This document shows, one piece after another, positions 1 to 64,000 of a DNA stretch of 64,000 bases; position 1 is the stretch's first letter, and every line of letters starts with the position of its first letter. Made by a program: the position numbers and the translations under genes. The stretch is from assembly GCF_003032475.1 (NCBI RefSeq), contig NZ_CP028369.1, positions 6,696,001-6,760,000 on the forward strand, in the 5' to 3' direction. The stretch comes from Streptomyces sp. P3 (lineage in GTDB: Bacteria; Actinomycetota; Actinomycetes; Streptomycetales; Streptomycetaceae). The notes below the pieces were generated by a model. It saw only the letters and a program-made list of their open reading frames with translations. It did not search any database and was not told where the DNA came from.

Positions 1-979
1 CCTGGACGGCGAAGGCCTCGTTGATCTCGAACAGACCGATGTCGGAGATGGACAGCCCCGCCTGCGCGAGGGCCTTCTCGGTGGCCGGGATCGGACCGTA
101 GCCCATGACCTCCGGCTCGACGCCCGCGAAGGAGTACGCGACCAGACGCATCTTGACCGGCAGGCCGTTCTCGCGCGCGAAGTCCTCGGAAGCGATCAGG
201 GAAGCGGTTGCGCCGTCGTTGAGACCGGCCGCGTTTCCGGCGGTGACCCGGCCGTGCACACGGAACGGGGTCTTGAGACCGGAAAGGTTCTCCAGCGTCG
301 TCCCCGGGCGCATCGGCTCGTCGGCGGTGACCAGGCCCCAGCCCGTCTCACCGGCCTCCGGGTTGGTGCGGCGCACCGAGACCGGCACCAGATCGGCCTG
401 GATCTTGCCGTTGGCGTACGCCTTGGCGGCCTTCTCCTGCGAGCGCACCGCGTACTCGTCGGCGCGCCGCTTGGTGATCTGGGGGTAGCGGTCGTGCAGG
501 TTCTCCGCGGTCATGCCCATGAAGAGGGCGGACTCGTCGACCAGCTTCTCGCTGACGAACCGCGGGTTGGGGTCCACACCCTCGCCCATCGGGTGGCGGC
601 CCATGTGCTCGACGCCGCCCGCGACGGCGACGTCGTACGCGCCGAAGGCGACCGAGCCGGCGACCGACGTGACGGCCGTCAGGGCGCCCGCGCACATGCG
701 GTCGATGGAGTAACCGGGGACCGAGGTCGGCAGACCGGCCAGGATGCCCGCGGTGCGGCCGATGGTCAGGCCCTGGTCGCCGATCTGCGTGGTCGCCGCG
801 ATGGCGACCTCGTCGATCTTCGCGGGGTCCAGGCCGGGGTTGCGGCGCAGCAGCTCCCGGATCGCCTTGACGACGAGGTCGTCGGCGCGGGTCTCGTGGT
901 AGATGCCCTTCGGGCCCGCCTTGCCGAACGGGGTACGGACGCCGTCTACGAAGACGACGTCCCTGACGGTACGAGGCAC
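1..979 (-). CDS. fadA: Acetyl-CoA acyltransferase (thiolase), 3' part outside window
   Basis: Thiolase that cleaves 3-ketoacyl-CoA with CoA (or condenses acetyl-CoA) in fatty-acid beta-oxidation; cytosolic. The GTG start at 979 is preceded by GGAGGAGA at good spacing. The protein opens PRTVRDVVFVDGVRTPFGK; the acylated cysteine lies in SIDRMCAGAL (Cys96), followed by GGVEHMGRHPMG. The NEAFA motif that supplies part of the second active-site block is at the very edge of the window. The C-terminal cysteine/glycine block (CGGG type) is outside, so about 325 of roughly 400 residues are seen. A fadB-type multifunctional protein commonly follows such a gene, but that is inference because the window ends. 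A 16-bp near-palindrome lies about 50 bp upstream. Confidence 0.93.
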   Translation of the reverse strand, partial: MPRTVRDVVFVDGVRTPFGKAGPKGIYHETRADDLVVKAIRELLRRNPGLDPAKIDEVAIAATTQIGDQGLTIGRTAGILAGLPTSVPGYSIDRMCAGALTAVTSVAGSVAFGAYDVAVAGGVEHMGRHPMGEGVDPNPRFVSEKLVDESALFMGMTAENLHDRYPQITKRRADEYAVRSQEKAAKAYANGKIQADLVPVSVRRTNPEAGETGWGLVTADEPMRPGTTLENLSGLKTPFRVHGRVTAGNAAGLNDGATASLIASEDFARENGLPVKMRLVAYSFAGVEPEVMGYGPIPATEKALAQAGLSISDIGLFEINEAFAVQ

Positions 980-1028
980 GATGGCTCTCCTCCAGGGTGC
1001 GGGATGGCACTGCTGCGACACGCAAGCG

Positions 1029-1044
1029 CTGAGCACGCGCTCAG
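1029..1044. promoter_or_regulatory. Candidate operator upstream of the thiolase gene
   Basis: CTGAGCACGCGCTCAG is a 16-bp palindrome with one mismatched pair, 50 to 65 bp upstream of the thiolase start. Spacing and symmetry suit a TetR-type repressor of fatty-acid degradation genes, many of which use TGAGC...GCTCA-like sites in actinobacteria. The function is inferred. A second weaker inverted repeat (GCTAC...GTAGC) sits at 1052-1072. Confidence 0.4.
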
Positions 1045-1136
1045 AACCCATGCTACTTGTGGGTAACGTAGCTGCACACCCCTGCCGGGAGGAGCGGCGA
1101 ACGTCACACCCGACGAGTCTGCGCGATCACCCCGCT

Positions 1137-2174
1137 TCAGGCCCGCGGCGGGGCCGTCGACCCTCTCGGCGTCAGCACCGGAGTCGGCACCGGATGCGAC
1201 CTGGGACCCGACCCCGTCAGCACCCCGAACAGCGTCCGCGCGGCCTCCGCGCCGAACCCGTGGACGTCATGGCTCATCGCGGAGAGCGTCGGATGGGTGA
1301 GCCGGCACAGCTGTGAGTCGTCCCAGGCGAGCAGGGAGACGTCACCCGGCACGGCGAGCCCCATCTCGGCCGCCACCGCCAGCCCCGCCACCGCCATGAT
1401 GTCGTTGTCGTAAACGATTGCGGTAGGGCGGTCCGACGGAGCGGCGGTCAGCATCGACCGGGTCGCCCGCGCCCCCGCCTCCCCGGAGTAGTCCGTGGCG
1501 ACCTGCCGGGCTCCGGCCAGCCCGAGACGGCGCGCCGCCGCGTCGAACGCGGCCGTCCTCATCACCGTGTGCCCGAGCGAGGCCGCGCCCCCCACCCGGG
1601 CGATCCGCCGGTGCCCGAGCGCCGCGAGATAGCGCACCGCCTCCGTCACGGCCGTCGCGTCGTCGGTCCACACCGAGGTCAGCCCCCCGGTCAGCGACGG
1701 ATGCCCGACGGCGACCGCCGGCATCCCGAGCCGCTCGACCACCGCCACCCGCGGATCGTCCGCCCGGAAGTCCACCAGGATCGACCCGCCGATCTGCCGG
1801 CCCCGCCACCAGGACTCCTGGAGCCCCGCCTCCTCCTCGACACTGCGCACCAGCCGCAGCAGCAGTGAGCAGGAGTGCTCGGTCAGCACGCTCTCCACCC
1901 CGGAGACGAAGTCCATGTAGAACGGCTCGAGCCCCAGCATCCGGGCCGGCCGGCAGATCGCCAGCCCCACCACGTCCACCCGCGAGCTCGACAGCGACCG
2001 GGCCGTCAGGTTCGGCTCCCAGCCCAGCTCCCGCGCCGCGGTGAAGATCCGGTCCCGTGTCGCCTCCGACAGCCCCGGCTTGCGGTTGAAGGCGAGGGAC
2101 ACCGCGCCCTTGGACACCCCCGCGCGCGCGGCGACGTCCTTGATGGTGACGCGGGGGGCGGGGGACGCCGTCAT
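1137..2174 (-). CDS. LacI-family transcriptional regulator of the mannoside locus
   Basis: A 345-residue LacI/GalR repressor. Residues 9-30 (VTIKDVAARAGVSKGAVSLAF) form the helix-turn-helix and hinge entry, followed by a periplasmic-binding-protein-like effector domain (VVGLAICRP, DNDIMAVAGLAVAAEMG, VSLLAWDDSQLCRLTHP). Full length for the family. Its ATG overlaps the stop of the upstream beta-mannosidase gene (ATGA), so the two are translationally coupled and the regulator is probably made from the operon it controls. The likely ligand is a mannoside or manno-oligosaccharide and the likely targets are the sites at 4608-4676; both are inference. Confidence 0.92.
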   Translation of the reverse strand: MTASPAPRVTIKDVAARAGVSKGAVSLAFNRKPGLSEATRDRIFTAARELGWEPNLTARSLSSSRVDVVGLAICRPARMLGLEPFYMDFVSGVESVLTEHSCSLLLRLVRSVEEEAGLQESWWRGRQIGGSILVDFRADDPRVAVVERLGMPAVAVGHPSLTGGLTSVWTDDATAVTEAVRYLAALGHRRIARVGGAASLGHTVMRTAAFDAAARRLGLAGARQVATDYSGEAGARATRSMLTAAPSDRPTAIVYDNDIMAVAGLAVAAEMGLAVPGDVSLLAWDDSQLCRLTHPTLSAMSHDVHGFGAEAARTLFGVLTGSGPRSHPVPTPVLTPRGSTAPPRA

Positions 2175-4597
2175 CGAGCGGGCTCCTGGCAGTACAGCGC
2201 GGCCCGGGCGGCGGCGGCGTCCGGAGTCTCCCAGCCCGCGACCCCGATCGTCACCTGCTCCCCGGGCAGCAACGTCACCAGCCCCCGGTCGGCCCGCGCA
2301 CCCGGGTCCAGCCGGTCGGCCTGGAGCAGCAGGTCCCGCACGAGGGTGCGCGCCGTGACGGTGACCGCCCCCGCGGTCACGGCCACCGCGAACTCGGGCC
2401 GCGGCAGGGCGATGTCACGGTCGGGCACCGGGAAGTGCACGGCCCGCAGCCGGCCCCCGCCCGCGACCACTCCCGCGCCCCCGGACGCGCCCGGCGCGGG
2501 GAGCCCATCCGCATCCGCCACCAGGAACTCCTTCGCCCCGGCCGGCTCCAGCTCCGCCGGCACCGGCACGATCCCCACCGACCGGGCGCCGACGGCCAGT
2601 TCCAGCGTCGCCGTGCCCACCACGTCGCCCTCCACGGTCAGCCGCCGCAACGTCAGCGCTCCCGTCCACGGGTCGGCCGACTGGTTGACGGCGGCCGACA
2701 CCAGCCGCCCGTCGCGCACCTGCAACGAGAGCAACCGGTCCGCGTACAGCCGCCGAAGCTCGTGGTAGAGCGGCTTCTCCCGCCCGTCCCCGTCGATCGC
2801 GGCCCAGGACGTCACCGGCCAGCAGTCGTTGAGCTGCCAGACGATCGTGCCCGCGCACACCGGCCAGTGCGACCGCCAGTGCTCGATCCCGGTCGCCACC
2901 GCCCGCGCCTGGTTGACCTGCGTGAGGTAGTGCCAGCGGTCGAAGTCGCCCTGTGGGGAGGGGAAATGGCGGGCGAGTCCGCGCGCCAGCTTGCCGTTGC
3001 CGTCCTCCGCCTTCTGGTGATGCAGCATGCCGGGGGAGTCCGCCGCCAGTTCCTCGCCCGGCAGCGCCCGCCGCAGCGTGGCGTGGGCCGGCGGCGCCTG
3101 CCAGCCGAACTCGGCCACGAACCGCGGCACTTCACTGCGGTACTCGGCATAGTCCTGCCGGTTCCAGACCTCCCACGAGTGGTGCGTGCCGTGCGCCGGA
3201 TCGTTCGGATGACGCTCCCACGACCCCGACCACGGACTCCCCGCCGTGTACGGCCGTGTCGGATCCAGCTCGCCGACGACTCTCGGGAGCACCCCCAGGT
3301 AGTAGCCCTCGCCCCAGGAGTCCCCGGCGAGCCGCTCCTCCCAGCCCCAGTCCCGGAAACCCCACAGGTTCTCGTTGTTGCCGTTCCACAGCACGAGCGA
3401 GGGATGCGGCATCAGCCGTACGACGTTCTCGCGGGCCTCCGCCTCCACCTCGCCCCGCAACGGCTGCTCCTCCGGGTAGGCCGCGCACGCGAACGGGAAG
3501 TCCTGCCAGACCAGCAGGCCCAGCTCGTCGCAGACGTCGTAGAAGTCCTCGCTCTCGTAGATGCCGCCGCCCCACACCCGGACCAGGTCGACCCCCGCGT
3601 CGGCCGCCTGGCGCAACCGTTTCCGGTAACGCTCCCGGGTCACCCGGGAGGGAAACACGTCGTCCGGGATCCAGTTCACCCCTCGCGCGAAGAGCCGCTC
3701 CCCGTTGACCACGAGGGTGAACCCGCTCCCGTGCGCGTCGGCGGAGGTGTCCAGGCCGACGCTGCGAAAGCCGACCCGCCGCCGCCAGACGTCGAGCGGC
3801 GCATTGCCGTGATGCAGCGTCAACTCCACCTCGTACAGGACCTGTTCGCCGTAACCGCGAGGCCACCACAGGTCGGCGTCCGGCACCTCCACCCGCACCA
3901 CGCCGTGCGTGCCCGTCACCTCGGCGCGCGCCCTGAGACCCCCCACCCGCGCCTGCAGCACGAGCCCCGCCTCCACCCGGGTCCGCTCCACGTCCACCCG
4001 CAATTCGACGACGCCGACGCCCCCCTCCACCGTCACCAGCGGGCGCACCCGGGCGAGCCGCGCCGTCGACCAGCGCTCCAGTCGCACCGGCCGCCAGATC
4101 CCGGCCGTCACCAGCGTGGGCCCCCAGTCCCAGCCGAACGAGCAGGCCATCTTGCGCACGTACTGGTACGGCTCCGGATAGGCTCCGGGCCGCTCGCCCA
4201 GCTTTCCGCGGACGGCCTCCGCCTCGGCGTAGGCGGAGACGAACCGGACGCTCAGCGGACCGCTGAGCCCCGTCACGTCGAAGCGGTACGCACGGTGCAT
4301 GTTGCGCACCCGGCCGAGGAGCTGACCGTTCAGGGTGATCTCGGCGACCGTGTCGAGCCCCTCGAAGACCAGGTCGGTCTGCTCGTGCCCGCACGGCACG
4401 GCCGGCAACTGCGTCTCGTACGTCCACTCCCGCCGCCCCACCCAGGCGACCTCGGTCTCGGCCCGCCCCAGGAACGGGTCCGGGATCACCCCGGCGGCCA
4501 GCAGATCGGTGTGCACACAGCCCGGCACCACGGCCGGCAGTTTCCCGCCCTCATGCCGCAACTGCCATCCGTCGTCGAGTGGTGAGGCCTCCAGCAT
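2171..4597 (-). CDS. Beta-mannosidase, glycoside hydrolase family 2
   Basis: An 808-residue GH2 enzyme that removes terminal beta-D-mannose from manno-oligosaccharides. The order is jelly-roll sugar-binding domain (about 1-190), Ig-like domain (190-300), then a TIM barrel containing VRVWGGGIYESEDFYD, LWNGNNENLWG with the probable acid/base Glu409, and RFVAEFGWQ with the probable nucleophile Glu496. There is no signal peptide, so it acts in the cytosol after uptake. The start has GGAG six bases upstream. The gene is divergent from a sugar importer and overlaps a LacI regulator, which fits import followed by intracellular hydrolysis. The closely related exo-beta-glucosaminidases have similar folds; the NGNNEN motif and context favour mannosidase. 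Confidence 0.9.
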   Translation of the reverse strand: MLEASPLDDGWQLRHEGGKLPAVVPGCVHTDLLAAGVIPDPFLGRAETEVAWVGRREWTYETQLPAVPCGHEQTDLVFEGLDTVAEITLNGQLLGRVRNMHRAYRFDVTGLSGPLSVRFVSAYAEAEAVRGKLGERPGAYPEPYQYVRKMACSFGWDWGPTLVTAGIWRPVRLERWSTARLARVRPLVTVEGGVGVVELRVDVERTRVEAGLVLQARVGGLRARAEVTGTHGVVRVEVPDADLWWPRGYGEQVLYEVELTLHHGNAPLDVWRRRVGFRSVGLDTSADAHGSGFTLVVNGERLFARGVNWIPDDVFPSRVTRERYRKRLRQAADAGVDLVRVWGGGIYESEDFYDVCDELGLLVWQDFPFACAAYPEEQPLRGEVEAEARENVVRLMPHPSLVLWNGNNENLWGFRDWGWEERLAGDSWGEGYYLGVLPRVVGELDPTRPYTAGSPWSGSWERHPNDPAHGTHHSWEVWNRQDYAEYRSEVPRFVAEFGWQAPPAHATLRRALPGEELAADSPGMLHHQKAEDGNGKLARGLARHFPSPQGDFDRWHYLTQVNQARAVATGIEHWRSHWPVCAGTIVWQLNDCWPVTSWAAIDGDGREKPLYHELRRLYADRLLSLQVRDGRLVSAAVNQSADPWTGALTLRRLTVEGDVVGTATLELAVGARSVGIVPVPAELEPAGAKEFLVADADGLPAPGASGGAGVVAGGGRLRAVHFPVPDRDIALPRPEFAVAVTAGAVTVTARTLVRDLLLQADRLDPGARADRGLVTLLPGEQVTIGVAGWETPDAAAARAALYCQEPAR

Positions 4598-4607
4598 GGC
4601 GCACTCC

Positions 4608-4619
4608 TAAACCGGTCAA
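4608..4619. promoter_or_regulatory. Candidate LacI-type operator near the mannosidase start
   Basis: TAAACCGGTCAA, an imperfect palindrome centred on CCGG, lies just upstream of the mannosidase ATG. It is the inverted copy (10 of 12 bases) of the site at 4665-4676. A repressor here would block the mannosidase-regulator transcript. Confidence 0.45.
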
Positions 4620-4664
4620 GCTCGTCATTGAGCGCGGTTTCGTCGTCGTTGGCGGGAATCGGAC

Positions 4665-4676
4665 TTTACCGGTTGA
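4665..4676. promoter_or_regulatory. Candidate LacI-type operator upstream of the sugar importer
   Basis: TTTACCGGTTGA; its reverse complement TCAACCGGTAAA matches the site at 4608-4619 in 10 of 12 positions. It is followed at 4677-4688 by GAAAGCGCTGCC, itself similar to AGCGCT-centred LacI-family operators. The arrangement suggests that one repressor controls both divergent transcripts. Confidence 0.45.
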
Positions 4677-4766
4677 GAAAGCGCTGCCAGAGTGCCGAAT
4701 CAGCCAACCCGACCGTCTCGCCTCACCCGCACGTGCTCATCCGTCCCACGAACGGAAGTGATGCAC

Positions 4767-6089
4767 ATGAACCGCCGCACCCTCCACGTCCTCGCCACGA
4801 CCGCCGCGGCCGCCCTGCTGCTCCCCGGGTGCACGGGCACCTCGGGAAGCACGAAGGGCGCGGACGCCAAGGCGCCCGACGACCCGTCCAAGGTCCGCGG
4901 ATCCATCACGGTTCTCACCGTGCGGACCGACCTCGTGCAGGACGGCACGATGACGAAGTACGCCGCCGAGTTCAACAAGACCTATCCCAAGGTCAAGGTG
5001 GAGTTCCAGGCCCTCACCAACTACGAGGCCGAAATCAAGATCCGCATGAACACGGACGACTACGGCGACGTCCTGCTGATCCCCGCGGTCATCAAGAAGA
5101 ACGACTACCCGAAGTTCTTCGCCTCGCTCGGCACCGCCGCCGAGCGCAGCAAGAAATACCGTTTCACCGGTTTCACCGCCGTCGACGGCAAGGTCTACGG
5201 CCAGAGCCCGGTCGGCGTGATGCCCGGATTCGTCTACAACAAGCGCATCTGGAAAGAGGCCGGGGTCACCGCCTGGCCCACCACCCCGGCCGGGTTCCTC
5301 ACCGCCCTCAAGGCGATCAAGGCGAAGACCGACGCGGTGCCGTACTACACCAACTTCGCCGCGCAGTGGCCGCTCACCATGTGGACCTACGTCGACGGCG
5401 CAGTGCACTGCGACCCGCAGGCGACCACGAAACTGGCCGAGGGCGACCCCTGGGCGCAGGGCTCCGACCTGCGCGTCGGCGACACACTCCTGTACGACAT
5501 CGTCAAGCAGGGCCTCGCCGAGAAGGACCCGACCACCAGCAACTGGGAGGCGTCCAAGCCCCGCACGGCCAAGGGCGAGATCGCCACGCAGTGGCTCGGC
5601 ACCTGGGCGATCGTCCAGTTCCAGGACGCCGCGAAGAAGGCCGGAGTGAACCCGGACGATATCGGTTTCATGCCGTTTCCCGCGCAGACGGACGGGGCGT
5701 ACTGCGCGACCGTCGGCCCCGACTACAACCAGGCTGTCAACGTGCACTCGAAGCACAAGGAGGCGGCCCGCGCCTGGATCGACTGGTTCACCGACAAGTC
5801 CGGCTACGACAAGGACAACCTGGCCATCTCCCCGCTCAAGGACGCGGCCATGCCCACGGTGCTGAAGCCCTACCAGGAGGCGGGCGTCAAGCTCATCGAG
5901 CTGGACGACTCCGCGGGCGCGAGGGTCAAGCTGATCGACGACCGGTCCGAGGTCGGCATCTTCAAGCCCGAGTACCGTCAGGACCTGGTCGACCTCGCGC
6001 GCGGCGCGAAGAAGGGCGGCCTGGACGACTTCCTCTCCGGGCTCGGCAGGAAGTGGACCGAGACGCAGGCGAGCGTGGGCGACCGATGA
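4767..6089 (+). CDS. Sugar ABC transporter substrate-binding lipoprotein
   Basis: Extracytoplasmic binding protein of a carbohydrate ABC importer (MalE/UgpB-type cluster), 440 residues. The N-terminus MNRRTLHVLATTAAAALL ends in the lipobox LLPGC, predicting lipidation and membrane anchoring. The mature part contains ITVLTVRTD and GDVLLIP typical of family 1 solute-binding proteins. I chose ATG 4767 because GGAAG lies 8 bases upstream; ATG 4761 is an in-frame alternative two codons earlier. The stop overlaps the next gene (ATGA). The ligand is probably a mannoside judged by the adjacent beta-mannosidase. No ATPase is encoded here; a shared MsiK-type ATPase is the usual solution in Streptomyces. 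Confidence 0.9.
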   Translation: MNRRTLHVLATTAAAALLLPGCTGTSGSTKGADAKAPDDPSKVRGSITVLTVRTDLVQDGTMTKYAAEFNKTYPKVKVEFQALTNYEAEIKIRMNTDDYGDVLLIPAVIKKNDYPKFFASLGTAAERSKKYRFTGFTAVDGKVYGQSPVGVMPGFVYNKRIWKEAGVTAWPTTPAGFLTALKAIKAKTDAVPYYTNFAAQWPLTMWTYVDGAVHCDPQATTKLAEGDPWAQGSDLRVGDTLLYDIVKQGLAEKDPTTSNWEASKPRTAKGEIATQWLGTWAIVQFQDAAKKAGVNPDDIGFMPFPAQTDGAYCATVGPDYNQAVNVHSKHKEAARAWIDWFTDKSGYDKDNLAISPLKDAAMPTVLKPYQEAGVKLIELDDSAGARVKLIDDRSEVGIFKPEYRQDLVDLARGAKKGGLDDFLSGLGRKWTETQASVGDR

Positions 6090-7060
6090 CGCACGCGGGC
6101 ACCCACACCCCGGCGCGGGACACCGGGAAGGCCGCCGCCGGGGCCGCGGCGCCGGCCTCGGGGCGCGCCGCCCCGCCGCCGGCGCCGCGCCGGACGCGCA
6201 CCTGGCGGCTGCTGACCCCCTGGCTGTTCCTGCTCGCCCCGCTCACCCTGTTGATCACCTTCACCTACGCGCCGATCGCCAACATGGTCGCCTACAGCTT
6301 CACCGACTGGGACGGCGTGAGTCCCGAACTGCACTACACGGGCGCGGAGAACTACGCGGAGATCTTCACCCGCGAGGACCTCTTCCAGGTGTTCTGGGTG
6401 AGCGGTTACTACCTGGCCGCCTCGGTGATCCAGACAGTCGCCGCGCTGTACTTCGCCACCGTCCTGAGTTTCAGCATCCGCTTCCGGAACTTCTTCAAGG
6501 GCGTGCTCTTCTTCCCGTCCCTGGTGAACGGCGTGGCCATCGGATTCGTCTTCCTCTACTTCTTCCAGGACGGCGGGACCCTCGACACGGTGCTGAACCT
6601 CTTCGGCCACCAGAGCGACCGCGCCTGGCTGGGCACGCCCGCGTCGGCGAACGTCTCGCTCGCCGGCGTCTCGGTCTGGCGCTACCTCGGCATGAACTTC
6701 GTGCTGTTCCTCGGCGCGATCCAGTCCATCCCGGGGGAGCTGTACGAGGCGGCCGAGCTGGACGGCGCGGGCCGGTGGCACCAGTTCCGCTATGTCATCC
6801 TGCCCGGCATCAAGCCGGTGCTGACCCTGACGGTGATCCTCTCCGTCTCCGGCTCCCTGTCGGCCTTCGAGATCCCGTACATCATGACCGGCGGGGCGAC
6901 CGGCACCGAGACCTTCGTGATCCAGACCGTGAAGCTGGCCTTCCAGTTCAACAAGACGGGGCTCGCCTCGGCGGCGGCCGTCGTGCTGTTGCTGATCATC
7001 CTGCTGGTCACCTGGGTGCAGCGACGCCTCGTCCCCGACGACAGGGCGGACCTCGTATGA
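6086..7060 (+). CDS. Sugar ABC transporter permease (MalF/UgpA type)
   Basis: A 324-residue inner-membrane permease. A Pro/Ala-rich cytosolic N-terminus (1-40) is followed by LLTPWLFLLAPLTLLITFTYAP as the first membrane segment and about five further segments. The EAA loop appears as EAAELDGAGRWHQFRYVILPGIKP, which contacts the ATPase. The ATG overlaps the stop of the binding-protein gene, and its own stop overlaps the next permease, so the three genes form one tightly coupled operon. Confidence 0.92.
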   Translation: MTHAGTHTPARDTGKAAAGAAAPASGRAAPPPAPRRTRTWRLLTPWLFLLAPLTLLITFTYAPIANMVAYSFTDWDGVSPELHYTGAENYAEIFTREDLFQVFWVSGYYLAASVIQTVAALYFATVLSFSIRFRNFFKGVLFFPSLVNGVAIGFVFLYFFQDGGTLDTVLNLFGHQSDRAWLGTPASANVSLAGVSVWRYLGMNFVLFLGAIQSIPGELYEAAELDGAGRWHQFRYVILPGIKPVLTLTVILSVSGSLSAFEIPYIMTGGATGTETFVIQTVKLAFQFNKTGLASAAAVVLLLIILLVTWVQRRLVPDDRADLV

Positions 7061-7887
7061 CGCGCCGAGCCGTTGCCCGCACCCTCGTGTACCTGTCGCT
7101 GATCGGTGCGGCGCTGGTGGTGCTGCTCCCGTTGGGCGTCGTCTTCCTGACGTCCCTGAAGACCGAGAACGAGACGGCGGCCGGCAGCGGAGCGCTCACC
7201 CTCCCGGACGACCCGCTCAACTTCGACAACTACGTGACGGCGTTCCGGGACGGCGGGATGCTCACGGCGTTCGGCAACACCGCCTTCATCCTTGTGGTCT
7301 CCGTCGGTGGAACCGTTCTCATCGGTTCGATGACGGCGTATGCGATCGACCGTTTCACCTTCCGTTTCCGGAAACTGGTGATCGCTCTGTTCCTGGTCGC
7401 CGCTCTGGTCCCCGGGGTGACCACTCAGGTGGCCACTTTCCAGATCGTCCACAGCCTGGGCATGTTCGACACCCGCTGGGCGCCGATCGCGCTCTACATG
7501 GGCACGGACATCGTTTCGATCTACATTTTCCTGCAGTTCGTCCGATCGATCCCGATCTCCCTGGACGAGGCGGCCCGCCTCGACGGCGCGAACGCGTTCA
7601 CGATCTACCGCAAGATCATCTTTCCGTTGCTGAAACCGGCGATCGCGACGGTCGTGATCGTGAAGGGAATCGCCGTCTACAACGACTTCTACATCCCTTT
7701 CCTCTACATGCCGTCACAAGATCTTGGCGTGATCTCGACGTCGTTGTTCCGCTTCAAGGGCCCCTACGCCGCCCACTGGGAAACGATTTCGGCAGGAGCG
7801 GTGCTCGTCATCCTGCCGACCCTGATCGTCTTCCTCGCCCTCCAGAAATACATCTACAACGGTTTCACGAGAGGAGCGACGAGGTGA
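7057..7887 (+). CDS. Sugar ABC transporter permease (MalG/UgpE type)
   Basis: A 276-residue partner permease with six predicted membrane segments. The first is LVYLSLIGAALVVLLPLGVV; the EAA loop is DEAARLDGANAFTIYRKIIFPLLKP. It starts at an ATGA overlap with the upstream permease. It forms the heterodimeric channel with that protein and uses an external ATPase. The operon ends here; RNase D-like gene 7973-9259 is convergent, with only 85 bp between, which contains a small CGGCCG/CGGCCG inverted repeat near 7920. Confidence 0.92.
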   Translation: MTRRAVARTLVYLSLIGAALVVLLPLGVVFLTSLKTENETAAGSGALTLPDDPLNFDNYVTAFRDGGMLTAFGNTAFILVVSVGGTVLIGSMTAYAIDRFTFRFRKLVIALFLVAALVPGVTTQVATFQIVHSLGMFDTRWAPIALYMGTDIVSIYIFLQFVRSIPISLDEAARLDGANAFTIYRKIIFPLLKPAIATVVIVKGIAVYNDFYIPFLYMPSQDLGVISTSLFRFKGPYAAHWETISAGAVLVILPTLIVFLALQKYIYNGFTRGATR

Positions 7888-7972
7888 CCCGCCCACCGGC
7901 GGCATGACGGGCAGACAGGACGGCCGTACCGGCCGCCGCGCGAGCGCCGTGCCGCCCACGGCGCCGCCGCGG

Positions 7973-9259
7973 CTACTCGCCCTTGTCCGACAGTGCCGCG
8001 GCCAGCACCGGCGCGACCTGCTCCACCTGCCAGGGGCGCGCCCCGTACCCGGCCAGCGCCGCAGTCACCGCCTCCGGGTCGGCCGCCGGGGGCTCCCAGC
8101 AGACCCGCCGCACCGCGTCCGGCGCGATGAGGTTCTCCTGCGGCATGTTCAGCTCCTCGGCCAGCGCCGAGACCGCCGACCTCGCCGCACTGAGCCGCGC
8201 GGCGGCCGCGGGGTCCTTGTCGGCCCAGGCGCGCGGCGGCGGCGGCCCCGTCACCGGCTGTCCCGGCTGGGGGAGCTGCGACTCGCTCAGCGCCTTCGCC
8301 CGGTCGACCGCCGCCTGCCACTGCTCGAGCTGCCGCCGCCCCATCCGGTGCCCGAAACCGGTCAGCGCGGCCAGCGCGTGGGCGTTCGCCGGAAGGGCGA
8401 GCGCGGCCTCCACGATGGCCGCGTCCGACAGCACCTTGCCCGGCGACACGTCGCGCCGGCGGGCGATCCGGTCCCGTGCCTCCCACAGCTCCCGCACCAC
8501 GCCCAGCTGCCGCCGCCGACGCACCTTGTGCATGCCGGACGTACGCCGCCAGGGGTCCTTGCGGGGCTCGGGCGGCGGGGCGGAGGCGATCGCGTGGAAC
8601 TCCTGGTGGGCCCAGTCGAGCTTGCCCTGCCGGTCCAGCTCCTTCTCCAGCGCGTCGCGCAGGTCGACCAGGAGCTCCACGTCGAGGGCCGCGTAGCGCA
8701 GCCAGGGCTCGGGCAGCGGCCGGGTCGACCAGTCCACCGCGGAGTGACCCTTCTCCAGGACGTAGCCCAGTACGCCCTCCACCATCGCGCCGAGGCCGAC
8801 CCGCGGGAACCCGGCGAGCCGTCCGGCCAGCTCGGTGTCGAACAGCCGCGTCGGCACCATGCCTATCTCGCGCAGGCACGGCAGGTCCTGGGTGGCGGCG
8901 TGCAGCACCCATTCCGCGTCGGACAGCGCCGCGCCGAGCACGGAGAGGTCGGGACAGGCCACCGGGTCGATCAGCGCGCTGCCGGCGCCCTCGCGGCGCA
9001 GCTGCACCAGATAGGCGCGCTGTCCGTAGCGGTAGCCGGAGGCGCGTTCGGCGTCGACGGCGACCGGGCCGGAGCCCGCGGCGAAGGCGGCGACGGCCGC
9101 GGCGAGGGAGGCCTCGTCGGCGATCACGGGAGGGATGCCCTCGCGCGGCTCGAGCAGAGGTGTCGGCGCCCCGGAAGCAGTGGATCCGCCTTCGTCCGGA
9201 GGGGCGCCTCCGGTGGTTCGCAGTGAACTGGCTGCTGCGGTTTCTTGGGCGTCGGTCAC
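7973..9259 (-). CDS. RNase D-like 3'-5' exonuclease with HRDC domain
   Basis: A 428-residue protein of the DEDDy exonuclease family. The metal-binding residues are visible: VAVDAERASGYRYGQ (D and E), HAATQDLPCL (D) and LRYAALDVELLVDL (Y and D). A helical HRDC-like region (VLSDAAIVEAALALPANA, LTGFGHRMGRR) follows. Probable role: trimming of 3' ends of stable RNAs or tRNA precursors. The GTG start gives the sequence MTDAQET; the ribosome site is weak. The first 40 residues are low-complexity. Length is slightly above the E. coli enzyme because of the N- and C-terminal extensions. Confidence 0.9.
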   Translation of the reverse strand: MTDAQETAAASSLRTTGGAPPDEGGSTASGAPTPLLEPREGIPPVIADEASLAAAVAAFAAGSGPVAVDAERASGYRYGQRAYLVQLRREGAGSALIDPVACPDLSVLGAALSDAEWVLHAATQDLPCLREIGMVPTRLFDTELAGRLAGFPRVGLGAMVEGVLGYVLEKGHSAVDWSTRPLPEPWLRYAALDVELLVDLRDALEKELDRQGKLDWAHQEFHAIASAPPPEPRKDPWRRTSGMHKVRRRRQLGVVRELWEARDRIARRRDVSPGKVLSDAAIVEAALALPANAHALAALTGFGHRMGRRQLEQWQAAVDRAKALSESQLPQPGQPVTGPPPPRAWADKDPAAAARLSAARSAVSALAEELNMPQENLIAPDAVRRVCWEPPAADPEAVTAALAGYGARPWQVEQVAPVLAAALSDKGE

Positions 9260-9283
9260 CTGTCAAGGGTATCCGTGTATCGA

Positions 9284-9321
9284 CGCCGCCCGCCGACGGA
9301 ACGTTCCGTCGGCGGGCGGCG
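9284..9321. terminator. Perfect 38-bp palindrome between regulator and RNase D genes
   Basis: Two 19-base arms, CGCCGCCCGCCGACGGAAC and its exact reverse complement, meet with no spacer. The site is about 130 bp downstream of the response-regulator gene and 25 bp upstream of the RNase D start. A transcription terminator is the simplest reading; a perfect, loopless palindrome would fold with a 3-4 base loop in RNA and could also extrude as a cruciform in DNA. Confidence 0.6.
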
Positions 9322-9450
9322 CAGGGTCGTAAACCGGTCAGGCGGGGGAACGGCGGGGAGGTGACGTGAGGGGCCGGTGAGGACGGGGCGACGCTCCTTG
9401 CGGTCCCGGGGATCCGGGGGGAGTCCGGGACGCCGGGGCCGGGCAGGGGA

Positions 9451-10110
9451 TCAGTGGATGATGCCGGTACGCAGGGCCACCGCGACCATGCCGGCGCGGT
9501 CGCCCGTGCCGAGCTTTCGGGCGATGCGGGCGAGGTGGCTCTTGACGGTCAGCGCGGACAGGCCCATCGAGACGCCGATGGCCTTGTTCGACTGACCCTC
9601 CGCGACCAGCCGCAGCACCTCGACCTCACGGCCGGAGAGCTCGCGGTAGCCGCCCGGGTGGCTCGGGGCACCCGGGGGGCGGCGGTGCAGACGGGCGGCC
9701 GAGCCCATGGGGGCGGCGCCGGGACGGCCGGGCAGGCCGAGGTTGGTGCGCGTGCCGGTGACCACGTAGCCCTTGACGCCGCCGGCGAGGGCGTTGCGCA
9801 CCGCGCCGATGTCGTCGGCGGCGGAGAGGGCGAGCCCGTTGGGCCAGCCCGCGGCGCGGGTCTCCGACAGCAGGGTGAGGCCGGAGCCGTCGGGCAGGTG
9901 GACGTCGGCGACGCAGATGTCGCGGGGGTTGCCGATGCGGGGACGAGCCTCCGCGACGGACGAGGCCTCGATGACGTCGCGCACACCGAGCGCCCACAGG
10001 TGACGGGTGACGGTGGAGCGGACGCGCGGGTCGGCCACGACCACCATGGCGGTGGGCTTGTTCGGGCGGTAGGCGACCAGGCTTGCGGGCTGCTCGAGGA
10101 GAACGGACAC
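9451..10110 (-). CDS. Orphan LuxR/NarL-type response regulator
   Basis: A 219-residue DNA-binding regulator with no kinase gene beside it. The receiver part (about 20-120) keeps the phosphoacceptor-like Asp69 (ADVHLPDGSG) and the KGY lysine, but the usual acidic pair is reduced to Ala26-Asp27 and the Ser/Thr switch is weak, so phosphorylation is doubtful. A 30-residue Gly/Pro linker leads to a C-terminal LuxR helix-turn-helix (LSGREVEVLRLVAEGQSNKAIG, SALTVKSHLARIARKLG). GTG start with AGGAGG four bases upstream. The 245-bp upstream region is unusually AT-rich and probably holds its promoter. Confidence 0.88.
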   Translation of the reverse strand: MSVLLEQPASLVAYRPNKPTAMVVVADPRVRSTVTRHLWALGVRDVIEASSVAEARPRIGNPRDICVADVHLPDGSGLTLLSETRAAGWPNGLALSAADDIGAVRNALAGGVKGYVVTGTRTNLGLPGRPGAAPMGSAARLHRRPPGAPSHPGGYRELSGREVEVLRLVAEGQSNKAIGVSMGLSALTVKSHLARIARKLGTGDRAGMVAVALRTGIIH

Positions 10111-10355
10111 CAGGCCTCCTGGATGGGGGACGGGAGCCGGTTCGTGGGGGGCTCGTGGGGAGGGAAGCCGGGACGAACCGTGCTTTCAAGGTCACAGTCG
10201 TCTTCGGCAGCGGGCCCGGGGTCCTTTAGAAAATGATCACGATCTAGTGAGTAACAATCCGTGCAATTCGGACATGCGATCGATCATCCGAAGATCGAGT
10301 CGGTTTAAGTGGGTGTCAGACGGGATCGAAAATGGCCGTATCGACAAAGAGATGG
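10111..10355. other. AT-rich intergenic region upstream of the orphan regulator
   Basis: No gene seen. The stretch from about 10220 to 10360 is clearly poorer in G+C than the rest of the window and carries several GATC/CGATC elements and the sequence TTTAGAAAATGATCACGATC. It separates the regulator start from the end of the DUF3000 gene and is the likely promoter and control region of the regulator. Confidence 0.6.
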
Positions 10356-11024
10356 TCAACGTGACTGCGGCCCCCGGCGCTGCGGCAGGGTCACCACGGA
10401 CGCGTCGCCGGGTCCGGCCGGCGGCAGCCCGGCCACCTGTGCCAGCAGATCGCACCAGGACGACAGGTGCGCCCCGGTGTCCGGGACTCCGCCCAGGCCC
10501 TCGCGAGGCGTCCAGGACGCCCGAATCTCGATCTGCGAGGCCGCCGGACGCTCGGCCAGCCCCCCGAAGTAGTGCGAACTCGCGCGCGTGACGGTCCCGC
10601 TCGGCTCCCCGTACGTCAGCCCACGCGCCTGGAGCGCGCCGGTCAGCCACGACCAGCACACCTCGGGCAGCAGCGGGTCGGCGGCCATCTCCGGCTCCAG
10701 TTCCGCCCGCACGAGGGTCACCAGGCGGAACGTTCCGCGCCAGGCGTCGTGCCCGGCCGGATCGTGCAGCAGCACCAGGCGGCCGTCGGCCAGGTCCTGC
10801 TCGCCGTCCACCACCGTCGCCTCCAGCGCGTGGGCGAACGGGGCGAGCCGCTTCGGCGCCGGCGTCTGCTCGACCTCGATCTGCGGCCGCAGCCGGGCCG
10901 CTCTCAGCCCGTCGACGGCGGACCGGAACGGCAACGGAGCCGACCTGCCCCCGTCCCGGTCCCCCTCGTTCGCGTCATCCATCCCGCCAGCGTCGTCCGA
11001 CAGTCGTCCCTGAGCCGCAGCCAT
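10356..11024 (-). CDS. DUF3000 family protein
   Basis: A 222-residue cytosolic protein recognised as the actinobacterial DUF3000 family, usually found beside hemE. Characteristic stretches are [51 protein letters not shown] and [15 protein letters not shown]. No catalytic motif is apparent and the function is unknown. The ATG at 11024 has no clear ribosome site; ATG 10982 (MDDANEG) is an alternative preceded by GGCGGG. The gene is divergent from hemE, with a 184-bp spacer. Confidence 0.85.
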
Positions 11025-11208
11025 GCGGGGAAGATTAAGGGGAACGGGGGCTTCGCGCAGGGCAAGACACCCGCGCGGGGCCTGCGGACGGGTGCGCGCT
11101 GGGCGAACAGGCGCACGGACCGCGCACGCCCGGGACGCGTCCGCACGCGGCGACCGGACGAAGAGGGGGCGGCCGCACGGCCTCCGGCCTCGTGCGAGAC
11201 TTGCCGTC

Positions 11209-12276
11209 GTGAGTGCGAACGAGAGCCCGGCGGGCCGGCAGCCGACAGCGACCTACGACAGCGCCTTCATGAAGGCGTGCAGGCGTGAGCCCGTTCCGCA
11301 CACGCCCGTGTGGTTCATGCGGCAGGCCGGACGCTCGCTGCCGGAGTACCGCAAGGTCCGCGAGGGCGTCCCGATGCTGGAGTCCTGCATGCGGCCCGAG
11401 CTGGTCACGGAGATCACCCTCCAGCCCGTGCGCCGGCACGACGTGGACGCGGCGATCTACTTCAGCGACATCGTGGTCCCCCTCAAGGCCATCGGCATCG
11501 ACCTCGACATCAAGCCCGGCGTCGGCCCGGTCGTCGAACGCCCGATCCGCACCCGCGCCGACCTCGCCCGGCTGCGCGACCTCACCCCCGAGGACGTCTC
11601 CTACGTCACCGAGGCCGTCGGACTGCTCACGGCCGAGCTCGGCGCCACCCCGCTGATCGGTTTCGCGGGCGCCCCTTTCACCCTCGCGAGCTACCTCGTC
11701 GAGGGCGGGCCGTCGCGCACGTACGAGAACGCCAAGGCGATGATGTACGGCGACCCCGCACTCTGGGCCGATCTGCTGGACCGTCTCGCCGAGATCACGG
11801 CGGCCTTCCTCAAGGTGCAGATCGAGGCCGGGGCGAGCGCCGTCCAGCTCTTCGACTCCTGGGCGGGCGCGCTCGCCCCGGAGGACTACCGCCGCTCCGT
11901 GCTGCCCGCCTCCGCGAAGGTGTTCCGCGCGGTCGAGGGCTACGGCGTCCCGCGCATCCACTTCGGCGTGGGCACCGGTGAGCTGCTGCGGCTCATGGGC
12001 GAGGCCGGCGCGGACGTCGTCGGTGTCGACTGGCGCGTCCCGCTCGACGAGGCCGCCCGTCGGGTCGGCCCCGGCAAGGCGCTCCAGGGCAACCTCGACC
12101 CGACGGTCCTGTTCGCCGGCGCCGAGGCCGTCGAGGTCAAGGCCCGCGAGGTCCTGGACGCGGCCGCCGGACTCGAGGGCCATGTCTTCAACCTCGGCCA
12201 CGGCGTCATGCCCGCCACCGACCCGGACGCGCTGACCCGTCTTGTCGAGTACGTCCACACGCGGACGGCCCGCTGA
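11209..12276 (+). CDS. hemE: Uroporphyrinogen decarboxylase
   Basis: A 355-residue cytosolic enzyme converting uroporphyrinogen III to coproporphyrinogen III. Signature motifs are present: [18 protein letters not shown] near the N-terminus (substrate-binding Arg residues), [31 protein letters not shown] and [12 protein letters not shown] start at 11209 (MSANESPAG). Together with the cgoX and hemQ genes 5 kb downstream it supplies the coproporphyrin-dependent haem branch typical of actinobacteria. Its TGA abuts the TGA of the convergent rhomboid gene with no intervening base. Confidence 0.96.
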
Positions 12277-13089
12277 TCACCAGGTGTGCCGGGGACGCGC
12301 CCGCCTGCCGAACAGCAGGCCGCGCGGCTCCGGCGGCGCCGGCGTGCCGGGCTTGAGCGGCCAGCCGAGCAGCATCCCCGCGAGGAAGCCGACCACGTGC
12401 GCCGCGTACGCCACGGTCCCGGCGCCCGAGACGCCCTCGCCCGAGGAGTACACCGCCTGCAGCGCGAACCAGAAGCCCAGTACCAGCCAGGCGGGCAGAC
12501 GCAGCGGCAGAAACACCAGGAACGGCACGAGAACCCACACCCGGGCCTTCGGATACAGCACCAGGTAGGCGCCCAGCACGCCCGCGATCGCACCCGACGC
12601 GCCGATCAGCGGATCGGTGGAGTCGGAGTTGACCAGGGCGAAACCGTACGAGGCGGCATAGCCGCACACGAGGTAGAAGACCGCGAAGCGGACATGCCCC
12701 ATGCGGTCCTCGATGTTGTTGCCGAAAATCAGCAGAAACAGCATGTTGCCCAGCAGATGCAACCAGCCGCCGTGCAGGAACATCGCCGTGAGCACGCTCA
12801 GCGCCGGGGACTTGGTGTAGTCCGGCGGGCCCAGCTGGCAGGATGCGCCCCGCACCTCGCCGGTGGGGACGAGCTGCGGAAACCGATGGTCGATCAACTC
12901 GCGCGGCACGGCCGCCCAGTGTTCGAGGAAGGCGTGCAGATGGCACGTCTGGGCCAGGCCGCTGTCGCCCGCCACGGAACCGGACAGGCCCGGCATGAAC
13001 CAGAACACGAGGACGTTCGCGGCGATCAGCGCGTACGTCACCACCGGGGTGCGGCGCACGGGGTTCACGTCATGCACGGGGATGACCAC
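12277..13089 (-). CDS. Rhomboid-family intramembrane serine protease
   Basis: A 270-residue multi-pass membrane protein. The rhomboid features are complete: HGGWLHLLGNMLFLLIFG (His111, oxyanion Asn115), catalytic Ser165 in IGASGAIAG, and His231 in AAHVVGFLAGMLLG, giving the Ser-His dyad inside the membrane. Substrates are unknown. The gene is convergent with hemE; the two stop codons together form TGATCA at 12274-12279, so neither has room for its own terminator. Confidence 0.92.
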   Translation of the reverse strand: MVIPVHDVNPVRRTPVVTYALIAANVLVFWFMPGLSGSVAGDSGLAQTCHLHAFLEHWAAVPRELIDHRFPQLVPTGEVRGASCQLGPPDYTKSPALSVLTAMFLHGGWLHLLGNMLFLLIFGNNIEDRMGHVRFAVFYLVCGYAASYGFALVNSDSTDPLIGASGAIAGVLGAYLVLYPKARVWVLVPFLVFLPLRLPAWLVLGFWFALQAVYSSGEGVSGAGTVAYAAHVVGFLAGMLLGWPLKPGTPAPPEPRGLLFGRRARPRHTW

Positions 13090-13214
13090 AAGGAAGTTGT
13101 GCCCCCGATCCGTTCGGCGAATCGGTGAACGCCGCTTCCCGGCAGTGCGTATGAACCGGCAACCGCTCGCGGCACGAAGGAAGGCGGGTCGCGGGGACGA
13201 CGTGAGGAACAGCG

Positions 13215-13484
13215 ATGAACGACCGAGTTACCCCCGCGATGCACGCCACGCCCGACGGCGAGGCGGAGATCTCGCTGGTGATCCGGCTGCCCTGGGAGGA
13301 CGTGGCACGACTCGGCCAGGAGGCCGGGCGGCTCGCTTCGCAGATGCAGCGGCCGGTGACGCTGGACGAGGCGGTCAGCAACCGGCTGCGGTCGCGACCC
13401 GCTTCGGCGGCGCACGCGAAGCCGGCGGAGCAGCACCCGGCCGCGGCGGTCTCCGCGCTGCCGCGCCTGAGCGGAACGGCCTGA
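13215..13484 (+). CDS. Small hypothetical protein
   Basis: An 89-residue protein not assigned to a known family. The central part (EISLVIRLPWEDVARLGQEA and GRLASQMQRPVTLDEAV) looks like a beta strand followed by two helices, as in small ribbon-helix-helix-like or dimerisation modules; the C-terminal 40 residues are Ala/Pro-rich. The ATG at 13215 follows GAGGAAC at suitable spacing, and third-position G/C is high throughout, supporting real coding. It is divergent from the rhomboid gene, 125 bp apart. Confidence 0.7.
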   Translation: MNDRVTPAMHATPDGEAEISLVIRLPWEDVARLGQEAGRLASQMQRPVTLDEAVSNRLRSRPASAAHAKPAEQHPAAAVSALPRLSGTA

Positions 13485-13563
13485 GGAGCCGACCTGAGGC
13501 AACCGTCGGGGACGCGCTGAGCGCAACCGTTCGCGACCCACTGGGCGCAACGGGGTGCGACGA

Positions 13564-13616
13564 GGTCTCGCGACGGAACGGCTCGCGACGGAGCGCAACC
13601 GCTCCGTCGCGAGACC
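13564..13616. terminator. Hairpin with two mutually exclusive stems
   Basis: The right arm (13600-13616) can pair with 13582-13595 in a 14-bp stem with loop CAAC, or with the earlier copy at 13564-13577 (GGTCTCGCGACGGA) in an alternative 14-bp stem. It lies between a plus-strand small gene ending at 13484 and a minus-strand gene ending at 13737, so a bidirectional terminator is the likely role. Confidence 0.6.
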
Positions 13617-13736
13617 CGCTGAACCGCTGGAGAAGCTGAAACCGCTTGAGAAAAGATGCGCGCAAGCGCACCGGCGGGGCCGGTCGCGCTCACCACGGGG
13701 CGCGTCCGGGGCGGCGCGGCTCAGCCCCGCGCCGCC

Positions 13737-15119
13737 CTACCCCCGCCCGCTGCCGTGCACCTTCGCCGTGGCCTTCCTGGCAGCCACCAGCACCGGGTCC
13801 CACACCGGGCTGAACGGCGGCGCGTAGCCCAGGTCGAGGGACGTCATCTGCTCCACCGTCATCCCGGCGGTCAGCGCCACCGCCGCGACGTCGACCCGCT
13901 TGGCCGCGCCCTCCCGCCCGACGATCTGGACGCCCAGCAGACGGCCCGTCCTGCGCTCGGCGAGCATCTTGACCGTCATCGGGGAGGCACCGGGGTAGTA
14001 ACCGGCCCGGCTGGTCGACTCGACGGTGACCGTCTCGAAGCGCAGGCCCGCCCTGTGCGCGTCCTTCTCGCGCAGCCCGGTCCGGGCGATCTCCAGTTCG
14101 CAGACCTTGCTGACGGCGGTGCCGACCACACCCGGAAACGTGGCGTAACCGCCTGCGACATTGGCGCCGATGACCTGCCCGTGCTTGTTGGCGTGGGTGC
14201 CCAGGGCGATGTGGCGCTCCTGGCCCGAGACCAGGTCGAGGACCTCGACGCAGTCGCCGCCGGCCCAGATCTCCTCGTGGCCGCGCACCCGCATCGCCAG
14301 GTCGGTGAGCAGTCCGCCGTGCCCGCCCACCGGCAGACCGGCGGCCTGCGCGAGCGCCGTCTCCGGCCGGACGCCGATGCCCAGGACCACCACGTCCGCC
14401 GGGTACTCGGCGTCCTCGGTGCGCACCGCCCGGACCCGGCCGTCCCGCGTCGTGCACACCTCGGTCACCTCGGCGTCGTTCACCATGGCGATGCCCATTG
14501 CCTCCATCGCCACGTGCACCAGCCGGCCCATGTCCGGGTCGAGGGTCGACATCGGCTCGCTGCCCCGGTTGACGACCGTCACCTCGTAACCGCGGTTGAT
14601 GAGCGCCTCGGCCATCTCCACTCCGATGTAGCCGGCCCCCACGACCACGGCCCGTCGTCCCCGCGCGCGGGACAGCGTGTCGATCAGCGCCTGACCGTCG
14701 TCCAGGGTCTGCACCCCGTGCACACCGGCCGCGTCCGCACCGGGCAGGTCCGGCCGGACCGGGCGGGCCCCGGTCGCGACGACGAGCTTGTCGTACGACG
14801 TCCAGGACCACGCCCCGGAATCCACCGCACGCGCGCGTACCCGCCGTCCGGCCACGTCGATCTCGGTGACCTCGGTGCGCAGCCGCAGATCGATCCCGCG
14901 CGCGCGGTGCTCCTTCGGGGTGCGGGCGACGAGATCGTCCCGCCCGGCGACGTCGCCGCCCACCCAGTAGGGGATGCCGCACGCCGAGTAGGACGTGAAG
15001 TGCCCGCGTTCGAAGGCCACGATCTCCAGCTCCTCGGGCCCCTTCAGACGGCGGGCCCGGGACGCCGCGGACATGCCCGCGGCGTCCCCGCCGATCACGA
15101 CCAGTCGCTCGATGCTCAT
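13737..15119 (-). CDS. FAD-dependent CoA-disulfide-reductase-like oxidoreductase
   Basis: A 460-residue member of the pyridine nucleotide-disulfide oxidoreductase class that uses one redox cysteine. The FAD site is VVIGGDAAGMSAASRAR; the single active cysteine lies in TSYSACGIPYWVGG (about residue 47), matching the SxxxCGxPY signature of CoA-disulfide and persulfide reductases. The NAD(P)H site is VVVGAGYIGVEMAEALI, and the second FAD motif is EEIWAGGDC. The C-terminal dimerisation domain is present (TSLDLGYAPPFSPVWDP). Cytosolic redox or thiol/persulfide metabolism is likely; the physiological substrate is not shown by the sequence. Confidence 0.88.
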   Translation of the reverse strand: MSIERLVVIGGDAAGMSAASRARRLKGPEELEIVAFERGHFTSYSACGIPYWVGGDVAGRDDLVARTPKEHRARGIDLRLRTEVTEIDVAGRRVRARAVDSGAWSWTSYDKLVVATGARPVRPDLPGADAAGVHGVQTLDDGQALIDTLSRARGRRAVVVGAGYIGVEMAEALINRGYEVTVVNRGSEPMSTLDPDMGRLVHVAMEAMGIAMVNDAEVTEVCTTRDGRVRAVRTEDAEYPADVVVLGIGVRPETALAQAAGLPVGGHGGLLTDLAMRVRGHEEIWAGGDCVEVLDLVSGQERHIALGTHANKHGQVIGANVAGGYATFPGVVGTAVSKVCELEIARTGLREKDAHRAGLRFETVTVESTSRAGYYPGASPMTVKMLAERRTGRLLGVQIVGREGAAKRVDVAAVALTAGMTVEQMTSLDLGYAPPFSPVWDPVLVAARKATAKVHGSGRG

Positions 15120-15146
15120 ACGAACACGCTACGGGGGACGCGCAGT

Positions 15147-16229
15147 TCAGTCCTGTCCGGGCTCGCCCGCCGTGGCCTCGCTCCGCCCGGCCCCGGCCTC
15201 CCCGCTCCCCGCCGGTCCACTCCCGGTCCGCGCGGCGCCCACCTGGCCGGCCCCGGACTGCGCGGCCCCGGACTGGCCCGGGACGCCCAGCTGCGCCCAG
15301 GTCGCCTCTGCGGCCCGGCGGCGCGGCCGCACCAGCCGCAGCCACACCAGCAGGAGCAGCAGACCCGCCGCGAGGAACGGCAGCGTCGCGCCGAACGCCA
15401 CGGCGATCCAGCGCAGCACCGTCACGAACGCGCCCCAGCCGCCCGTCACCGCGTCAACGAAGCCCGGGTCGTCGTCCTCGACGGCCTCCACGGCCGGCTT
15501 CTCCGCCAGGGTCAAAGTGATGGTCGCAAGGCTCGTGCGGTCCTTGAGGGAGGCCTGCTGCGCGAGCAGCGCCTCCAGCGCCGCCTCACGGTTGCTCAGT
15601 TCGCCCTCCAGGGCGACCACGTCGCTCAGCTTGACGGCCCGGTCCATCAGCTCACGGACCCGGGCGACGCTGACCCGCTGCGAGGCGATCCGGCTCTCGA
15701 CGTCGACGACCTGGTCGGTCACGTCCTGGGCCTTCGCCGTGCGCTCCAGCAGCTTGCCCGCGCCCTGGAGGCCGGCGAGCACGTCGTCGTACTTCTCGAC
15801 GGGGATCCGCAGCACCACACGGGTCCGCTCGGCGTCGTCCTCGTCCCGGACGGTCGTCTCGTCGCCCACATAGCCGCCGGCGTTCTCGGTGGTCGTCCGC
15901 GCCTCGTCGAGGGCCTTGGAGACGTCCTTGACCTGCACGGTCAGGGTGGCGGTGCGGATGATGCGGTTCGCGGCGGGCCGGGGAGCCGCGGTGGCCTTCG
16001 AGCCGCTCGCACCCGCTCCCTCCTTCGCGTCAGCGTCCGACGGGGCGCCCGTCTCCCGGGCGGCCGCGTCACCGGCGGCGGCCTTGTCGGACGCGGTGCT
16101 CCCGCTGTCGTCCGCGCCGCTGCTGCAGCCGGTGAGCACGAGGCCCGCGGCCAGCAGAAGGCCGGCCAGGGCGTGGGCGGGCCGTGCGGAACGGCGCGCG
16201 GGGCGTCCTGAGGATCGTCGTGTGCGCAT
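15147..16229 (-). CDS. DUF4349 lipoprotein
   Basis: A 360-residue secreted lipoprotein: residues 1-35 hold a signal peptide ending in the lipobox LVLTGC. The central DUF4349 domain (IIRTATLTVQVKDVSKALDEA, then GGYVGDETTVRDEDDAERTR) is followed by a coiled-coil-like helical region with VDVESRIASQRVSVARVREL and one membrane segment near 300 (TLPFLAAGLLLLLVWLRLV). The C-terminal 45 residues are a Gly/Ala/Ser tail. A role in envelope homeostasis has been suggested for the family, but none is established. It lies 27 bp downstream of, and on the opposite transcript side to, cgoX. Confidence 0.85.
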   Translation of the reverse strand: MRTRRSSGRPARRSARPAHALAGLLLAAGLVLTGCSSGADDSGSTASDKAAAGDAAARETGAPSDADAKEGAGASGSKATAAPRPAANRIIRTATLTVQVKDVSKALDEARTTTENAGGYVGDETTVRDEDDAERTRVVLRIPVEKYDDVLAGLQGAGKLLERTAKAQDVTDQVVDVESRIASQRVSVARVRELMDRAVKLSDVVALEGELSNREAALEALLAQQASLKDRTSLATITLTLAEKPAVEAVEDDDPGFVDAVTGGWGAFVTVLRWIAVAFGATLPFLAAGLLLLLVWLRLVRPRRRAAEATWAQLGVPGQSGAAQSGAGQVGAARTGSGPAGSGEAGAGRSEATAGEPGQD

Positions 16230-16401
16230 GCGGGTGTCCCCCCGAGGGTGTGAACGGCTGATGACTGACCACTGACGCCTCTTCGACGCCCGGACGGCCC
16301 CGAACGTTGGCGTCGGCCGGTTCCGAAGAGGTCACGGTCGGGACGCGAGGAGGACACCGGGGGCCGGCGGCGCTGTCGGCGGGGTCTGAGAGAGTGGAGT
16401 C

Positions 16402-17859
16402 ATGAGCGCAACGGGTACGGGCAGGGGTCAACACGTCGTCGTCGTGGGAGCCGGCATCGCCGGACTGGCCGCGGCCCACCGGCTGCTCGGGCGCGGGGCC
16501 CGGGTCACCGTACTGGAGGCGTCGGACCGGGTCGGCGGCAAACTGCTGCCCGGCGAGATCGCGGGCGTGCGCGTGGACCTCGGCGCTGAGTCGATGCTGG
16601 CGCGCCGTCCCGAGGCGGTCGCCCTCGCGCGCGAGGCCGGCCTCGCCGAGCGTCTGCAGCCACCGGCCACCGCCTCCGCCTCGATCTGGACCCGCGGCGC
16701 CCTGCGCCCCATGCCCAGGGGCCACGTCATGGGCGTCCCCGGCACGGGCGACGCCCTGTCCGGCGTCCTGTCCGAGGAGGGCGTCGCCCGGATCGAGCGC
16801 GACGCCGGCCTGCCCCCCACACCGCTCGGGGAGGACGTGGCGGTCGGTGAGTACGTGGCCGCCCGTTTGGGCCGTGAGGTCGTCGATCGTCTCGTCGAAC
16901 CGCTGCTGGGCGGGGTGTACGCCGGAGACGCCTACCGGATCTCGATGCGCTCGGCCGTCCCGCAGCTCTTCCAGGCGGCGCGCGCGCACACCTCCCTGAC
17001 GGAGGCCGTCCGCGAGATCCAGGCCAAGGCCGCCGCGAACCAGCAGACCGGGCCGGTCTTCCTGGGGATCGAGGGCGGCGTGGGTTGCCTGCCGCTCGCG
17101 GTCGCCGCCTCCGTCGAGGCGCGCGGCGGAGAGATCCACACGCGCGTACCGGTGAGCGGGCTGCGCCGCGACGCAGCGGGCGGTTGGCGCGTCACCGCCG
17201 GGGAGCGGGTGCTCCACGCCGACGCCGTGATCGTCGCCGTCCCGGCACCGGCCGCCGCCGCGCTGCTGGCCGCCGAGGCCCCCGGTGCCGCGGCCGAGCT
17301 GCGCACGGTGGAGTACGCCTCCATGGCGCTGATCACGCTGGCCTACCGGCGCGCCGGGACCACCCTGCCCGAAGGCAGCGGCTTCCTCGTCCCGCCCGTC
17401 GACGGACACGCCATCAAGGCGTCCACGTTCGCCTCCCAGAAGTGGGGCTGGATCGCCGACGAGGACCCGGGCACGATCGTGCTGCGCACCTCGGTGGGGC
17501 GGTACGGCGAGACGGAGATCCTCGACCGCGAGGACGCCGACCTCGTCGCGGTGTCCCGCCACGACCTGCGCGAGGCCGTCGGCCTGGCCGCCGCGCCCGT
17601 CGAAACCCGCGTCACCCGCTGGACGGGCGGCCTGCCCCAGTACCCGGTCGGCCACCACGCGCGCGTGGCCCGCATCCGCGAGCACGTCGCGAAACTCCCC
17701 GGCCTCGCGGTGTGCGGCGCGCAGTACGACGGTGTGGGCATCCCGGCCTGCATCGCGAGCGCGTACGCCGCGGCCGACCAGCTCGGCGGCGATCTCGGCG
17801 CGGTACGGGACCTCGCGGCCGCCCCGGTGCAGAGTCTGCACGGCGGAGCGGGAGAATGA
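16402..17859 (+). CDS. hemY: Coproporphyrinogen III / protoporphyrinogen oxidase
   Basis: A 485-residue FAD enzyme oxidising coproporphyrinogen III to coproporphyrin III (now called CgoX in Gram-positive bacteria, formerly HemY/HemG). The N-terminal dinucleotide motif is [20 protein letters not shown], followed by [20 protein letters not shown]. The C-terminal FAD block [23 protein letters not shown] is intact. The ATG at 16402 follows GTGGAG with short spacing. It lies 5 bp upstream of hemQ, whose product decarboxylates the iron coproporphyrin made downstream, so both form one operon. Ferrochelatase is not in the window. Confidence 0.93.
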
Positions 17860-17864
17860 GAACC

Positions 17865-18596
17865 ATGAGTGACGACGCCTCCACCACCGAGCCCGGCAGG
17901 ATCCCCAACAAGGGCAAGCTGGCCAAGGACCTCAACGAGGTCATCCGTTACACCCTGTGGTCCGTCTTCAGGCTGAAGGACGCGCTGCCCGAGGACCGCG
18001 CGGGCCTCGCCGACGAGGTGCAGGAGCTGTTCGACCAGCTCGCGGCCAAGGACGTGACGATCCGCGGCACGTACGACCTGTCCGGTCTGCGCGCCGACGC
18101 CGACCTCATGATCTGGTGGCACGCCGAGACCGCCGACCAGCTCCAGGAGGCGTACAACCTCTTCCGCCGCACGAAACTGGGCCGCGCACTCGAGCCGGTC
18201 TGGTCGAACATGGCGCTGCACCGCCCCGCCGAGTTCAACCGCTCGCACATCCCGGCGTTCCTCGCCGACGAGACGGCCCGCGACTACGTGAGCGTCTACC
18301 CCTTCGTGCGCTCCTACGACTGGTACCTGCTGCCCGACGAGGACCGCCGCCGCATGCTCGCCGACCACGGCAAGATGGCCCGCGGCTATCCGGACGTCCG
18401 CGCCAACACGGTCGCCTCGTTCTCGCTCGGCGACTACGAGTGGATCCTGGCCTTCGAGGCCGACGAGCTGCACCGCATCGTCGACCTCATGCGTCACCTG
18501 CGTGCCTCGGAGGCCCGTATGCACGTCCGCGAGGAGGTCCCGTTCTACACGGGCCGCCGCAAGTCCGTGGCGGATCTCGTCGCCGGGCTGGCCTGA
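17865..18596 (+). CDS. hemQ: Coproheme decarboxylase (chlorite dismutase family)
   Basis: A 243-residue coproheme decarboxylase (ChdC/HemQ) that oxidatively removes two propionate carboxyls to give haem b, the last step of the coproporphyrin pathway. Recognised by [60 protein letters not shown] (candidate catalytic tyrosine) and [20 protein letters not shown], where the histidine is the probable proximal iron ligand. Length and motif set are as in other actinobacterial members. The ATG at 17865 follows GGGAG and lies 5 bp after hemY. A strong hairpin terminator follows. Confidence 0.95.
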
Positions 18597-18618
18597 CGCC
18601 CCGGGGCGGGAGCGCATC

Positions 18619-18674
18619 GACAGGCGGCGGGGCCGCGTGGGAGCGACCAGCCCCACGCGGCCCCGCCGCCTGTC
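18619..18674. terminator. Bidirectional terminator with 23-bp perfect stem
   Basis: GACAGGCGGCGGGGCCGCG... at 18619-18641 pairs perfectly over 23 bp with 18652-18674, leaving a 10-base loop. It lies between the convergent hemQ and peptidase genes, 22 bp after the hemQ stop and 7 bp after the peptidase stop, and should stop transcription from both sides. Confidence 0.85.
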
Positions 18675-18681
18675 CGGCGCC

Positions 18682-20268
18682 CTACCGCGACGCGAGCGGT
18701 TTCGGCTCCGCGTGCGCCGCGCAGGCGGAGCGCCGGGCCGGGAGACGTCCCTCCAGCAGATACGCCTCGAGATGCCCGTTGACGCAGCGGTTCGGACCGC
18801 CCGCGATGCCGTGGGTGCCGGCGTCCCGCTCCGTCACCAGCACCGACCCCGACAGGCGGCGGTGCATCTCCAGCGCACCGTCATAGGGCGCGGCGGCGTC
18901 CCGCTCGGCGGCCAGGATCAGCGTCGGCGCCAGCTCGCCCGGCCCCGTCCGCACGTCGAGCGGCCGCTGCCGTGGCGCCGGCCAGTACGCGCAGGGCAGG
19001 TTCGCCCACACGTTGTCCCAGGTCTCGAACGGCGCGACCCGCGCGAGGCGCGTGTTGTCGCGGTCCCACACCTTCCAGTCCGTCGGCCACGACGCGTCGT
19101 TGCACTCCACGGCCGTGTACACGGCGTTCGCGTTCTCCGCCTCCGCCGCGGCCCCCCGCACCGGAGCGGCCTGCGCGATCAGCTGCTTCGGATCGCCCTT
19201 CAGGTACTCCGACAGCGCCTGCGCACGAGCGGGCCAGTAGTCGTCGTAGTACCCGGCCTGCAGGAACGCGCCCTGGAGCTGGCTCGGCCCGACCGTCCCG
19301 CCGGCCGGCTCCGCGGCGAGCCGGGCCCGCGCCCGCTCGTAGCTGGACAGCACCTCCTGCGCGGTGGCGCCGAGGCCGTACACGTCGTCGTGCGCGGCGA
19401 TCCATTCGCGGAAGTCCGTCCAGCGGCTCTCGAACGCCATCGACTGGTCGAGGTTGTTGCGGTACCAGATCTGCGCCGGGTCCGGGTTCACGGCCGCGTC
19501 GAACACCATGCGCCGCACGTGGGAGGGGAACAGGGTCGCGTAGACCGCCCCGAAGTAGGTTCCGTACGACGCGCCCATGAACGTCAGCCGTTCCTCGCCC
19601 AGCGCGGCCCGCAGCACGTCCAGATCGCGGGCGTTGTTGAGCGAGTTGTAGTGCCGCAGCGCGCCGCCCGCCCGCTTCGCGCAGCCCTGCGCGTACGCCT
19701 TGGCCTGCGCGATGCGCTCCCGCTTGTACGACTCCGAGGGATGCGTCGGCGCGGGGGAGGGGCCCTTGAAGAAGCGCTTGGGGTCCTGGCAGGACAGGGG
19801 CCCCGAGCGGCCGACCCCGCGCGGGTCGTAGCCGACGAGGTCGTAGGCCGCCCCGATGCGCTTCCACTCCGGCAGGAGCCCGGTCAGCGGGAAGTACAGC
19901 CCCGAGCCGCCGGGACCGCCCGGGTTGAACACCAGGGCGCCCTGCCGGGGCACCCGATGTTTGCTGTTGTGCGGGTCTCGGCGGGTGGCCTGCACCAGGC
20001 TGACGGTCAGTTTGATCTGCTTGCCGTCCGGACGGGCGTAGTCGAGCGGTACGGCGACCGTGCCGCACTTCATGGCGGCGGGCAGTTCCTCCGCCTCGGC
20101 GCAGGCCCCGAAGGCGACGCCCTTCGCCGCGGCCCGCGCGGCGGCGAGCGCCACACCGGACGCCGGGGAACGCCCGGCGGCCGCGCCCGGGACGCCGCCC
20201 GCCGGGACGGCGGAGAGGGCGGTCAGCAGCAGGGCTCCTGCAGCCGAGTGGAGGGCGGCGGCTCTCAT
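18682..20268 (-). CDS. Secreted alpha/beta-hydrolase peptidase (tripeptidyl aminopeptidase type)
   Basis: A 528-residue exported hydrolase related to Streptomyces tripeptidyl aminopeptidases (SlpD/E, Tap). The N-terminus has a cleavable signal peptide (RAAALHSAAGALLLTALSAV then Pro-Ala-Gly). Mature motifs include the oxyanion loop VFNPGGPGGSGLYF, YDPRGVGRSGPLSCQD, the nucleophile elbow FMGASYGTYFG, the Asp-containing LAAERDAAAPYDGA and the His in AGTHGIAGGPNRCV. It probably releases N-terminal peptides outside the cell. The ATG at 20268 follows AAGGGA. The Cys residues near the C-terminus may form disulfides. It is a stand-alone gene. Confidence 0.9.
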   Translation of the reverse strand: MRAAALHSAAGALLLTALSAVPAGGVPGAAAGRSPASGVALAAARAAAKGVAFGACAEAEELPAAMKCGTVAVPLDYARPDGKQIKLTVSLVQATRRDPHNSKHRVPRQGALVFNPGGPGGSGLYFPLTGLLPEWKRIGAAYDLVGYDPRGVGRSGPLSCQDPKRFFKGPSPAPTHPSESYKRERIAQAKAYAQGCAKRAGGALRHYNSLNNARDLDVLRAALGEERLTFMGASYGTYFGAVYATLFPSHVRRMVFDAAVNPDPAQIWYRNNLDQSMAFESRWTDFREWIAAHDDVYGLGATAQEVLSSYERARARLAAEPAGGTVGPSQLQGAFLQAGYYDDYWPARAQALSEYLKGDPKQLIAQAAPVRGAAAEAENANAVYTAVECNDASWPTDWKVWDRDNTRLARVAPFETWDNVWANLPCAYWPAPRQRPLDVRTGPGELAPTLILAAERDAAAPYDGALEMHRRLSGSVLVTERDAGTHGIAGGPNRCVNGHLEAYLLEGRLPARRSACAAHAEPKPLASR

Positions 20269-20566
20269 CGGGGTCCCTTCGATGCACGGCGGCGACAGAA
20301 GGGATGTTTGGTGCGGTGGTGGGGGAAGGCAAGCACCGGTGACGGGTGTCGTCGCCAATGCCCCTTGTGCGCCCCCGGCTGGTGCAGCACGCCCCCCACC
20401 TGGAGGGCACCCGCTCACGCGGAGTCAGGTACCTGGCCGGGCTCGGGTGTCGTCCGCGTCGGGCGGGCGCGGTAGGTGATGTTCCGTTACCGGGGTGCGG
20501 GGGTGCGGGGGTGCGGGGGTGCGGGGGTGCGGGGGTGGTGGGTGTGGGGCGCGGGCGTCGGCGGGC
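20269..20566. other. Intergenic region with G-rich tandem repeat
   Basis: No gene seen in these 298 bases between two minus-strand genes. The right-hand third is dominated by the TGCGGGGG tandem repeat described separately; the left-hand part should hold the promoter of the peptidase gene. Confidence 0.5.
20496..20535. repeat. Five tandem copies of TGCGGGGG
   Basis: An exact 8-bp unit repeated five times, followed by further G-rich sequence. The plus strand has five runs of five G separated by TGC, which satisfies a four-stranded G-quadruplex pattern. It is just 3' of the DUF4142 gene (ends 20567). Confidence 0.9.
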
Positions 20567-21343
20567 TCAGCCGACGGGCGGCGGACTGGCCGCGGCCGGC
20601 GGGAGCGGGTAGGTGGGGTCCGGCGACGCGGTGAGCGGTACGACCGGTCCGGGGTCGGTCGTCGGGCCCGGCGGGGCGGGTGAGCGGTCCAGAGGCGGCT
20701 TGACGTCGGCAGCCATGTCCCGGGCGAGGGCGTCGAAGTCGACGTACCCGGTGGCCTCCAGAACCTTGATGTGGTCCAGCACGGTGGTGTTGGCGTCGTC
20801 GGCGAGCGCCCGGACCAGGGAGTTGCGGGTGCTCGCCCGTACCTGGGCGACGACGGAGAACACCCGGCCGTGCGCGAGGCGCAGGATGTTGGCGAACTCC
20901 CAGTCGTACTGGCGGCCCTGGGCCGAGGTCAGCTGACTCAGCCAGCCCTGTTGCTGGTCGTTGGGTTCGTTCGGCAGCGACAGGCCCAGCTGGGAGGCGA
21001 CGACGCGGACCCGATCGTCCAGGAAGGCGTGTCCCTCGACGAGGTGCCTGCCCGCCGCGCGCACCGCCTCGGTGGTGCCCTTCGTCTCCGCCTGGCGGCC
21101 GGCGGGCAACTCCCACAGTCCCGCCAGCCGGACCTTGGCGACGAACTCCCGGTCCAGCGCGGACAGCGGTCCGTACTGTGTCGACACGGTCTGCGCGTTG
21201 AGCACGTCCACACCGGAGTCCGCGCGGTCGGCGTACGACCAGATCGGGAAGACCAGCGCTGCGAGAGTGGCGGCCAGGCACGTGATGATGAGCCCGGTGC
21301 CGCTGAAGATGCCTCTGCCCTGGACCGGGGGTCGCGGTCGCAT
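20567..21343 (-). CDS. DUF4142 domain, membrane-anchored protein
   Basis: A 258-residue protein with one N-terminal membrane segment (TGLIITCLAATLAALVFPIW) and an extracytoplasmic four-helix, ferritin-like DUF4142 domain: LDREFVAKVRLAGLWELPAG, HLVEGHAFLDDRVRVVASQL, YDWEFANILRLAHGRVFSVV. The C-terminal 45 residues are Pro-rich and may span cell wall. The start at 21343 is fixed by AGGAGG four bases upstream; an upstream in-frame ATG at 21379 lacks a site. The function of the family is unknown. Confidence 0.88.
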   Translation of the reverse strand: MRPRPPVQGRGIFSGTGLIITCLAATLAALVFPIWSYADRADSGVDVLNAQTVSTQYGPLSALDREFVAKVRLAGLWELPAGRQAETKGTTEAVRAAGRHLVEGHAFLDDRVRVVASQLGLSLPNEPNDQQQGWLSQLTSAQGRQYDWEFANILRLAHGRVFSVVAQVRASTRNSLVRALADDANTTVLDHIKVLEATGYVDFDALARDMAADVKPPLDRSPAPPGPTTDPGPVVPLTASPDPTYPLPPAAASPPPVG

Positions 21344-21656
21344 GGTGCCTCCTGCTCGCGGCACTGCACGCAAGTGCACTTCGGTAGCGGAACTGGATGT
21401 TCTGGAATGTTACTGCGCCGGTTGTGTGCAGTTCGGCTCACCGGTGAACAGTATGATTCCGTGCATATCAGGCGAAACCGAAGGTGTGAGGGGGTGGTGA
21501 AAGTGGGGGAAACGGGCGGTAAACGGTTGATGGATGCGTCGAGCAGCGGATGGTGTTAACCCCGGCACACTCCGGGCGTTCGCCCGCACGCCGCGGACAG
21601 GCGGGCGGCCCGAGCGGTCCGCGGTCTTGGCGTTATTGGCGGGCTTGGACGCCGTG
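21344..21656. other. Intergenic region upstream of the DUF4142 gene
   Basis: 313 bases without a supported gene between two minus-strand genes. It is relatively A/T-rich between 21390 and 21540 (for example CAGTATGATTCCGTGCATATC near 21450), which suits a promoter for the DUF4142 gene. No conserved operator is recognised. Confidence 0.5.
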
Positions 21657-23288
<1,632 letters not shown>

Positions 23289-23581
23289 GGTTCCCCGTCT
23301 CCTTCGTCCCCCTGCACGGTGACGGTGGTATGACCCCGCAGTCCGCCCCCGAACCGCACCCCGCCCGGCTTCAGAGCAACATTTGAGGTTCCGCACGGCA
23401 CGACGGGCAGGACCGGCGGTACGGGAGAAGCCGGGACAGGACGGTTGGAGTCGGGCTCGAGGAGACCGGCGACCGCCGCGGGGCCGGGAGGCCGCGAGGG
23501 CGTGCCGGGGTGCGGGGGTGCGACGCGACAGGGGGCCGAGATGCGACGAGGGGACCGCGGGGGAGCGTGTGCCGCGAGGGA
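23289..23581. other. Intergenic region between PTH2 and MNIO genes
   Basis: 293 bases with no supported gene; G+C-rich, containing GGGTGCGGGGGTGCGA near 23508 similar to the unit at 20496. It should hold the promoter of the MNIO gene. No short Cys-rich precursor frame with a ribosome site was found here. Confidence 0.45.
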
Positions 23582-24283
23582 TCAGCGGGCGCGCAGGGCC
23601 GGATGGTCCGCGACGACCGTGCAGCTGCCCGGCGCGATCTCGGTGAACCCCGCGTCCCGCACCAGCGGCAGTCCACTCGCCGTCAGTTCACGCCAGCGCT
23701 GCGGCGGTGCGGTCCGCACGGCGAGCGGAAAGCCCGCCTCGCGCCACGCGGCCCGCTGCGCGTCCGACAGCTCCCACCAGGCGAGCTGCGCGCCGTGTCC
23801 GGCCTGGGCCATCGCCTTCCCCGCCGACATGTCCACCTCAGGGCTCATCCACAGCACGACCGTCCCCGGCTCCACGGCGCCGGGCGGTTCCGGGTCGTCG
23901 AGATCGGTCCCGGAGACCTGGAGCTTCGCCAGCTCCTTGGGCCAGCCGTCCAGCGGCACGGGAGGGAACACCCGTACCTCCGCCGACTTCCCCGTGACGG
24001 TGATGCCCGGCAGCTCCGCCGCCCGCCGCCACTCCGCCCCCCGGGCCCGCCGCACCACCTTGCGGATGCGGGCGTCCTGCCAGTCCCGCATGACCTGCGC
24101 CCACTCGCCGTCCGCGACGGACCGCTCGTCCCCCAGCATCACGAGCACGGCACGGGCGGCGGTCTCCAGGGCGTCGACGCGCGCGGGGGGAGCGGACTTC
24201 TCCACCCGCACGACGAGCGGCAGCACGAACTGCGGTGCCCGGTCACGGGGGTTCGGCTCGGTCTGGAAGGGGCTCTCACTCAC
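23582..24283 (-). CDS. Peptidyl-tRNA hydrolase PTH2-like protein
   Basis: A 233-residue cytosolic protein. The C-terminal half carries the PTH2 signature: [18 protein letters not shown] then [12 protein letters not shown], where the Gly-Lys and the His-containing helix form the usual active-site region, and [18 protein letters not shown] as the terminal strand pair. PTH2 enzymes release tRNA from stalled peptidyl-tRNA; a bacterial member alongside Pth1 is common in actinobacteria. The N-terminal 110 residues are an extension without a recognised domain. GTG start at 24283. Divergent from the ABC gene with 37 bp between. Confidence 0.82.
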
Positions 24284-24320
24284 CCGCGCAGGCTACTGGA
24301 CCTGCGAGAGGATGCCTGCC

Positions 24321-25184
24321 ATGGAACGCGATCTACGCCTCGACGACGTGGGCCGCCGCTACGGCCTACGCGGCCCCTGGGTGCTGCGCAACGTGACCCT
24401 GCGGCCTGCCCCCGCCACGCTCACCCGCGTCACGGGCCCCAACGGAACAGGCAAGTCAACCCTGCTGCGCCTGCTGGCCCGCGTCGACGCCCCCACGGAA
24501 GGCCGGGTCACCGGCCGCCCCCGTACCGCCTACGTTCCCGAACGCTTCCCCGCCGCCCTCCCGTTCACCGCCGCCGGCTACCTCACTCACCTCGGCGCCG
24601 TGCACGGTCTGTCCCGCCCGGCCGCCGAACGCGCCGCGGACCACTGGCTGGACCGCTTCGGCGTCGCCGCGCACGCAGGCACCCCCATGAGCCGCCTGTC
24701 GAAGGGCACCAGCCAGAAGGTCGCCGTGGCGCAGGCGCTCCTCGCCGAACCCGAACTGCTGATCCTGGACGAGGCCTGGACCGGCCTGGACGCGGACGCG
24801 CGTGCCGAGCTGGAGCGGGCCGTCGCCGAGCGGACGGCGGCCGGCGCGGCCGTGGTCTTCGTCGACCACGACCCCCGCCGACTCGCCGACGCCACCGACG
24901 TCGTACTCACCGTCCGGGACGGCGGTCTGCACGCGCGCGTGGACTCCGACGCCGACCCGGACACCGCGCCCGCCGGCCCGCGGACGACGGTCGAGGTGCA
25001 CGGCCCGGCCGCGGCCCTGCCACCGCAAGCGCTCCGGCTGGCCACGTCGGCAGAGCAGACGGCCGAGCGCCGCCACCGGCTGACCGTCCCGGGCTCGCAC
25101 TCCGACGTCCTGCTCCGCGCCCTGCTGACCGCCGACCCGCCGTGGCACGTGGTGAGCGTCCGTCAAGAAGAGAGCCGCCCGTGA
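24321..25184 (+). CDS. ABC transporter ATP-binding protein
   Basis: A 287-residue ATPase of the export type. Walker A is GPNGTGKST (about residues 42-50), the signature is LSKGTSQKVAVAQALL, Walker B is LLILDEAWTGL and the switch histidine is FVDHDPRR. The last 80 residues have no known domain and may regulate or contact the partner. The ATG at 24321 follows GAGAGGA. The stop overlaps the GTG of the membrane partner (GTGA). Substrate unknown; the two-gene layout suggests export of a drug or small molecule. Confidence 0.9.
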   Translation: MERDLRLDDVGRRYGLRGPWVLRNVTLRPAPATLTRVTGPNGTGKSTLLRLLARVDAPTEGRVTGRPRTAYVPERFPAALPFTAAGYLTHLGAVHGLSRPAAERAADHWLDRFGVAAHAGTPMSRLSKGTSQKVAVAQALLAEPELLILDEAWTGLDADARAELERAVAERTAAGAAVVFVDHDPRRLADATDVVLTVRDGGLHARVDSDADPDTAPAGPRTTVEVHGPAAALPPQALRLATSAEQTAERRHRLTVPGSHSDVLLRALLTADPPWHVVSVRQEESRP

Positions 25185-25852
25185 CCGCCCTGCTGCGCTA
25201 CCAGAGCGCTCTGCTCGTCCGCTCGCAGCGCTGGCTGCCGCCGTTCCTGCTGTACGCCGTCTTCCTCGGCGTCGGCGTGCGGGGCGGCCAGCCGCTGCTG
25301 GACTCGCTCGGCTACGCGGCCGCGTTCCTGCTGCCCGTGGCCGCCTGGCTGGTGCGGATCTGCGTCTCCAACGAGCCGCCGGCCGCCCGCACCGTCGTCG
25401 CCGCGGCGGCCGGGCCGGCGCGGGCGCATCTGGCCTGTGTGCTGGTCGCCCTGTCCGCGGCCGCCGCGTTCGGCGTGGCGGCGACCATGCTCGTCACCTT
25501 CGTCAGCGACCCGGTCGGCAGCGACCACCAGCGGCGGGTCCCGGTTCTCGAGGCGGCCGGCGCAGGCCTGCTCGCCGTCCTGACCTGCGCGCTGCTCGGC
25601 GCGGCCGTCGGCGCGCTCACCGCCTGGCCGGTGCTGCGCTCGCCGGGCCGGGCGGTCCCCGCGCTGCTGCTGGCGGCACTGCTGGCGCTGGTGGTGAGCG
25701 GGTCCCCGGCGCACGCGGCCGTCAGCGGCCTGGTGGGCGGCTCCCGGACGGCCACCGTCCACCTGCCGCTGTGGCCGACGGCGGCGGCGGCCCTGTTGGG
25801 CGCGGCCGCGATCGCCGCCGCCTGCGCGCTGACGTCCCGCCGGTCGTCCTGA
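25181..25852 (+). CDS. ABC transporter membrane protein
   Basis: A 223-residue hydrophobic protein with about six membrane segments (for example SLGYAAAFLLPVAAWLVRIC, LLAVLTCALLGAAVGALTAW, VPALLLAALLALVVSGS). It starts with GTG overlapping the stop of the ATPase gene and must form the channel for it. No conserved substrate motif is visible. Confidence 0.85.
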   Translation: MTALLRYQSALLVRSQRWLPPFLLYAVFLGVGVRGGQPLLDSLGYAAAFLLPVAAWLVRICVSNEPPAARTVVAAAAGPARAHLACVLVALSAAAAFGVAATMLVTFVSDPVGSDHQRRVPVLEAAGAGLLAVLTCALLGAAVGALTAWPVLRSPGRAVPALLLAALLALVVSGSPAHAAVSGLVGGSRTATVHLPLWPTAAAALLGAAAIAAACALTSRRSS

Positions 25853-25940
25853 CCGGTTCTCGGCACGGGCGGGCAGCCGACCGCACGGGGGCGCGGGGCA
25901 CGGGGCGGGGGGCGGGCGTCTGCCCGGCGGCCGGGAGCCG

Positions 25941-26129
25941 TCATCCCGAGCACGCGGTCCGCTGGGCCTCCTGCCACTCGCACACCGGGCACAGCGTGAT
26001 GCCCTTGTAGGAATCCGGGTACTCCGTCGGCTTGCGGCACTGCACGCACTCCGCGTACGGAGGCCCCTCGGCCAGGGATGGCCGGGTTGCGTCGATCAGG
26101 CAGTACTCACGCTCGCTGTCGTCGCTCAT
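25941..26129 (-). CDS. Small zinc-ribbon protein
   Basis: A 62-residue protein with two CxxC knuckles, ECVQCRKP and LCPVCEWQ, separated by 21 residues, a typical four-cysteine zinc ribbon. Acidic N-terminus (SDDSEREYCLID). Role unknown; such proteins often bind nucleic acid or act as small adaptors. ATG at 26129, third-position bias consistent with coding. It is convergent with the ABC exporter genes. Confidence 0.75.
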   Translation of the reverse strand: MSDDSEREYCLIDATRPSLAEGPPYAECVQCRKPTEYPDSYKGITLCPVCEWQEAQRTACSG

Positions 26130-26452
26130 GACTCCAGCGTACGAAGCTCCGGCCGGTCGTCGAAGCGGAGCCACGGGCCGCCCGGGCGGAGGCGGGATCG
26201 GGCCGGTGTGGTGGGCGGGCAGCGAGGTGTGGGCGGCCCGTGCGGAGCGGGTGGGAGGCGGTGGGCGGGCGGCGGGGGTGCGCCCGCTGAAGCGGTACGC
26301 CGGTGGTCGGTGGTCGGTGGTCGGATGGGCGTCGGGTGGTCCCGCGTGGGGGCCGACGGCGCAGGACCGTCCGGCTCGTGGACTCGTGGACTCGTGGGCC
26401 CGGGGGTGTGGGGAGGCGGTGGTGCCGCACGTTCGACCGCCGGCCCTGCAGG
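26130..26452. other. G-rich intergenic region with short tandem repeats
   Basis: 323 bases without a supported gene. It contains three exact copies of CGGTGGT at 26301-26321 and a double GGACTCGTG near 26375-26395, embedded in G-rich sequence. The zinc-ribbon promoter should lie at its left end. Nothing else is recognised. Confidence 0.55.
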
Positions 26453-27373
26453 TCACCGCCGCCCGCTCGCCGCCGCGATCAGCTCGGAAACCTTCACGAA
26501 CCGGTATCCGCGCCGGCGCAGCTCCGGGACGATCGTCCGCACCGCCTGCTCGGTCGTCGGAGCCGCGCTGCGGGTGCAGTGCATGACGACCACCGAGCCG
26601 GGCCGCACGCCGTCCAGCACCTGCCGGGCCACGGCGTCCGCGTCGGTGGCGAACGCGTCCCCGCTCACCACGTCCCACTGCACCGCGGTGACACCGGTGC
26701 CGCTCACCGCGCGCAGCGCCCGGCTGTCGTAGCAACCGCCGGGGAAACGGAAGTACGGCATCGCGTTCGGCACGCCGGCCTTGCGGAACGCCGTGTAAGC
26801 CCGTTCGACATCCGTTCTCATCCCGGCCTCGGGGACGGTCGGCAGCCCGTAGCAGTCGCCGGTGAAGGCGTAGTGGCTGTAGGAGTGGTTGGCGATCTCG
26901 AACCGCGGGTCACGGCCCAGCGAGCGGGCCTGGGCGGGGTACTCCTCGGCCCAGCGGCCGGTCATGAACACGGTGGAGGGCACCTTCAGCTCGCGCAGCG
27001 CCGCGATCAGGCCCGGGTTGTCGAAATGCTCGCCGGCCGCCGCCCGGGCCCCCTGGTCGGCGGTCATGTCGGCGTCGAAGGTGAGGGCGACGGTCCGGCC
27101 GGCGGCGTGGGGCGCACTGCGGAAGACTGGGGTGAGTCCGGCCGGACCGGGGGCCAGGGTGGGGGGCCGGGAGGGGGCGGCGGGTGTGGTGGATGCGGCG
27201 GAGGCGGAAGCCCGGGGTGAGGAGGGAGCCGTGGCGGGTGTGGAGGTGGCGGCGGTGGCGGTCGGACGGGCGGTCACCGGACGCTCGGGCGTGCCGCAGC
27301 CGGTGAGTGCGGTGAGTCCGGCCGCGAGAGCGCAGAGAGCGGCGGCCTGGCGACGGCGCGCAGGAAGGATCAT
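26453..27373 (-). CDS. Polysaccharide deacetylase (NodB/CE4) lipoprotein
   Basis: A 306-residue predicted lipoprotein: signal peptide with lipobox GLTALTGCG, then a 60-residue Thr/Ala/Pro linker, then a NodB domain. CE4 motif 1 is TFDADM (a variant of TFDD), motif 2 is NHSYSH with the two metal-binding histidines, motif 3 is RFPGGCYD, and a late His is in VVVMHCTRS. It probably removes acetyl groups from peptidoglycan or another envelope polysaccharide at the cell surface. The ATG at 27373 overlaps an AAGGATCATCG context with a weak ribosome site. Confidence 0.9.
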   Translation of the reverse strand: MILPARRRQAAALCALAAGLTALTGCGTPERPVTARPTATAATSTPATAPSSPRASASAASTTPAAPSRPPTLAPGPAGLTPVFRSAPHAAGRTVALTFDADMTADQGARAAAGEHFDNPGLIAALRELKVPSTVFMTGRWAEEYPAQARSLGRDPRFEIANHSYSHYAFTGDCYGLPTVPEAGMRTDVERAYTAFRKAGVPNAMPYFRFPGGCYDSRALRAVSGTGVTAVQWDVVSGDAFATDADAVARQVLDGVRPGSVVVMHCTRSAAPTTEQAVRTIVPELRRRGYRFVKVSELIAAASGRR

Positions 27374-27509
27374 CGTATGAACCTATGCGGGACGCCCGGT
27401 GGTCGGTACGGAAATATGACCGCGGTCCCGATGTCGTCACCCGCCTGCGCGCCCGCGTGCTCCGTCCAGCCGCGCCGCCGCGCCTCACCCGGGACTCACG
27501 CGAGCCCGG

Positions 27510-28883
27510 TCAGCGCCGCCAGGGGCCCGTCACGGCGAACGTCGTCCCGGGCGTGTAGCAGTTGACGTACATCGTGTCGCCGTCGGGGGAGAAGGTGACG
27601 CCGGCGAACTCACCCCACTCGGGCTCCTCGGGCGTGCCGATGTTCTGGCGCCCCCGCGCCATCGCGTACACGTCGCCGCCTCTGGTCACGCCGAAGACGT
27701 GCTGCGCGCCGTTGCCGTCCTCGCAGACCATCAGGCCGCCGCTGGGGGCGAGGCAGATGTTGTCCGGGGACTCGCCGGGCAGCTGCACGTCCGTGTCGGG
27801 TCCGAACACGATGACGAGGGTGAGACGGCGGCGCTGCGGGTCGTAACGCCAGATCTGGCCGAAGTGGTCGGCCGCCGAGCCGTCCGTCCCGCGCGCGAAC
27901 GACGACACGAAGTACACGCACTGCCCGCCCCAGTAACAGCCCTCCAGCTTCTGGGCGTGGGTGATGCCCTTCGGGCCGAAGTCCTGCAGCCGGACAGGCG
28001 TTTGAGCGGCGAGGGGATCCGGCACGTCGACCCATTCGATGCCCTCGAAGACACGGCCCGTGTCCTGGATGGAGGACAGATCCGGCACGCCGGGCACCCG
28101 CATCGCCTGCAGCCGGCCACCCGCGCGCAGCGAGCCGACACCGCCCAGCGGCTTCTCCGGTAGGAAACGATAGAAAAGGCCGAAGGGGTGAAGAAACGCG
28201 TCCTCCGTCTCGTAAACGATTCCGCGCCGCGGGTCGACGGCGATCGCCTCGTGCTGGAAACGGCCCATCGCGGTCAGCGGCACGGCTCCGGTGCGGCGCG
28301 GGTCGGACGGGTGGACCTCGAAGATGAAACCGTGATCCTTGGTGTAACCGTTTGTGCCGGCTTTGTCCTCGGTCTCCTCGCAGGTCAGCCAGGTGTGCCA
28401 CGGAGTGGGTCCCCCCGCGCAGTTGACGGCCGTGCCCGCGATCGCGACCCGCTCGGAGAGCACCCGGCCCCGGGAGTCGAGCGTCAGGGCCGTGCAGCCG
28501 CCCTTGCCGGCCGGATCGTAGGTCAGGCCCTTGACGGTGGGAACGGGATGCGCGGCGGCGGGACGGTTCTCGTGGTTGCGGACCAGGTGCACGCGGCCGC
28601 CCTGCCCCGGGAGCGCCGTCATGCCGTCGTGGTTGGAGGGCACCGGGCCCTCGCCGGAGCGCAGCGGTTCGCCCTCGCGGGACAGGACCCGGTAGCGGAA
28701 GCCCTCGGGGAGGTCGAGGAGGCCGTGGGGGTCGCGGACGAGGGGGCCGTACCCCTTGTGACCGAGGCCCTGCGCGGCCGCGGTGCCCGCGAAGAGGTCG
28801 GAGAGGGCGCCGGTGAACGCGATGCTCGCGCCCACCCCCAGCGCACCGGTGCCGACGAGGATCTGACGTCGTGTCGCGGACAT
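27510..28883 (-). CDS. PhoX-like DUF839 protein with Tat signal
   Basis: A 457-residue exported protein of the DUF839/PhoX group. The N-terminus SATRRQILVGTGALGVGASI has a twin-arginine pattern followed by a hydrophobic core. Family motifs are VPSNHDGMTALPGQGGRVHL, VRNHEN, WHTWLTCEETED, GRFQHEAIAVDPRRGIVYET and DNICLAPSGGLMVCEDGNG, whose acidic residues bind Ca and Fe in PhoX. It may be a secreted phosphatase, but many DUF839 proteins of this length have no proven activity. No PHO-box-like site was recognised upstream. Confidence 0.85.
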   Translation of the reverse strand: MSATRRQILVGTGALGVGASIAFTGALSDLFAGTAAAQGLGHKGYGPLVRDPHGLLDLPEGFRYRVLSREGEPLRSGEGPVPSNHDGMTALPGQGGRVHLVRNHENRPAAAHPVPTVKGLTYDPAGKGGCTALTLDSRGRVLSERVAIAGTAVNCAGGPTPWHTWLTCEETEDKAGTNGYTKDHGFIFEVHPSDPRRTGAVPLTAMGRFQHEAIAVDPRRGIVYETEDAFLHPFGLFYRFLPEKPLGGVGSLRAGGRLQAMRVPGVPDLSSIQDTGRVFEGIEWVDVPDPLAAQTPVRLQDFGPKGITHAQKLEGCYWGGQCVYFVSSFARGTDGSAADHFGQIWRYDPQRRRLTLVIVFGPDTDVQLPGESPDNICLAPSGGLMVCEDGNGAQHVFGVTRGGDVYAMARGRQNIGTPEEPEWGEFAGVTFSPDGDTMYVNCYTPGTTFAVTGPWRR

Positions 28884-28972
28884 GGGAAAACCTTCCTGCT
28901 GGCGGACAGGACTGTGATCCCGCTGTGTCTATCACCCGTGGCGCGCCCCGGGAACCACGCGCGGCGCAGGTG

Positions 28973-29926
28973 TCACTCGTCGGCGGCCTCCGGAGGGGTA
29001 GGAGCAGGCGGAGCGGGCGGCGGCTGCTGAGTCTGTTGCGGAAGCGGTTGCCACTGCGACGGTTGCGTAAACGCTTGCTGCTGACGCTGCTGGGCAACCG
29101 GTTGCTCCTCGGAATGTTGCGGTAGCGGTTGCCGCTGCTGCTGCTCGGGCTGTTGTGCAGGCGGTTGCTGCTGGGCCTTCTCCAGGAAACGCAGCAGCTC
29201 CACCGGAAACGGCAGCACGAGGGTGGAGTTCTTCTCCGCGGCGACCGCCACCACCGTCTGCAGCAGCCGCAGTTGGAGCGCGGCCGGCTGCTCGGACATC
29301 TGCGCGGCCGCCTCGGCGAGTTTCTTCGACGCCTGGAGCTCCGCGTCGGCGTTGATGATCCGCGCCCGGCGTTCGCGGTCGGCCTCGGCCTGACGGGCCA
29401 TCGAACGCTTCATGGCGTCCGGCAGGGAGACGTCCTTGATCTCGACCCGGTCGATCTGCACGCCCCAGCCGATGGCCGGGCTGTCGATCATCAGCTCCAG
29501 ACCCTCGTTGAGCTTCTCCCGGTTGGACAGCAGGTCGTCCAGCTCGCTCTTGCCGATGATCGACCGCAGCGAGGTCTGCGCCATCTGGGAGACCGCGAAC
29601 CGGTAGTCCTCGACGTTGATGACCGCGGCCGGCGCGTCCACCACCCGGAAGTACACGACCGCGTCGACCCGCACGGTCACGTTGTCGCGGGTGATGCCTT
29701 CCTGGGCCGGAATGGGCATCGTCACGATCTGCATGTTGACCTTGCGCAGCCGGTCCACCGCGGGGATGACGAGGGTGAACCCCGGCCGGCGGACGTCGCC
29801 GTGCAGCCGGCCGAGCCGCAGGACCACCCCGCGCTCGTACTGCTTGACGACCCGTGCGGCGGCCCCGAGGTACACGAGGCCTCCCGCGACGACCGCCGCG
29901 GCCGCTCCCAGCAGCTCCTCGAGCAT
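28973..29926 (-). CDS. SPFH/stomatin-like membrane protein with Gln/Pro-rich tail
   Basis: A 317-residue stomatin/prohibitin family protein: one N-terminal membrane segment (LLGAAAAVVAGGLVYLGAAA), then the SPFH domain (VVKQYERGVVLRLGRLHGD, RPGFTLVIPAVDRLRKVNMQ, TVRVDAVVYFRVVDAPAAVI) and a coiled-coil region (SMARQAEADRERRARIINAD). Such proteins scaffold membrane microdomains. The last 75 residues are Gln/Pro-rich repeats (QPLPQ, QQQ) encoded with codons such as CAA, CTT and TTT that are rare elsewhere in the gene, a sign of recent expansion. No NfeD partner gene lies adjacent. Confidence 0.9.
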   Translation of the reverse strand: MLEELLGAAAAVVAGGLVYLGAAARVVKQYERGVVLRLGRLHGDVRRPGFTLVIPAVDRLRKVNMQIVTMPIPAQEGITRDNVTVRVDAVVYFRVVDAPAAVINVEDYRFAVSQMAQTSLRSIIGKSELDDLLSNREKLNEGLELMIDSPAIGWGVQIDRVEIKDVSLPDAMKRSMARQAEADRERRARIINADAELQASKKLAEAAAQMSEQPAALQLRLLQTVVAVAAEKNSTLVLPFPVELLRFLEKAQQQPPAQQPEQQQRQPLPQHSEEQPVAQQRQQQAFTQPSQWQPLPQQTQQPPPAPPAPTPPEAADE

Positions 29927-29985
29927 GTCGACCTCCTCGGCCAGAGGTCCCGATCGAGCCGTTCTGCCTACTCCTGCAACGATAT

Positions 29986-30030
29986 GCCCGCCGTCCGGTC
30001 CGGGGCCACGCCCCGGACCGGACGGCGGGC
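29986..30030. terminator. Terminator with 20-bp perfect stem after the SulP gene
   Basis: Arms 29986-30005 and 30011-30030 are exact reverse complements (start GCCCGCCGTCCGGTCC) with loop CCACG. It begins 11 bp past the SulP stop in the direction of transcription and also insulates the SPFH gene. Confidence 0.88.
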
Positions 30031-30040
30031 AGGTCCGGCG

Positions 30041-31585
30041 TCAGCCGGCCCGGGCCGGCTCCGTCGCCGCAGCCGTGGCCTGGCGGGCCTTCACCGGCTC
30101 GGTGACCTTCACCGGTTCCGTGCCGTGGGCGCTGTGGCGTTCCGCCCAGTTCTCCAGGGCCGTCCGGCAGGCGTGGTCGAGGTGGTGCAGACCCGAGAGG
30201 TCCAGCTCGACCGGACGGTCCTGCGGAAGGGCCTCCAGGCTGTCGAGGATCTTCGGCAGGCGCAGGAAGGTCGCGTTGCCCGACAGGTACGCCTGCACCG
30301 GGCCCGCCCCCTTGTCGACGACCTCGAGCCGGATGTGCGAGGCCTCCCAGGCCGTCTTGACGACCGCCAGCGCGAGACCGATGAGGACACCCTCGAACAT
30401 GCTGACCGCGACGATCGACACGGCCGTGACGACCAGGATCAGCGCCTCGCCGGGGTGCTCGCGCCACAGCGCCACGAGCGAGGGAACCGGCACGAGCTTG
30501 GCGCCCGCGTGGACGAGGATGCCGGCCAGCGCCGGGATCGGGATGTACGCCAGCAGATCCGGCAGCAGAGCCGCGAACAGCAGCAGCCACACGCCGTGCA
30601 GCACACGGGACGCCTTCGTCCGTGCCCCCGCCTGCACGTTGGCCGCGCTGCGGACGATCACCGCGGTCATCGGCAGCGCGCCGAGCACGCCGCAGACGGC
30701 GTTGCCGGCGCCCTGCGCCATGAGTTCCTTGTCGTACGCGGTGCGCGGGCCGTCGTGCAGCCGGTCCACCGCCGCCGCGCTGAACAGCGACTCGGCGGAC
30801 GCGATCAGGGTGAACGCGACGATCGTGCCGAGCAGACCGACGTTCGCCAGGTCGCCGAAGGCGCCCAGCGGCGGAGGCTGGACGGACTCGAGCAGGCCCC
30901 GCACCTCCACGGTGGCCACGGGCAGGTCGAACAGCAGGGCGGCGAGCGTGGCCAGGCCCACCGCGGCGAGTGGTCCCGGCACGGTGCGGAACATCGCAGG
31001 CAACCGCTTCCACAACACCAGCACCGCGACGGTGCCCGCGCCGAGTGCGAGCGAGGCGGACCCGGCGGCGCTGCCGAGCGCGTCCACGACCGCCTCGGGG
31101 AGTCCGGCGATCTTCGCCGGACCGGACGCCGGCGCCTTGGCGCCGGCCGCCGCGTACAGCTGACCGGCGATCAGGACCAGGCCGATTCCCGCCAGCATGC
31201 CCTCGACGACCGAGACCGAGATGGCGCGGAAGTAGCGGCCCAGCCGCAGTGCGCCCATGGCGAGCTGCAGCGCGCCCGTGATCAGCACGATCACCCCGAG
31301 GGCGGGCAGGCCGAACTCCCGCACCGCCTCGAAGACCAGCACGGTCAGACCGGCGGCGGGACCGGACACCTGCAGGCTGCTGCCCCGCATGAGCCCGGTG
31401 ACCAGGCCGCCGACGATGCCGGTGACGAGCCCGAGCTCGGCCGGCACGCCGGAGGCCACGGCGACGCCGACGCACAGCGGCAGCGCGACCAGGAAGACGA
31501 CGAGAGAGGCGACGAAGTCCTGCTTGAGGTGCGGGAACCGGGATATTCGCCCGGTGGGCTTCTGCTGCGTCACGGCGGCGCTCAC
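30041..31585 (-). CDS. SulP-family anion transporter with STAS domain
   Basis: A 514-residue membrane transporter (SulP/SLC26). Multiple membrane segments begin with DFVASLVVFLVALPLCVGVA; the family motif appears near SGPAAGLTVLVFEAV and LPMTAVIVRSAANVQAGART. The C-terminal STAS domain spans about 390-480 (DRPVELDLSGLHHLDHACRT). The start is the GTG at 31585 that overlaps the stop of the carbonic anhydrase gene (GTGA). Coupling to a carbonic anhydrase suggests bicarbonate rather than sulfate as the substrate; this is inference from context. Confidence 0.9.
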   Translation of the reverse strand: MSAAVTQQKPTGRISRFPHLKQDFVASLVVFLVALPLCVGVAVASGVPAELGLVTGIVGGLVTGLMRGSSLQVSGPAAGLTVLVFEAVREFGLPALGVIVLITGALQLAMGALRLGRYFRAISVSVVEGMLAGIGLVLIAGQLYAAAGAKAPASGPAKIAGLPEAVVDALGSAAGSASLALGAGTVAVLVLWKRLPAMFRTVPGPLAAVGLATLAALLFDLPVATVEVRGLLESVQPPPLGAFGDLANVGLLGTIVAFTLIASAESLFSAAAVDRLHDGPRTAYDKELMAQGAGNAVCGVLGALPMTAVIVRSAANVQAGARTKASRVLHGVWLLLFAALLPDLLAYIPIPALAGILVHAGAKLVPVPSLVALWREHPGEALILVVTAVSIVAVSMFEGVLIGLALAVVKTAWEASHIRLEVVDKGAGPVQAYLSGNATFLRLPKILDSLEALPQDRPVELDLSGLHHLDHACRTALENWAERHSAHGTEPVKVTEPVKARQATAAATEPARAG

Positions 31586-32163
31586 AGGGCTTCGAAGCCG
31601 TCGGTGTCGACGCGGTGCTCGAGGACCGCGCCGGTGTGCACCTCGTAGTACCAGCCGCGCACCCGCAGCCGGCCGTCGGCCAGCCGCTTCTCCACGCACG
31701 GGTACGAACGCAGCCGCAGCACCTGGGCGAGCACATGGTGCTGGACCGCGCGCATGACCGTCGGGTCGTTGGGATCGGCTGCGCCGGGCTCGCCGGCGGC
31801 GTGCGCCAGCCAGTCGCGTACGGCGGGCACGCCGTCGAGGTCGTCGCCGCGCACGAGCGCGCCGACGGCGCCGCAGTGCGAGTGGCCGCAGACCACGACG
31901 TCCTGGACGCCGAGCACCTCCACGGCGTACTCGATGGTGGCGGCCTCGCCGGTGGGGCGGTCGGAACCGTAGGGGGGCACGATGTTGCCCGCGGTGCGCA
32001 GCTCGAAGAGCTCGCCGGGCCGGGCGCCCGTGATCAGCGCGGGAACGACCCGCGAATCGGAGCAGGTGATGAAGAGAACCTGCGGGGACTGGCCTTCGGC
32101 GAGCCTGGCGAACTCCTCAGGGCGCTGTCCGAAGGTACGGGCGTTGTCGATGAGGGGCTGCAT
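31582..32163 (-). CDS. Beta-class carbonic anhydrase
   Basis: A 193-residue zinc enzyme interconverting CO2 and bicarbonate. Zinc ligands are Cys34 (ITCSDSRVV, with the Asp36/Arg38 dyad), His94 and Cys97 (VVVCGHSHCGAVGAL). Full length for the family, cytosolic. ATG at 32163 with GGAGGAG about ten bases upstream. It overlaps and precedes the SulP gene, so hydration and bicarbonate transport are coexpressed. Confidence 0.95.
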   Translation of the reverse strand: MQPLIDNARTFGQRPEEFARLAEGQSPQVLFITCSDSRVVPALITGARPGELFELRTAGNIVPPYGSDRPTGEAATIEYAVEVLGVQDVVVCGHSHCGAVGALVRGDDLDGVPAVRDWLAHAAGEPGAADPNDPTVMRAVQHHVLAQVLRLRSYPCVEKRLADGRLRVRGWYYEVHTGAVLEHRVDTDGFEAL

Positions 32164-32254
32164 GACGTGGTGACTCCTCCTCGGCGCGCCGTGGGGGCGC
32201 GTCGGACGTGCAGGACACAGGACAGGTGGGGGACTGTTGCTCTGTTCTGCCCGC

Positions 32255-32662
32255 TCAGCAGCGGAAGACCTGAAGTGCCTCCGGAGAGTGGGTCGTCGAG
32301 GTTCTCGAGGTGCGGTGCCGGAGATCGCCGGGCGGGGCCGGCCGGTGCGCGGCCGCGGGGTCCTGCGCCGGCAACGCGCGCTCGGGCTCGTGGGGAGCCG
32401 AGGCTGCGCAGGCGGTGACGCGGTGGCGGTCGCGGGTGCGACGGGAGTCGGCGGGACCGCCGGGAAGCCCGCAGTCGCGCACGGTGACTTTCTCGTGGCG
32501 CGGCGTCTTGACCGACAGGGTGATTCCGGGCTGGGTCCTGGCCTCGGCATGACGCGCCGTGTGCGCGGTCGCGAAGGAAGGCGTCGGTGCGAAGAACGCG
32601 AGGGCGAGCAGGACGGCGGCGAGGAGCGAGATCACGGCGCGGGCCGACGTACCTCGGAACAT
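32255..32662 (-). CDS. Small secreted hypothetical protein
   Basis: A 135-residue protein with a signal peptide (ARAVISLLAAVLLALAFFAP, then SFATAHT) and a mature, basic, His/Arg/Pro-rich region containing two or three cysteines (VRDCGLPGG, VTACAAS, QVFRC at the end). No family is recognised. ATG at 32662 is preceded by GGAGGGAGGCGC. It lies 91 bp upstream of the carbonic anhydrase gene in the same direction and downstream of two operator-like palindromes. Confidence 0.65.
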   Translation of the reverse strand: MFRGTSARAVISLLAAVLLALAFFAPTPSFATAHTARHAEARTQPGITLSVKTPRHEKVTVRDCGLPGGPADSRRTRDRHRVTACAASAPHEPERALPAQDPAAAHRPAPPGDLRHRTSRTSTTHSPEALQVFRC

Positions 32663-32697
32663 GCGCCTCCCTCCGGCGATCTCACACCTCTAGCCCG

Positions 32698-32712
32698 GAC
32701 CAACGGTTGGTC
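32698..32712. promoter_or_regulatory. Operator-like palindrome GACCAAC-G-GTTGGTC
   Basis: A perfect 7-1-7 inverted repeat 36 bp upstream of the small secreted gene. It overlaps a direct repeat of GGTCAA (32709-32714 and 32720-32725; TTGACCA on the gene strand) with an 11-bp period. A TetR- or MarR-type repressor site is plausible. Confidence 0.5.
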
Positions 32713-32734
32713 AACGACTGGTCAAGAAACAAGG

Positions 32735-32762
32735 TAACCCTGCAAAGTTGTTTGCAGGGTTA
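32735..32762. promoter_or_regulatory. 12-bp inverted repeat TAACCCTGCAAA with 4-bp spacer
   Basis: TAACCCTGCAAA and its exact reverse complement flank GTTG. It is A/T-rich and lies 86 bp after the zapE stop and 73 bp upstream of the small secreted gene. It could be an operator or a weak terminator for zapE; the high A/T content and lack of a GC stem favour an operator. Confidence 0.5.
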
Positions 32763-32847
32763 ACTCGGTGTTTCCAGAGGAAGCGCGCCTCAAAAAAGCG
32801 GGACGCGTGGCGCGAACCGGCTCTTGACATCGGACGGCCGAGGCCGC

Positions 32848-33954
32848 TCAGTCGGGCTTGACGAGCGACCTGGCGTCGCGGGCCAGCGCGGTCAGCCGGG
32901 ATATCGCGCGGAAGTACTTCTTGCGGTACCCGCCGTTCAGCATCTCCTCGCTGAAGAGCCGGTCGAAGGGGGCTCCCGAGGCCAGCACCGGGACCTCTCG
33001 GTCGTAGAGCCGGTCGGCCAGAACCACCAGCCGAAGCGCCGTGGACTGGTCGGGCACCGGCTGTACGTCCGTGAGGCAGACCGCCTTCAGACCGTCCGTC
33101 AGCGCGCCGTAGCGGCTCGGGTGGACCTTCGCGAGATGCTCCAGCAGGTGCGGGAAGTCGTCGAGCGAGGCGCCCTCCGTGGCGTACGCAGCCTTCGCCA
33201 CCTGCTCGTCGGAGTACGGCGCCGGAGCCTGCGGCAGACCGCGGTGGCGGTAGTCCTCGCCGTCGATGCGCAGGGCGCGGAACTGTGCCGACAGACCCTG
33301 GATCTCCCGCAGGAAGTCGGCCGCCGCGAACCGGCCCTCGCCCAGCTTGCCGGGCAGCGTGTTGGAGGTCGCGGCGAGCGCCACACCGGCGTCGACCAGC
33401 TTGCCGAGCAGCGTGGAGACGAGAACGGTGTCGCCCGGGTCGTCCAGCTCGAACTCGTCGATGCACAGCAGACGGTGCCCCGAGAGCGTGCGCACCGTCT
33501 GCTGGAAGCCCAGGGCGCCGACGAGGTTGGTCAGCTCGACGAACGTGCCGAACGCCTTGAGGGCGGGCTCGGCCGGGGTCGCGTGCCACAGGGACGCCAG
33601 GAGGTGGGTCTTGCCGACGCCGTAGCCGCCGTCCAGGTAGACGCCGCGCGGCCCGGCGGGCGTCCGGGGCGGCTTCGGCCGGCCGAAGCCGAGGAACCCC
33701 CGTCGGCCGGTGCCCGTGGCGTGCGCCCCGCCGAGTCCGGCGGCGAAACCCTCGAGGACGCCGACCGCCTGCGTCTGGCTGGGCTGGTTCGGGTCCGGCA
33801 GGTAGGTGCTGAAGCGGACCGAGTCGAACCGGGGAGGCGGCACCATCTCGGCGACCAGCCGGTCCGCGGGGACGTGCGGCTGCCGGGCGCAGAGGGAGGC
33901 CGGCGAAGCGTCGGCTGTCGGGCTGAGGCCGGGGGCGGCGAAGGAGGACGACAC
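32848..33954 (-). CDS. zapE: ZapE/AFG1-family ATPase
   Basis: A 368-residue AFG1-like ATPase linked in other bacteria to cell division and protein quality control. Walker A is GGYGVGKTHLLASLWH, Walker B is LLCIDEFELDDPGD, and the sensor region is ALAATSNTLPGKLGEGRF. RFSTYLPDPNQPSQ marks the family N-terminus, and the C-terminal FDRLFSEEMLNGGYRKKYFR is typical. GTG start at 33954 with GGGGAA upstream. The first 30 residues are variable. Divergent from the reductase gene, 36 bp apart. Confidence 0.9.
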   Translation of the reverse strand: MSSSFAAPGLSPTADASPASLCARQPHVPADRLVAEMVPPPRFDSVRFSTYLPDPNQPSQTQAVGVLEGFAAGLGGAHATGTGRRGFLGFGRPKPPRTPAGPRGVYLDGGYGVGKTHLLASLWHATPAEPALKAFGTFVELTNLVGALGFQQTVRTLSGHRLLCIDEFELDDPGDTVLVSTLLGKLVDAGVALAATSNTLPGKLGEGRFAAADFLREIQGLSAQFRALRIDGEDYRHRGLPQAPAPYSDEQVAKAAYATEGASLDDFPHLLEHLAKVHPSRYGALTDGLKAVCLTDVQPVPDQSTALRLVVLADRLYDREVPVLASGAPFDRLFSEEMLNGGYRKKYFRAISRLTALARDARSLVKPD

Positions 33955-33990
33955 GGTTCCCCATGCTACGGGCGTGCCAGACTGCCTGGC

Positions 33991-34818
33991 ATGCGACGGC
34001 TGTTCCCTGTGACCGACCAGACAGCGACGACCGGCTCCGGCGGCGGCCCGCTCGGAGCCCCCGGCGAGGGGGGTGATGCCGCCGAGGACCGTGAGTGGAG
34101 CCTCGACGAGCTCGCCGAGGCCTACGCCTACCCGCAGGCCCGGTCCGGCGGGCCGCGGCCCTGGCTGCGGGCCAACATGGTGTCCACCCTCGACGGCGCC
34201 GCCCAGCACGACGGCCGCTCCCAGCCCATCTCCACCGCCGCCGACATGCGGATCTTCGGCACGCTGCGCGGGCTCGCGGACGTGGTGGTCGTCGGTGCGG
34301 AAACGGTCCGGCTCGAGGGGTACCGCCCCGCACGCGCGCGTGCGGAGTTCGCGGCACGGCGTGCGGCGGCCGGGCAGGCGCCCGCCCCCGCGGTCGCGGT
34401 GGTCACCGCCGGTCTCGATCTGGACCTCTCCCTCCCGCTCTTCACGTCGCCGCTGGTCCCGACCCTGATCCTGACCGGCGCGGCCGCCGCGCCCGACAGG
34501 GTGGCCGCCGCGCGGAAGGCGGGTGCGAAGGTGGTGATCGCCGGGGACGGCACGGGCGTGGAGCCCGCCCGGGCGGTACAGGCCCTCGGCGCGCTCGGGC
34601 ACACCCGGCTGCTGACGGAGGGCGGCCCGAGGCTGCTGGGGCAGTTCGTGGCGGCCGGGGTGCTGGACGAGCTGTGCCTGACCGTCGCCCCGATGCTCAC
34701 CGCCGGCGATGCCCAGCGGATCGCGGGCGGGCCGTCGGTCGCGGTTCCGCAGCGGTTCGCACTGGAGTCCCTGCTGGAGGAGGAGGGTTTCCTGTTCTGC
34801 AGGTACCGGCGGCCGTGA
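33991..34818 (+). CDS. RibD C-terminal-type pyrimidine reductase
   Basis: A 275-residue NADPH-dependent reductase of the riboflavin-pathway RibD-C/dihydrofolate reductase fold. Motifs: RANMVSTLDGAAQHDGRS, DVVVVGAETVRLEGYRP and LLTEGGPRLLGQFVAAGVLD. It lacks the deaminase half found in RibD, and the canonical riboflavin genes are not adjacent, so it may reduce another pyrimidine or pterin. ATG at 33991. No FMN riboswitch was seen upstream. Confidence 0.85.
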   Translation: MRRLFPVTDQTATTGSGGGPLGAPGEGGDAAEDREWSLDELAEAYAYPQARSGGPRPWLRANMVSTLDGAAQHDGRSQPISTAADMRIFGTLRGLADVVVVGAETVRLEGYRPARARAEFAARRAAAGQAPAPAVAVVTAGLDLDLSLPLFTSPLVPTLILTGAAAAPDRVAAARKAGAKVVIAGDGTGVEPARAVQALGALGHTRLLTEGGPRLLGQFVAAGVLDELCLTVAPMLTAGDAQRIAGGPSVAVPQRFALESLLEEEGFLFCRYRRP

Positions 34819-35006
34819 CGCCACGGACGGGTCGGCGCACCGCCGACGGTCCACATCGATGGAGTCGTCCGTTCCGTTTGGTGTCCGCCGGGCACACTGA
34901 ATCTCGCAGTACCCGTGCGATCACGGGGAAGGATGGTTTCCGCAGGGCCGCGATCGGCCCACGGAGGACAGAGGGCCACGAGGTCCTCACAGAGAATGGG
35001 GCGCCG

Positions 35007-35480
35007 GTGTTCACAAGCGTTTTGATGATCGAGAAGGCCCTGACGTCCGCCGACGTGGAGTTCGTCACCACCTTGCACGGGGACGAGCAGGTCGCCTTCC
35101 ATGTACTGCTCCAGCCGCGCGGCGACCAGGCGGACCGTCTGCTGAGGGCCATCGACGACGTCGCCCTCGGCGAGCTGGACGAGGCCGCGCGTGAGCGCGA
35201 GACGCCGGAGGGCGACGAGGCGAAGGGCTTCGGCGTGCGGGCGCTGGAGGTGTCGCTCCAGGCGCTGCAGGCGTCCGGCAGCCCGGCGGTGGGGCGCCTG
35301 GTGGAGGACCATCCGCTGGACGCCCTGAAGTCCCTGGTGGCGGAGGTGGGGGCCGACGAGGTGATCGTGCTGACGGATCCGCACTACGTCGAGGAGTTCT
35401 TCCACCGGGACTGGGCCTCCCGGGCCCGCCACAAGGTGGGCGTCCCGGTGCTGAAACTGTTCTCGCACAGCAAGGCGTAG
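35007..35480 (+). CDS. Conserved hypothetical protein
   Basis: A 157-residue protein that I cannot assign. It begins MFTSVLMIEKALTSADVEFV and contains a strand-helix pattern (EQVAFHVLLQPRGDQADRLL; DEVIVLTDPHYVEEFF; KVGVPVLKLFSHSKA), suggesting a compact alpha/beta fold of the kind seen in universal-stress or Rossmann-like proteins. GTG start at 35007; no upstream in-frame start is better. The 188-bp upstream gap contains GGGGAAGGATGG. Order here is reductase, this gene, murC. Confidence 0.7.
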   Translation: MFTSVLMIEKALTSADVEFVTTLHGDEQVAFHVLLQPRGDQADRLLRAIDDVALGELDEAARERETPEGDEAKGFGVRALEVSLQALQASGSPAVGRLVEDHPLDALKSLVAEVGADEVIVLTDPHYVEEFFHRDWASRARHKVGVPVLKLFSHSKA

Positions 35481-35792
35481 ACGCGGGGCCGCGCGCGCGA
35501 GGGCCGCGGAACGGCGGGACGGCGAGGCCACGGGAAGGTGGGACCGTTGAGGCCGCGGGACCGTGAGGCCACGGGACCGTGGGGCCCCGCCGCCCGGTGA
35601 CGGGCGTGCGGGGCGTCCTCGGAGGTGCGACGGGTCGGGCGCCCCGGCGACGGCCGCGCCCCGGCGACGGCCGCGGCCGAGGGCCGTCCGGGGTCGGGCG
35701 GGGGGTTCTCCGCGCCCCTGGGGCCGTATGGTCGGCCCGACCCCATAGGCTGGGGCGCGTTCACCGTCGTAGCGCACCCTGGAGACACGCAC
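35481..35792. other. Repeat-rich intergenic region and murC promoter
   Basis: 312 bases with no supported gene. It holds tandem GAGGCC(A/G)CGGGACCGT units between 35524 and 35580 and two exact 17-bp copies of GCCCCGGCGACGGCCGC at 35641-35674. Near the right end TAGGCT at 35746-35751 is a good -10 hexamer for murC, although no strong -35 stands out. Confidence 0.6.
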
Positions 35793-37178
35793 ATGGCACC
35801 CGGCCTTCCTACCGCCATGGACCGACCGCACTTCATCGGCATCGGCGGGGCCGGGATGTCGGGCATCGCGAAGATCCTCGCGCAGCGCGGTGCGAAGGTC
35901 GCCGGAAGCGACGCCAAGGAGTCGGAGACCGCGGCCGCACTGCGGGCACTCGGGGCGACCGTGCACATCGGGCACGCCGCCGGACACCTGGCCGACGACG
36001 CGAGCTGCGTCGTCGTCTCCTCGGCGATCCGCGCGGACAACCCCGAGCTCGCCCGCGCGGCCGAACTGGGCATCCCGGTGGTCCACCGTTCGGACGCGCT
36101 CGCCCGGCTGATGGACCGACTGCGTCCGATCGCCGTCGCCGGCACGCACGGCAAGACGACCACCACGTCCATGCTCGCGGTCTCGCTGAGCGAGCTCGGC
36201 CTGCGGCCGTCGTACGCGATCGGCGGCGACCTCGACGCCCCCGGCTCCAACGCCCTGCACGGCGAGGGCGACATCTTCGTCGCCGAGGCGGACGAATCCG
36301 ACCGCAGCTTCCACAAGTACGCGCCCGAGGTCGCCATCGTCCTCAACGTCGAACTCGACCACCATGCGAACTACGCCTCGATCGACGAGATCTACGAGTC
36401 CTTCGAGACCTTCGCCCGCAAGATCGTGCCCGGTGGCACCCTGGTGATCGCCGCCGACCACGAGGGCGCGCGGGAACTGACCCGGCGTGTCGAGGGCGTG
36501 CGCACGGTGACCTACGGCGAGGCCGAGGACGCCGACGTGCGGGTGCTGTCGGTCGTCCCGCAGGGCCTCAGGAGCGAGGTGACCGTCCTGCTGGACGGCG
36601 AGCAGCTCACGTTCACCGTCTCCGTGCCCGGCCGGCACTACGCCCACAACGCCGTCGCCGCGCTGGCGGCAGGTGTCGCACTGGGCGTCCCGGCGGCCGA
36701 GCTCGCACCCGCCCTGGCCGCGTACACGGGCGTCAAGCGCCGGCTGCAGCTCAAGGGCGAGGCGGCGGGCGTGCAGGTCGTCGACTCCTACGCCCACCAC
36801 CCGACCGAGATGACGGCCGACCTGGAGGCGATGCGCGCGGCGGTAGGTGACGCCCGCATCCTCGTCCTCTTCCAGCCGCACCTGTTCTCCCGGACGCAGG
36901 AACTGGGCACGGAGATGGGGCAGGCGCTCGCCCTGGCGGACGCCTCCGTCGTCCTGGACATCTACCCGGCCCGCGAGGACCCCGTTCCGGGCGTCACCAG
37001 CGAGCTGATCATCGACGCGGCGCGGGCCGCGGGCGCCGACGTGACAGCCGTCCACGACAAGGACGGGGCCCCTGCCGTGATCGCGGGAATGGCGAGGGCC
37101 GGTGATCTCGTTCTCACCATGGGCGCGGGCGACGTGACGGACCTGGGCCCGCGCATTCTGGACCGTCTTTCCCAGTGA
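35793..37178 (+). CDS. murC: UDP-N-acetylmuramate-L-alanine ligase
   Basis: A 461-residue cytosolic Mur ligase adding L-Ala to UDP-MurNAc in peptidoglycan synthesis. N-terminal Rossmann motif FIGIGGAGMSGIAKIL, ATP loop AVAGTHGKTTTTSMLAVS (from about residue 115), FVAEADESDRSF, NVELDHHANY and the C-terminal VVDSYAHHPTEM and FQPHLFSRT are all intact. ATG at 35793 with GGAG eight bases before; ATG 35817 is an in-frame alternative. It lies outside the dcw division cluster, as is usual in Streptomyces for one MurC copy, and 13 bp upstream of msrB. Confidence 0.95.
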   Translation: MAPGLPTAMDRPHFIGIGGAGMSGIAKILAQRGAKVAGSDAKESETAAALRALGATVHIGHAAGHLADDASCVVVSSAIRADNPELARAAELGIPVVHRSDALARLMDRLRPIAVAGTHGKTTTTSMLAVSLSELGLRPSYAIGGDLDAPGSNALHGEGDIFVAEADESDRSFHKYAPEVAIVLNVELDHHANYASIDEIYESFETFARKIVPGGTLVIAADHEGARELTRRVEGVRTVTYGEAEDADVRVLSVVPQGLRSEVTVLLDGEQLTFTVSVPGRHYAHNAVAALAAGVALGVPAAELAPALAAYTGVKRRLQLKGEAAGVQVVDSYAHHPTEMTADLEAMRAAVGDARILVLFQPHLFSRTQELGTEMGQALALADASVVLDIYPAREDPVPGVTSELIIDAARAAGADVTAVHDKDGAPAVIAGMARAGDLVLTMGAGDVTDLGPRILDRLSQ

Positions 37179-37191
37179 GGGGCTGAGGCTC

Positions 37192-37596
37192 ATGTCGTAC
37201 GACGTCGAAAAGCCGGACGAGCAGTGGCGGGCGGAGCTGACGCCGGCCGAGTACGCCGTCCTGCGCCAGGCCGCGACCGAGCCCGCGTTCACCGGCGAGT
37301 ACACCGACACCAAGACCCGGGGCGTCTACTCCTGCCGGGCCTGCGGCGCCGAACTGTTCACCTCCGAGACCAAGTTCGACTCCCACTGCGGCTGGCCGTC
37401 GTTCTTCGACCCGAAGGACAGCGACGCCGTGGAGCTGATCGAGGACCGCTCGCACGGGATGCTGCGCACCGAGGTGCGGTGCGCAAGGTGCGGGTCCCAC
37501 CTCGGACACGTGTTCGCGGGCGAGGGCTACCAGACCCCGACCGACCAGCGGTACTGCATCAACAGCGTCTCCCTGCGGCTGGCGGCGGAGGACTGA
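37192..37596 (+). CDS. msrB: Peptide-methionine (R)-S-oxide reductase
   Basis: A 134-residue repair enzyme reducing methionine-R-sulfoxide in proteins. Structural zinc is held by CRACG and CARCG cysteine pairs; substrate-binding HCGWPSFF and the catalytic cysteine in QRYCINSVSL are conserved. Cytosolic, full length. It starts 13 bp after murC, so the two genes are probably cotranscribed. Confidence 0.96.
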   Translation: MSYDVEKPDEQWRAELTPAEYAVLRQAATEPAFTGEYTDTKTRGVYSCRACGAELFTSETKFDSHCGWPSFFDPKDSDAVELIEDRSHGMLRTEVRCARCGSHLGHVFAGEGYQTPTDQRYCINSVSLRLAAED

Positions 37597-37771
37597 CCTG
37601 ACCCGGCTGTCGCTGCGGGGACGCGTGCGACCGGCATGACGCGTGTGACGTGCCGGACAGGCGTGACGCGTCAGGTGCGCCGGGGCCCGACGCCGGGTGC
37701 GGCGTGCGGGGGTCCGGCGCTTCGGCGAAGGGCGCACGGCGGCTCGTCGCGCGGTCTCGGGCCGGTGAGGC

Positions 37772-38782
37772 TCACAGCCGTCCGCGCTGCACCATCGCCG
37801 ACAGCACCACCATCCCCGGCAACAGGGGTCCCCAGACCGTCAGCACCCGGTAGCCGATGACGGTCGCCGTGGCGTGGGGCAGCGGCGTGCCGTACCCGGC
37901 CAGGGTGAGCACCAGCGCCGCGTCGATCGGACCGATACCGCCCGGCGCGGGCACCACACCGGCCGCGGTGCTCGCCGCGAGGAACGCGAAGAGCAGCTGC
38001 GACCAGGACAGGGGCAGGCCCAGCGCCGTTCCCACGCAGGCCACCACACCCGCCTGGAGCAGCGGAGCCACGACCGCTCCGCCCCACAGGGGCAGAAAGC
38101 GGGCGGGCCGGGTGTGCAGGCGCCGGGCGTCGCTGAGGGCAGTCCGGACGAAGTCCAGGGCGGGACGGCGCAGTGGCCGCGCAACCGCGAACAGCGCCGC
38201 GACCGCCACCGGGACCAGCAGGAGGAACGCGGCGGCCAGAAACAGCGTCCGCCCTTGCGGAAACAATTCCGCGAGGGGTACGGCGGTGGGGGCCGCGAGC
38301 AGGAAGACCAGCACCAGGGGGATCTTCGCCACACCCTTGACCAGGGAGTACAGGGCGATCGAGGCGGTGGCGCGGTTCAGCGGGATGCCCTCGCGCTGCA
38401 GAAACCGAAGGGTCACCGCATGAGCGCCGATGCTCGCGGGCAGCACGTGGTTGGCGGCGCCCGCGGCGATCTGCGAGGCCAGCAGCGCGCCCGGCGGCAG
38501 CCGGTCCGTGATCGCGCCCTGCCGGACGCAGGCCGAGGCGACCGCCCCCAGACAGGTGAACAGGAGCCCGGTCAGCAGCCACCGGGGATCGGCGGCGGCC
38601 AGCCGGGCCACGCCGTCGCGGACGACGTGCCAGTCGACCGCCGCCCACACCGCGAGGAACAGCAGCGGCAGCAGGGCGAGGGCGCGGCGGGTGGCGGTGG
38701 AGGCCGACGGGCGGCGGCGGCCGTCCGCGGGCGGCGACGCCGGCGGCGGGGACGCGGGGTCTTCGAGGGGCAACAGGGACAC
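37772..38782 (-). CDS. UPF0104/YbhN-type integral membrane protein
   Basis: A 336-residue protein with about eight membrane segments, similar to the flippase domain of lysylphosphatidylglycerol synthases (UPF0104). Recognised by NHVLPASIGAHAVTLRFLQR, YSLVKGVAKIPLVLVFLLAA and the C-terminal VVPAPGGIGPIDAALVLTLA. There is no lysyl transferase domain, so lipid flipping or transport is the likely role. A Pro-rich cytosolic start (1-30) precedes the first segment. Convergent with msrB across 175 bp that contain GTGACGCGT repeats. Confidence 0.85.
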   Translation of the reverse strand: MSLLPLEDPASPPPASPPADGRRRPSASTATRRALALLPLLFLAVWAAVDWHVVRDGVARLAAADPRWLLTGLLFTCLGAVASACVRQGAITDRLPPGALLASQIAAGAANHVLPASIGAHAVTLRFLQREGIPLNRATASIALYSLVKGVAKIPLVLVFLLAAPTAVPLAELFPQGRTLFLAAAFLLLVPVAVAALFAVARPLRRPALDFVRTALSDARRLHTRPARFLPLWGGAVVAPLLQAGVVACVGTALGLPLSWSQLLFAFLAASTAAGVVPAPGGIGPIDAALVLTLAGYGTPLPHATATVIGYRVLTVWGPLLPGMVVLSAMVQRGRL

Positions 38783-39351
38783 GGCGCGCGTCGTCCTTCC
38801 TCGTCGTCACCGCACCCGGCGGCGCGGCGGATCGGGGGCGAACTCGGCGAGGGGGACGGGAGTCGTTCCCCTCCGGTGTGGCGGTGCGGTGTCCGGAAGC
38901 CGACGGAGTGCGGGCCGAAGGGCGACCGCGATGCGGTGGGGCGGCGGGCTGCGGTGCGGCGGGGCCGGGGTGCGGCGGGGCCGGGGGTGCGTGGGTCCGG
39001 CGGTGCGGCCCAAGGGGTGCGGTGGGCCGGTGTGCGGTCGAACCGGGTGCGGCGGGGCTGAGGCGCGGCGGGGCGCGCCGGGCTGGGGCGTGGTGGGGCA
39101 GATTGCGGCGGCGCGCCGCGGGAGCGGGGGTGCCGTGGGGCCGGAGTGCGGTGAGACGCGATGCGACTGTGGGATTTCTGCCCGCGTCCCGCCCCGTTCA
39201 TCCCGGCCGCCTGCCGAGGTTCACCCGGCCCGCGGCACCGTGACCCTTCCGGGCCTTCCGGGGCCCCTTCCAGGTCCGCTGCGCTTGCGGGGCGACCGGC
39301 ACGGGTCGGCGTGTCGGCCCAGGGGGCCGCCGGGTCACTTCGCCTGCTCCG
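38783..39351. other. 569-bp G-rich intergenic region without genes
   Basis: No supported gene. From about 38930 to 39150 the plus strand is a chain of degenerate GGTGCGGCGGGGCC units, including two near-adjacent exact copies around 38954-38985. The left end holds the promoter of the UPF0104 gene; the right end includes CCTTCCGGGGCC repeats near 39250 just after the kinase gene. Confidence 0.6.
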
Positions 39352-40830
39352 CTACCCGACTGTTCGGCCGCCCGGCGGTTCCGGGTTTCCCGGCTTGCTC
39401 CGGACCGATCCCAGGGGCAGCGTCATGGTGAAGACGGTGGCGGTCGTCGTGTCGTCCAGGTCCAGCGAGCCGCCGTGGGCGCGTACCAGGGAGCGGGCGA
39501 CCGAGAGGCCGAGGCCGCTGCCGCCTCGGTCGCGGCTGCGAGCCTTGTCGACGCGGTAGAAACGGTCGAAGACGCTTTCGCGCTCGTCCGGCGGGATGCC
39601 GGGACCCTGGTCGGTGACCTGGATCCGGGCCGTCTCCGCCGAGACGGACACCTCGACCGAGACCGGCGTGCCGGCCGGGGTGTGCACGGCCGCGTTGGTG
39701 AGGAGGTTGTCCAGGACCTGGCGGATGCGGTGCGGATCGATCCGCAGCCGTACGGCGGCCGGTCCGGGGAGCACCGTCACCGGATGCCCGGGGTGACTCG
39801 CCCGGAACGCGTCGGCGGCCTGCTCGGCGAGGTCCACGAGGTCGGCGTTCTCCATCCGCAGGGGCGTCTCCACCTCGGCGGCGTCCAGGCGGGCCAGGAG
39901 CAGGAGGTCGTCGAGGAGGACGCCCATCCGGGCGGCCTCGGCGCGCAGCCGGGCCAGGTGCTTGTCGCGCTCCTCGGGGGCGTTGGCGGCCGCGTACTGG
40001 AAAAGATCCGCGTAACCGCGTACCGACATCAGCGGCGTGCGCAGTTCGTGCGACGCGTCGGCGACGAAGCGGCGCAGGCGCTGCTCGGCCTCCGCGCGTA
40101 CGGCGAGGGAGTCGTCGATGTGCTCCAGCATCGTGTTGAAGGCCGTCCGGAGCTCCTCGACCTCGGGGCCGCCGCCGGGGGAGTCCGCCCGCAGGTGCAG
40201 CCGGGAGGCCGACTCGCTCAGGTCGTGCGAGGCGATCCCGTGCGCGGTGTGCGCCATGTCGCTGAGCGGTTTCAGACCGTTCTTCAGCATCCGCCGGCCG
40301 AACACCACCAGCGCCAGCAGGGCCAGACCGAACGCGACCACCTGCATCGTGATCAGCTGTCGCACGGTGCCGTCGATGTCCTCGGTCGGCGCGGCGCTGA
40401 CCAGCACCACCCCGGGCGACACCTCGCAGGCGCGAAGAAGGTACGTGCCCGCGCCGATCCGTTCCGTGCGGGTGACGTCGACGGTCGAGTCGGACATCCG
40501 CCGGGCGAGGGTGGTCAGCGCCGTGGTGTCGGCGGGCACGTCGGCCGGCCGGCGCAGGACGGCCGCGTCCGCCGACACGTCGTAGACGGCCGTGTACCAG
40601 CCGTAGTACGGCTTGCGCTCCACGACGCCGTGCGCTTTGGCGTCCTTGGACTGCACCACCTGCACCAGCTTGATCTGGTCGCGCAGCTGGTGGTCGAGAT
40701 AGTTCCGCATGTACATGGTCAGCATGGCGCCGACCACCGCGAACGCCACCAACGACAGCGCGCCCAGGCCGAGCGCCAGCCGGGTGCCCAGCCGGAGCCT
40801 GTGGTACGACCGGAGGAACCGGGCGATCAC
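39352..40830 (-). CDS. Two-component sensor histidine kinase
   Basis: A 492-residue membrane kinase. Two membrane segments (LGTRLALGLGALSLVAFAVV; LITMQVVAFGLALLALVVFG) bracket an extracytoplasmic sensor of about 120 residues, then HAMP, dimerisation helix with His261 (FVADASHELRTPLMSVRGYA) and ATPase domain (LLTNAAVHTPAG, DQGPGIPPDE, GGSGLGLSVARSLV). The GTG at 40830 overlaps the stop of the response regulator (GTGA), giving 492 residues rather than a longer upstream reading. It probably senses envelope redox or metal state, because the pair is divergent from the flavocytochrome operon. Confidence 0.93.
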   Translation of the reverse strand: MIARFLRSYHRLRLGTRLALGLGALSLVAFAVVGAMLTMYMRNYLDHQLRDQIKLVQVVQSKDAKAHGVVERKPYYGWYTAVYDVSADAAVLRRPADVPADTTALTTLARRMSDSTVDVTRTERIGAGTYLLRACEVSPGVVLVSAAPTEDIDGTVRQLITMQVVAFGLALLALVVFGRRMLKNGLKPLSDMAHTAHGIASHDLSESASRLHLRADSPGGGPEVEELRTAFNTMLEHIDDSLAVRAEAEQRLRRFVADASHELRTPLMSVRGYADLFQYAAANAPEERDKHLARLRAEAARMGVLLDDLLLLARLDAAEVETPLRMENADLVDLAEQAADAFRASHPGHPVTVLPGPAAVRLRIDPHRIRQVLDNLLTNAAVHTPAGTPVSVEVSVSAETARIQVTDQGPGIPPDERESVFDRFYRVDKARSRDRGGSGLGLSVARSLVRAHGGSLDLDDTTTATVFTMTLPLGSVRSKPGNPEPPGGRTVG

Positions 40831-41519
40831 TCGGCCGCCTGCCGCAGTACGTATCCGAAACCGCGTACCGTCTGGATCAGCGGGTCGTCGCCCGTCGCGT
40901 CGAGCTTGCGGCGCAGCCGGCTGACGACCAGCTCGACGACGTTGGAACGGCCGCCGAAACCGTATTCCCACACATGGTCGAGAATCTGCGCCTTGGTGAG
41001 CACGGTGGGGGACTTGCGCATCAGGTAACGCAGGACCTCGTACTCGGTCGGTGTCAGCGTGAGAAGTTTCCCGTCGCGCCGTACCTCGCGGGTGTCCTCG
41101 TCCATGGTGAGGTCCGCCACCTGCAGCACGGAACGCTGGAACCCGGGACCCGTGCTGCGCCGCAGCACAGTGCGCAGCCGGGCCATCAGCTCCTCGACCG
41201 CAAACGGTTTCACCAGATAGTCGTCCCCGCCCCGGGTCAGTCCCGCGACGCGGTCGGCGACCCCGTCCCGGGCCGTCAGAAACACGACGGGAACCATGGT
41301 GCCGCTGTTCCGCAACTTGTCGAGCACGCCGAAACCGTCGATGTCGGGCAGCATCAGGTCGAGCACCACGATGTCCGGATGGAAGTCGGCGGCACGGCGC
41401 AGCGCCTCCTCACCCGAGTTCGCGGTCACCGCGTCCCAGCCCTCGTAGCGGGCGACCGTCGCCACGAGATCGGCGATCGGCGGGTCGTCGTCCACGACGA
41501 GGAGTCGTACTTTTTCCAC
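40827..41519 (-). CDS. OmpR-family response regulator
   Basis: A 230-residue regulator. The receiver has the acidic pocket at Asp10-Asp12, phosphoacceptor Asp54 (VVLDLMLPDIDG), Thr in FLTARD and Lys104 (DDYLVKPF). The C-terminal winged helix spans about 130-225 (LTLTPTEYEVLRYLMRKSPT, SNVVELVVSRLRRKLD). The GTG at 41519 gives VEKVRLLVVDDD; the ribosome site is weak, and an in-frame GTG six codons upstream is possible. It is transcribed with the kinase and is divergent from the reductase across 152 bp, which should hold its binding sites. Confidence 0.93.
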   Translation of the reverse strand: MEKVRLLVVDDDPPIADLVATVARYEGWDAVTANSGEEALRRAADFHPDIVVLDLMLPDIDGFGVLDKLRNSGTMVPVVFLTARDGVADRVAGLTRGGDDYLVKPFAVEELMARLRTVLRRSTGPGFQRSVLQVADLTMDEDTREVRRDGKLLTLTPTEYEVLRYLMRKSPTVLTKAQILDHVWEYGFGGRSNVVELVVSRLRRKLDATGDDPLIQTVRGFGYVLRQAAE

Positions 41520-41671
41520 CCGCCCATAGTGCGCCACTCGCCCCGCAGCACCAGAGCCGCGTCTCGTGTGCGCGCACATCGATAAGATCTTGAAAGTTGT
41601 ACGACAGGAGAATGACAGCAAAGCACGGAGAAGCTCTGTGTTCTGAGGACCCGATCTAGGAGATTCCGTCC

Positions 41672-43009
41672 GTGACGACCGTCCAATCGCCCCCCTCGCC
41701 CCCCACGGCGATCCGACCCAAAGTGGTGGCCCGCACCGGCCTGTACGCCGTGCTGGCCGCCAACGCGGCCGTCGTGACCCTGTTCGCCGTCCAGGCCGGC
41801 TTCGCCTCCAACGCACTGGTCGTGATCGGCCGTTTCGCCGGTCTGTACGGAGCGTTGCTGATGGCGTTCCAGTTGCTGCTGGTGGCCCGACTGCCCTGGC
41901 TCGACCGTCGCATCGGCATGGACCGGCTCACCAACTGGCATCGCTGGACCGGCTTCGGCCTGCTGTGGACGCTGGTCGGGCACGTGGTGTTCATCGCCTT
42001 CGGCTACGCCGAGTCGTCCTCGATGAACCCGGTGAACCAGCTCGTCGACCTTGCCGAAACCGTCGAAGGCGTTTTCCGCGCCGTGGTCGCCATGGCGCTG
42101 ATCCTTGTCGTCGGCGGTGTCTCCGCCCGCTGGGCACGTCGTCGGCTGGCCTACGAGACCTGGCACTTCGTCCACCTGTACGCCTACGTCGCCGTGGTGC
42201 TGGCCTTCACGCACCAGATCGCGGTGGGCACCACCTTCACGGCGTCGTCCGCCGCCACCGCCTACTGGTACGGCGTGTGGGGCGTCGCCCTCGGCTCGGT
42301 CTTCCTGGGCCGCCTCGTTCTGCCGCTGTGGCGGAACTGGCGTCACCAGCTGCGCGTCGAGGCGGTCGTTCCCGAGGCCGACAACGTCGTTTCCGTCTAC
42401 ATCACCGGACGTGACCTGGACCGGATGCCCGCCCGGGCCGGCCAGTTCTTCCTCTGGCGGTTCATGACCAAGGACCGCTGGTGGCAGGCGAACCCCTTCT
42501 CCCTGTCGGCCGCGCCCGACGGCTCCCGCCTGCGGCTGACCGCGAAGGCCGCCGGTGACGGCTCCGCGGGCCTGCGCCATGTCAAGCCCGGCACGCGCGT
42601 CTTCGCCGAGGGTCCCTACGGCGCGTTCACGGCGATGCACCGCACCCGCCCGGAAGCGCTGCTCATCGCCGGCGGCGTCGGCGTGACCCCCATCCGTGCG
42701 CTTCTCGAGGAGATCCACGGGCATGCCGTCGTCATCTACCGCGTGGCCGGCGAACGCGACGCCGTCCTCTATGACGAGCTGCACCAACTCGCCCTCGCCA
42801 AGGGGGCGGAGCTTCACCTGGTCACCGGGCCACCGGTGCCCGACCGGCTGGCGCCGCGCGAACTGTCCGCACTCGTGCCGGACATCGCGCAGCGGGACGT
42901 CTTCCTGTGCGGGCCGCCGCCGATGATGAACGCGGTCCTCGGCACCCTCCGCGAGCTCGGCGTGCCGAGGCCGCAGATCCACTTCGAACGCTTCAGCCTG
43001 GCGGGATGA
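41672..43009 (+). CDS. Membrane flavocytochrome reductase (ferric-reductase-like)
   Basis: A 445-residue protein: N-terminal half is a six-helix ferric-reductase-like domain with paired histidines (NWHRWTGFGLLWTLVGHVVF and ETWHFVHLYAYVAVVLAFTH) that should bind two haems. The C-terminal half is an FAD/NAD(P)H reductase: AGQFFLWRFM, NPFSLSAAPDG, LIAGGVGVTPIRALLEEI and VFLCGPPPMMNAV. It moves electrons from cytosolic NAD(P)H across the membrane. GTG start at 41672. First gene of a three-gene operon with an FMN-binding protein (10 bp on) and an ApbE transferase. Confidence 0.92.
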   Translation: MTTVQSPPSPPTAIRPKVVARTGLYAVLAANAAVVTLFAVQAGFASNALVVIGRFAGLYGALLMAFQLLLVARLPWLDRRIGMDRLTNWHRWTGFGLLWTLVGHVVFIAFGYAESSSMNPVNQLVDLAETVEGVFRAVVAMALILVVGGVSARWARRRLAYETWHFVHLYAYVAVVLAFTHQIAVGTTFTASSAATAYWYGVWGVALGSVFLGRLVLPLWRNWRHQLRVEAVVPEADNVVSVYITGRDLDRMPARAGQFFLWRFMTKDRWWQANPFSLSAAPDGSRLRLTAKAAGDGSAGLRHVKPGTRVFAEGPYGAFTAMHRTRPEALLIAGGVGVTPIRALLEEIHGHAVVIYRVAGERDAVLYDELHQLALAKGAELHLVTGPPVPDRLAPRELSALVPDIAQRDVFLCGPPPMMNAVLGTLRELGVPRPQIHFERFSLAG

Positions 43010-43019
43010 GAGAGACATC

Positions 43020-43424
43020 GTGAAGCGAGCCGTACCTGTCCTGATCCTGTCCGTCGCGGGACTCGTCCCGGTCTGGCGCTACGAGCCGTCCACCGGGGCG
43101 TCGACCACCACGTCCACCGTCGCCGAGTCACCCGCGCCCGCGTCCTCGTCGTCCTCGCCGGGGACGCAGACGTTCACCGGAACGACGGTCACCACGGAGA
43201 AGGGCGACGTCCAGGTCCGGATCACCTACAACGGCAGTGAGATCACGGCCGTTCAGATGCTGAAGCAGCCCAATCATCCGCAGACGACGGCGGCGGTGCC
43301 GAAGTTGATTGCGGAAACGCTTAAGGCGCAGAGCGCGGACATCGACACCGTTTCCGGAGCGACCCTCACCAGTGACGGCTACAAGGAGTCGCTGCAGGCC
43401 GCGATCGACGCCAAGGGCGCCTGA
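43020..43424 (+). CDS. FMN-binding domain protein, flavinylation target
   Basis: A 134-residue extracytoplasmic protein with an N-terminal signal anchor (MKRAVPVLILSVAGLVPVW), a Ser/Thr linker and a single FMN-bind domain (50-134). The motif DTVSGAT (109-115) matches the ApbE recognition pattern DxxSGA(S/T), so Thr115 should carry covalent FMN. It is the likely electron acceptor of the upstream flavocytochrome. GTG start at 43020; one base separates its stop from the next GTG. Confidence 0.9.
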   Translation: MKRAVPVLILSVAGLVPVWRYEPSTGASTTTSTVAESPAPASSSSSPGTQTFTGTTVTTEKGDVQVRITYNGSEITAVQMLKQPNHPQTTAAVPKLIAETLKAQSADIDTVSGATLTSDGYKESLQAAIDAKGA

Positions 43425-43425
43425 C

Positions 43426-44175
43426 GTGCACCGCGTCGAACACGTCATGGGGTTTCCCGTCTCGTTGCGAGTGGACGACGTCACCGACCCGTCGGTCCCC
43501 GAGGGCGCCGCGGACGCCGTCTTCGCGTGGCTGCGCGAGGCCGACGAGCGGTTCAGCCCCTACCGGGAGGACAGCGAGGTGTCCCGGCTGGACCGGGGCG
43601 AGCTGTCCGCCGACGGGATGAGCGACGACCTCGCCGAGGTGCTCGGCCTGTGCGAGGAGTACCGGATCGCCACCGGCGGCGCCTTCGACGTCCGGTTGCC
43701 GGGTCGTGGCCTCGACCCCTGCGCGGTCGTCAAGGGCTGGTCGGTGCAGCGGGCGGCGGACCTGCTGGCCGCGGCCGGACTGACCCGGTTCTGCCTCAAC
43801 GCCGGCGGCGACGTCGTCGTCTCGGGCGGTCCCTGGCGGGTCGGCGTGCGGCACCCCTTCGTCGCCGACAAGGTGTGCGCCGTCCTCGGCCTCACCGACG
43901 CGGCGGTCGCCACGTCCGCACGCTACGAGCGCGGCGACCACATCCTCGACGGGCGCACCGGTCTTCCGGCGGCCGGCCTCGACAGCCTCACCGTCGTCGC
44001 CCCGGACCTGACCCTGGCCGACACCGTCGCCACCGCCGCGTTCGCGCTGGGCCGCGAGGGCGTGGAGTGGGCGGCCTCGCAGGCGGACTGCGAGGTCTAC
44101 GCCGTGGTCACCGGGGGCGGCGTGCTGCGCACCCCGGGCTTCCCCGCGGCCGCCGCGGGAACGGCGGCGGCCTGA
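43426..44175 (+). CDS. apbE: ApbE-family FAD:protein FMN transferase
   Basis: A 249-residue flavin transferase that attaches FMN to threonine in FMN-bind proteins. ApbE blocks: FSPYREDSEVSRLDRGE, FDVRLPGRGLDPCAVVKGWS, LNAGGDVVVSGG and LADTVATAAFALG with the metal-binding Asp/Thr. It has no signal peptide or lipobox, unlike many ApbE proteins, so modification may precede export of the target or use another route. GTG at 43426; ATG 43447 is a shorter alternative. Third gene of the flavocytochrome operon. Confidence 0.92.
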   Translation: MHRVEHVMGFPVSLRVDDVTDPSVPEGAADAVFAWLREADERFSPYREDSEVSRLDRGELSADGMSDDLAEVLGLCEEYRIATGGAFDVRLPGRGLDPCAVVKGWSVQRAADLLAAAGLTRFCLNAGGDVVVSGGPWRVGVRHPFVADKVCAVLGLTDAAVATSARYERGDHILDGRTGLPAAGLDSLTVVAPDLTLADTVATAAFALGREGVEWAASQADCEVYAVVTGGGVLRTPGFPAAAAGTAAA

Positions 44176-44271
44176 CGTTTCTCACGTTCCGGAGATCGAG
44201 AGGCCCCTCCGGCGTGTCGGCCCGCGTCGGGAGAAGAGTCGAGAAACGCGGAGAAACGCAGACGCGGCAGG

Positions 44272-44574
44272 TTACCCAGGTAACGGAAGAAGCGCAGGAA
44301 CGCAGGTAACGCCGGCAATTGCGGCCCTGAACCCGCACTGCGCCTCCGGGAAGCGCGTCCTCGGACCGGCCCCGACCGGCAGGTCGCACGCGCGGGAGAC
44401 GAACTCCCGCTCGGCGCCCGGGACCACGGCGGCCCGGCGGTTGAGCCGGCGGCCGATCGCGAGGTGTACGGGGAGACGCCCGGTGCCCTCGGCGAGGACG
44501 TGGGCCTCGGGGTGCACCGGCACCACGATCTCGGCCGACCGCTGCCGGACGCCGCCCGCGTTCGTTTCGTTCAT
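44272..44574 (-). CDS. Small hypothetical protein, possibly degraded at its 3' end
   Basis: A 100-residue frame with almost uniform G/C at third positions for its first 85 codons (MNETNAGGVRQRSAEIVVPV ... CDLPVGAGPRTRFPEAQCGF), which supports coding. The last 15 codons have poor third-position bias and include a TTA codon at 44281-44283, suggesting a frameshift or recent extension. No family recognised. The ribosome site is weak. It sits between apbE and opuCA, antisense to both. Confidence 0.45.
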   Translation of the reverse strand: MNETNAGGVRQRSAEIVVPVHPEAHVLAEGTGRLPVHLAIGRRLNRRAAVVPGAEREFVSRACDLPVGAGPRTRFPEAQCGFRAAIAGVTCVPALLPLPG

Positions 44575-44830
44575 GGCCCTGACGGCGGAGGCGGTGTCCG
44601 AGGGATCCCCGAGCCGTTGCTGAGCACGGGGTGAGACTCAGAGAACTCGCAGATCACACACAGCGGAAGCGCTCTCACGTGTTTTCCCGGGACCTGACTG
44701 CCGGGTGCCGAGCCCTGCCGCCTCGAAAAAACGTCTGAAACAGAGGCGGACTAGACTCTCCCCGCAATGACCTGAACTCGTGTGGTCGAGTACGGGCGGA
44801 AACGGCCAGACCCGAAGGGTGTTCGGCGTT
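44575..44830. promoter_or_regulatory. Upstream region of the betaine-type importer
   Basis: No gene seen. It contains TAGACT at 44752-44757, a good -10 hexamer for the importer operon, and an A/T-richer stretch with GAAAAAACGTCTGAAA just before it. No clear -35 at the standard distance. Confidence 0.35.
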
Positions 44831-46003
44831 TTGATACGGATAGATGGAGTCACCAAGCGGTATCCGGACGGCACGGTGGCGGTCGACCGGCTCTCCCTCG
44901 ACATACCGGACCGCTCGATCACCGTCCTCGTCGGTCCGTCGGGCTGCGGCAAGACGACCACTCTGCGGATGATCAACCGGATGGTCGAACCCACCGAGGG
45001 CGCCATCCTCATCGACGGCGTCGACAGCCGTCAGCAGCCGGTCAACTCGCTGCGCCGGTCGATGGGTTACGTCATCCAGAACGCCGGGCTCTTCCAGCAC
45101 CGCACGATCGTCGACAACATCGCCACCGTCCCCCGGCTGCTGGGCTGGAGCAAGGACAGGGCCCGCGCACGGGCCAGGGAGCTGATGGAACGGGTGGGGC
45201 TCGACGCCTCGTTCGCCAAGCGCTACCCCTACCAGCTCTCCGGCGGCCAGCAGCAGCGCGTCGGCGTGGCGCGGGCGCTCGCCGCCGACCCGCCGGTGCT
45301 GCTGATGGACGAGCCGTTCTCCGCCGTGGACCCGGTCGTCCGCAAGGGACTGCAGGACGAACTGCTGCGCATCCAGGAAGAGTTGGGCAAGACCATCGTC
45401 TTCGTCACCCATGACATCGACGAGGCGGTCAAGCTCGGCACCATGGTCGCCGTGCTGCGGACCGGCGGGCGGCTCGCCCAGTGCGCACCGCCCGCCGAGC
45501 TGTTGTCCGACCCCGCCGACGCGTTCGTCGAGGACTTCCTCGGCGCCGACCGGGGCATCCGCCGACTGTCGTTCTTCTCCTCCGCCGGGCTGGAGTTGCT
45601 CACCGCCCCCATCGTCGCGGTCGACTCCACCGCCGAGCAGATCACCGCCAAGGCCACGGCCGATGTCCCCTACCTCCTCGTCACCGGCCTGGACGGCCGC
45701 CCGCTCGGCTGGAGTGAGCCGGACGCGCTGACCGCGGGACAGATCGACACCGGCCGACTGCTGTCGTACGGGCGGCCGTTCGTCGCCGGTCAGGACTCGC
45801 TGCGTGCCGCGCTCGACTGCGCCGTCCTGTCGCCCACCGGCTGGGCCGTCGCCGTGGACGCGGAGGGCCGGGCCGCCGGAGTCGCGTCGCAGGCGGCGAT
45901 CGCCGAGGCGATCCGCGGCGCCCACGCGGCGGGCCGGCAGGAGGGGCGGGAACGCCAGGAGGAACAGCCGGCCGTGAAAACCGTTTCGAAGGCCGTTCGG
46001 TGA
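44831..46003 (+). CDS. OpuC/ProV-type quaternary-amine ABC transporter ATPase
   Basis: A 390-residue ATPase. Walker A GPSGCGKTT, signature LSGGQQQRVGVARAL, Walker B VLLMDEPF, switch His in FVTHDIDEAV, followed by C-terminal CBS-like domains (from about 270; LLTAPIVAVDSTAEQI). I chose TTG 44831 (MIRIDGVTKRYPDG) because homologues begin this way; GTG 44819 gives four more residues. Its stop overlaps the next gene (GTGA). Together with two permeases and the distant binding protein at 53508 it should import glycine betaine, choline, ergothioneine or a similar quaternary amine. Confidence 0.9.
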   Translation: MIRIDGVTKRYPDGTVAVDRLSLDIPDRSITVLVGPSGCGKTTTLRMINRMVEPTEGAILIDGVDSRQQPVNSLRRSMGYVIQNAGLFQHRTIVDNIATVPRLLGWSKDRARARARELMERVGLDASFAKRYPYQLSGGQQQRVGVARALAADPPVLLMDEPFSAVDPVVRKGLQDELLRIQEELGKTIVFVTHDIDEAVKLGTMVAVLRTGGRLAQCAPPAELLSDPADAFVEDFLGADRGIRRLSFFSSAGLELLTAPIVAVDSTAEQITAKATADVPYLLVTGLDGRPLGWSEPDALTAGQIDTGRLLSYGRPFVAGQDSLRAALDCAVLSPTGWAVAVDAEGRAAGVASQAAIAEAIRGAHAAGRQEGRERQEEQPAVKTVSKAVR

Positions 46004-46695
46004 ACCGCTTCTTCGACATCCCGAGCGACCTTCAGCACGACTGGCTCGGCCTGATCGGGCTGCATCTGCGCGAAGCCCTGCTGCCGGTGCTGGGCGGACT
46101 GTTGCTCGCGCTCCCGCTGGCCCAGCTGTGCGTGCGGCTGCGCTGGCTGTACCCGCCGGTGCTGTGGGTGACGACCGTGCTCTACGCCATCCCGTCCCTG
46201 GCCTTCTTCGTCGTCCTCATCGACTACACCGGGCAGACCGAGCTGACGGTGATGATCCCGCTCACCGTCTACACCCTGGTCGTGCTCGTCCCGGCGATCG
46301 TCGACGGCGTGCGCTCGGTGCCGCAGGAGACCCTCGCCGCGGCGACCGCCATGGGCTTCGGGCCCGTACGTCGCTATCTGCAGGTCCAGTTGCCGATCGC
46401 GGTGCCCGCGATCATCGCCGGTCTGCGGGTCGCGACGGTGTCCAGCATCAGCCTCGTCAGCGTCGGCATGCTGATCGGCAACCAGGGCGCGCTCGGCAAC
46501 CTGCTGCACGACGCGCAGATCTACAACCGGCCGGAACTGGCCTGGAACTCCGTGATCACCACAGCCGTCCTCGCGGTCCTCGTGGACGCCGCGCTGGTCC
46601 TCGTACGGCTCCTGCTGACCCCGTGGATGCCGAGCGCCGCCGGCCGCCGCCGGGCCGCGCAGGCGGCGCCCGTCCTGGAGGGGGCAGTCCGGTGA
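46000..46695 (+). CDS. OpuC-type permease, first subunit
   Basis: A 231-residue inner-membrane permease with about five to six segments. The ATPase-contact loop is SVPQETLAAATAMGFGPVRR. GTG start overlaps the stop of the ATPase gene. N-terminus NRFFDIPSDLQHDWLGLIG resembles OpuCB/ProW short forms. Acts with the second permease as a heterodimer. Confidence 0.9.
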   Translation: MNRFFDIPSDLQHDWLGLIGLHLREALLPVLGGLLLALPLAQLCVRLRWLYPPVLWVTTVLYAIPSLAFFVVLIDYTGQTELTVMIPLTVYTLVVLVPAIVDGVRSVPQETLAAATAMGFGPVRRYLQVQLPIAVPAIIAGLRVATVSSISLVSVGMLIGNQGALGNLLHDAQIYNRPELAWNSVITTAVLAVLVDAALVLVRLLLTPWMPSAAGRRRAAQAAPVLEGAVR

Positions 46696-47360
46696 ACGTA
46701 CTGAACTTCGTCAACGCCTTCTTCGGCGACGGTGCCCACTGGCACGGTTACGACGGCATCCCCACCCGGCTGCTGGAGCACCTGCAGTACTCGCTCGAGG
46801 CGCTCGCCCTCGCCGCCCTCATCGGACTGCCGGTCGGACTCCTCACCGGCCACTACGGCAAGGGCGGCAACACCCTCACCCTGATCGCCACCGCGGGCCG
46901 GGCGCTGCCCACCTTCGGTCTGCTGGTGCTCATCACCCTCAGCACCGGCTTCGGCATGATGCCGGTGATGATCCCGCTGGTCGTCCTCGCCGTTCCGCCG
47001 ATCCTGGTCACCACCTACGAGGCGGTGCGCTCCGTCGACCCGTCCCCGGTGGACGCGGCGCGGGGCATCGGCATGGCCGAACGGCGCATCCTGCTCCAGG
47101 TGGAGCTGCCCGTCGCGCTGCCGCTCATCCTCGGCGGACTGCGCTCGGCGGCCATCCAGATCGTGTCCACCGCCACCATCGCCGCGTACGTGGGCCTCGG
47201 CGGACTCGGCCGCTTCATCGTGGACGGCCTCTACCAGCACGACTACGAGAAGGTCGTCGGCGGCGCCACCCTGGTCGCCGGTATGGCCCTCGCGACCCTG
47301 GGCGTCTTCTGGGCCCTCGCCCGCGCGACGGTCTCGCCGGGGGTGCGGCGCGCCCACTGA
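46692..47360 (+). CDS. OpuC-type permease, second subunit
   Basis: A 222-residue permease: segments such as YSLEALALAALIGLPVGLL and the loop SVDPSPVDAARGIGMAERRI. Starts with GTG overlapping the previous stop. The importer genes stop here: immediately after the TGA at 47360 the sequence AGCGTGTTGCGGAAAGC looks like an insertion-sequence end, and the binding-protein gene expected next is found only at 53508. Confidence 0.9.
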   Translation: MNVLNFVNAFFGDGAHWHGYDGIPTRLLEHLQYSLEALALAALIGLPVGLLTGHYGKGGNTLTLIATAGRALPTFGLLVLITLSTGFGMMPVMIPLVVLAVPPILVTTYEAVRSVDPSPVDAARGIGMAERRILLQVELPVALPLILGGLRSAAIQIVSTATIAAYVGLGGLGRFIVDGLYQHDYEKVVGGATLVAGMALATLGVFWALARATVSPGVRRAH

Positions 47361-47417
47361 AGCGTGTTGCGGAAAGCCGCGACTTTGCAGGTCAGGGCCT
47401 GGCCGCGGCTGTTCTGA

Positions 47418-47615
47418 TCACGCGGCCAAGGCGAGGTCGTGCATGTGCGCGACACCATGGACTGCGTGGTGGAGGCCCTCGCCGCGCTGTCGGCAGTCAC
47501 GAGGGATCTTGTCGTGCTTCCTGCGGGCGAAGGCATGCCCGACCCGCGCACGGGCCCGGCGATGCTCCGCATCGCCGGCTTCCTCACCGGCCGGCAGGAG
47601 CAGGAGCCGGCCGGG
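47418..47615 (-). pseudogene. Truncated IS5-family transposase remnant
   Basis: The last ~65 codons of a DDE transposase of the IS5 type: EEAGDAEHRRARARVGHAFA followed by RRKHDKIPRDCRQRGEGLHH and AVHGVAHMHDLALAA then stop. The upstream two thirds, with the rest of the catalytic domain, are missing. It lies 57 bp from the end of the second permease gene and marks the left border of the block that separates the importer genes from their binding-protein gene. The left IS end may be near 47361; no intact inverted repeat pair was found. Confidence 0.75.
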
Positions 47616-48123
47616 TCGCTGCGCCTGTGCAGGGCTCTGCGCTCGGGCATCCGCCGCTGGGGGCCCACCGGTCGGTGACGTCGTTCGAAGACGCGTGCGG
47701 CATCGCGGCCCTGGTCGACGGCGAAGGCGGGTCGGCACCCTCATACCGGTCGTGCCCGGCAGCGATGGTGAAAACCAGTGCCACGGCTGCCACAAACAGT
47801 TGGATCGCTCCTGCGAACGGATGCCCCGAGAGCAGGAAGAGCACGGCGATCACGAGCACGCCCAAGGTGAATCCGCCGAGCCAGAGCACCGGGACCCAGT
47901 CCGTCGGGGGTGCCACGGCGTCCTCGTCCGCACGGCCCCATCCACGGACGGCCGACGTCAGCCCCAGCAGAAGGGCGACCGGGATTTCGATGAGCAGGAC
48001 GATCAAACTTATGCAGCCACCCGTGAACCCGTCGCTCCGCGAGTCCGAAGGTCTTCCAGCCCGGGCACTGTTCTTTGGTGAGTGGGGTGAGTGCGGTGAG
48101 TGCGAACTCGGCTCGAAGCGCAT
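47584..48123 (-). CDS. DUF6234-like small membrane protein
   Basis: A 179-residue frame. Residues about 38-130 contain three membrane segments (GGCISLIVLLIEIPVALLLG; VPVLWLGGFTLGVLVIAVLF; GAIQLFVAAVALVFTIAAGH) and match the Streptomyces DUF6234 type as I remember it. After GHDRYE the sequence becomes low quality and the last 30-40 residues run into the transposase remnant in another frame, so the natural C-terminus has probably been replaced. The N-terminus has the small repeat HSPHSPHSP. ATG at 48123 follows GAGAG. Confidence 0.6.
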   Translation of the reverse strand: MRFEPSSHSPHSPHSPKNSARAGRPSDSRSDGFTGGCISLIVLLIEIPVALLLGLTSAVRGWGRADEDAVAPPTDWVPVLWLGGFTLGVLVIAVLFLLSGHPFAGAIQLFVAAVALVFTIAAGHDRYEGADPPSPSTRAAMPHASSNDVTDRWAPSGGCPSAEPCTGAATRPAPAPAGR

Positions 48124-48531
48124 GATCGCACTCTCGTACATCAGGCCATGCGCTGCGGCACGGTTCACCGGGCCGAGACCGAGTAGTGGCCGGCCGGCGC
48201 TCACAGCGACCGGCCCCGACCGCCTGTGCTGTCACGTCCGAGGCCGCAGCGTACGCTCCTCGGGCCGGCTACGCCCCGGCCGGCCGTACTCGTTCGTGGC
48301 CGCACCTGAGTCGGACCGGACCTCGTGGTGCCGGATCTCGACCGGTCCCGGGAGTCGACCTGGTGCAGGTCGTGAAACTGCTTCCGAAACCAGTGGAGAA
48401 ACGTGATCTGGCCCAGGTCGTGACACCGGTTCTGACACCGGTCCTGAAACAGCTTCTGAGACAAAGGCCAGACCAGACCAGACCAGACCAGGCCCCGCAC
48501 CGCGACATCGCACCACTGCAGAACGTGTTTC
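48124..48531. other. Intergenic region with degenerate repeats before the first conservon
   Basis: 408 bases without a supported gene. The right half (48360-48495) contains degenerate 12-base units of the kind GTGACACCGGTT/CTGACACCGGTC and four exact tandem GACCA units at 48471-48490. It is 3' of cvnD and may act in transcription termination; the left half should hold the promoter of the DUF6234-like gene. Confidence 0.55.
48471..48490. repeat. Four tandem GACCA units
   Basis: Exact 5-bp repeat 3' of the first conservon, inside a broader block of 12-base degenerate repeats. Probably a slippage product. Confidence 0.85.
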
Positions 48532-49131
48532 TCAGCCCTCGGAGCGGGCCAGCGCCTGTTCCAGGACGACGAGCAGGGCGTCGCGGACCGAGCCGCGCTC
48601 GCGGGCGTCGAAGACGAGCAGCGGCACGCCGTCCGACACGTCGAGGGCCCAGCGGACCTCGTCCAGCGTGTGCGCCAGCTGGCCGTCGAATGCGTTCACG
48701 GCCACGGCGAACGGGATCCGCTTGTGCTCGAAGTAGTCGACTGCGGCGTAACAGTCGTCGAGGCGGCGGGTGTCGACGATGACGAGCCCGCCGATCGCGC
48801 CCTCCACGATGTCGTCCCACATGAACCCGAACCGCTCCTGTCCGGGCGTGCCGAACAGGTACAGCTTGAGCGTCGGGTCGATGGTGATGCAGCCGAAGTC
48901 CATCGCCACCGTGGTGGTGGTCTTGCGCGGGGTGTGGCTGAGGTCGTCCACACCCGCCGCGACCTCGGTGATGGCCGCCTCGGTGGTCAGCGGCTCGATC
49001 TCGGAGATCGAGCCGACCGCGGTGGTCTTGCCCACGCCGAAGCCGCCCGCGATCACCAGTTTCACCGGCAGCGGCGGTCGCACGGCGGCCTGTCCGGCCG
49101 AGGCGCGGACCAGCGGTTCAGTCGGTGTCAC
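48532..49131 (-). CDS. cvnD: Conservon GTPase (CvnD), first cluster
   Basis: A 199-residue Rab/Arf-like small GTPase. P-loop GGFGVGKTT, switch region with KTTTTVAMDFGCITID, DTxG-equivalent LFGTPGQERFGFMW, and the base-recognition region FAVAVNAFDGQ, where NAFD replaces NKxD. GTG start at 49131 lies inside the end of cvnC, a 14-bp overlap. In conservons the GTPase forms a membrane-associated complex with CvnA-C that resembles eukaryotic G-protein signalling. Last gene of the operon; no cvnE P450 follows. Confidence 0.93.
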   Translation of the reverse strand: MTPTEPLVRASAGQAAVRPPLPVKLVIAGGFGVGKTTAVGSISEIEPLTTEAAITEVAAGVDDLSHTPRKTTTTVAMDFGCITIDPTLKLYLFGTPGQERFGFMWDDIVEGAIGGLVIVDTRRLDDCYAAVDYFEHKRIPFAVAVNAFDGQLAHTLDEVRWALDVSDGVPLLVFDARERGSVRDALLVVLEQALARSEG

Positions 49132-49561
49132 GGAATACCCCCCGGGAGTCGGGGATGGCCCGCAGGCCATCGATAACCCTGCGCAGTACGGACGCGTCGT
49201 GGGTGACGCCGGAGTCGGGAACGTGCACCGACAGCTGCCCCGCCGCCCGCAGGTCCTCGGCGAGGACCCGCACCACGTTCAGATGCAGCCGCAGCCGCGC
49301 CGCGATCTCCGCGATGGACTGCGGCACGCGGCAGGCGGCGACGATGTCGTGCTGCTCGAAGGAGAGCCGGTGCAGCGCGCCGAGCCCGTCGGCCGTGGCG
49401 ACCAGCTGGGTCTCCACGGGCATCGTCCGGCCGGACGACGCCTCGCCCGGGCCGCCCGCGACCCGTCCGGCGGTGACGAGGAAGGGCCGGACGGCGGGCG
49501 CGGGCCCGACGGGGGCGACGCCGTCCTCGCCGGCCCCGCGCGGGGTGCGGCCGTCCGCCAT
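49118..49561 (-). CDS. cvnC: Conservon DUF742 protein (CvnC), first cluster
   Basis: A 147-residue DUF742 protein with the family winged-helix-like core: VRPFLVTAGR, HDIVAACRVPQSIAEIAARL, RLHLNVVRVLAEDLRAAGQL. It is thought to contact CvnA/CvnD. ATG at 49561, 31 bp after cvnB, and its end overlaps cvnD by 14 bp, so translation of the two is coupled. Confidence 0.92.
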   Translation of the reverse strand: MADGRTPRGAGEDGVAPVGPAPAVRPFLVTAGRVAGGPGEASSGRTMPVETQLVATADGLGALHRLSFEQHDIVAACRVPQSIAEIAARLRLHLNVVRVLAEDLRAAGQLSVHVPDSGVTHDASVLRRVIDGLRAIPDSRGVFRDTD

Positions 49562-49592
49562 CGGTGTTCGCTTTCTCTGCGGTGGCTCGCGG

Positions 49593-50069
49593 TCAGCGCG
49601 GCCGTGTGACGCCGACGCTGTTCTTCAGCTCCAGGACGAGTTGGGGACTGAGCGCGCTGCCGGCGCGGTTGGCGAACACCGTCATCTCGTAGGCGATGTT
49701 GCCCAGTTTGGCCTCCTTGTCGGTGACCACGCCGAGCACGGCGCCGCTGCCGATCGCGGAGACCAGCACGTGACCGCCCTCCAGATCGATGATGACCTTG
49801 TTCAGGCCGCCCAGACCGTAGTTGCCGGAGGCGCCCGCCGCCAGGCTGGTGATGCCCGACACGATCGCGGCCAGCCGCTCGGAGTCGGCGTGCTCGCGCA
49901 GCTCCGACACGGCGATCAGCAGTCCGTCGGAGGACACCGCGATGGCGTCCACGACCCCTGCGGTCTCGGTGGCGAAACGGCTGAGCAGCCAGGTGAAGTC
50001 GGCTGCGGCGGCCCGCAGATCGGTCGGCGTGGCGTCTCCGGCGGGAGTCTCACCTGTCGACGTGCTCAC
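49593..50069 (-). CDS. cvnB: Conservon roadblock/LC7 protein (CvnB), first cluster
   Basis: A 158-residue roadblock/LC7 protein (FTWLLSRFATETAGVVDAIA, VSSDGLLIAVSE, GGHVLVSAIGSGAVLGVV), expected to dimerise and bind the GTPase as a regulator. GTG at 50069 overlaps the stop of cvnA (GTGA). The C-terminal 15 residues are short and basic. Confidence 0.93.
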   Translation of the reverse strand: MSTSTGETPAGDATPTDLRAAAADFTWLLSRFATETAGVVDAIAVSSDGLLIAVSELREHADSERLAAIVSGITSLAAGASGNYGLGGLNKVIIDLEGGHVLVSAIGSGAVLGVVTDKEAKLGNIAYEMTVFANRAGSALSPQLVLELKNSVGVTRPR

Positions 50070-53000
50070 TGCTCGGCTCCTTCCGGAAGGTGGTTCTGGT
50101 GGTGCGTGCGGTCCCGGCCCGACGAGTCGGACGTCGCTGTCCGGTCGGTCCGGTCGGCCCCGTCGGGGTCACCGTCGGGACGGTGGTCGCGTCCGTGGTC
50201 GCTGCGGCCGTCGTCCCCGCGTGCGCCGCGGTGAGCGGCCGGGTCGGCGGGCAGCGGGTGTTCACCGGTGTCGCGGTGCGCGCGGGCCACGGCGGCCTCG
50301 AACTCCTCCAGCGCACTGCGTACGGCGTCCGCGTCGGCGGGGCGGGCGGCCTGCCTCGCCGTCCGCTGCGCGGCGGTGTCGGCGTCCGTGCGCAGTGTGG
50401 CGCCGCGCACGCGACGCCGCAGGGGCCGGGCGGCGTCGGCCTCGCCGGCAGAGGCGGGCGTGGACGAGCCGGCGCCTTGCGGCCCACCAGGCAGGCGGGC
50501 AGGCAGCGGGGACGACGTCGAAGCCGATGCCGATGCCGATGCCGAAGCCGATGCCGATGCCGATGCCGGCCTCGGCTCGGGCGAGTGGGCCGCCGGAGTG
50601 TTCTTCGCCGTGGTGGTGGCCGGGCGTTCCGCCGACGGGGCGGGTGCCTGCGGCTCCGCCTCGGCGCGGGTGCGCGGTGTGCGCTCGGCCGTGCGGGGCG
50701 CGGGGATGCCCGGCCCTCCGACGTGGGTGGGCGGCTCGGCCTCGGGCGCGCGGGAGCGCACGGCTGGAGACGCGCCGGAAGCGGCTCCTCCCGGCTCGTA
50801 CCCCGTGCCCGGGGTGGCGGCGGAGGCGGAGCCGGTCGTGCGGTCCTCGGCAACGGCGTCGGCGACGGCGTCGGCGGGGCTGCCTGCCGGGCCGGACGGA
50901 GATCCGGGTTCCCGGTCCGTGGAGGTGCTGCGGGAGTCGTCCGGCTCCGCCGTCGGGGCGGCCTCGCGCCGGGGTATCCGGCGGGGGAGCGCGGCCGGGT
51001 CCTCCTCGCGCGCGGCCCAGGACGGGACGGAGACGGACGGGGACGGTCCCGCCGCGGGAGCCGACGGGGCAGCGGCCCGTCCGGCGGAGGCGGGGGACGC
51101 CGACGGACCCGGGGAGAGGGGCCTGCCCCCCTGGCCGGCCTCGCTCGTCGTCACCAGCAGTGTCGACGGGATCATCACCTCGGCCGTCACACCGCCGCCC
51201 GGGGTGCGGGTGAGGGTGACGTCGACGTCCCGGCGGCGGGCGAGGGCGCCGACCACGAACAGGCCGAGCACCTTCGTCGGCACGAGGTCGAGGCGCTCGC
51301 GGCGCACCAGACGCGCGTTCTCCTCGGCGAGGCGCTCCGCGCTCATGCCCAGGCCGTGGTCGGAGACGGTGACCGACGCGCCGTCGTCGTCGGAGCCGAC
51401 CACCACCTCGACGGGGCTGTCCTCGGGCGAGAATGACACGGCGTTCTCCAGGAGTTCGGCGATCATCAGCGTCAGGTCGCCGATGATGTCGGGCTCCACG
51501 ACGGCCTCGGTCGCCGCGCGCAGCCGGACCCGCTGGAAGCCCTCGATCTGGCCCAGCGCGGCGCGTACGACGTTGGTGAGCGCGGTGGGGCCGGCGTCCA
51601 GGACGGTCTCGCGGATGCCGGCGAGCAGCATCAGGCTGTCGGCGTTGCGGCGCAGCCGGACGGCGATGTGGTCGATGGAGTAGAGGCGTTCGAGCAGCGC
51701 GGGGTCGGTCTCTCCGCGCTCCACCGAGTCGATCAGCGCGAGTTGACGGGTGGTCAGGTTGCTGACGCGCCGGCCGACGTTGCCGAACATCTCGGCGACG
51801 TTGCGCCGGCTCAGCACCTGGCGTTCCAGCAGCGCGGCCGCGGTGGTCTGGACGTTGTTGAAGGCCTCGGCGAGCTCACCGATCTCGTCGTCGGCGGTGA
51901 CCGGCAGTTCGCGCAGCCGTGGGGAGCCGGATTCCTCGGCGTCGTCGTCGGCGACACGGGCGAGCTCGCGGCCCGCGACGTCGGCGACCTCCTGCGCCGC
52001 CCCGGTCAGCGCCAGCACCGGACGGACCACGGAACGGCGGACCAGGACGGAGAGAGTGATCCACAGCGCGAAGCAGCACAGCGCCAGGCTCAGCAGCAGG
52101 ACCGCGCGCCACCGGGCGCTGGAGGCCGCGGAGTCGGCCCGGTCGGCGATCTGGCCGATGAGTGACGCCGTGATCGCGAGCCGGGACCCGGCCTGTGCGC
52201 TGTAGTCGGGGTAGCGGGCGATGGCCGCCCGCAGCGCCGCCCGGATGTCGGCCTTCGACTCGGCCTGCAACGCGCTGGGGTCCACCGCCAGATCGGCGTA
52301 GTGACGGCTGATGGAGGCCTGCGAGATGTTGTGCTCGATGCCGCTGAACTCGTCGGACTGCGCGGGGCTCGCGAACCGCTCGAACCGCGCGGCCTGATAG
52401 GTGAACAACTCGTAGGAGCCGACCGCGCCGGTGAACTCGATGAGCGCGTTGCTGTCACCGGTCCCGGCGGAGAACACGCCGGTCTCGTAGGCGCCGTGGG
52501 CGGCGTCGGCGCGCAGCAGCGAGTCGAGGAGGTTGCCGGTGAAGGTGGAGGCGAGCGCGGAGTTGTGCTCCAGGCCGAGGCCCTCGATGAGGCCGTCGGC
52601 GGCGCCCGAGTACGCGGGGTCGATGTTGTCGGCGGGCAGATAGCCCTGCTGGATGGTCTGCCGCAGTCCGGCCAGCCCCTGGACCTCCCTCAGGGCGCGG
52701 GCCTCGGTGTCCGGCAGCCGGTCGCCGAAGGCGTCGACGACCTTTTGCACCTGCTCGTCGACGGCGGCCTGGGACTGCCGGTAGCTCTCGGCGGAGGGGG
52801 CGTCGACGCCGGAGGCCGCCTCGAACCGCACGGAGAGCAGGATCGCCTGTTGGTGCTCGGCCTGCAGCAGGGCGACGAGTTGCGCGACCTGCGTGCTGTC
52901 GCGGACCAGTCGGGCGGCGTTCGCGGCGCGGTCGGACTCCTGCACCAGGTCGACGACGAGGTACGTCAGCAGCAGGGCGATCACCGCCAGCGGGATGCCG

Positions 53001-53122
53001 ACGAGCACGTTCAGCTTGCGCTGGAAGGGCCATCGGTCGGCGAAGGTCCGCAGGCCCCGGGGCGCGGGCGGCGAGGCCGAGGACGCCGAGCCGGCGGGCG
53101 CGTCCACCTCTTTCGTGGACAC
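50066..53122 (-). CDS. cvnA: Conservon sensor kinase (CvnA) with nitrate/nitrite-sensor-type domain
   Basis: A 1018-residue membrane protein. Membrane segment 1 (LNVLVGIPLAVIALLLTYLV), an extracytoplasmic helical NIT-type sensor (about 60-310), membrane segment 2 (WRAVLLLSLALCCFALWITL), HAMP, and an ATPase domain with ELLENAVSFSPEDSP and DHGLGMS. From about 690 on it is disordered, Pro/Ala/Ser-rich, including an Ala-Ser dipeptide repeat. GTG at 53122 follows GGAGG. The usual phosphoacceptor H-box is not evident, as in other conservon kinases. First gene of cvnABCD. Confidence 0.92.
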   Translation of the reverse strand: MSTKEVDAPAGSASSASPPAPRGLRTFADRWPFQRKLNVLVGIPLAVIALLLTYLVVDLVQESDRAANAARLVRDSTQVAQLVALLQAEHQQAILLSVRFEAASGVDAPSAESYRQSQAAVDEQVQKVVDAFGDRLPDTEARALREVQGLAGLRQTIQQGYLPADNIDPAYSGAADGLIEGLGLEHNSALASTFTGNLLDSLLRADAAHGAYETGVFSAGTGDSNALIEFTGAVGSYELFTYQAARFERFASPAQSDEFSGIEHNISQASISRHYADLAVDPSALQAESKADIRAALRAAIARYPDYSAQAGSRLAITASLIGQIADRADSAASSARWRAVLLLSLALCCFALWITLSVLVRRSVVRPVLALTGAAQEVADVAGRELARVADDDAEESGSPRLRELPVTADDEIGELAEAFNNVQTTAAALLERQVLSRRNVAEMFGNVGRRVSNLTTRQLALIDSVERGETDPALLERLYSIDHIAVRLRRNADSLMLLAGIRETVLDAGPTALTNVVRAALGQIEGFQRVRLRAATEAVVEPDIIGDLTLMIAELLENAVSFSPEDSPVEVVVGSDDDGASVTVSDHGLGMSAERLAEENARLVRRERLDLVPTKVLGLFVVGALARRRDVDVTLTRTPGGGVTAEVMIPSTLLVTTSEAGQGGRPLSPGPSASPASAGRAAAPSAPAAGPSPSVSVPSWAAREEDPAALPRRIPRREAAPTAEPDDSRSTSTDREPGSPSGPAGSPADAVADAVAEDRTTGSASAATPGTGYEPGGAASGASPAVRSRAPEAEPPTHVGGPGIPAPRTAERTPRTRAEAEPQAPAPSAERPATTTAKNTPAAHSPEPRPASASASASASASASASTSSPLPARLPGGPQGAGSSTPASAGEADAARPLRRRVRGATLRTDADTAAQRTARQAARPADADAVRSALEEFEAAVARAHRDTGEHPLPADPAAHRGARGDDGRSDHGRDHRPDGDPDGADRTDRTATSDSSGRDRTHHQNHLPEGAEQ
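50523..50564. repeat. Seven GCCGAT-type hexamers in cvnA
   Basis: Six exact GCCGAT units and one GCCGAA, read on the gene strand as Ala-Ser dipeptides (GCA TCG codons) in the disordered tail. Likely length-variable. Confidence 0.9.
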
Positions 53123-53507
53123 CGGGCCTCCTCCAAGAGGGTGTTGCAGGCGTGCACCGGGGGCATGCGAGCTGTCCGTCTGTTCTGTGCGCGCATGTGT
53201 CCGCACGGCTGTGACACGTTCGGGGTCCCCGTACACCGCTGTGGCCGACGCCCACTGCCGTGGCGAACGTCAACTACGGCGACACTATCGCCCATTCGAA
53301 CGCGCGAGCACGTCGCCCCGCGTCAAGAATCCATTACGAAGGGAGACCTCCCGTGGTGCGCGGGAGGACTTACGGTTCGCATGGCGGCGATCACGGATCG
53401 ACGCCGATCGGTGACCCGGCTGCTCTTGACCGATCGAGAAGCGGATGGATTGGATCGGGAGACAAGTGTTTGAGTTCTCATCAACCCCCCAGCTCGGAAC
53501 GGGAACC
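53123..53507. promoter_or_regulatory. Divergent promoter region of cvnA and the importer binding protein
   Basis: 385 bases with no gene. Its right part contains TTGACC at 53426-53431 and TTGGAT at 53450-53455 (18-bp spacer), a good vegetative-type promoter for the binding-protein gene. The left part should hold the cvnA promoter. This is also where the rejoined importer genes would have met before the insertion, if the split-operon reading is right; no transposon end was found here. Confidence 0.5.
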
Positions 53508-54467
53508 GTGACTTCCAACGCCCACAGCAGCAGGTCCCTGAGGAACCACCCCGGCGCGGCGGCCGTCGCCCTGGCCGCGACGGCGCTCCTGCTGGCGGGA
53601 TGTGGCTCCTCGTCCGGTGACACCGACGACCCGCTCGCCGGCGACAAGGCGGCAGGCGACACGGTGGTCGTCGGCTCCAACAACTTCGCCGAGAGCGTCC
53701 TGCTCGCCGACATCTACGGCGAGGCCCTGAAGGCCAAGGGCGTGAAGGTGTCCTACAAGCCCAACATCGGCAGCCGTGAGACCACGTACGGGCTGCTCAA
53801 GAACGGTTCCATCACCGTCCTGCCGGAGTACAACGGCTCCCTGCTCGCGTATCTGGACAAGGACGCGGCCCAGACCTCGCCGGCGACGGTGAACGCCGCG
53901 GTGAAGACGAAGCTCGACTCCAAGCTGACGCTGCTGGAGTCGTCGCCCGCCGAGGCCAAGGACTCCGTCACGATCAACGCGGAGACCGCGAAGAAGTACG
54001 ACCTCACCTCGACCTCCACGCTCGCCGACCTCAAGGACGCCGCGCCCGAGCTCGTTCTCGGCGGTTCGCCCGAGTTCCAGACCAGGCAGCAGGGCATGGT
54101 CGGACTGGAGTCGGTGTACGGGCTGAAGTTCAAGAACTTCAAGGCGCTCGACGCGGGCGGCCCCCTGACCCAGGCGGCGCTGAAGAAGAACACCGTGCAG
54201 GCCGCGGACATCTTCACCACGGACCCGACCATCACCAGGGAGAAGTTCGTCGTCCTCCAGGACCCGAAGAACCTCTTCGGATTCGCGAACGTGACGCCGC
54301 TCGTCTACAAGAGCGGCCTCTCCCAGGAGGGCATCGAGGCGCTCAACGCCGTATCCGCCAAACTCGACACGAAGACGCTGCTCGACCTGGACTCCCAGGT
54401 GCAGCTGGAGAGCAAGGACCCGCTGGACGTCGCCCGGGCCTGGCTGAAGTCCGCGGGTCTGGACTGA
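53508..54467 (+). CDS. OpuC-type quaternary-amine-binding lipoprotein
   Basis: A 319-residue lipoprotein (signal AAAVALAATALLLAGCG) with an OpuAC-type ligand domain: TVVVGSNNFAESVLLADIYG, NIGSRETTYGLLKNGSITVL, EYNGSLLAYLD, ADIFTTDPTI. It should deliver a quaternary amine to the permeases at 46000-47360, 6 kb upstream on the same strand. GTG at 53508. It has its own promoter candidate. An ammonia-lyase-like gene follows 40 bp downstream and may be cotranscribed. Confidence 0.92.
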   Translation: MTSNAHSSRSLRNHPGAAAVALAATALLLAGCGSSSGDTDDPLAGDKAAGDTVVVGSNNFAESVLLADIYGEALKAKGVKVSYKPNIGSRETTYGLLKNGSITVLPEYNGSLLAYLDKDAAQTSPATVNAAVKTKLDSKLTLLESSPAEAKDSVTINAETAKKYDLTSTSTLADLKDAAPELVLGGSPEFQTRQQGMVGLESVYGLKFKNFKALDAGGPLTQAALKKNTVQAADIFTTDPTITREKFVVLQDPKNLFGFANVTPLVYKSGLSQEGIEALNAVSAKLDTKTLLDLDSQVQLESKDPLDVARAWLKSAGLD

Positions 54468-54507
54468 GCCCGGCCCCGCCCGCCCGAACCACCGACGCAC
54501 CGGACCG

Positions 54508-56484
54508 TTGGACACGCCGGCAGACGGAACGGCCCGGGTCGCCCCGCACGGAGAGGGCGCCCGGGTCGTCCTGGACGGAACCGCCCTCACCGTCGGCGAG
54601 CTGATCGCGCTCGCCGACGGCGCGGCCGTGCCCGTGGTGGCCCCCGAGGCCCGGGAGCGGGCCGTGCGCTCCTGGCGGACGGCCCGGCGGCTCGCCGCCG
54701 CCGGGCGGCTGTACGGCCGCGGCACCGGCGTGGGCGCCCAGCGCTCCGTGGCGGTCGACCAGGACGACGAGGTCGCGCACGGACTGCGCCTGCTGCGCAG
54801 CCACGCCGGCGGGGCGGGCGACCTGCTGCCCGGACGTCAGGTCCGGGCGATGCTCGCGATCCGCGCCAACCAACTCCTCGCCGGCGGTTCCGGCATCCAA
54901 CCGGCCTTCGTCGACGCTCTCACCGAGGCCCTGCGGCTTCGCGTCCACCCGGCCGTCAGCGAATACGGCGGTGTCGGCACCGGCGACCTGACGGCGCTGG
55001 CCCAGACGGGTCTCACCCTCCTCGGGGAGCGGCCGTGGGCCGGCGAGGGGCCGGAAGGCACGACCGATCGGCCCGCGGTGCCCGAACTACCACGGCCCGG
55101 GCTGCCTGAACCACCTGCCCTGCCCGGACCGCCCGGACTGCCCGAGGGGCCTGCGGCGCCCGCCGCGCTCGCGGAGCCGGCAGCGCCCGTCGCGGCGATC
55201 GCTTCGGGCGAAGCGGACCGGAGTGTGACCGCCGGCCGCGCCAGGGATGCCGGGGCGCCCACGGAGCCGCCCCGCCGTGTGTCTGTCGCCGTGCACGCCT
55301 CCACGGCTACCGGCGCTCCCACGGCTGGCGCTCCCACCGCTCCCGGCGCTCTCACCGATTCCGGCGCACCCGCCGGGTCCGGCTCCCGCGGCAGGCCCGG
55401 GGCCCGGCTTGCCGACGGTTCTCGACTCGCCGCCGCTCTGGCCGCGTTGCCGGCCCCGCCGTCCGGACCGGCCGACCGCCCCGAGCACGCTCCCGTCGGC
55501 TCCGTGCCGGGCCGGGCCCTCGCGCCGCTCCCCGGCCGCGTCCCGGTCCCCGTCGTCCTGCAGGCCGGGGACGCTCTCGCGCTGCTCAGCAGCAATGCCC
55601 TGGCATTGGCGCAGGCGGCTCTGGCGCAGGGTGAGGTGGGGATGCTCTTGCGGGCCACCCACGCCGTCGCCGCTCTTTCACTCGTCGCGGTGTCCGGGTC
55701 GCCCCAGGCGTACGCGGCGCCGGTGCACGCGCTGCGGCCCTACCCCGGCGCGGCCCACGCGGCAGGCGAGGTACGGCGGCTGCTCGGACTGCCCGGCCGG
55801 CCGCCGCCCGACCCGGGCAGCCGGGTCCAGGACCCCTTCGGGTTCCGCGCCTTCCCCCAGGTGCACGGGTGCGCCCTGGACGCCTGCGAACGACTGCGCG
55901 AGGTCGTAGAGGTGGAGATCAACTGCCCGTCGGAGAATCCCCTCATGGATCCCGACGGCGCGGCGGCCTACCACCACGGCGGGTTCTTCGCCGCTCCGCT
56001 GGGCCTCGCCCTGGACGCGTGCGCACTCGCGCTGCTGCAGACCGCACAGCTCTCCGCGGCCCGCCTGGCCGCGCTCGGCGACCCCGGGCTGACCGGACTG
56101 CCCGCCTTCCTCGGCGCAGGGCCCGCGAGCAGCTCGGGCGCGATGATCCTCGAGTACACCGCCAACTCGGCGCTCGCGGAGCTGCGTTCCTGTGCGATGC
56201 CCGCGTCGGCGGGGCACGCCGTCCTGTCGCGGGGCCTGGAGGAGGCCGCCAGCTTCGCCGGTCAGGCCGCCCGCCAGGCCTTGCGCGCGGCGCACGCCTA
56301 CGCCGTCGTCGTCGCCTGCGAACTCGTCGCATCGGTACGGGCGTTGAGGATGCTGCCGGGGTCGCCGCCGGTCGCCGCCTTCGCGGCGGCGGCGGCCGCC
56401 CTGCCCGCAGGCACGGACGACCGTCCGCTCACCGACGACGTGACGGCGGCCGTCGAACTGCTGCCGCTCCTGGCGCGGTTGTGA
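54508..56484 (+). CDS. Histidine/aromatic ammonia-lyase-like protein lacking the MIO triad
   Basis: A 658-residue member of the HAL/PAL fold. Conserved: YGRGTGVGAQ with Tyr69, SHAGGAGD, ANQLLAGGSGI, QDPFGFRAFPQVHG, ENPLMDP and SSGAMILEYTANSA. The Ala-Ser-Gly that makes the MIO cofactor is replaced: EYGGVGTGDLTAL has Gly157-Thr158-Gly159, one residue shorter than VGASGDL. GGNFH is GGFFA here. A 170-residue Ala/Pro-rich insertion (about 180-350) splits the fold. Start is TTG 54508; no better start was found. The missing triad argues against normal lyase activity, so it may be a non-catalytic or differently reacting homologue. Confidence 0.8.
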   Translation: MDTPADGTARVAPHGEGARVVLDGTALTVGELIALADGAAVPVVAPEARERAVRSWRTARRLAAAGRLYGRGTGVGAQRSVAVDQDDEVAHGLRLLRSHAGGAGDLLPGRQVRAMLAIRANQLLAGGSGIQPAFVDALTEALRLRVHPAVSEYGGVGTGDLTALAQTGLTLLGERPWAGEGPEGTTDRPAVPELPRPGLPEPPALPGPPGLPEGPAAPAALAEPAAPVAAIASGEADRSVTAGRARDAGAPTEPPRRVSVAVHASTATGAPTAGAPTAPGALTDSGAPAGSGSRGRPGARLADGSRLAAALAALPAPPSGPADRPEHAPVGSVPGRALAPLPGRVPVPVVLQAGDALALLSSNALALAQAALAQGEVGMLLRATHAVAALSLVAVSGSPQAYAAPVHALRPYPGAAHAAGEVRRLLGLPGRPPPDPGSRVQDPFGFRAFPQVHGCALDACERLREVVEVEINCPSENPLMDPDGAAAYHHGGFFAAPLGLALDACALALLQTAQLSAARLAALGDPGLTGLPAFLGAGPASSSGAMILEYTANSALAELRSCAMPASAGHAVLSRGLEEAASFAGQAARQALRAAHAYAVVVACELVASVRALRMLPGSPPVAAFAAAAAALPAGTDDRPLTDDVTAAVELLPLLARL

Positions 56485-56506
56485 GGCCGTCGCCGAAGCG
56501 GCCGCC

Positions 56507-57877
56507 TCAGTACCCCACGTAGAACGTCGCGTCCTGCTTCTCCGTCGCCGTCGAGACGGGATCGATGCGCAGGACGTAGTTCGCGTGCCGGATGTACCGG
56601 GTGGGGTTGTTGTACGAGCGGAACGACGACCAGCCGGCGTCCGCCAGCCCCGCCGTCCGGTAGAACGTCGCGTCCCCGGCGAACGTCGACGTGCCGTCGT
56701 TCACGTCGAGTTGGAGTGCGTAGTTGTAGTGCCGCAGGTAGCGGGTCGGGTAGTTCACGGAGCGGAAGGAGACGCCGGAGCTGTCCGCGAGGCCCGGCAC
56801 CAGGGTCCACTGCGAGTCCTTGTACGGCTCGACGGGGTACTCGTCGATCCGGCCGACGTAGTTGGAGTGGCGCACGTAACGGGCCGGGAAGTTGTAGGAC
56901 TTGAGGCGGTTCCAGGCCGGGGCGCCCCACTTCGCCACGAGGTTGTCGTACTGGGTCGAGGTGATCGTCGTGATGCCGCAGTGCTTGGAGTTGACCGGCT
57001 GGGTGTAGGCCTTCTGGTCCAGCGCGGTCCAGGTGCCGGCCGACAGGTCGGAGGACTGCCAGGCGTAGAAGACGCCGTTGGGGGTGTAGGTGTCGCCCCA
57101 CAGGTACCAGGTGCCGGAGGTGAGGGACTTGACCAGGGTCGGGGCCTCCGTGCCGCCGTGGGAGACGGCGGTGCTGAAGGGCGTGAAGCTGCCGGGGTTC
57201 AGGGAGCTGGACCTGGCGCCGAGAAGGGTGCCGTTCTTCTTGAAGTAGAGGTAGTTGACGCCGTTCACGCCGACGGCCATGTCGCCGTCGATCACGTCGT
57301 AGCCGGGGTCGAAGAAGACCTGGGGGGCCGAGACCGTGACGAAGTCGGTGGTGTAGTTGACCATGATGACGTTGTGGCCGCTGCTGTTGACGGCGGAGTA
57401 GATGAGCGCGTACTGGCCGCGGCTCGCGTCCCAGAAGGCCTCCGGCGCCCAGCTGTGGGTGTTCATGTCGTGCAGCTTCAGCCGGTGGTATCCGGTGAAG
57501 GTGCGCAGGTCGGTGGAGTTCCAGACGTGGACGTACTGACTGACGTAGTTCCAGTCCGTCCCCTTGAGGTCGGTGGCGAGCACGACGAAGGTGCCGTCCT
57601 GCTTGCGCAGGATGAACGGGTCGCGCAGGCCGAGCGCGCCCTCGGTGGGGGTGACCACGGGGTTGTTCTGGTTGAGCGGCATCCAGCGCAGCCCGTCCGT
57701 GCTGACCGCCAGATGCAGTCCGTAGTCGGTGCCGTCGCCGAGATTCGTCGACTCGGTGAAATAGGCCATCACGTACGCGGAGTCGGCCGCGTGGGCGGAC
57801 GGGACGCCGAGAGTGAGGGCCAGGGGGACGGAGGCGGCCGCGCCGAGGAAGAGGCGGCGGGACGGGTTGGGGGTCAT
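56507..57877 (-). CDS. Secreted GH43-type glycosidase with AbfB (CBM42) domain
   Basis: A 456-residue exported protein. Tat-like signal SRRLFLGAAASVPLALTLGV then Pro-Ser-Ala-His-Ala. Residues 30-310 are a five-bladed propeller of GH43 type: AYFTESTNLGDGTDYGLHLA, LRDPFIL with the probable base Asp, and SWAPEAFWD with an acid candidate. The C-terminal 140 residues are an arabinose-binding AbfB trefoil with repeated YVRH/YLRH/YIRH (PARYVRHSNY, PTRYLRHYNY, PTRYIRHANY). Likely attacks arabinan or arabinoxylan side chains outside the cell. ATG at 57877 with GGAG six bases before. Convergent with the lyase-like gene, 22 bp apart. Confidence 0.88.
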   Translation of the reverse strand: MTPNPSRRLFLGAAASVPLALTLGVPSAHAADSAYVMAYFTESTNLGDGTDYGLHLAVSTDGLRWMPLNQNNPVVTPTEGALGLRDPFILRKQDGTFVVLATDLKGTDWNYVSQYVHVWNSTDLRTFTGYHRLKLHDMNTHSWAPEAFWDASRGQYALIYSAVNSSGHNVIMVNYTTDFVTVSAPQVFFDPGYDVIDGDMAVGVNGVNYLYFKKNGTLLGARSSSLNPGSFTPFSTAVSHGGTEAPTLVKSLTSGTWYLWGDTYTPNGVFYAWQSSDLSAGTWTALDQKAYTQPVNSKHCGITTITSTQYDNLVAKWGAPAWNRLKSYNFPARYVRHSNYVGRIDEYPVEPYKDSQWTLVPGLADSSGVSFRSVNYPTRYLRHYNYALQLDVNDGTSTFAGDATFYRTAGLADAGWSSFRSYNNPTRYIRHANYVLRIDPVSTATEKQDATFYVGY

Positions 57878-58086
57878 GTGCGCTCCAGGGGGATACAGCG
57901 GGGTGCCCGGATACCACGTCGGTTCGACATTTCGAACCAAGTTCGGTGAGTCGGTCAGAAGGTAGGGGCGCAAGGGGCGCACGTCAATCACTGGGACAGG
58001 CTTGGCGGCTTCCCGCCGCATTCCTGTGTGACGCTCATGAGGAATACCGGCGACGTCTGCGCCGCAGCGGACTAAGGTCGGCGCCC

Positions 58087-58503
58087 GTGAACAGGAGACG
58101 GCGGAAGAAACTGACGAAGCGTCTGGTGTGCGCGGCGAGGTTCGAGGACGGGAAGGGCGTCGGCCGGTTGCTCGAGGCCGGCGCCGACCCGGCGGCGGCC
58201 GACGCCGAGGGGACGACTCCGTTGTACGCGGCCTGCGTCCAGGGCGAAGCCGAGACGGCCCGCAGACTCCTCGAGGCCGGGGCACCGCCCGACGCCGAGA
58301 GCGCCGGCCTCGGCGCCGAGGGAACTCCCCTGTGTGCGGCGGCCTGTTGGGGACACGTCGAAACCGTCCGCGTCCTCCTCGCCCATGGCGCCGACCCCAA
58401 CCGCCGCGAGGACCACGGCACGGGCATGACGCCCCTGCAGTGGGCGGCCGCGGGACCCCACCCGCAGACGATCGCCGTACTGCGCGAGGCCGGAGCCCAC
58501 TGA
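58087..58503 (+). CDS. Ankyrin-repeat protein
   Basis: A 138-residue cytosolic protein consisting of about three to four ankyrin repeats: VGRLLEAGADPAAADAEGTT, PLYAACVQGEAETARRLLEA, PLCAAACWGHVETVRVLLAH, PLQWAAAGPHPQTIAVLREA. A basic N-terminus (NRRRRKKLTKR) precedes them. Expected to bind another protein; none is indicated by the neighbours. GTG at 58087. Confidence 0.88.
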   Translation: MNRRRRKKLTKRLVCAARFEDGKGVGRLLEAGADPAAADAEGTTPLYAACVQGEAETARRLLEAGAPPDAESAGLGAEGTPLCAAACWGHVETVRVLLAHGADPNRREDHGTGMTPLQWAAAGPHPQTIAVLREAGAH

Positions 58504-58561
58504 GCGCGGTGAGCCCGCGGTGAGCCCGTTGAGCACCGAGGGGCGGTGAGGGGCGCCGAGG

Positions 58562-58592
58562 GGCGGCGCGCGCCCGCCGGGCGCGCGCCGCC
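58562..58592. terminator. Bidirectional terminator with 14-bp perfect stem
   Basis: GGCGGCGCGCGCCC and its reverse complement separated by GCC, between the convergent ankyrin gene and the second cvnD. A second short GC-rich element follows near 58610. Confidence 0.8.
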
Positions 58593-58606
58593 GCGGCCGA
58601 GAGGCA

Positions 58607-59212
58607 CTAACCCCGCCGGGCCCCGGCGGTGACATCGTCGATCAGGTGGTCGATCAGCGCGATCAGCACCTCCCGGCACGACTCCCGCTCGCGCGCGTCG
58701 CAGAGCAGCACCGGAACGTGCGCCGGCAGTGCCAGCGACTCCCTGATGTCCTCGATGGGGTAGGGGTGCAGCCCGTGGAAGCCGTTCACCGCGATGACGA
58801 ACGGGATGCCCCGGCGCTCGAAGAAGTCGACGGCGGCGAAACTGCACTCGGGCCGGCGCACGTCGATGAGGACCACCGCCCCGAGCGCACCGATCGCCAG
58901 GTCGTTCCACATGAACCAGAACCGTTGCTGGCCCGGCGTGCCGAAGAGGTACAGCACCAGGTCGTCGCCGATGGTGATGCGCCCGAAGTCGAGGGCCACG
59001 GTGGTGGACCGCTTGGCCTCGATGCCCTTCAAGTCGTCGACGTCCAGGCCGGCGACGGTGAGCGGTTCCTCGGTGCGCAGGGGCACGATCTCGCTGACCG
59101 CCCCGACCATGGTGGTCTTGCCGACGCCGAAGCCGCCGGCGACGAGGATCTTCACGGTGTCCGGCGCCGCCGCCGACCCGCCGACGGGCGCGGCGCTGTC
59201 AGATCCGGCCAA
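58607..59212 (-). CDS. cvnD: Conservon GTPase (CvnD), second cluster
   Basis: A 201-residue small GTPase: P-loop GGFGVGKTT, RSTTVALDFGRITIG, LFGTPGQQRFWFMW, FVIAVNGFHG in the base-recognition position. TTG start at 59212, inside cvnC, giving a 14-bp overlap identical in length to that of the first cluster. Last gene of the operon, followed by a strong terminator. Confidence 0.93.
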   Translation of the reverse strand: MAGSDSAAPVGGSAAAPDTVKILVAGGFGVGKTTMVGAVSEIVPLRTEEPLTVAGLDVDDLKGIEAKRSTTVALDFGRITIGDDLVLYLFGTPGQQRFWFMWNDLAIGALGAVVLIDVRRPECSFAAVDFFERRGIPFVIAVNGFHGLHPYPIEDIRESLALPAHVPVLLCDARERESCREVLIALIDHLIDDVTAGARRG

Positions 59213-59597
59213 GGCCGTCCCTCACTTTCTGCAGCAGGTCCAGGTCCAGGTCCGCGGAACCGGTGACCGAGCGGGGTGCCCGGGCCGTGATCAGGCCGGC
59301 CTCCAGCAGGTCGCAGAGCATGATGACGACCACGCTCACCGGCAGGTCGAGATGGGCCGCGAGCTCCGCCACCGCGACGGGCCGGGCGCACAGCCGCAGG
59401 ATGCGGGCGTACTCCGGCTGCGGCCGCGCCACCCGGGCGGGCGGCGGGTGCACCGCCGTGACCGTCGTGATGAGCGTGAAGTCGGCGCGGCTGGGCCGGG
59501 TCCGTCCACCGGTCAGGGCGAACGGTCTGACCAGCCGGCCCGCTTCGTCGCCTCCGCTCACCTCACCCGCCGTGGGTGCGCACGGCGGGACCGACAT
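59199..59597 (-). CDS. cvnC: Conservon DUF742 protein (CvnC), second cluster
   Basis: A 132-residue DUF742 protein: VRPFALTGGR, YARILRLCARPVAVAELAAH, LDLPVSVVVIMLCDLLEAGL. ATG at 59597 lies within the end of cvnB (35-bp overlap), and its own end overlaps cvnD by 14 bp. Confidence 0.92.
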   Translation of the reverse strand: MSVPPCAPTAGEVSGGDEAGRLVRPFALTGGRTRPSRADFTLITTVTAVHPPPARVARPQPEYARILRLCARPVAVAELAAHLDLPVSVVVIMLCDLLEAGLITARAPRSVTGSADLDLDLLQKVRDGLGRI

Positions 59598-60012
59598 GGG
59601 CCCGCGGCGCCGCGCTGAGGTGCTCGCCGATCTTCTTCACCAGCATGTTCATCTGGTACGCCACCACGCCGACGTCCGCGTTCTTGCCGGCCAGTACCAC
59701 GAGATGGGCGCCCGGACCGGCCGAGGTCAGGATCAGGTAGGTGTGGGCCATCTCGATGAGGGCCTGGCGCACCGGGCCGCCCCGGAAGTCCATGCTGACG
59801 CCCTTGCTGAGGCTCATCAGCCCGGACGCCGTCGCCGCCAGCCGTTCGGCGTCCTCGCGCAGGAAGCCGGTGGACTTGCTGACCACCAGTCCGTCCTCGG
59901 AGAGGACCACGGCCTGGTTGACGTCGGCGACGCGGTCCACGAGACCGGTGAGCAACTGGTCGAGCTGGCTGTTCGTGCCGGGGAGGGAGGGTGTCATGGC
60001 GGTGTCCTTCAT
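59563..60012 (-). CDS. cvnB: Conservon roadblock/LC7 protein (CvnB), second cluster
   Basis: A 149-residue roadblock/LC7 protein (LDQLLTGLVDRVADVNQAVV, LSEDGLVVSKS, VVLAGKNADVGVVAYQMNML). ATG at 60012 overlaps the cvnA stop (ATGA); ATG 59997 is an alternative. Overlaps cvnC by 35 bp. Confidence 0.93.
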   Translation of the reverse strand: MKDTAMTPSLPGTNSQLDQLLTGLVDRVADVNQAVVLSEDGLVVSKSTGFLREDAERLAATASGLMSLSKGVSMDFRGGPVRQALIEMAHTYLILTSAGPGAHLVVLAGKNADVGVVAYQMNMLVKKIGEHLSAAPRAHVGPAVRTHGG

Positions 60013-62828
60013 GAGCGGTCGGCGGGCGGGGTCGGGTTCTTGGCGGCGCCCGCGGCGGTCACCGGCGGGCCGGGGGTCTCCTCGGCGGTCGTCTTCCGAG
60101 GATCGGACGGCGGCCGGCCGGCGTCGGCGTGCGCCCGCAGCGTGCCGCGCTGGAATCCGGCGAGGGACGACGCGGCGCGCTCTGCGGTGAAGTCGTCCGG
60201 GACACGGTCGTCCTCGACGGTGTCGGCGCACGACGCGTCCTCGCGCAGTTCGTCCGCGAGGCTGGTCTGCGGGATCCGGCGCGGCAGCGGGGTGAGGCCG
60301 CCGGGGCGGGAGCCGGCGGCGGGCGCGCCGGCCGCGCCGGCGGAAGGTTCGTGCGCCCGGCCGGAGGTGTTGCGGACCGGCAGGGGGGACGGGGTCCGGT
60401 CTCCGGGCCGGCCGTCGTCCCGGCTGCGGTCCCGGTCCGGGGCGACGCGGTTGGGGTTCCCGCCGTGGCCGTCCCGCTCCGGGTCCTGGCCGGGAACGGG
60501 GGACGCGTCCTCGTCGGGCCGGGGCCGGCCGTGCCCGTTCTCCCCGCCGGACACGCTCCGCGCTCCCTTCGGGGACTCGTCCGCGGCAGCGAGGCCCTCG
60601 CGCGGCACACCGGGGCCGCCGTGCGCCGCAGGGGGAGCCGTGCGCGCCGCGTGGGGGGAGTGCGCCGGCTCCCCGCCGACGGCTTCCCGCGCGTCGTCGT
60701 GCCCCTCGCGCGCCGGGCCCGGCGCACCCTGCCCCGGGGGCGGGTCGTCGGCCTCTCCCCGGCCGGCGCCGGCCTCCGTCTCCGCTTCCGCCTCCGCCTC
60801 CGATTCCGTCGCAGTCGCAGTCGCAGCCTCGGCCACGGGTCCGGCGGACGTCGCCGCGCGGGAGATCCCGACAGCCGGGTCCTCGGGGTCCGGGGACTCG
60901 CGGACCACGACCTCGTGCGGCAGCAGCACGATCGCGGTGGTGCCGCCGTACGGCGAGGAGCGCAGGGTCACGCCGATGCCGTGCCGGGTCGCCAGCCGGG
61001 CGATCACGAACATGCCCAGCCGCAGGTCGTCGGCGAGCGCCACCACGTCGAACTGGGGAGGGACCGCCAGTTGCGCGTTGAACGAGGCGTAGTCCTCCGC
61101 CGACATGCCCAGGCCGCGGTCCTCGACCTCGATCGCGAGCCCCCTGGCGACCAGTGTGGCCCGCACCCCGACCGGGCCGGGCGCCGGCGAGTAGGAGGTC
61201 GCGTTGTCGATGAGCTCGGCGAGCAGATGGATGACGTCCGCCACGGCGGGCGGCGCGATGCACACCTCCTCCTCCGTGTGCACCTCCACCCGCCGGTACT
61301 CGGCGACCTCCCCGACGGCGCTGCGCAGGATGTCGGTGAGCGCCACCGGCTCCGACCAGCTGCGCCCGGGCCGGCCGCCACTGATGATGACGAGGTTCTC
61401 CTCGTAGCGGCGCAACTGGCTCGCCGTGGAGTCCAGTTCGTACAGACCGGCGAGGACGTCCGGGTCCTGGTGCCGGCGCTCCAGTGCGTCGAGCTTGCTG
61501 AGCTGGAGGTTGACCAGGTTCTGGCTCTGCCGGGCGATACCGAGGATGACCTTCTCGAAGCCGCGCCGGGTGTCGGCGAGTTCCACCGCGGTGAGCACGG
61601 CGGTGCGCTGCGCCGTGTTGAACGCCTTGGCCACCTGGCCGAGTTCGTCGCCACCGTAGTCCAGTGGCGGGGTCTCGGCGTCCACGTCGACGGTCTCCCC
61701 GCGGTCCAGCCGGGCCACCACGTCCGGCAGCCGCTCGTGCGCCAGACTCAGCGTGGCCATGCGCAGTCCGCGCAGCCGCCGGGACAGCGACCGGGTGATC
61801 CGCCACGACATGCCGACGCACAGCAGCAGGGCGACGAGACCGCCGGCGCTCAGCGAGGCGGCGGTGAGGAGCAGCCCGTGCGCTTCGTCCGCGCTGCGCT
61901 GCAGCAGGTGCGCGGTCTGCTGCCGGATCAGCTTCTCGTACGCGTCGGAGACGTCGATCAGGGCGGCGCGCCACTCCTTCTGCACGTCCGGCAGCGCGAT
62001 CTGGCCGTTCTCGCCCTGCTTCGTCCGGGCAGCGAGCACCTTGTCCTCGACGGCCTCCAGTGTCTGCCACTGGTAACTCGTCAGGATCTCCTCGGTCTGC
62101 GCCTTCGCGGCGCCGGTCAGCGAGGGCACGATCTGGTCCTGCACCAGCCAGCGCCGGCTGTTCACCAGCTGTGCGAACTCGGCCCACGCCTTGTCGTCCA
62201 TCCGCCCCGCGGGCCCGGCCAGCGTCAGGTTCAGGTCCTCCTCGGAGACCAGCTCGGCCGCGTGTTCGAGGGCGATGAGCGGGCCGGCCTGCGAGGTGAG
62301 GTCGCCGTCGTCGACCTGGGACAGCTCCTGGAAGGCGTGGATCTGGTCGTCGATGATCGAGGTGTACTGGTCCAGTGCCTGTGCGGCGGTGATGTCGACC
62401 GGGGCGTCCACCTGACCACGGTAGTACTCGAGGCTGCTCACCGAGGCGACGACCGAGTAAAGCCGGTCCCGGACGCGGGCGGGCGCCCGCTGGATGTCGT
62501 CCGCGTGCGCGACCAGTTTGGCGACCGCCACGTCCGTCTTCGCGCGCTGGGCCTCCAGCGCGGGCCGGGAACCCGCGGGCCGCGAGGTCAGCCACACCGC
62601 CGACAGGCTGCGTTCCCGCTGCAGGGCGAGCGTCGCCTCGGTGCCCATGGCGCCGGTGGAGCGGCTCAGTTCGGTCTGCTCGCGCAGCCGCAGTCCCTCC
62701 GAGAACATCTGTGTCGTCGTCACACCCCACATGGCGGCCAGGGTGACGCTGGGCACCAGTGCGAGAAGGAACAGTGAGAGACGTATGGAGCCGAGACGGC
62801 GGCGCCGGGCACCTGTCCGTGGAGACAT
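60009..62828 (-). CDS. cvnA: Conservon sensor kinase (CvnA), second cluster
   Basis: A 939-residue sensor: membrane segment 1 (IRLSLFLLALVPSVTLAAMW), extracytoplasmic helical NIT-type domain (about 45-300; TLALQRERSLSAVWLTSRPA), membrane segment 2 (LLLTAASLSAGGLVALLLCV), HAMP, then an ATPase domain with LLAELIDNATSYSPAPGP and DRGLGMSAEDY, then a long disordered Pro/Ala/Glu tail with an (Glu/Ala) repeat. ATG at 62828. It lies 47 bp after the binding-lipoprotein gene in the same direction, so both are probably cotranscribed. Confidence 0.92.
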   Translation of the reverse strand: MSPRTGARRRRLGSIRLSLFLLALVPSVTLAAMWGVTTTQMFSEGLRLREQTELSRSTGAMGTEATLALQRERSLSAVWLTSRPAGSRPALEAQRAKTDVAVAKLVAHADDIQRAPARVRDRLYSVVASVSSLEYYRGQVDAPVDITAAQALDQYTSIIDDQIHAFQELSQVDDGDLTSQAGPLIALEHAAELVSEEDLNLTLAGPAGRMDDKAWAEFAQLVNSRRWLVQDQIVPSLTGAAKAQTEEILTSYQWQTLEAVEDKVLAARTKQGENGQIALPDVQKEWRAALIDVSDAYEKLIRQQTAHLLQRSADEAHGLLLTAASLSAGGLVALLLCVGMSWRITRSLSRRLRGLRMATLSLAHERLPDVVARLDRGETVDVDAETPPLDYGGDELGQVAKAFNTAQRTAVLTAVELADTRRGFEKVILGIARQSQNLVNLQLSKLDALERRHQDPDVLAGLYELDSTASQLRRYEENLVIISGGRPGRSWSEPVALTDILRSAVGEVAEYRRVEVHTEEEVCIAPPAVADVIHLLAELIDNATSYSPAPGPVGVRATLVARGLAIEVEDRGLGMSAEDYASFNAQLAVPPQFDVVALADDLRLGMFVIARLATRHGIGVTLRSSPYGGTTAIVLLPHEVVVRESPDPEDPAVGISRAATSAGPVAEAATATATESEAEAEAETEAGAGRGEADDPPPGQGAPGPAREGHDDAREAVGGEPAHSPHAARTAPPAAHGGPGVPREGLAAADESPKGARSVSGGENGHGRPRPDEDASPVPGQDPERDGHGGNPNRVAPDRDRSRDDGRPGDRTPSPLPVRNTSGRAHEPSAGAAGAPAAGSRPGGLTPLPRRIPQTSLADELREDASCADTVEDDRVPDDFTAERAASSLAGFQRGTLRAHADAGRPPSDPRKTTAEETPGPPVTAAGAAKNPTPPADRS

Positions 62829-62875
62829 AGTCGTCCTAGGGCGATCAGCGGGGGGAGGGGGCGGTCGAAGACGGG

Positions 62876-63883
62876 TCAGCGGGTTCCTGCGGCGGCCAGG
62901 CGGGCGACGTCGGAGACGTTGGTCTTCGTGACGAAGGCCGGGCCGGTCAGCACGGGCGCGACGCCGCCGCCGCTGACGTTGCCGTTGGTCCTGTGGAGCC
63001 ACAGCCCGTCCACGGCCAGATACCCCTGCAGGTAGGGCTGTTGGTCCACCGCGAACTGCACGTGACCGTCGCGGACGGCGGTGACCAGGTCCTTGTCGAG
63101 GTCGAAGGTGGCGACCTCGGCCTTGCTGCCGGCCTCGTCGGCCGCCCGCACCGCGGCGAGCGCGAACTGCGCGCCGAGGGTGATGATCTCGTCGATGTCG
63201 GGGTCCTGCCGCAGCCGGGTCGTCAGCGCGGCGGTCGTGGCGTCCATGTCCGTCCCGTCGACGTAGAGCATCCGGGTCTCACCGTCGAAGGTCTTCTTCA
63301 CGCCCGCGCAGCGCGCCTCCAGCGCGACGTTTCCCTGCTCGTGGATGACGCACAGGGCGTGTCTCACCCGCAGGGCGTCGAGCTTGTCGCCGACGGCGCG
63401 GCCCGCCACGCTCTCGTCCTGGCCGAAGTACTCCAGGAGCCCCAGCGAACGCCAGGCGTCGATACCGGAGTTGAGGCCGACGACAGGTATGCCCGCCGCC
63501 TTGGCCTCGGCCACCGGACTCCTCATGGCCTGCGGTTTGGCCAGGGTCACGGCGATGCCGTCGACGTGCTCGCGGATCGCCTCCCGCACCAGTTCGGCCT
63601 GTCCGGCGGGGTCGGAGTCGCTGGTGTAGGTCAGATCGACGCCGTCCTTGGCGGCCGCCGCCTGCGCCCCCCTGCGCACCAGCTCCCAGAAGGGATCCTT
63701 CGCGGCGCCGTGGGTGACCAGGGCGACCTTGAGCCGGCCACTCGCGCCGGCCGCCCCGTCCGCGCCGGACGATGCGGCGCCGGTGCAGCCGGCGAGCAGG
63801 AGGCAGCAGGCCGCGGCGAGGGCGGCCAGACGCAGGGTTGCGCCGGGACACGGACCGGCGGGAGCGGGGACGGGAGTGTTCAT
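62876..63883 (-). CDS. RbsB-type sugar-binding lipoprotein, orphan, upstream of the second conservon
   Basis: A 335-residue lipoprotein (lipobox LLLAGCT) with a type I periplasmic-binding fold of the ribose/LacI-like cluster: LKVALVTHGAAKDPFWELVR, GIAVTLAKPQAMRSPVAEAK, GIPVVGLNSGIDAW, IDEIITLGAQFALAAVRAAD, QFAVDQQPYLQGYLAVDGLW. No permease or ATPase genes are adjacent; the next gene downstream (47 bp) is the conservon sensor kinase. A role as ligand receptor for that kinase is therefore suggested rather than transport. ATG at 63883 with GAGGTG upstream at long spacing. The gene is complete. Confidence 0.88.
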   Translation of the reverse strand: MNTPVPAPAGPCPGATLRLAALAAACCLLLAGCTGAASSGADGAAGASGRLKVALVTHGAAKDPFWELVRRGAQAAAAKDGVDLTYTSDSDPAGQAELVREAIREHVDGIAVTLAKPQAMRSPVAEAKAAGIPVVGLNSGIDAWRSLGLLEYFGQDESVAGRAVGDKLDALRVRHALCVIHEQGNVALEARCAGVKKTFDGETRMLYVDGTDMDATTAALTTRLRQDPDIDEIITLGAQFALAAVRAADEAGSKAEVATFDLDKDLVTAVRDGHVQFAVDQQPYLQGYLAVDGLWLHRTNGNVSGGGVAPVLTGPAFVTKTNVSDVARLAAAGTR

Positions 63884-64000
63884 GGGGGGCTGCACCTCGC
63901 TGGGCGGCAGAGCAGGAGGACGGGGCGAGCGCCGCCGGAACGCAGGGGTGTGCACCGGCGGAGGACGTGCGTTGGCTCGGAGCCAACCGCGTGTGACCAC

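Follow-up and report, generated by a model that had tools for sequence, protein, structure and literature searches.

An inositol-type substrate-binding lipoprotein linked to a Streptomyces conservon as a candidate extracytoplasmic co-receptor

Introduction

Conservons act on development, according to the available portion of PMC4316618, and on specialised metabolism, according to the accessible part of PMC13343842, which also describes the way in which conservon kinases are driven as largely unexplored. Two accessory types are named in that part of PMC13343842, CvnE (a P450) and CvnF (a GAF protein), each proposed to feed CvnA in conservons with a cvnA-B-C-D core. CvnF8 stimulates CvnA8, and it is speculated that CvnF proteins sense cytosolic ligands (PMC13343842, same part). 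The locus discussed here likewise has a cvnA-B-C-D core with an accessory gene, but the accessory is a predicted lipid-anchored, extracytoplasmic substrate-binding protein (SBP). CvnE and CvnF are found overwhelmingly with CvnA proteins that have no sensory domains (PMC13343842, same part), whereas this CvnA keeps a NIT domain.

The systems that appear nearest in their working mode are XylFII-LytS, TorT-TorS and GlnH-GlnX. LytS drives a response regulator. In the XylFII-LytS pair of Clostridium beijerinckii the LytS sensor is a single four-helix bundle, whereas CvnA has a larger NIT sensor and is coupled with a GTPase module. The GlnH-GlnX-PknG system of Corynebacterium and Mycobacterium resembles the present locus in that an actinobacterial lipoprotein SBP shares its operon with a membrane-bound signalling protein that is helical (PMC9769921). 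It differs from the lipoprotein and its conservon in that the SBP belongs to another family, the ligands are amino acids and a Ser/Thr kinase provides the output.

The conservon and its lipoprotein

The window, the whole stretch of 64,000 nucleotides that was analysed, covers positions 6696001-6760000 of a 9.85-Mb single-contig genome, and the coordinates below are window positions. Conservons are abundant in this genome, with 13 DUF742 matches. A complete conservon lies at 62828-58607 on the minus strand, with the gene order and domains expected of a conservon/AGPS. The first gene, cvnA (60009-62828), encodes a membrane histidine-kinase-like sensor of 939 aa with NIT, HAMP and HATPase_c domains in Pfam; the extracytoplasmic NIT sensor domain spans residues 67-308, which computes to 61905-62630. 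It is followed by cvnB (59563-59997; an alternative, earlier start would lie at 60012), a roadblock/LC7 (MglB-like) gene (Robl_LC7, 4.6e-25), cvnC (59199-59597; DUF742, 1.8e-36) and the small GTPase gene cvnD (58607-59212; PF03029, 3.1e-33), whose sequence contains the P-loop GGFGVGKTT. The cvnB/cvnC and cvnC/cvnD pairs overlap. By eye, the C-terminal extension of CvnA contains LPRR, which matches the LPxR motif of conservon CvnA proteins given in the available portion of PMC4316618.

The lipoprotein gene (62876-63883, minus strand) encodes 335 aa with an LLLAGC lipobox and a PF13407 match (8e-40). It has the fold and lipobox of a CUT2/RbsB-type ABC SBP but lacks a permease and ATPase of its own: the 20 kb around the gene gave no inositol-type permease or ATPase match (E 1e-8). 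Its stop is followed after 47 bp (62829-62875), a gap with no terminator-like site, by cvnA on the same strand, and a scan of 58300-64000 found neither a terminator-like nor a sigma-70-like site. The arrangement proposed from the sequence alone, an RbsB-type lipoprotein gene with no transport partners 47 bp ahead of cvnA and then cvnB, cvnC and cvnD, agrees with the ORFs and the Pfam assignments. PADLOC returned no match for the lipoprotein, CvnA or CvnD.

Linkage of the lipoprotein and CvnA across genomes

A scan of named-species genomes gave 522 relatives, and the best 80 loci (L013-L092) had best-segment identities of 68-84%. In 76 of the 80, CvnA follows the lipoprotein on the same strand after a gap of 39-322 bp (median 144, or 160.5 by another rule); in the other four (L023, L039, L045 and L047) the contig stops 33-125 bp past the lipoprotein match. 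None of the 76 intergenic regions contains a T5 run, and a loose pattern found a Shine-Dalgarno-like string before all 66 cvnA genes whose match begins at residue 1. An inositol-type permease matched at none of the 80 loci (E 1e-8; flanks of up to 8 kb, shorter on several contigs). Some loci gave weak ABC ATPase matches (26-28%) about 6-8 kb downstream, which is consistent with the glycine-betaine-type operon located there. One locus has extra cvn homologues in divergent orientation to the SBP gene (D-, B-, A-, SBP+, A+, B+, D+ in order); another has an extra CvnA gene placed divergently in the same way.

Because the 80 loci were ranked by similarity, even genome samples were also drawn. In a genus sample of 61 genomes (cut-offs of at least 68% for the lipoprotein and at least 75% for CvnA residues 1-647), the lipoprotein was present in 12 genomes and CvnA in the same 12, adjacent in each. 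In an order sample of 147 genomes, orthologs of the lipoprotein (69-100% identity) and of CvnA (73-100%) occurred in the same 42, and a comparison of coordinates by eye placed them adjacent on one strand in all 42. The two samples share some genomes (e.g. G000, G013 and G026), and at these cut-offs neither contains a genome with one gene and not the other. The identity scores are bimodal, the next CvnA standing at 46% and the next SBP at no more than 63%. A sensor kinase gene that stably adjoins the gene of an orphan SBP, as here, is characteristic of SBP-histidine kinase co-receptors.

All carriers in the samples fall under one genus code, so that common descent accounts for much of the linkage; among the named loci, L072 is labelled Kitasatospora aureofaciens, and L052, from S. 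coeruleorubidus ATCC 13740, carries the operon. What is informative for the pairing is the lack of single-gene loss together with flanking genes that vary around a constant block: no flanking gene family was found at more than 49 of the 80 loci (ORF GC filter; some contigs short). Upstream of 20 hand-picked, more distant CvnA genes (36-46%, three other genera of the order included), a search for the lipoprotein and for the OpuAC-type SBP described below found no relative of either within 3 kb; one of these regions (L167) gave no upstream ORF under the filter. By eye, the other 12 conservons of the genome have no PF13407 match within 10 kb of their DUF742 genes, and SBPs of other families were identified only near the second conservon.

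Origin and binding pocket of the lipoprotein

Within this genome the closest paralogues of the lipoprotein are two SBPs (61% and 57% identity); both adjoin an ABC permease and ATPase, and one of their loci also has an IolC-like kinase. The genus scan returned 102 lipoprotein rows, 90 of them not of the conservon type, and 42 fetched regions (two from the genome studied here) cover 48 of the 90. A permease and/or ATPase is adjacent in 35 of the 42 regions, an IolC-like gene at 70% or more is present in 11 (including L011, where the gene is the query itself) and a cvn match in none. Streptomyces inositol-type ABC SBPs thus mostly have their transporter alongside, unlike the conservon lipoprotein. 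The sequence-only reading had asked whether the lipoprotein always accompanies this cvn type and never permeases; in both genome samples it accompanies the conservon, and the absence of permeases applies to the conservon-linked clade alone, relatives at 46-63% identity usually having one alongside. In six regions (L119-L124) a pair of inositol-type SBP genes stands in tandem before a single permease and ATPase.

Seven of the 42 regions have no permease beside the SBP gene, and so the lack of a transport partner is not by itself proof of a role in signalling. As judged by eye from ORF starts, the gene lies among LacI-type, IolE-like and MocA-like ORFs in four of them (L094, L097, L098 and L100) and beside a MocA-like ORF in L101, while L108 and L132 have none of the three.

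In a tree of 66 rows, which included the window and 16 of the 80 named loci, the 17 conservon-linked SBPs form one clade (bootstrap 100, SH-aLRT 99), separate from the inositol-type ABC SBPs (89/87) and from an older ABC group (100/100). The conservon-linked clade also had a support of 100 in a quick 90-row tree that took in 40 of the 80 named loci. A single recruitment of the lipoprotein to the conservon would be the simplest reading of these trees. The outgroup, 4ru1, sits on a long branch, and for that reason we only infer the root and a transport function as ancestral.

The closest solved structure is the same 4ru1 (ACEI_1806 from Acidothermus), a myo-inositol protein. At the 12 positions that we take, from RbsB, to line the pocket, the lipoprotein agrees with 4ru1 at eight (59, 116, 139 and 213 differ) and with its ABC-linked relatives at 11, which suggests a putative inositol-like ligand. 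Thirteen positions that do not vary among ABC-linked SBPs have changed or become more variable in the conservon-linked clade. Under the rule applied the clade has gained no conserved position of its own, and so there is no interface signature.

These data bear on the main competitor, in which the lipoprotein is still a transport protein that serves an inositol ABC permease whose gene lies at another locus, and the conservon regulates it or is merely co-expressed. The largely unchanged pocket and the two inositol-type ABC loci of this genome would suit such a role, and work in trans may occur in the SBP family, since five of the seven regions with no adjacent permease carry inositol-type metabolic genes. 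Against it stand the separate clade, the 13 altered positions and the finding that neither gene occurs alone in either sample; we consider this explanation unlikely, though it is the strongest of the alternatives.

The CvnA sensor domain

A helical extracytoplasmic sensor in CvnA had been suggested from the sequence, and both the Pfam NIT assignment and the predicted model (pLDDT 78.5, nearly all helical) agree with it. The model has one clear fold match, NasR, which was found by fold comparison alone, as PDB sequence searches with CvnA and with the sensor alignment returned no NIT relative. The sequence-only reading had likened the locus to LuxP-LuxQ and TorT-TorS as binding proteins that present a ligand to a helical sensor. 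LuxP-LuxQ was dropped as a model because the LuxQ sensor has a PAS-type fold and is not helical. TorS-TorT came only weakly second to NasR in the fold comparison, not above unrelated helical proteins, and was not among the 50 Foldseek matches listed for the model.

Two sequence statistics were used to look at contact between the SBP and the sensor. The distance correlation favours contact but may come from chromosomal neighbourhood; those for SBP-core (0.277) and for SBP-CvnC (0.212) likewise exceed all 2000 permutations. Covarying residue pairs were not enriched between SBP and sensor (0.0038 of pairs, compared with 0.0047 for SBP-core and 0.0092 for SBP-CvnB), a result that leans against contact, although the test has little power because the effective sequences number 17 and only 0.0050 of pairs covary within the SBP itself. 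The proposal that the lipoprotein is the ligand sensor of the conservon is supported in part: gene content, linkage, the single clade, the largely conserved pocket residues and the helical sensor model are observed, docking, the ligand, the direction of the signal and all later steps are inferred, and covariation adds no support for contact.

It could also be that the NIT domain senses a ligand of its own and that the lipoprotein supplies a second, modulating input, so that the receptor integrates two signals. The full Pfam NIT match and the resemblance to NasR point in this direction, and an accessory beside a NIT-bearing CvnA is unusual given the company that CvnE and CvnF keep in the accessible part of PMC13343842. 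NIT domains with no known ligand exist, as the same part of that paper notes, and we regard two inputs as quite improbable, more so than continued transport.

A candidate co-receptor

We favour the reading, with a probability of about 0.57, that the SBP was recruited once in Streptomyces and is an inositol-type co-receptor of the conservon. As it lacks a transporter and its gene is strictly linked, one to one, with the conservon operon, the lipoprotein is probably the part that senses an outside signal for its conservon. A relative of the SBPs that serve inositol-type ABC importers would have become dedicated to one conservon as its extracytoplasmic subunit for ligand binding. Lipid-anchored beside CvnA, it would close on a cyclitol resembling inositol (myo-inositol itself or a related compound, for instance an inosamine) and dock on the helical NIT domain, and docking would alter the kinase output of CvnA towards CvnB, CvnC and the GTPase CvnD. 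A frozen gene order in which lipoprotein and CvnA are functionally uncoupled would suit the restriction of the sample carriers to one genus code but is very improbable, given that the block persists among varying flanking genes and that the 12 and 42 carriers show no loss of either gene.

A second conservon and a glycine-betaine-type operon

A second conservon lies at 48532-53236 on the minus strand (cvnA2, 50066-53236; cvnB2, 49593-50069; cvnC2, 49118-49561; cvnD2, 48532-49170). It interrupts an ABC operon of the glycine-betaine type, with permease 2 on one side and on the other the OpuAC-type SBP gene, which is divergent from it (53445-54467, plus strand); the remainder of the operon is at 44780-47360. 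By eye comparison, an ortholog of this CvnA is present in 16 of the 61 genus-sample genomes and divergently adjoins the OpuAC-type SBP gene in 13 (G045 by a partial match; not in G009, G026 and G055). The split operon is complete in six fetched regions (L137 and L147-L151). Of the 80 named loci, 28 have an uninterrupted operon with no second conservon and 10 have this CvnA after the OpuAC-type SBP gene; in 44 that SBP gene points towards the end of the first conservon. Both inositol and glycine betaine belong to the compatible solutes, and because of this an osmolyte theme for this stretch of the chromosome may be suggested as speculation.

Between the OpuAC-type SBP gene and cvnD (54508-58503) there are a large ORF that by eye resembles a histidine ammonia-lyase relative, an arabinofuranosidase-like gene (NCBIfam 73 bits against a cut-off of 500; a relative at 15 of the 80 loci) and, by eye, an ankyrin-like ORF. 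Elsewhere in this genome (L133/L144, at about 399-410 kb) two conservons lie in tandem on the same strand, both with NIT domains in CvnA.

Significance

The literature searched, which consisted of papers outside subscription and in part of partial texts, yielded no account of a conservon linked to an SBP. The accessible part of PMC13343842 does not describe a CvnA with a NIT domain that is accompanied by an extracytoplasmic SBP; in it the word "lipoprotein" is absent and "binding protein" appears twice, and PMC8510531 contains neither "lipoprotein" nor "substrate-binding".

The SBP is most likely a third type of conservon accessory beside CvnE and CvnF. A broader proposal is tentative, and we hold it with less than even confidence: that the conservon studied here is the first in which an extracytoplasmic receptor for a ligand can be recognised, an SBP of the inositol family having been captured a single time as a third accessory class, and that the second conservon represents a separate capture, the two ligands being compatible-solute-like. 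If the second capture is real, conservons would repeatedly have obtained their signals by capturing SBPs. The presence of an SBP beside a NIT-bearing CvnA breaks the pattern published in the accessible part of PMC13343842, where accessories accompany CvnA proteins with no NIT domain. Since the SBP belongs to a family with a myo-inositol structure, it would provide a short, testable list of ligands for one conservon.
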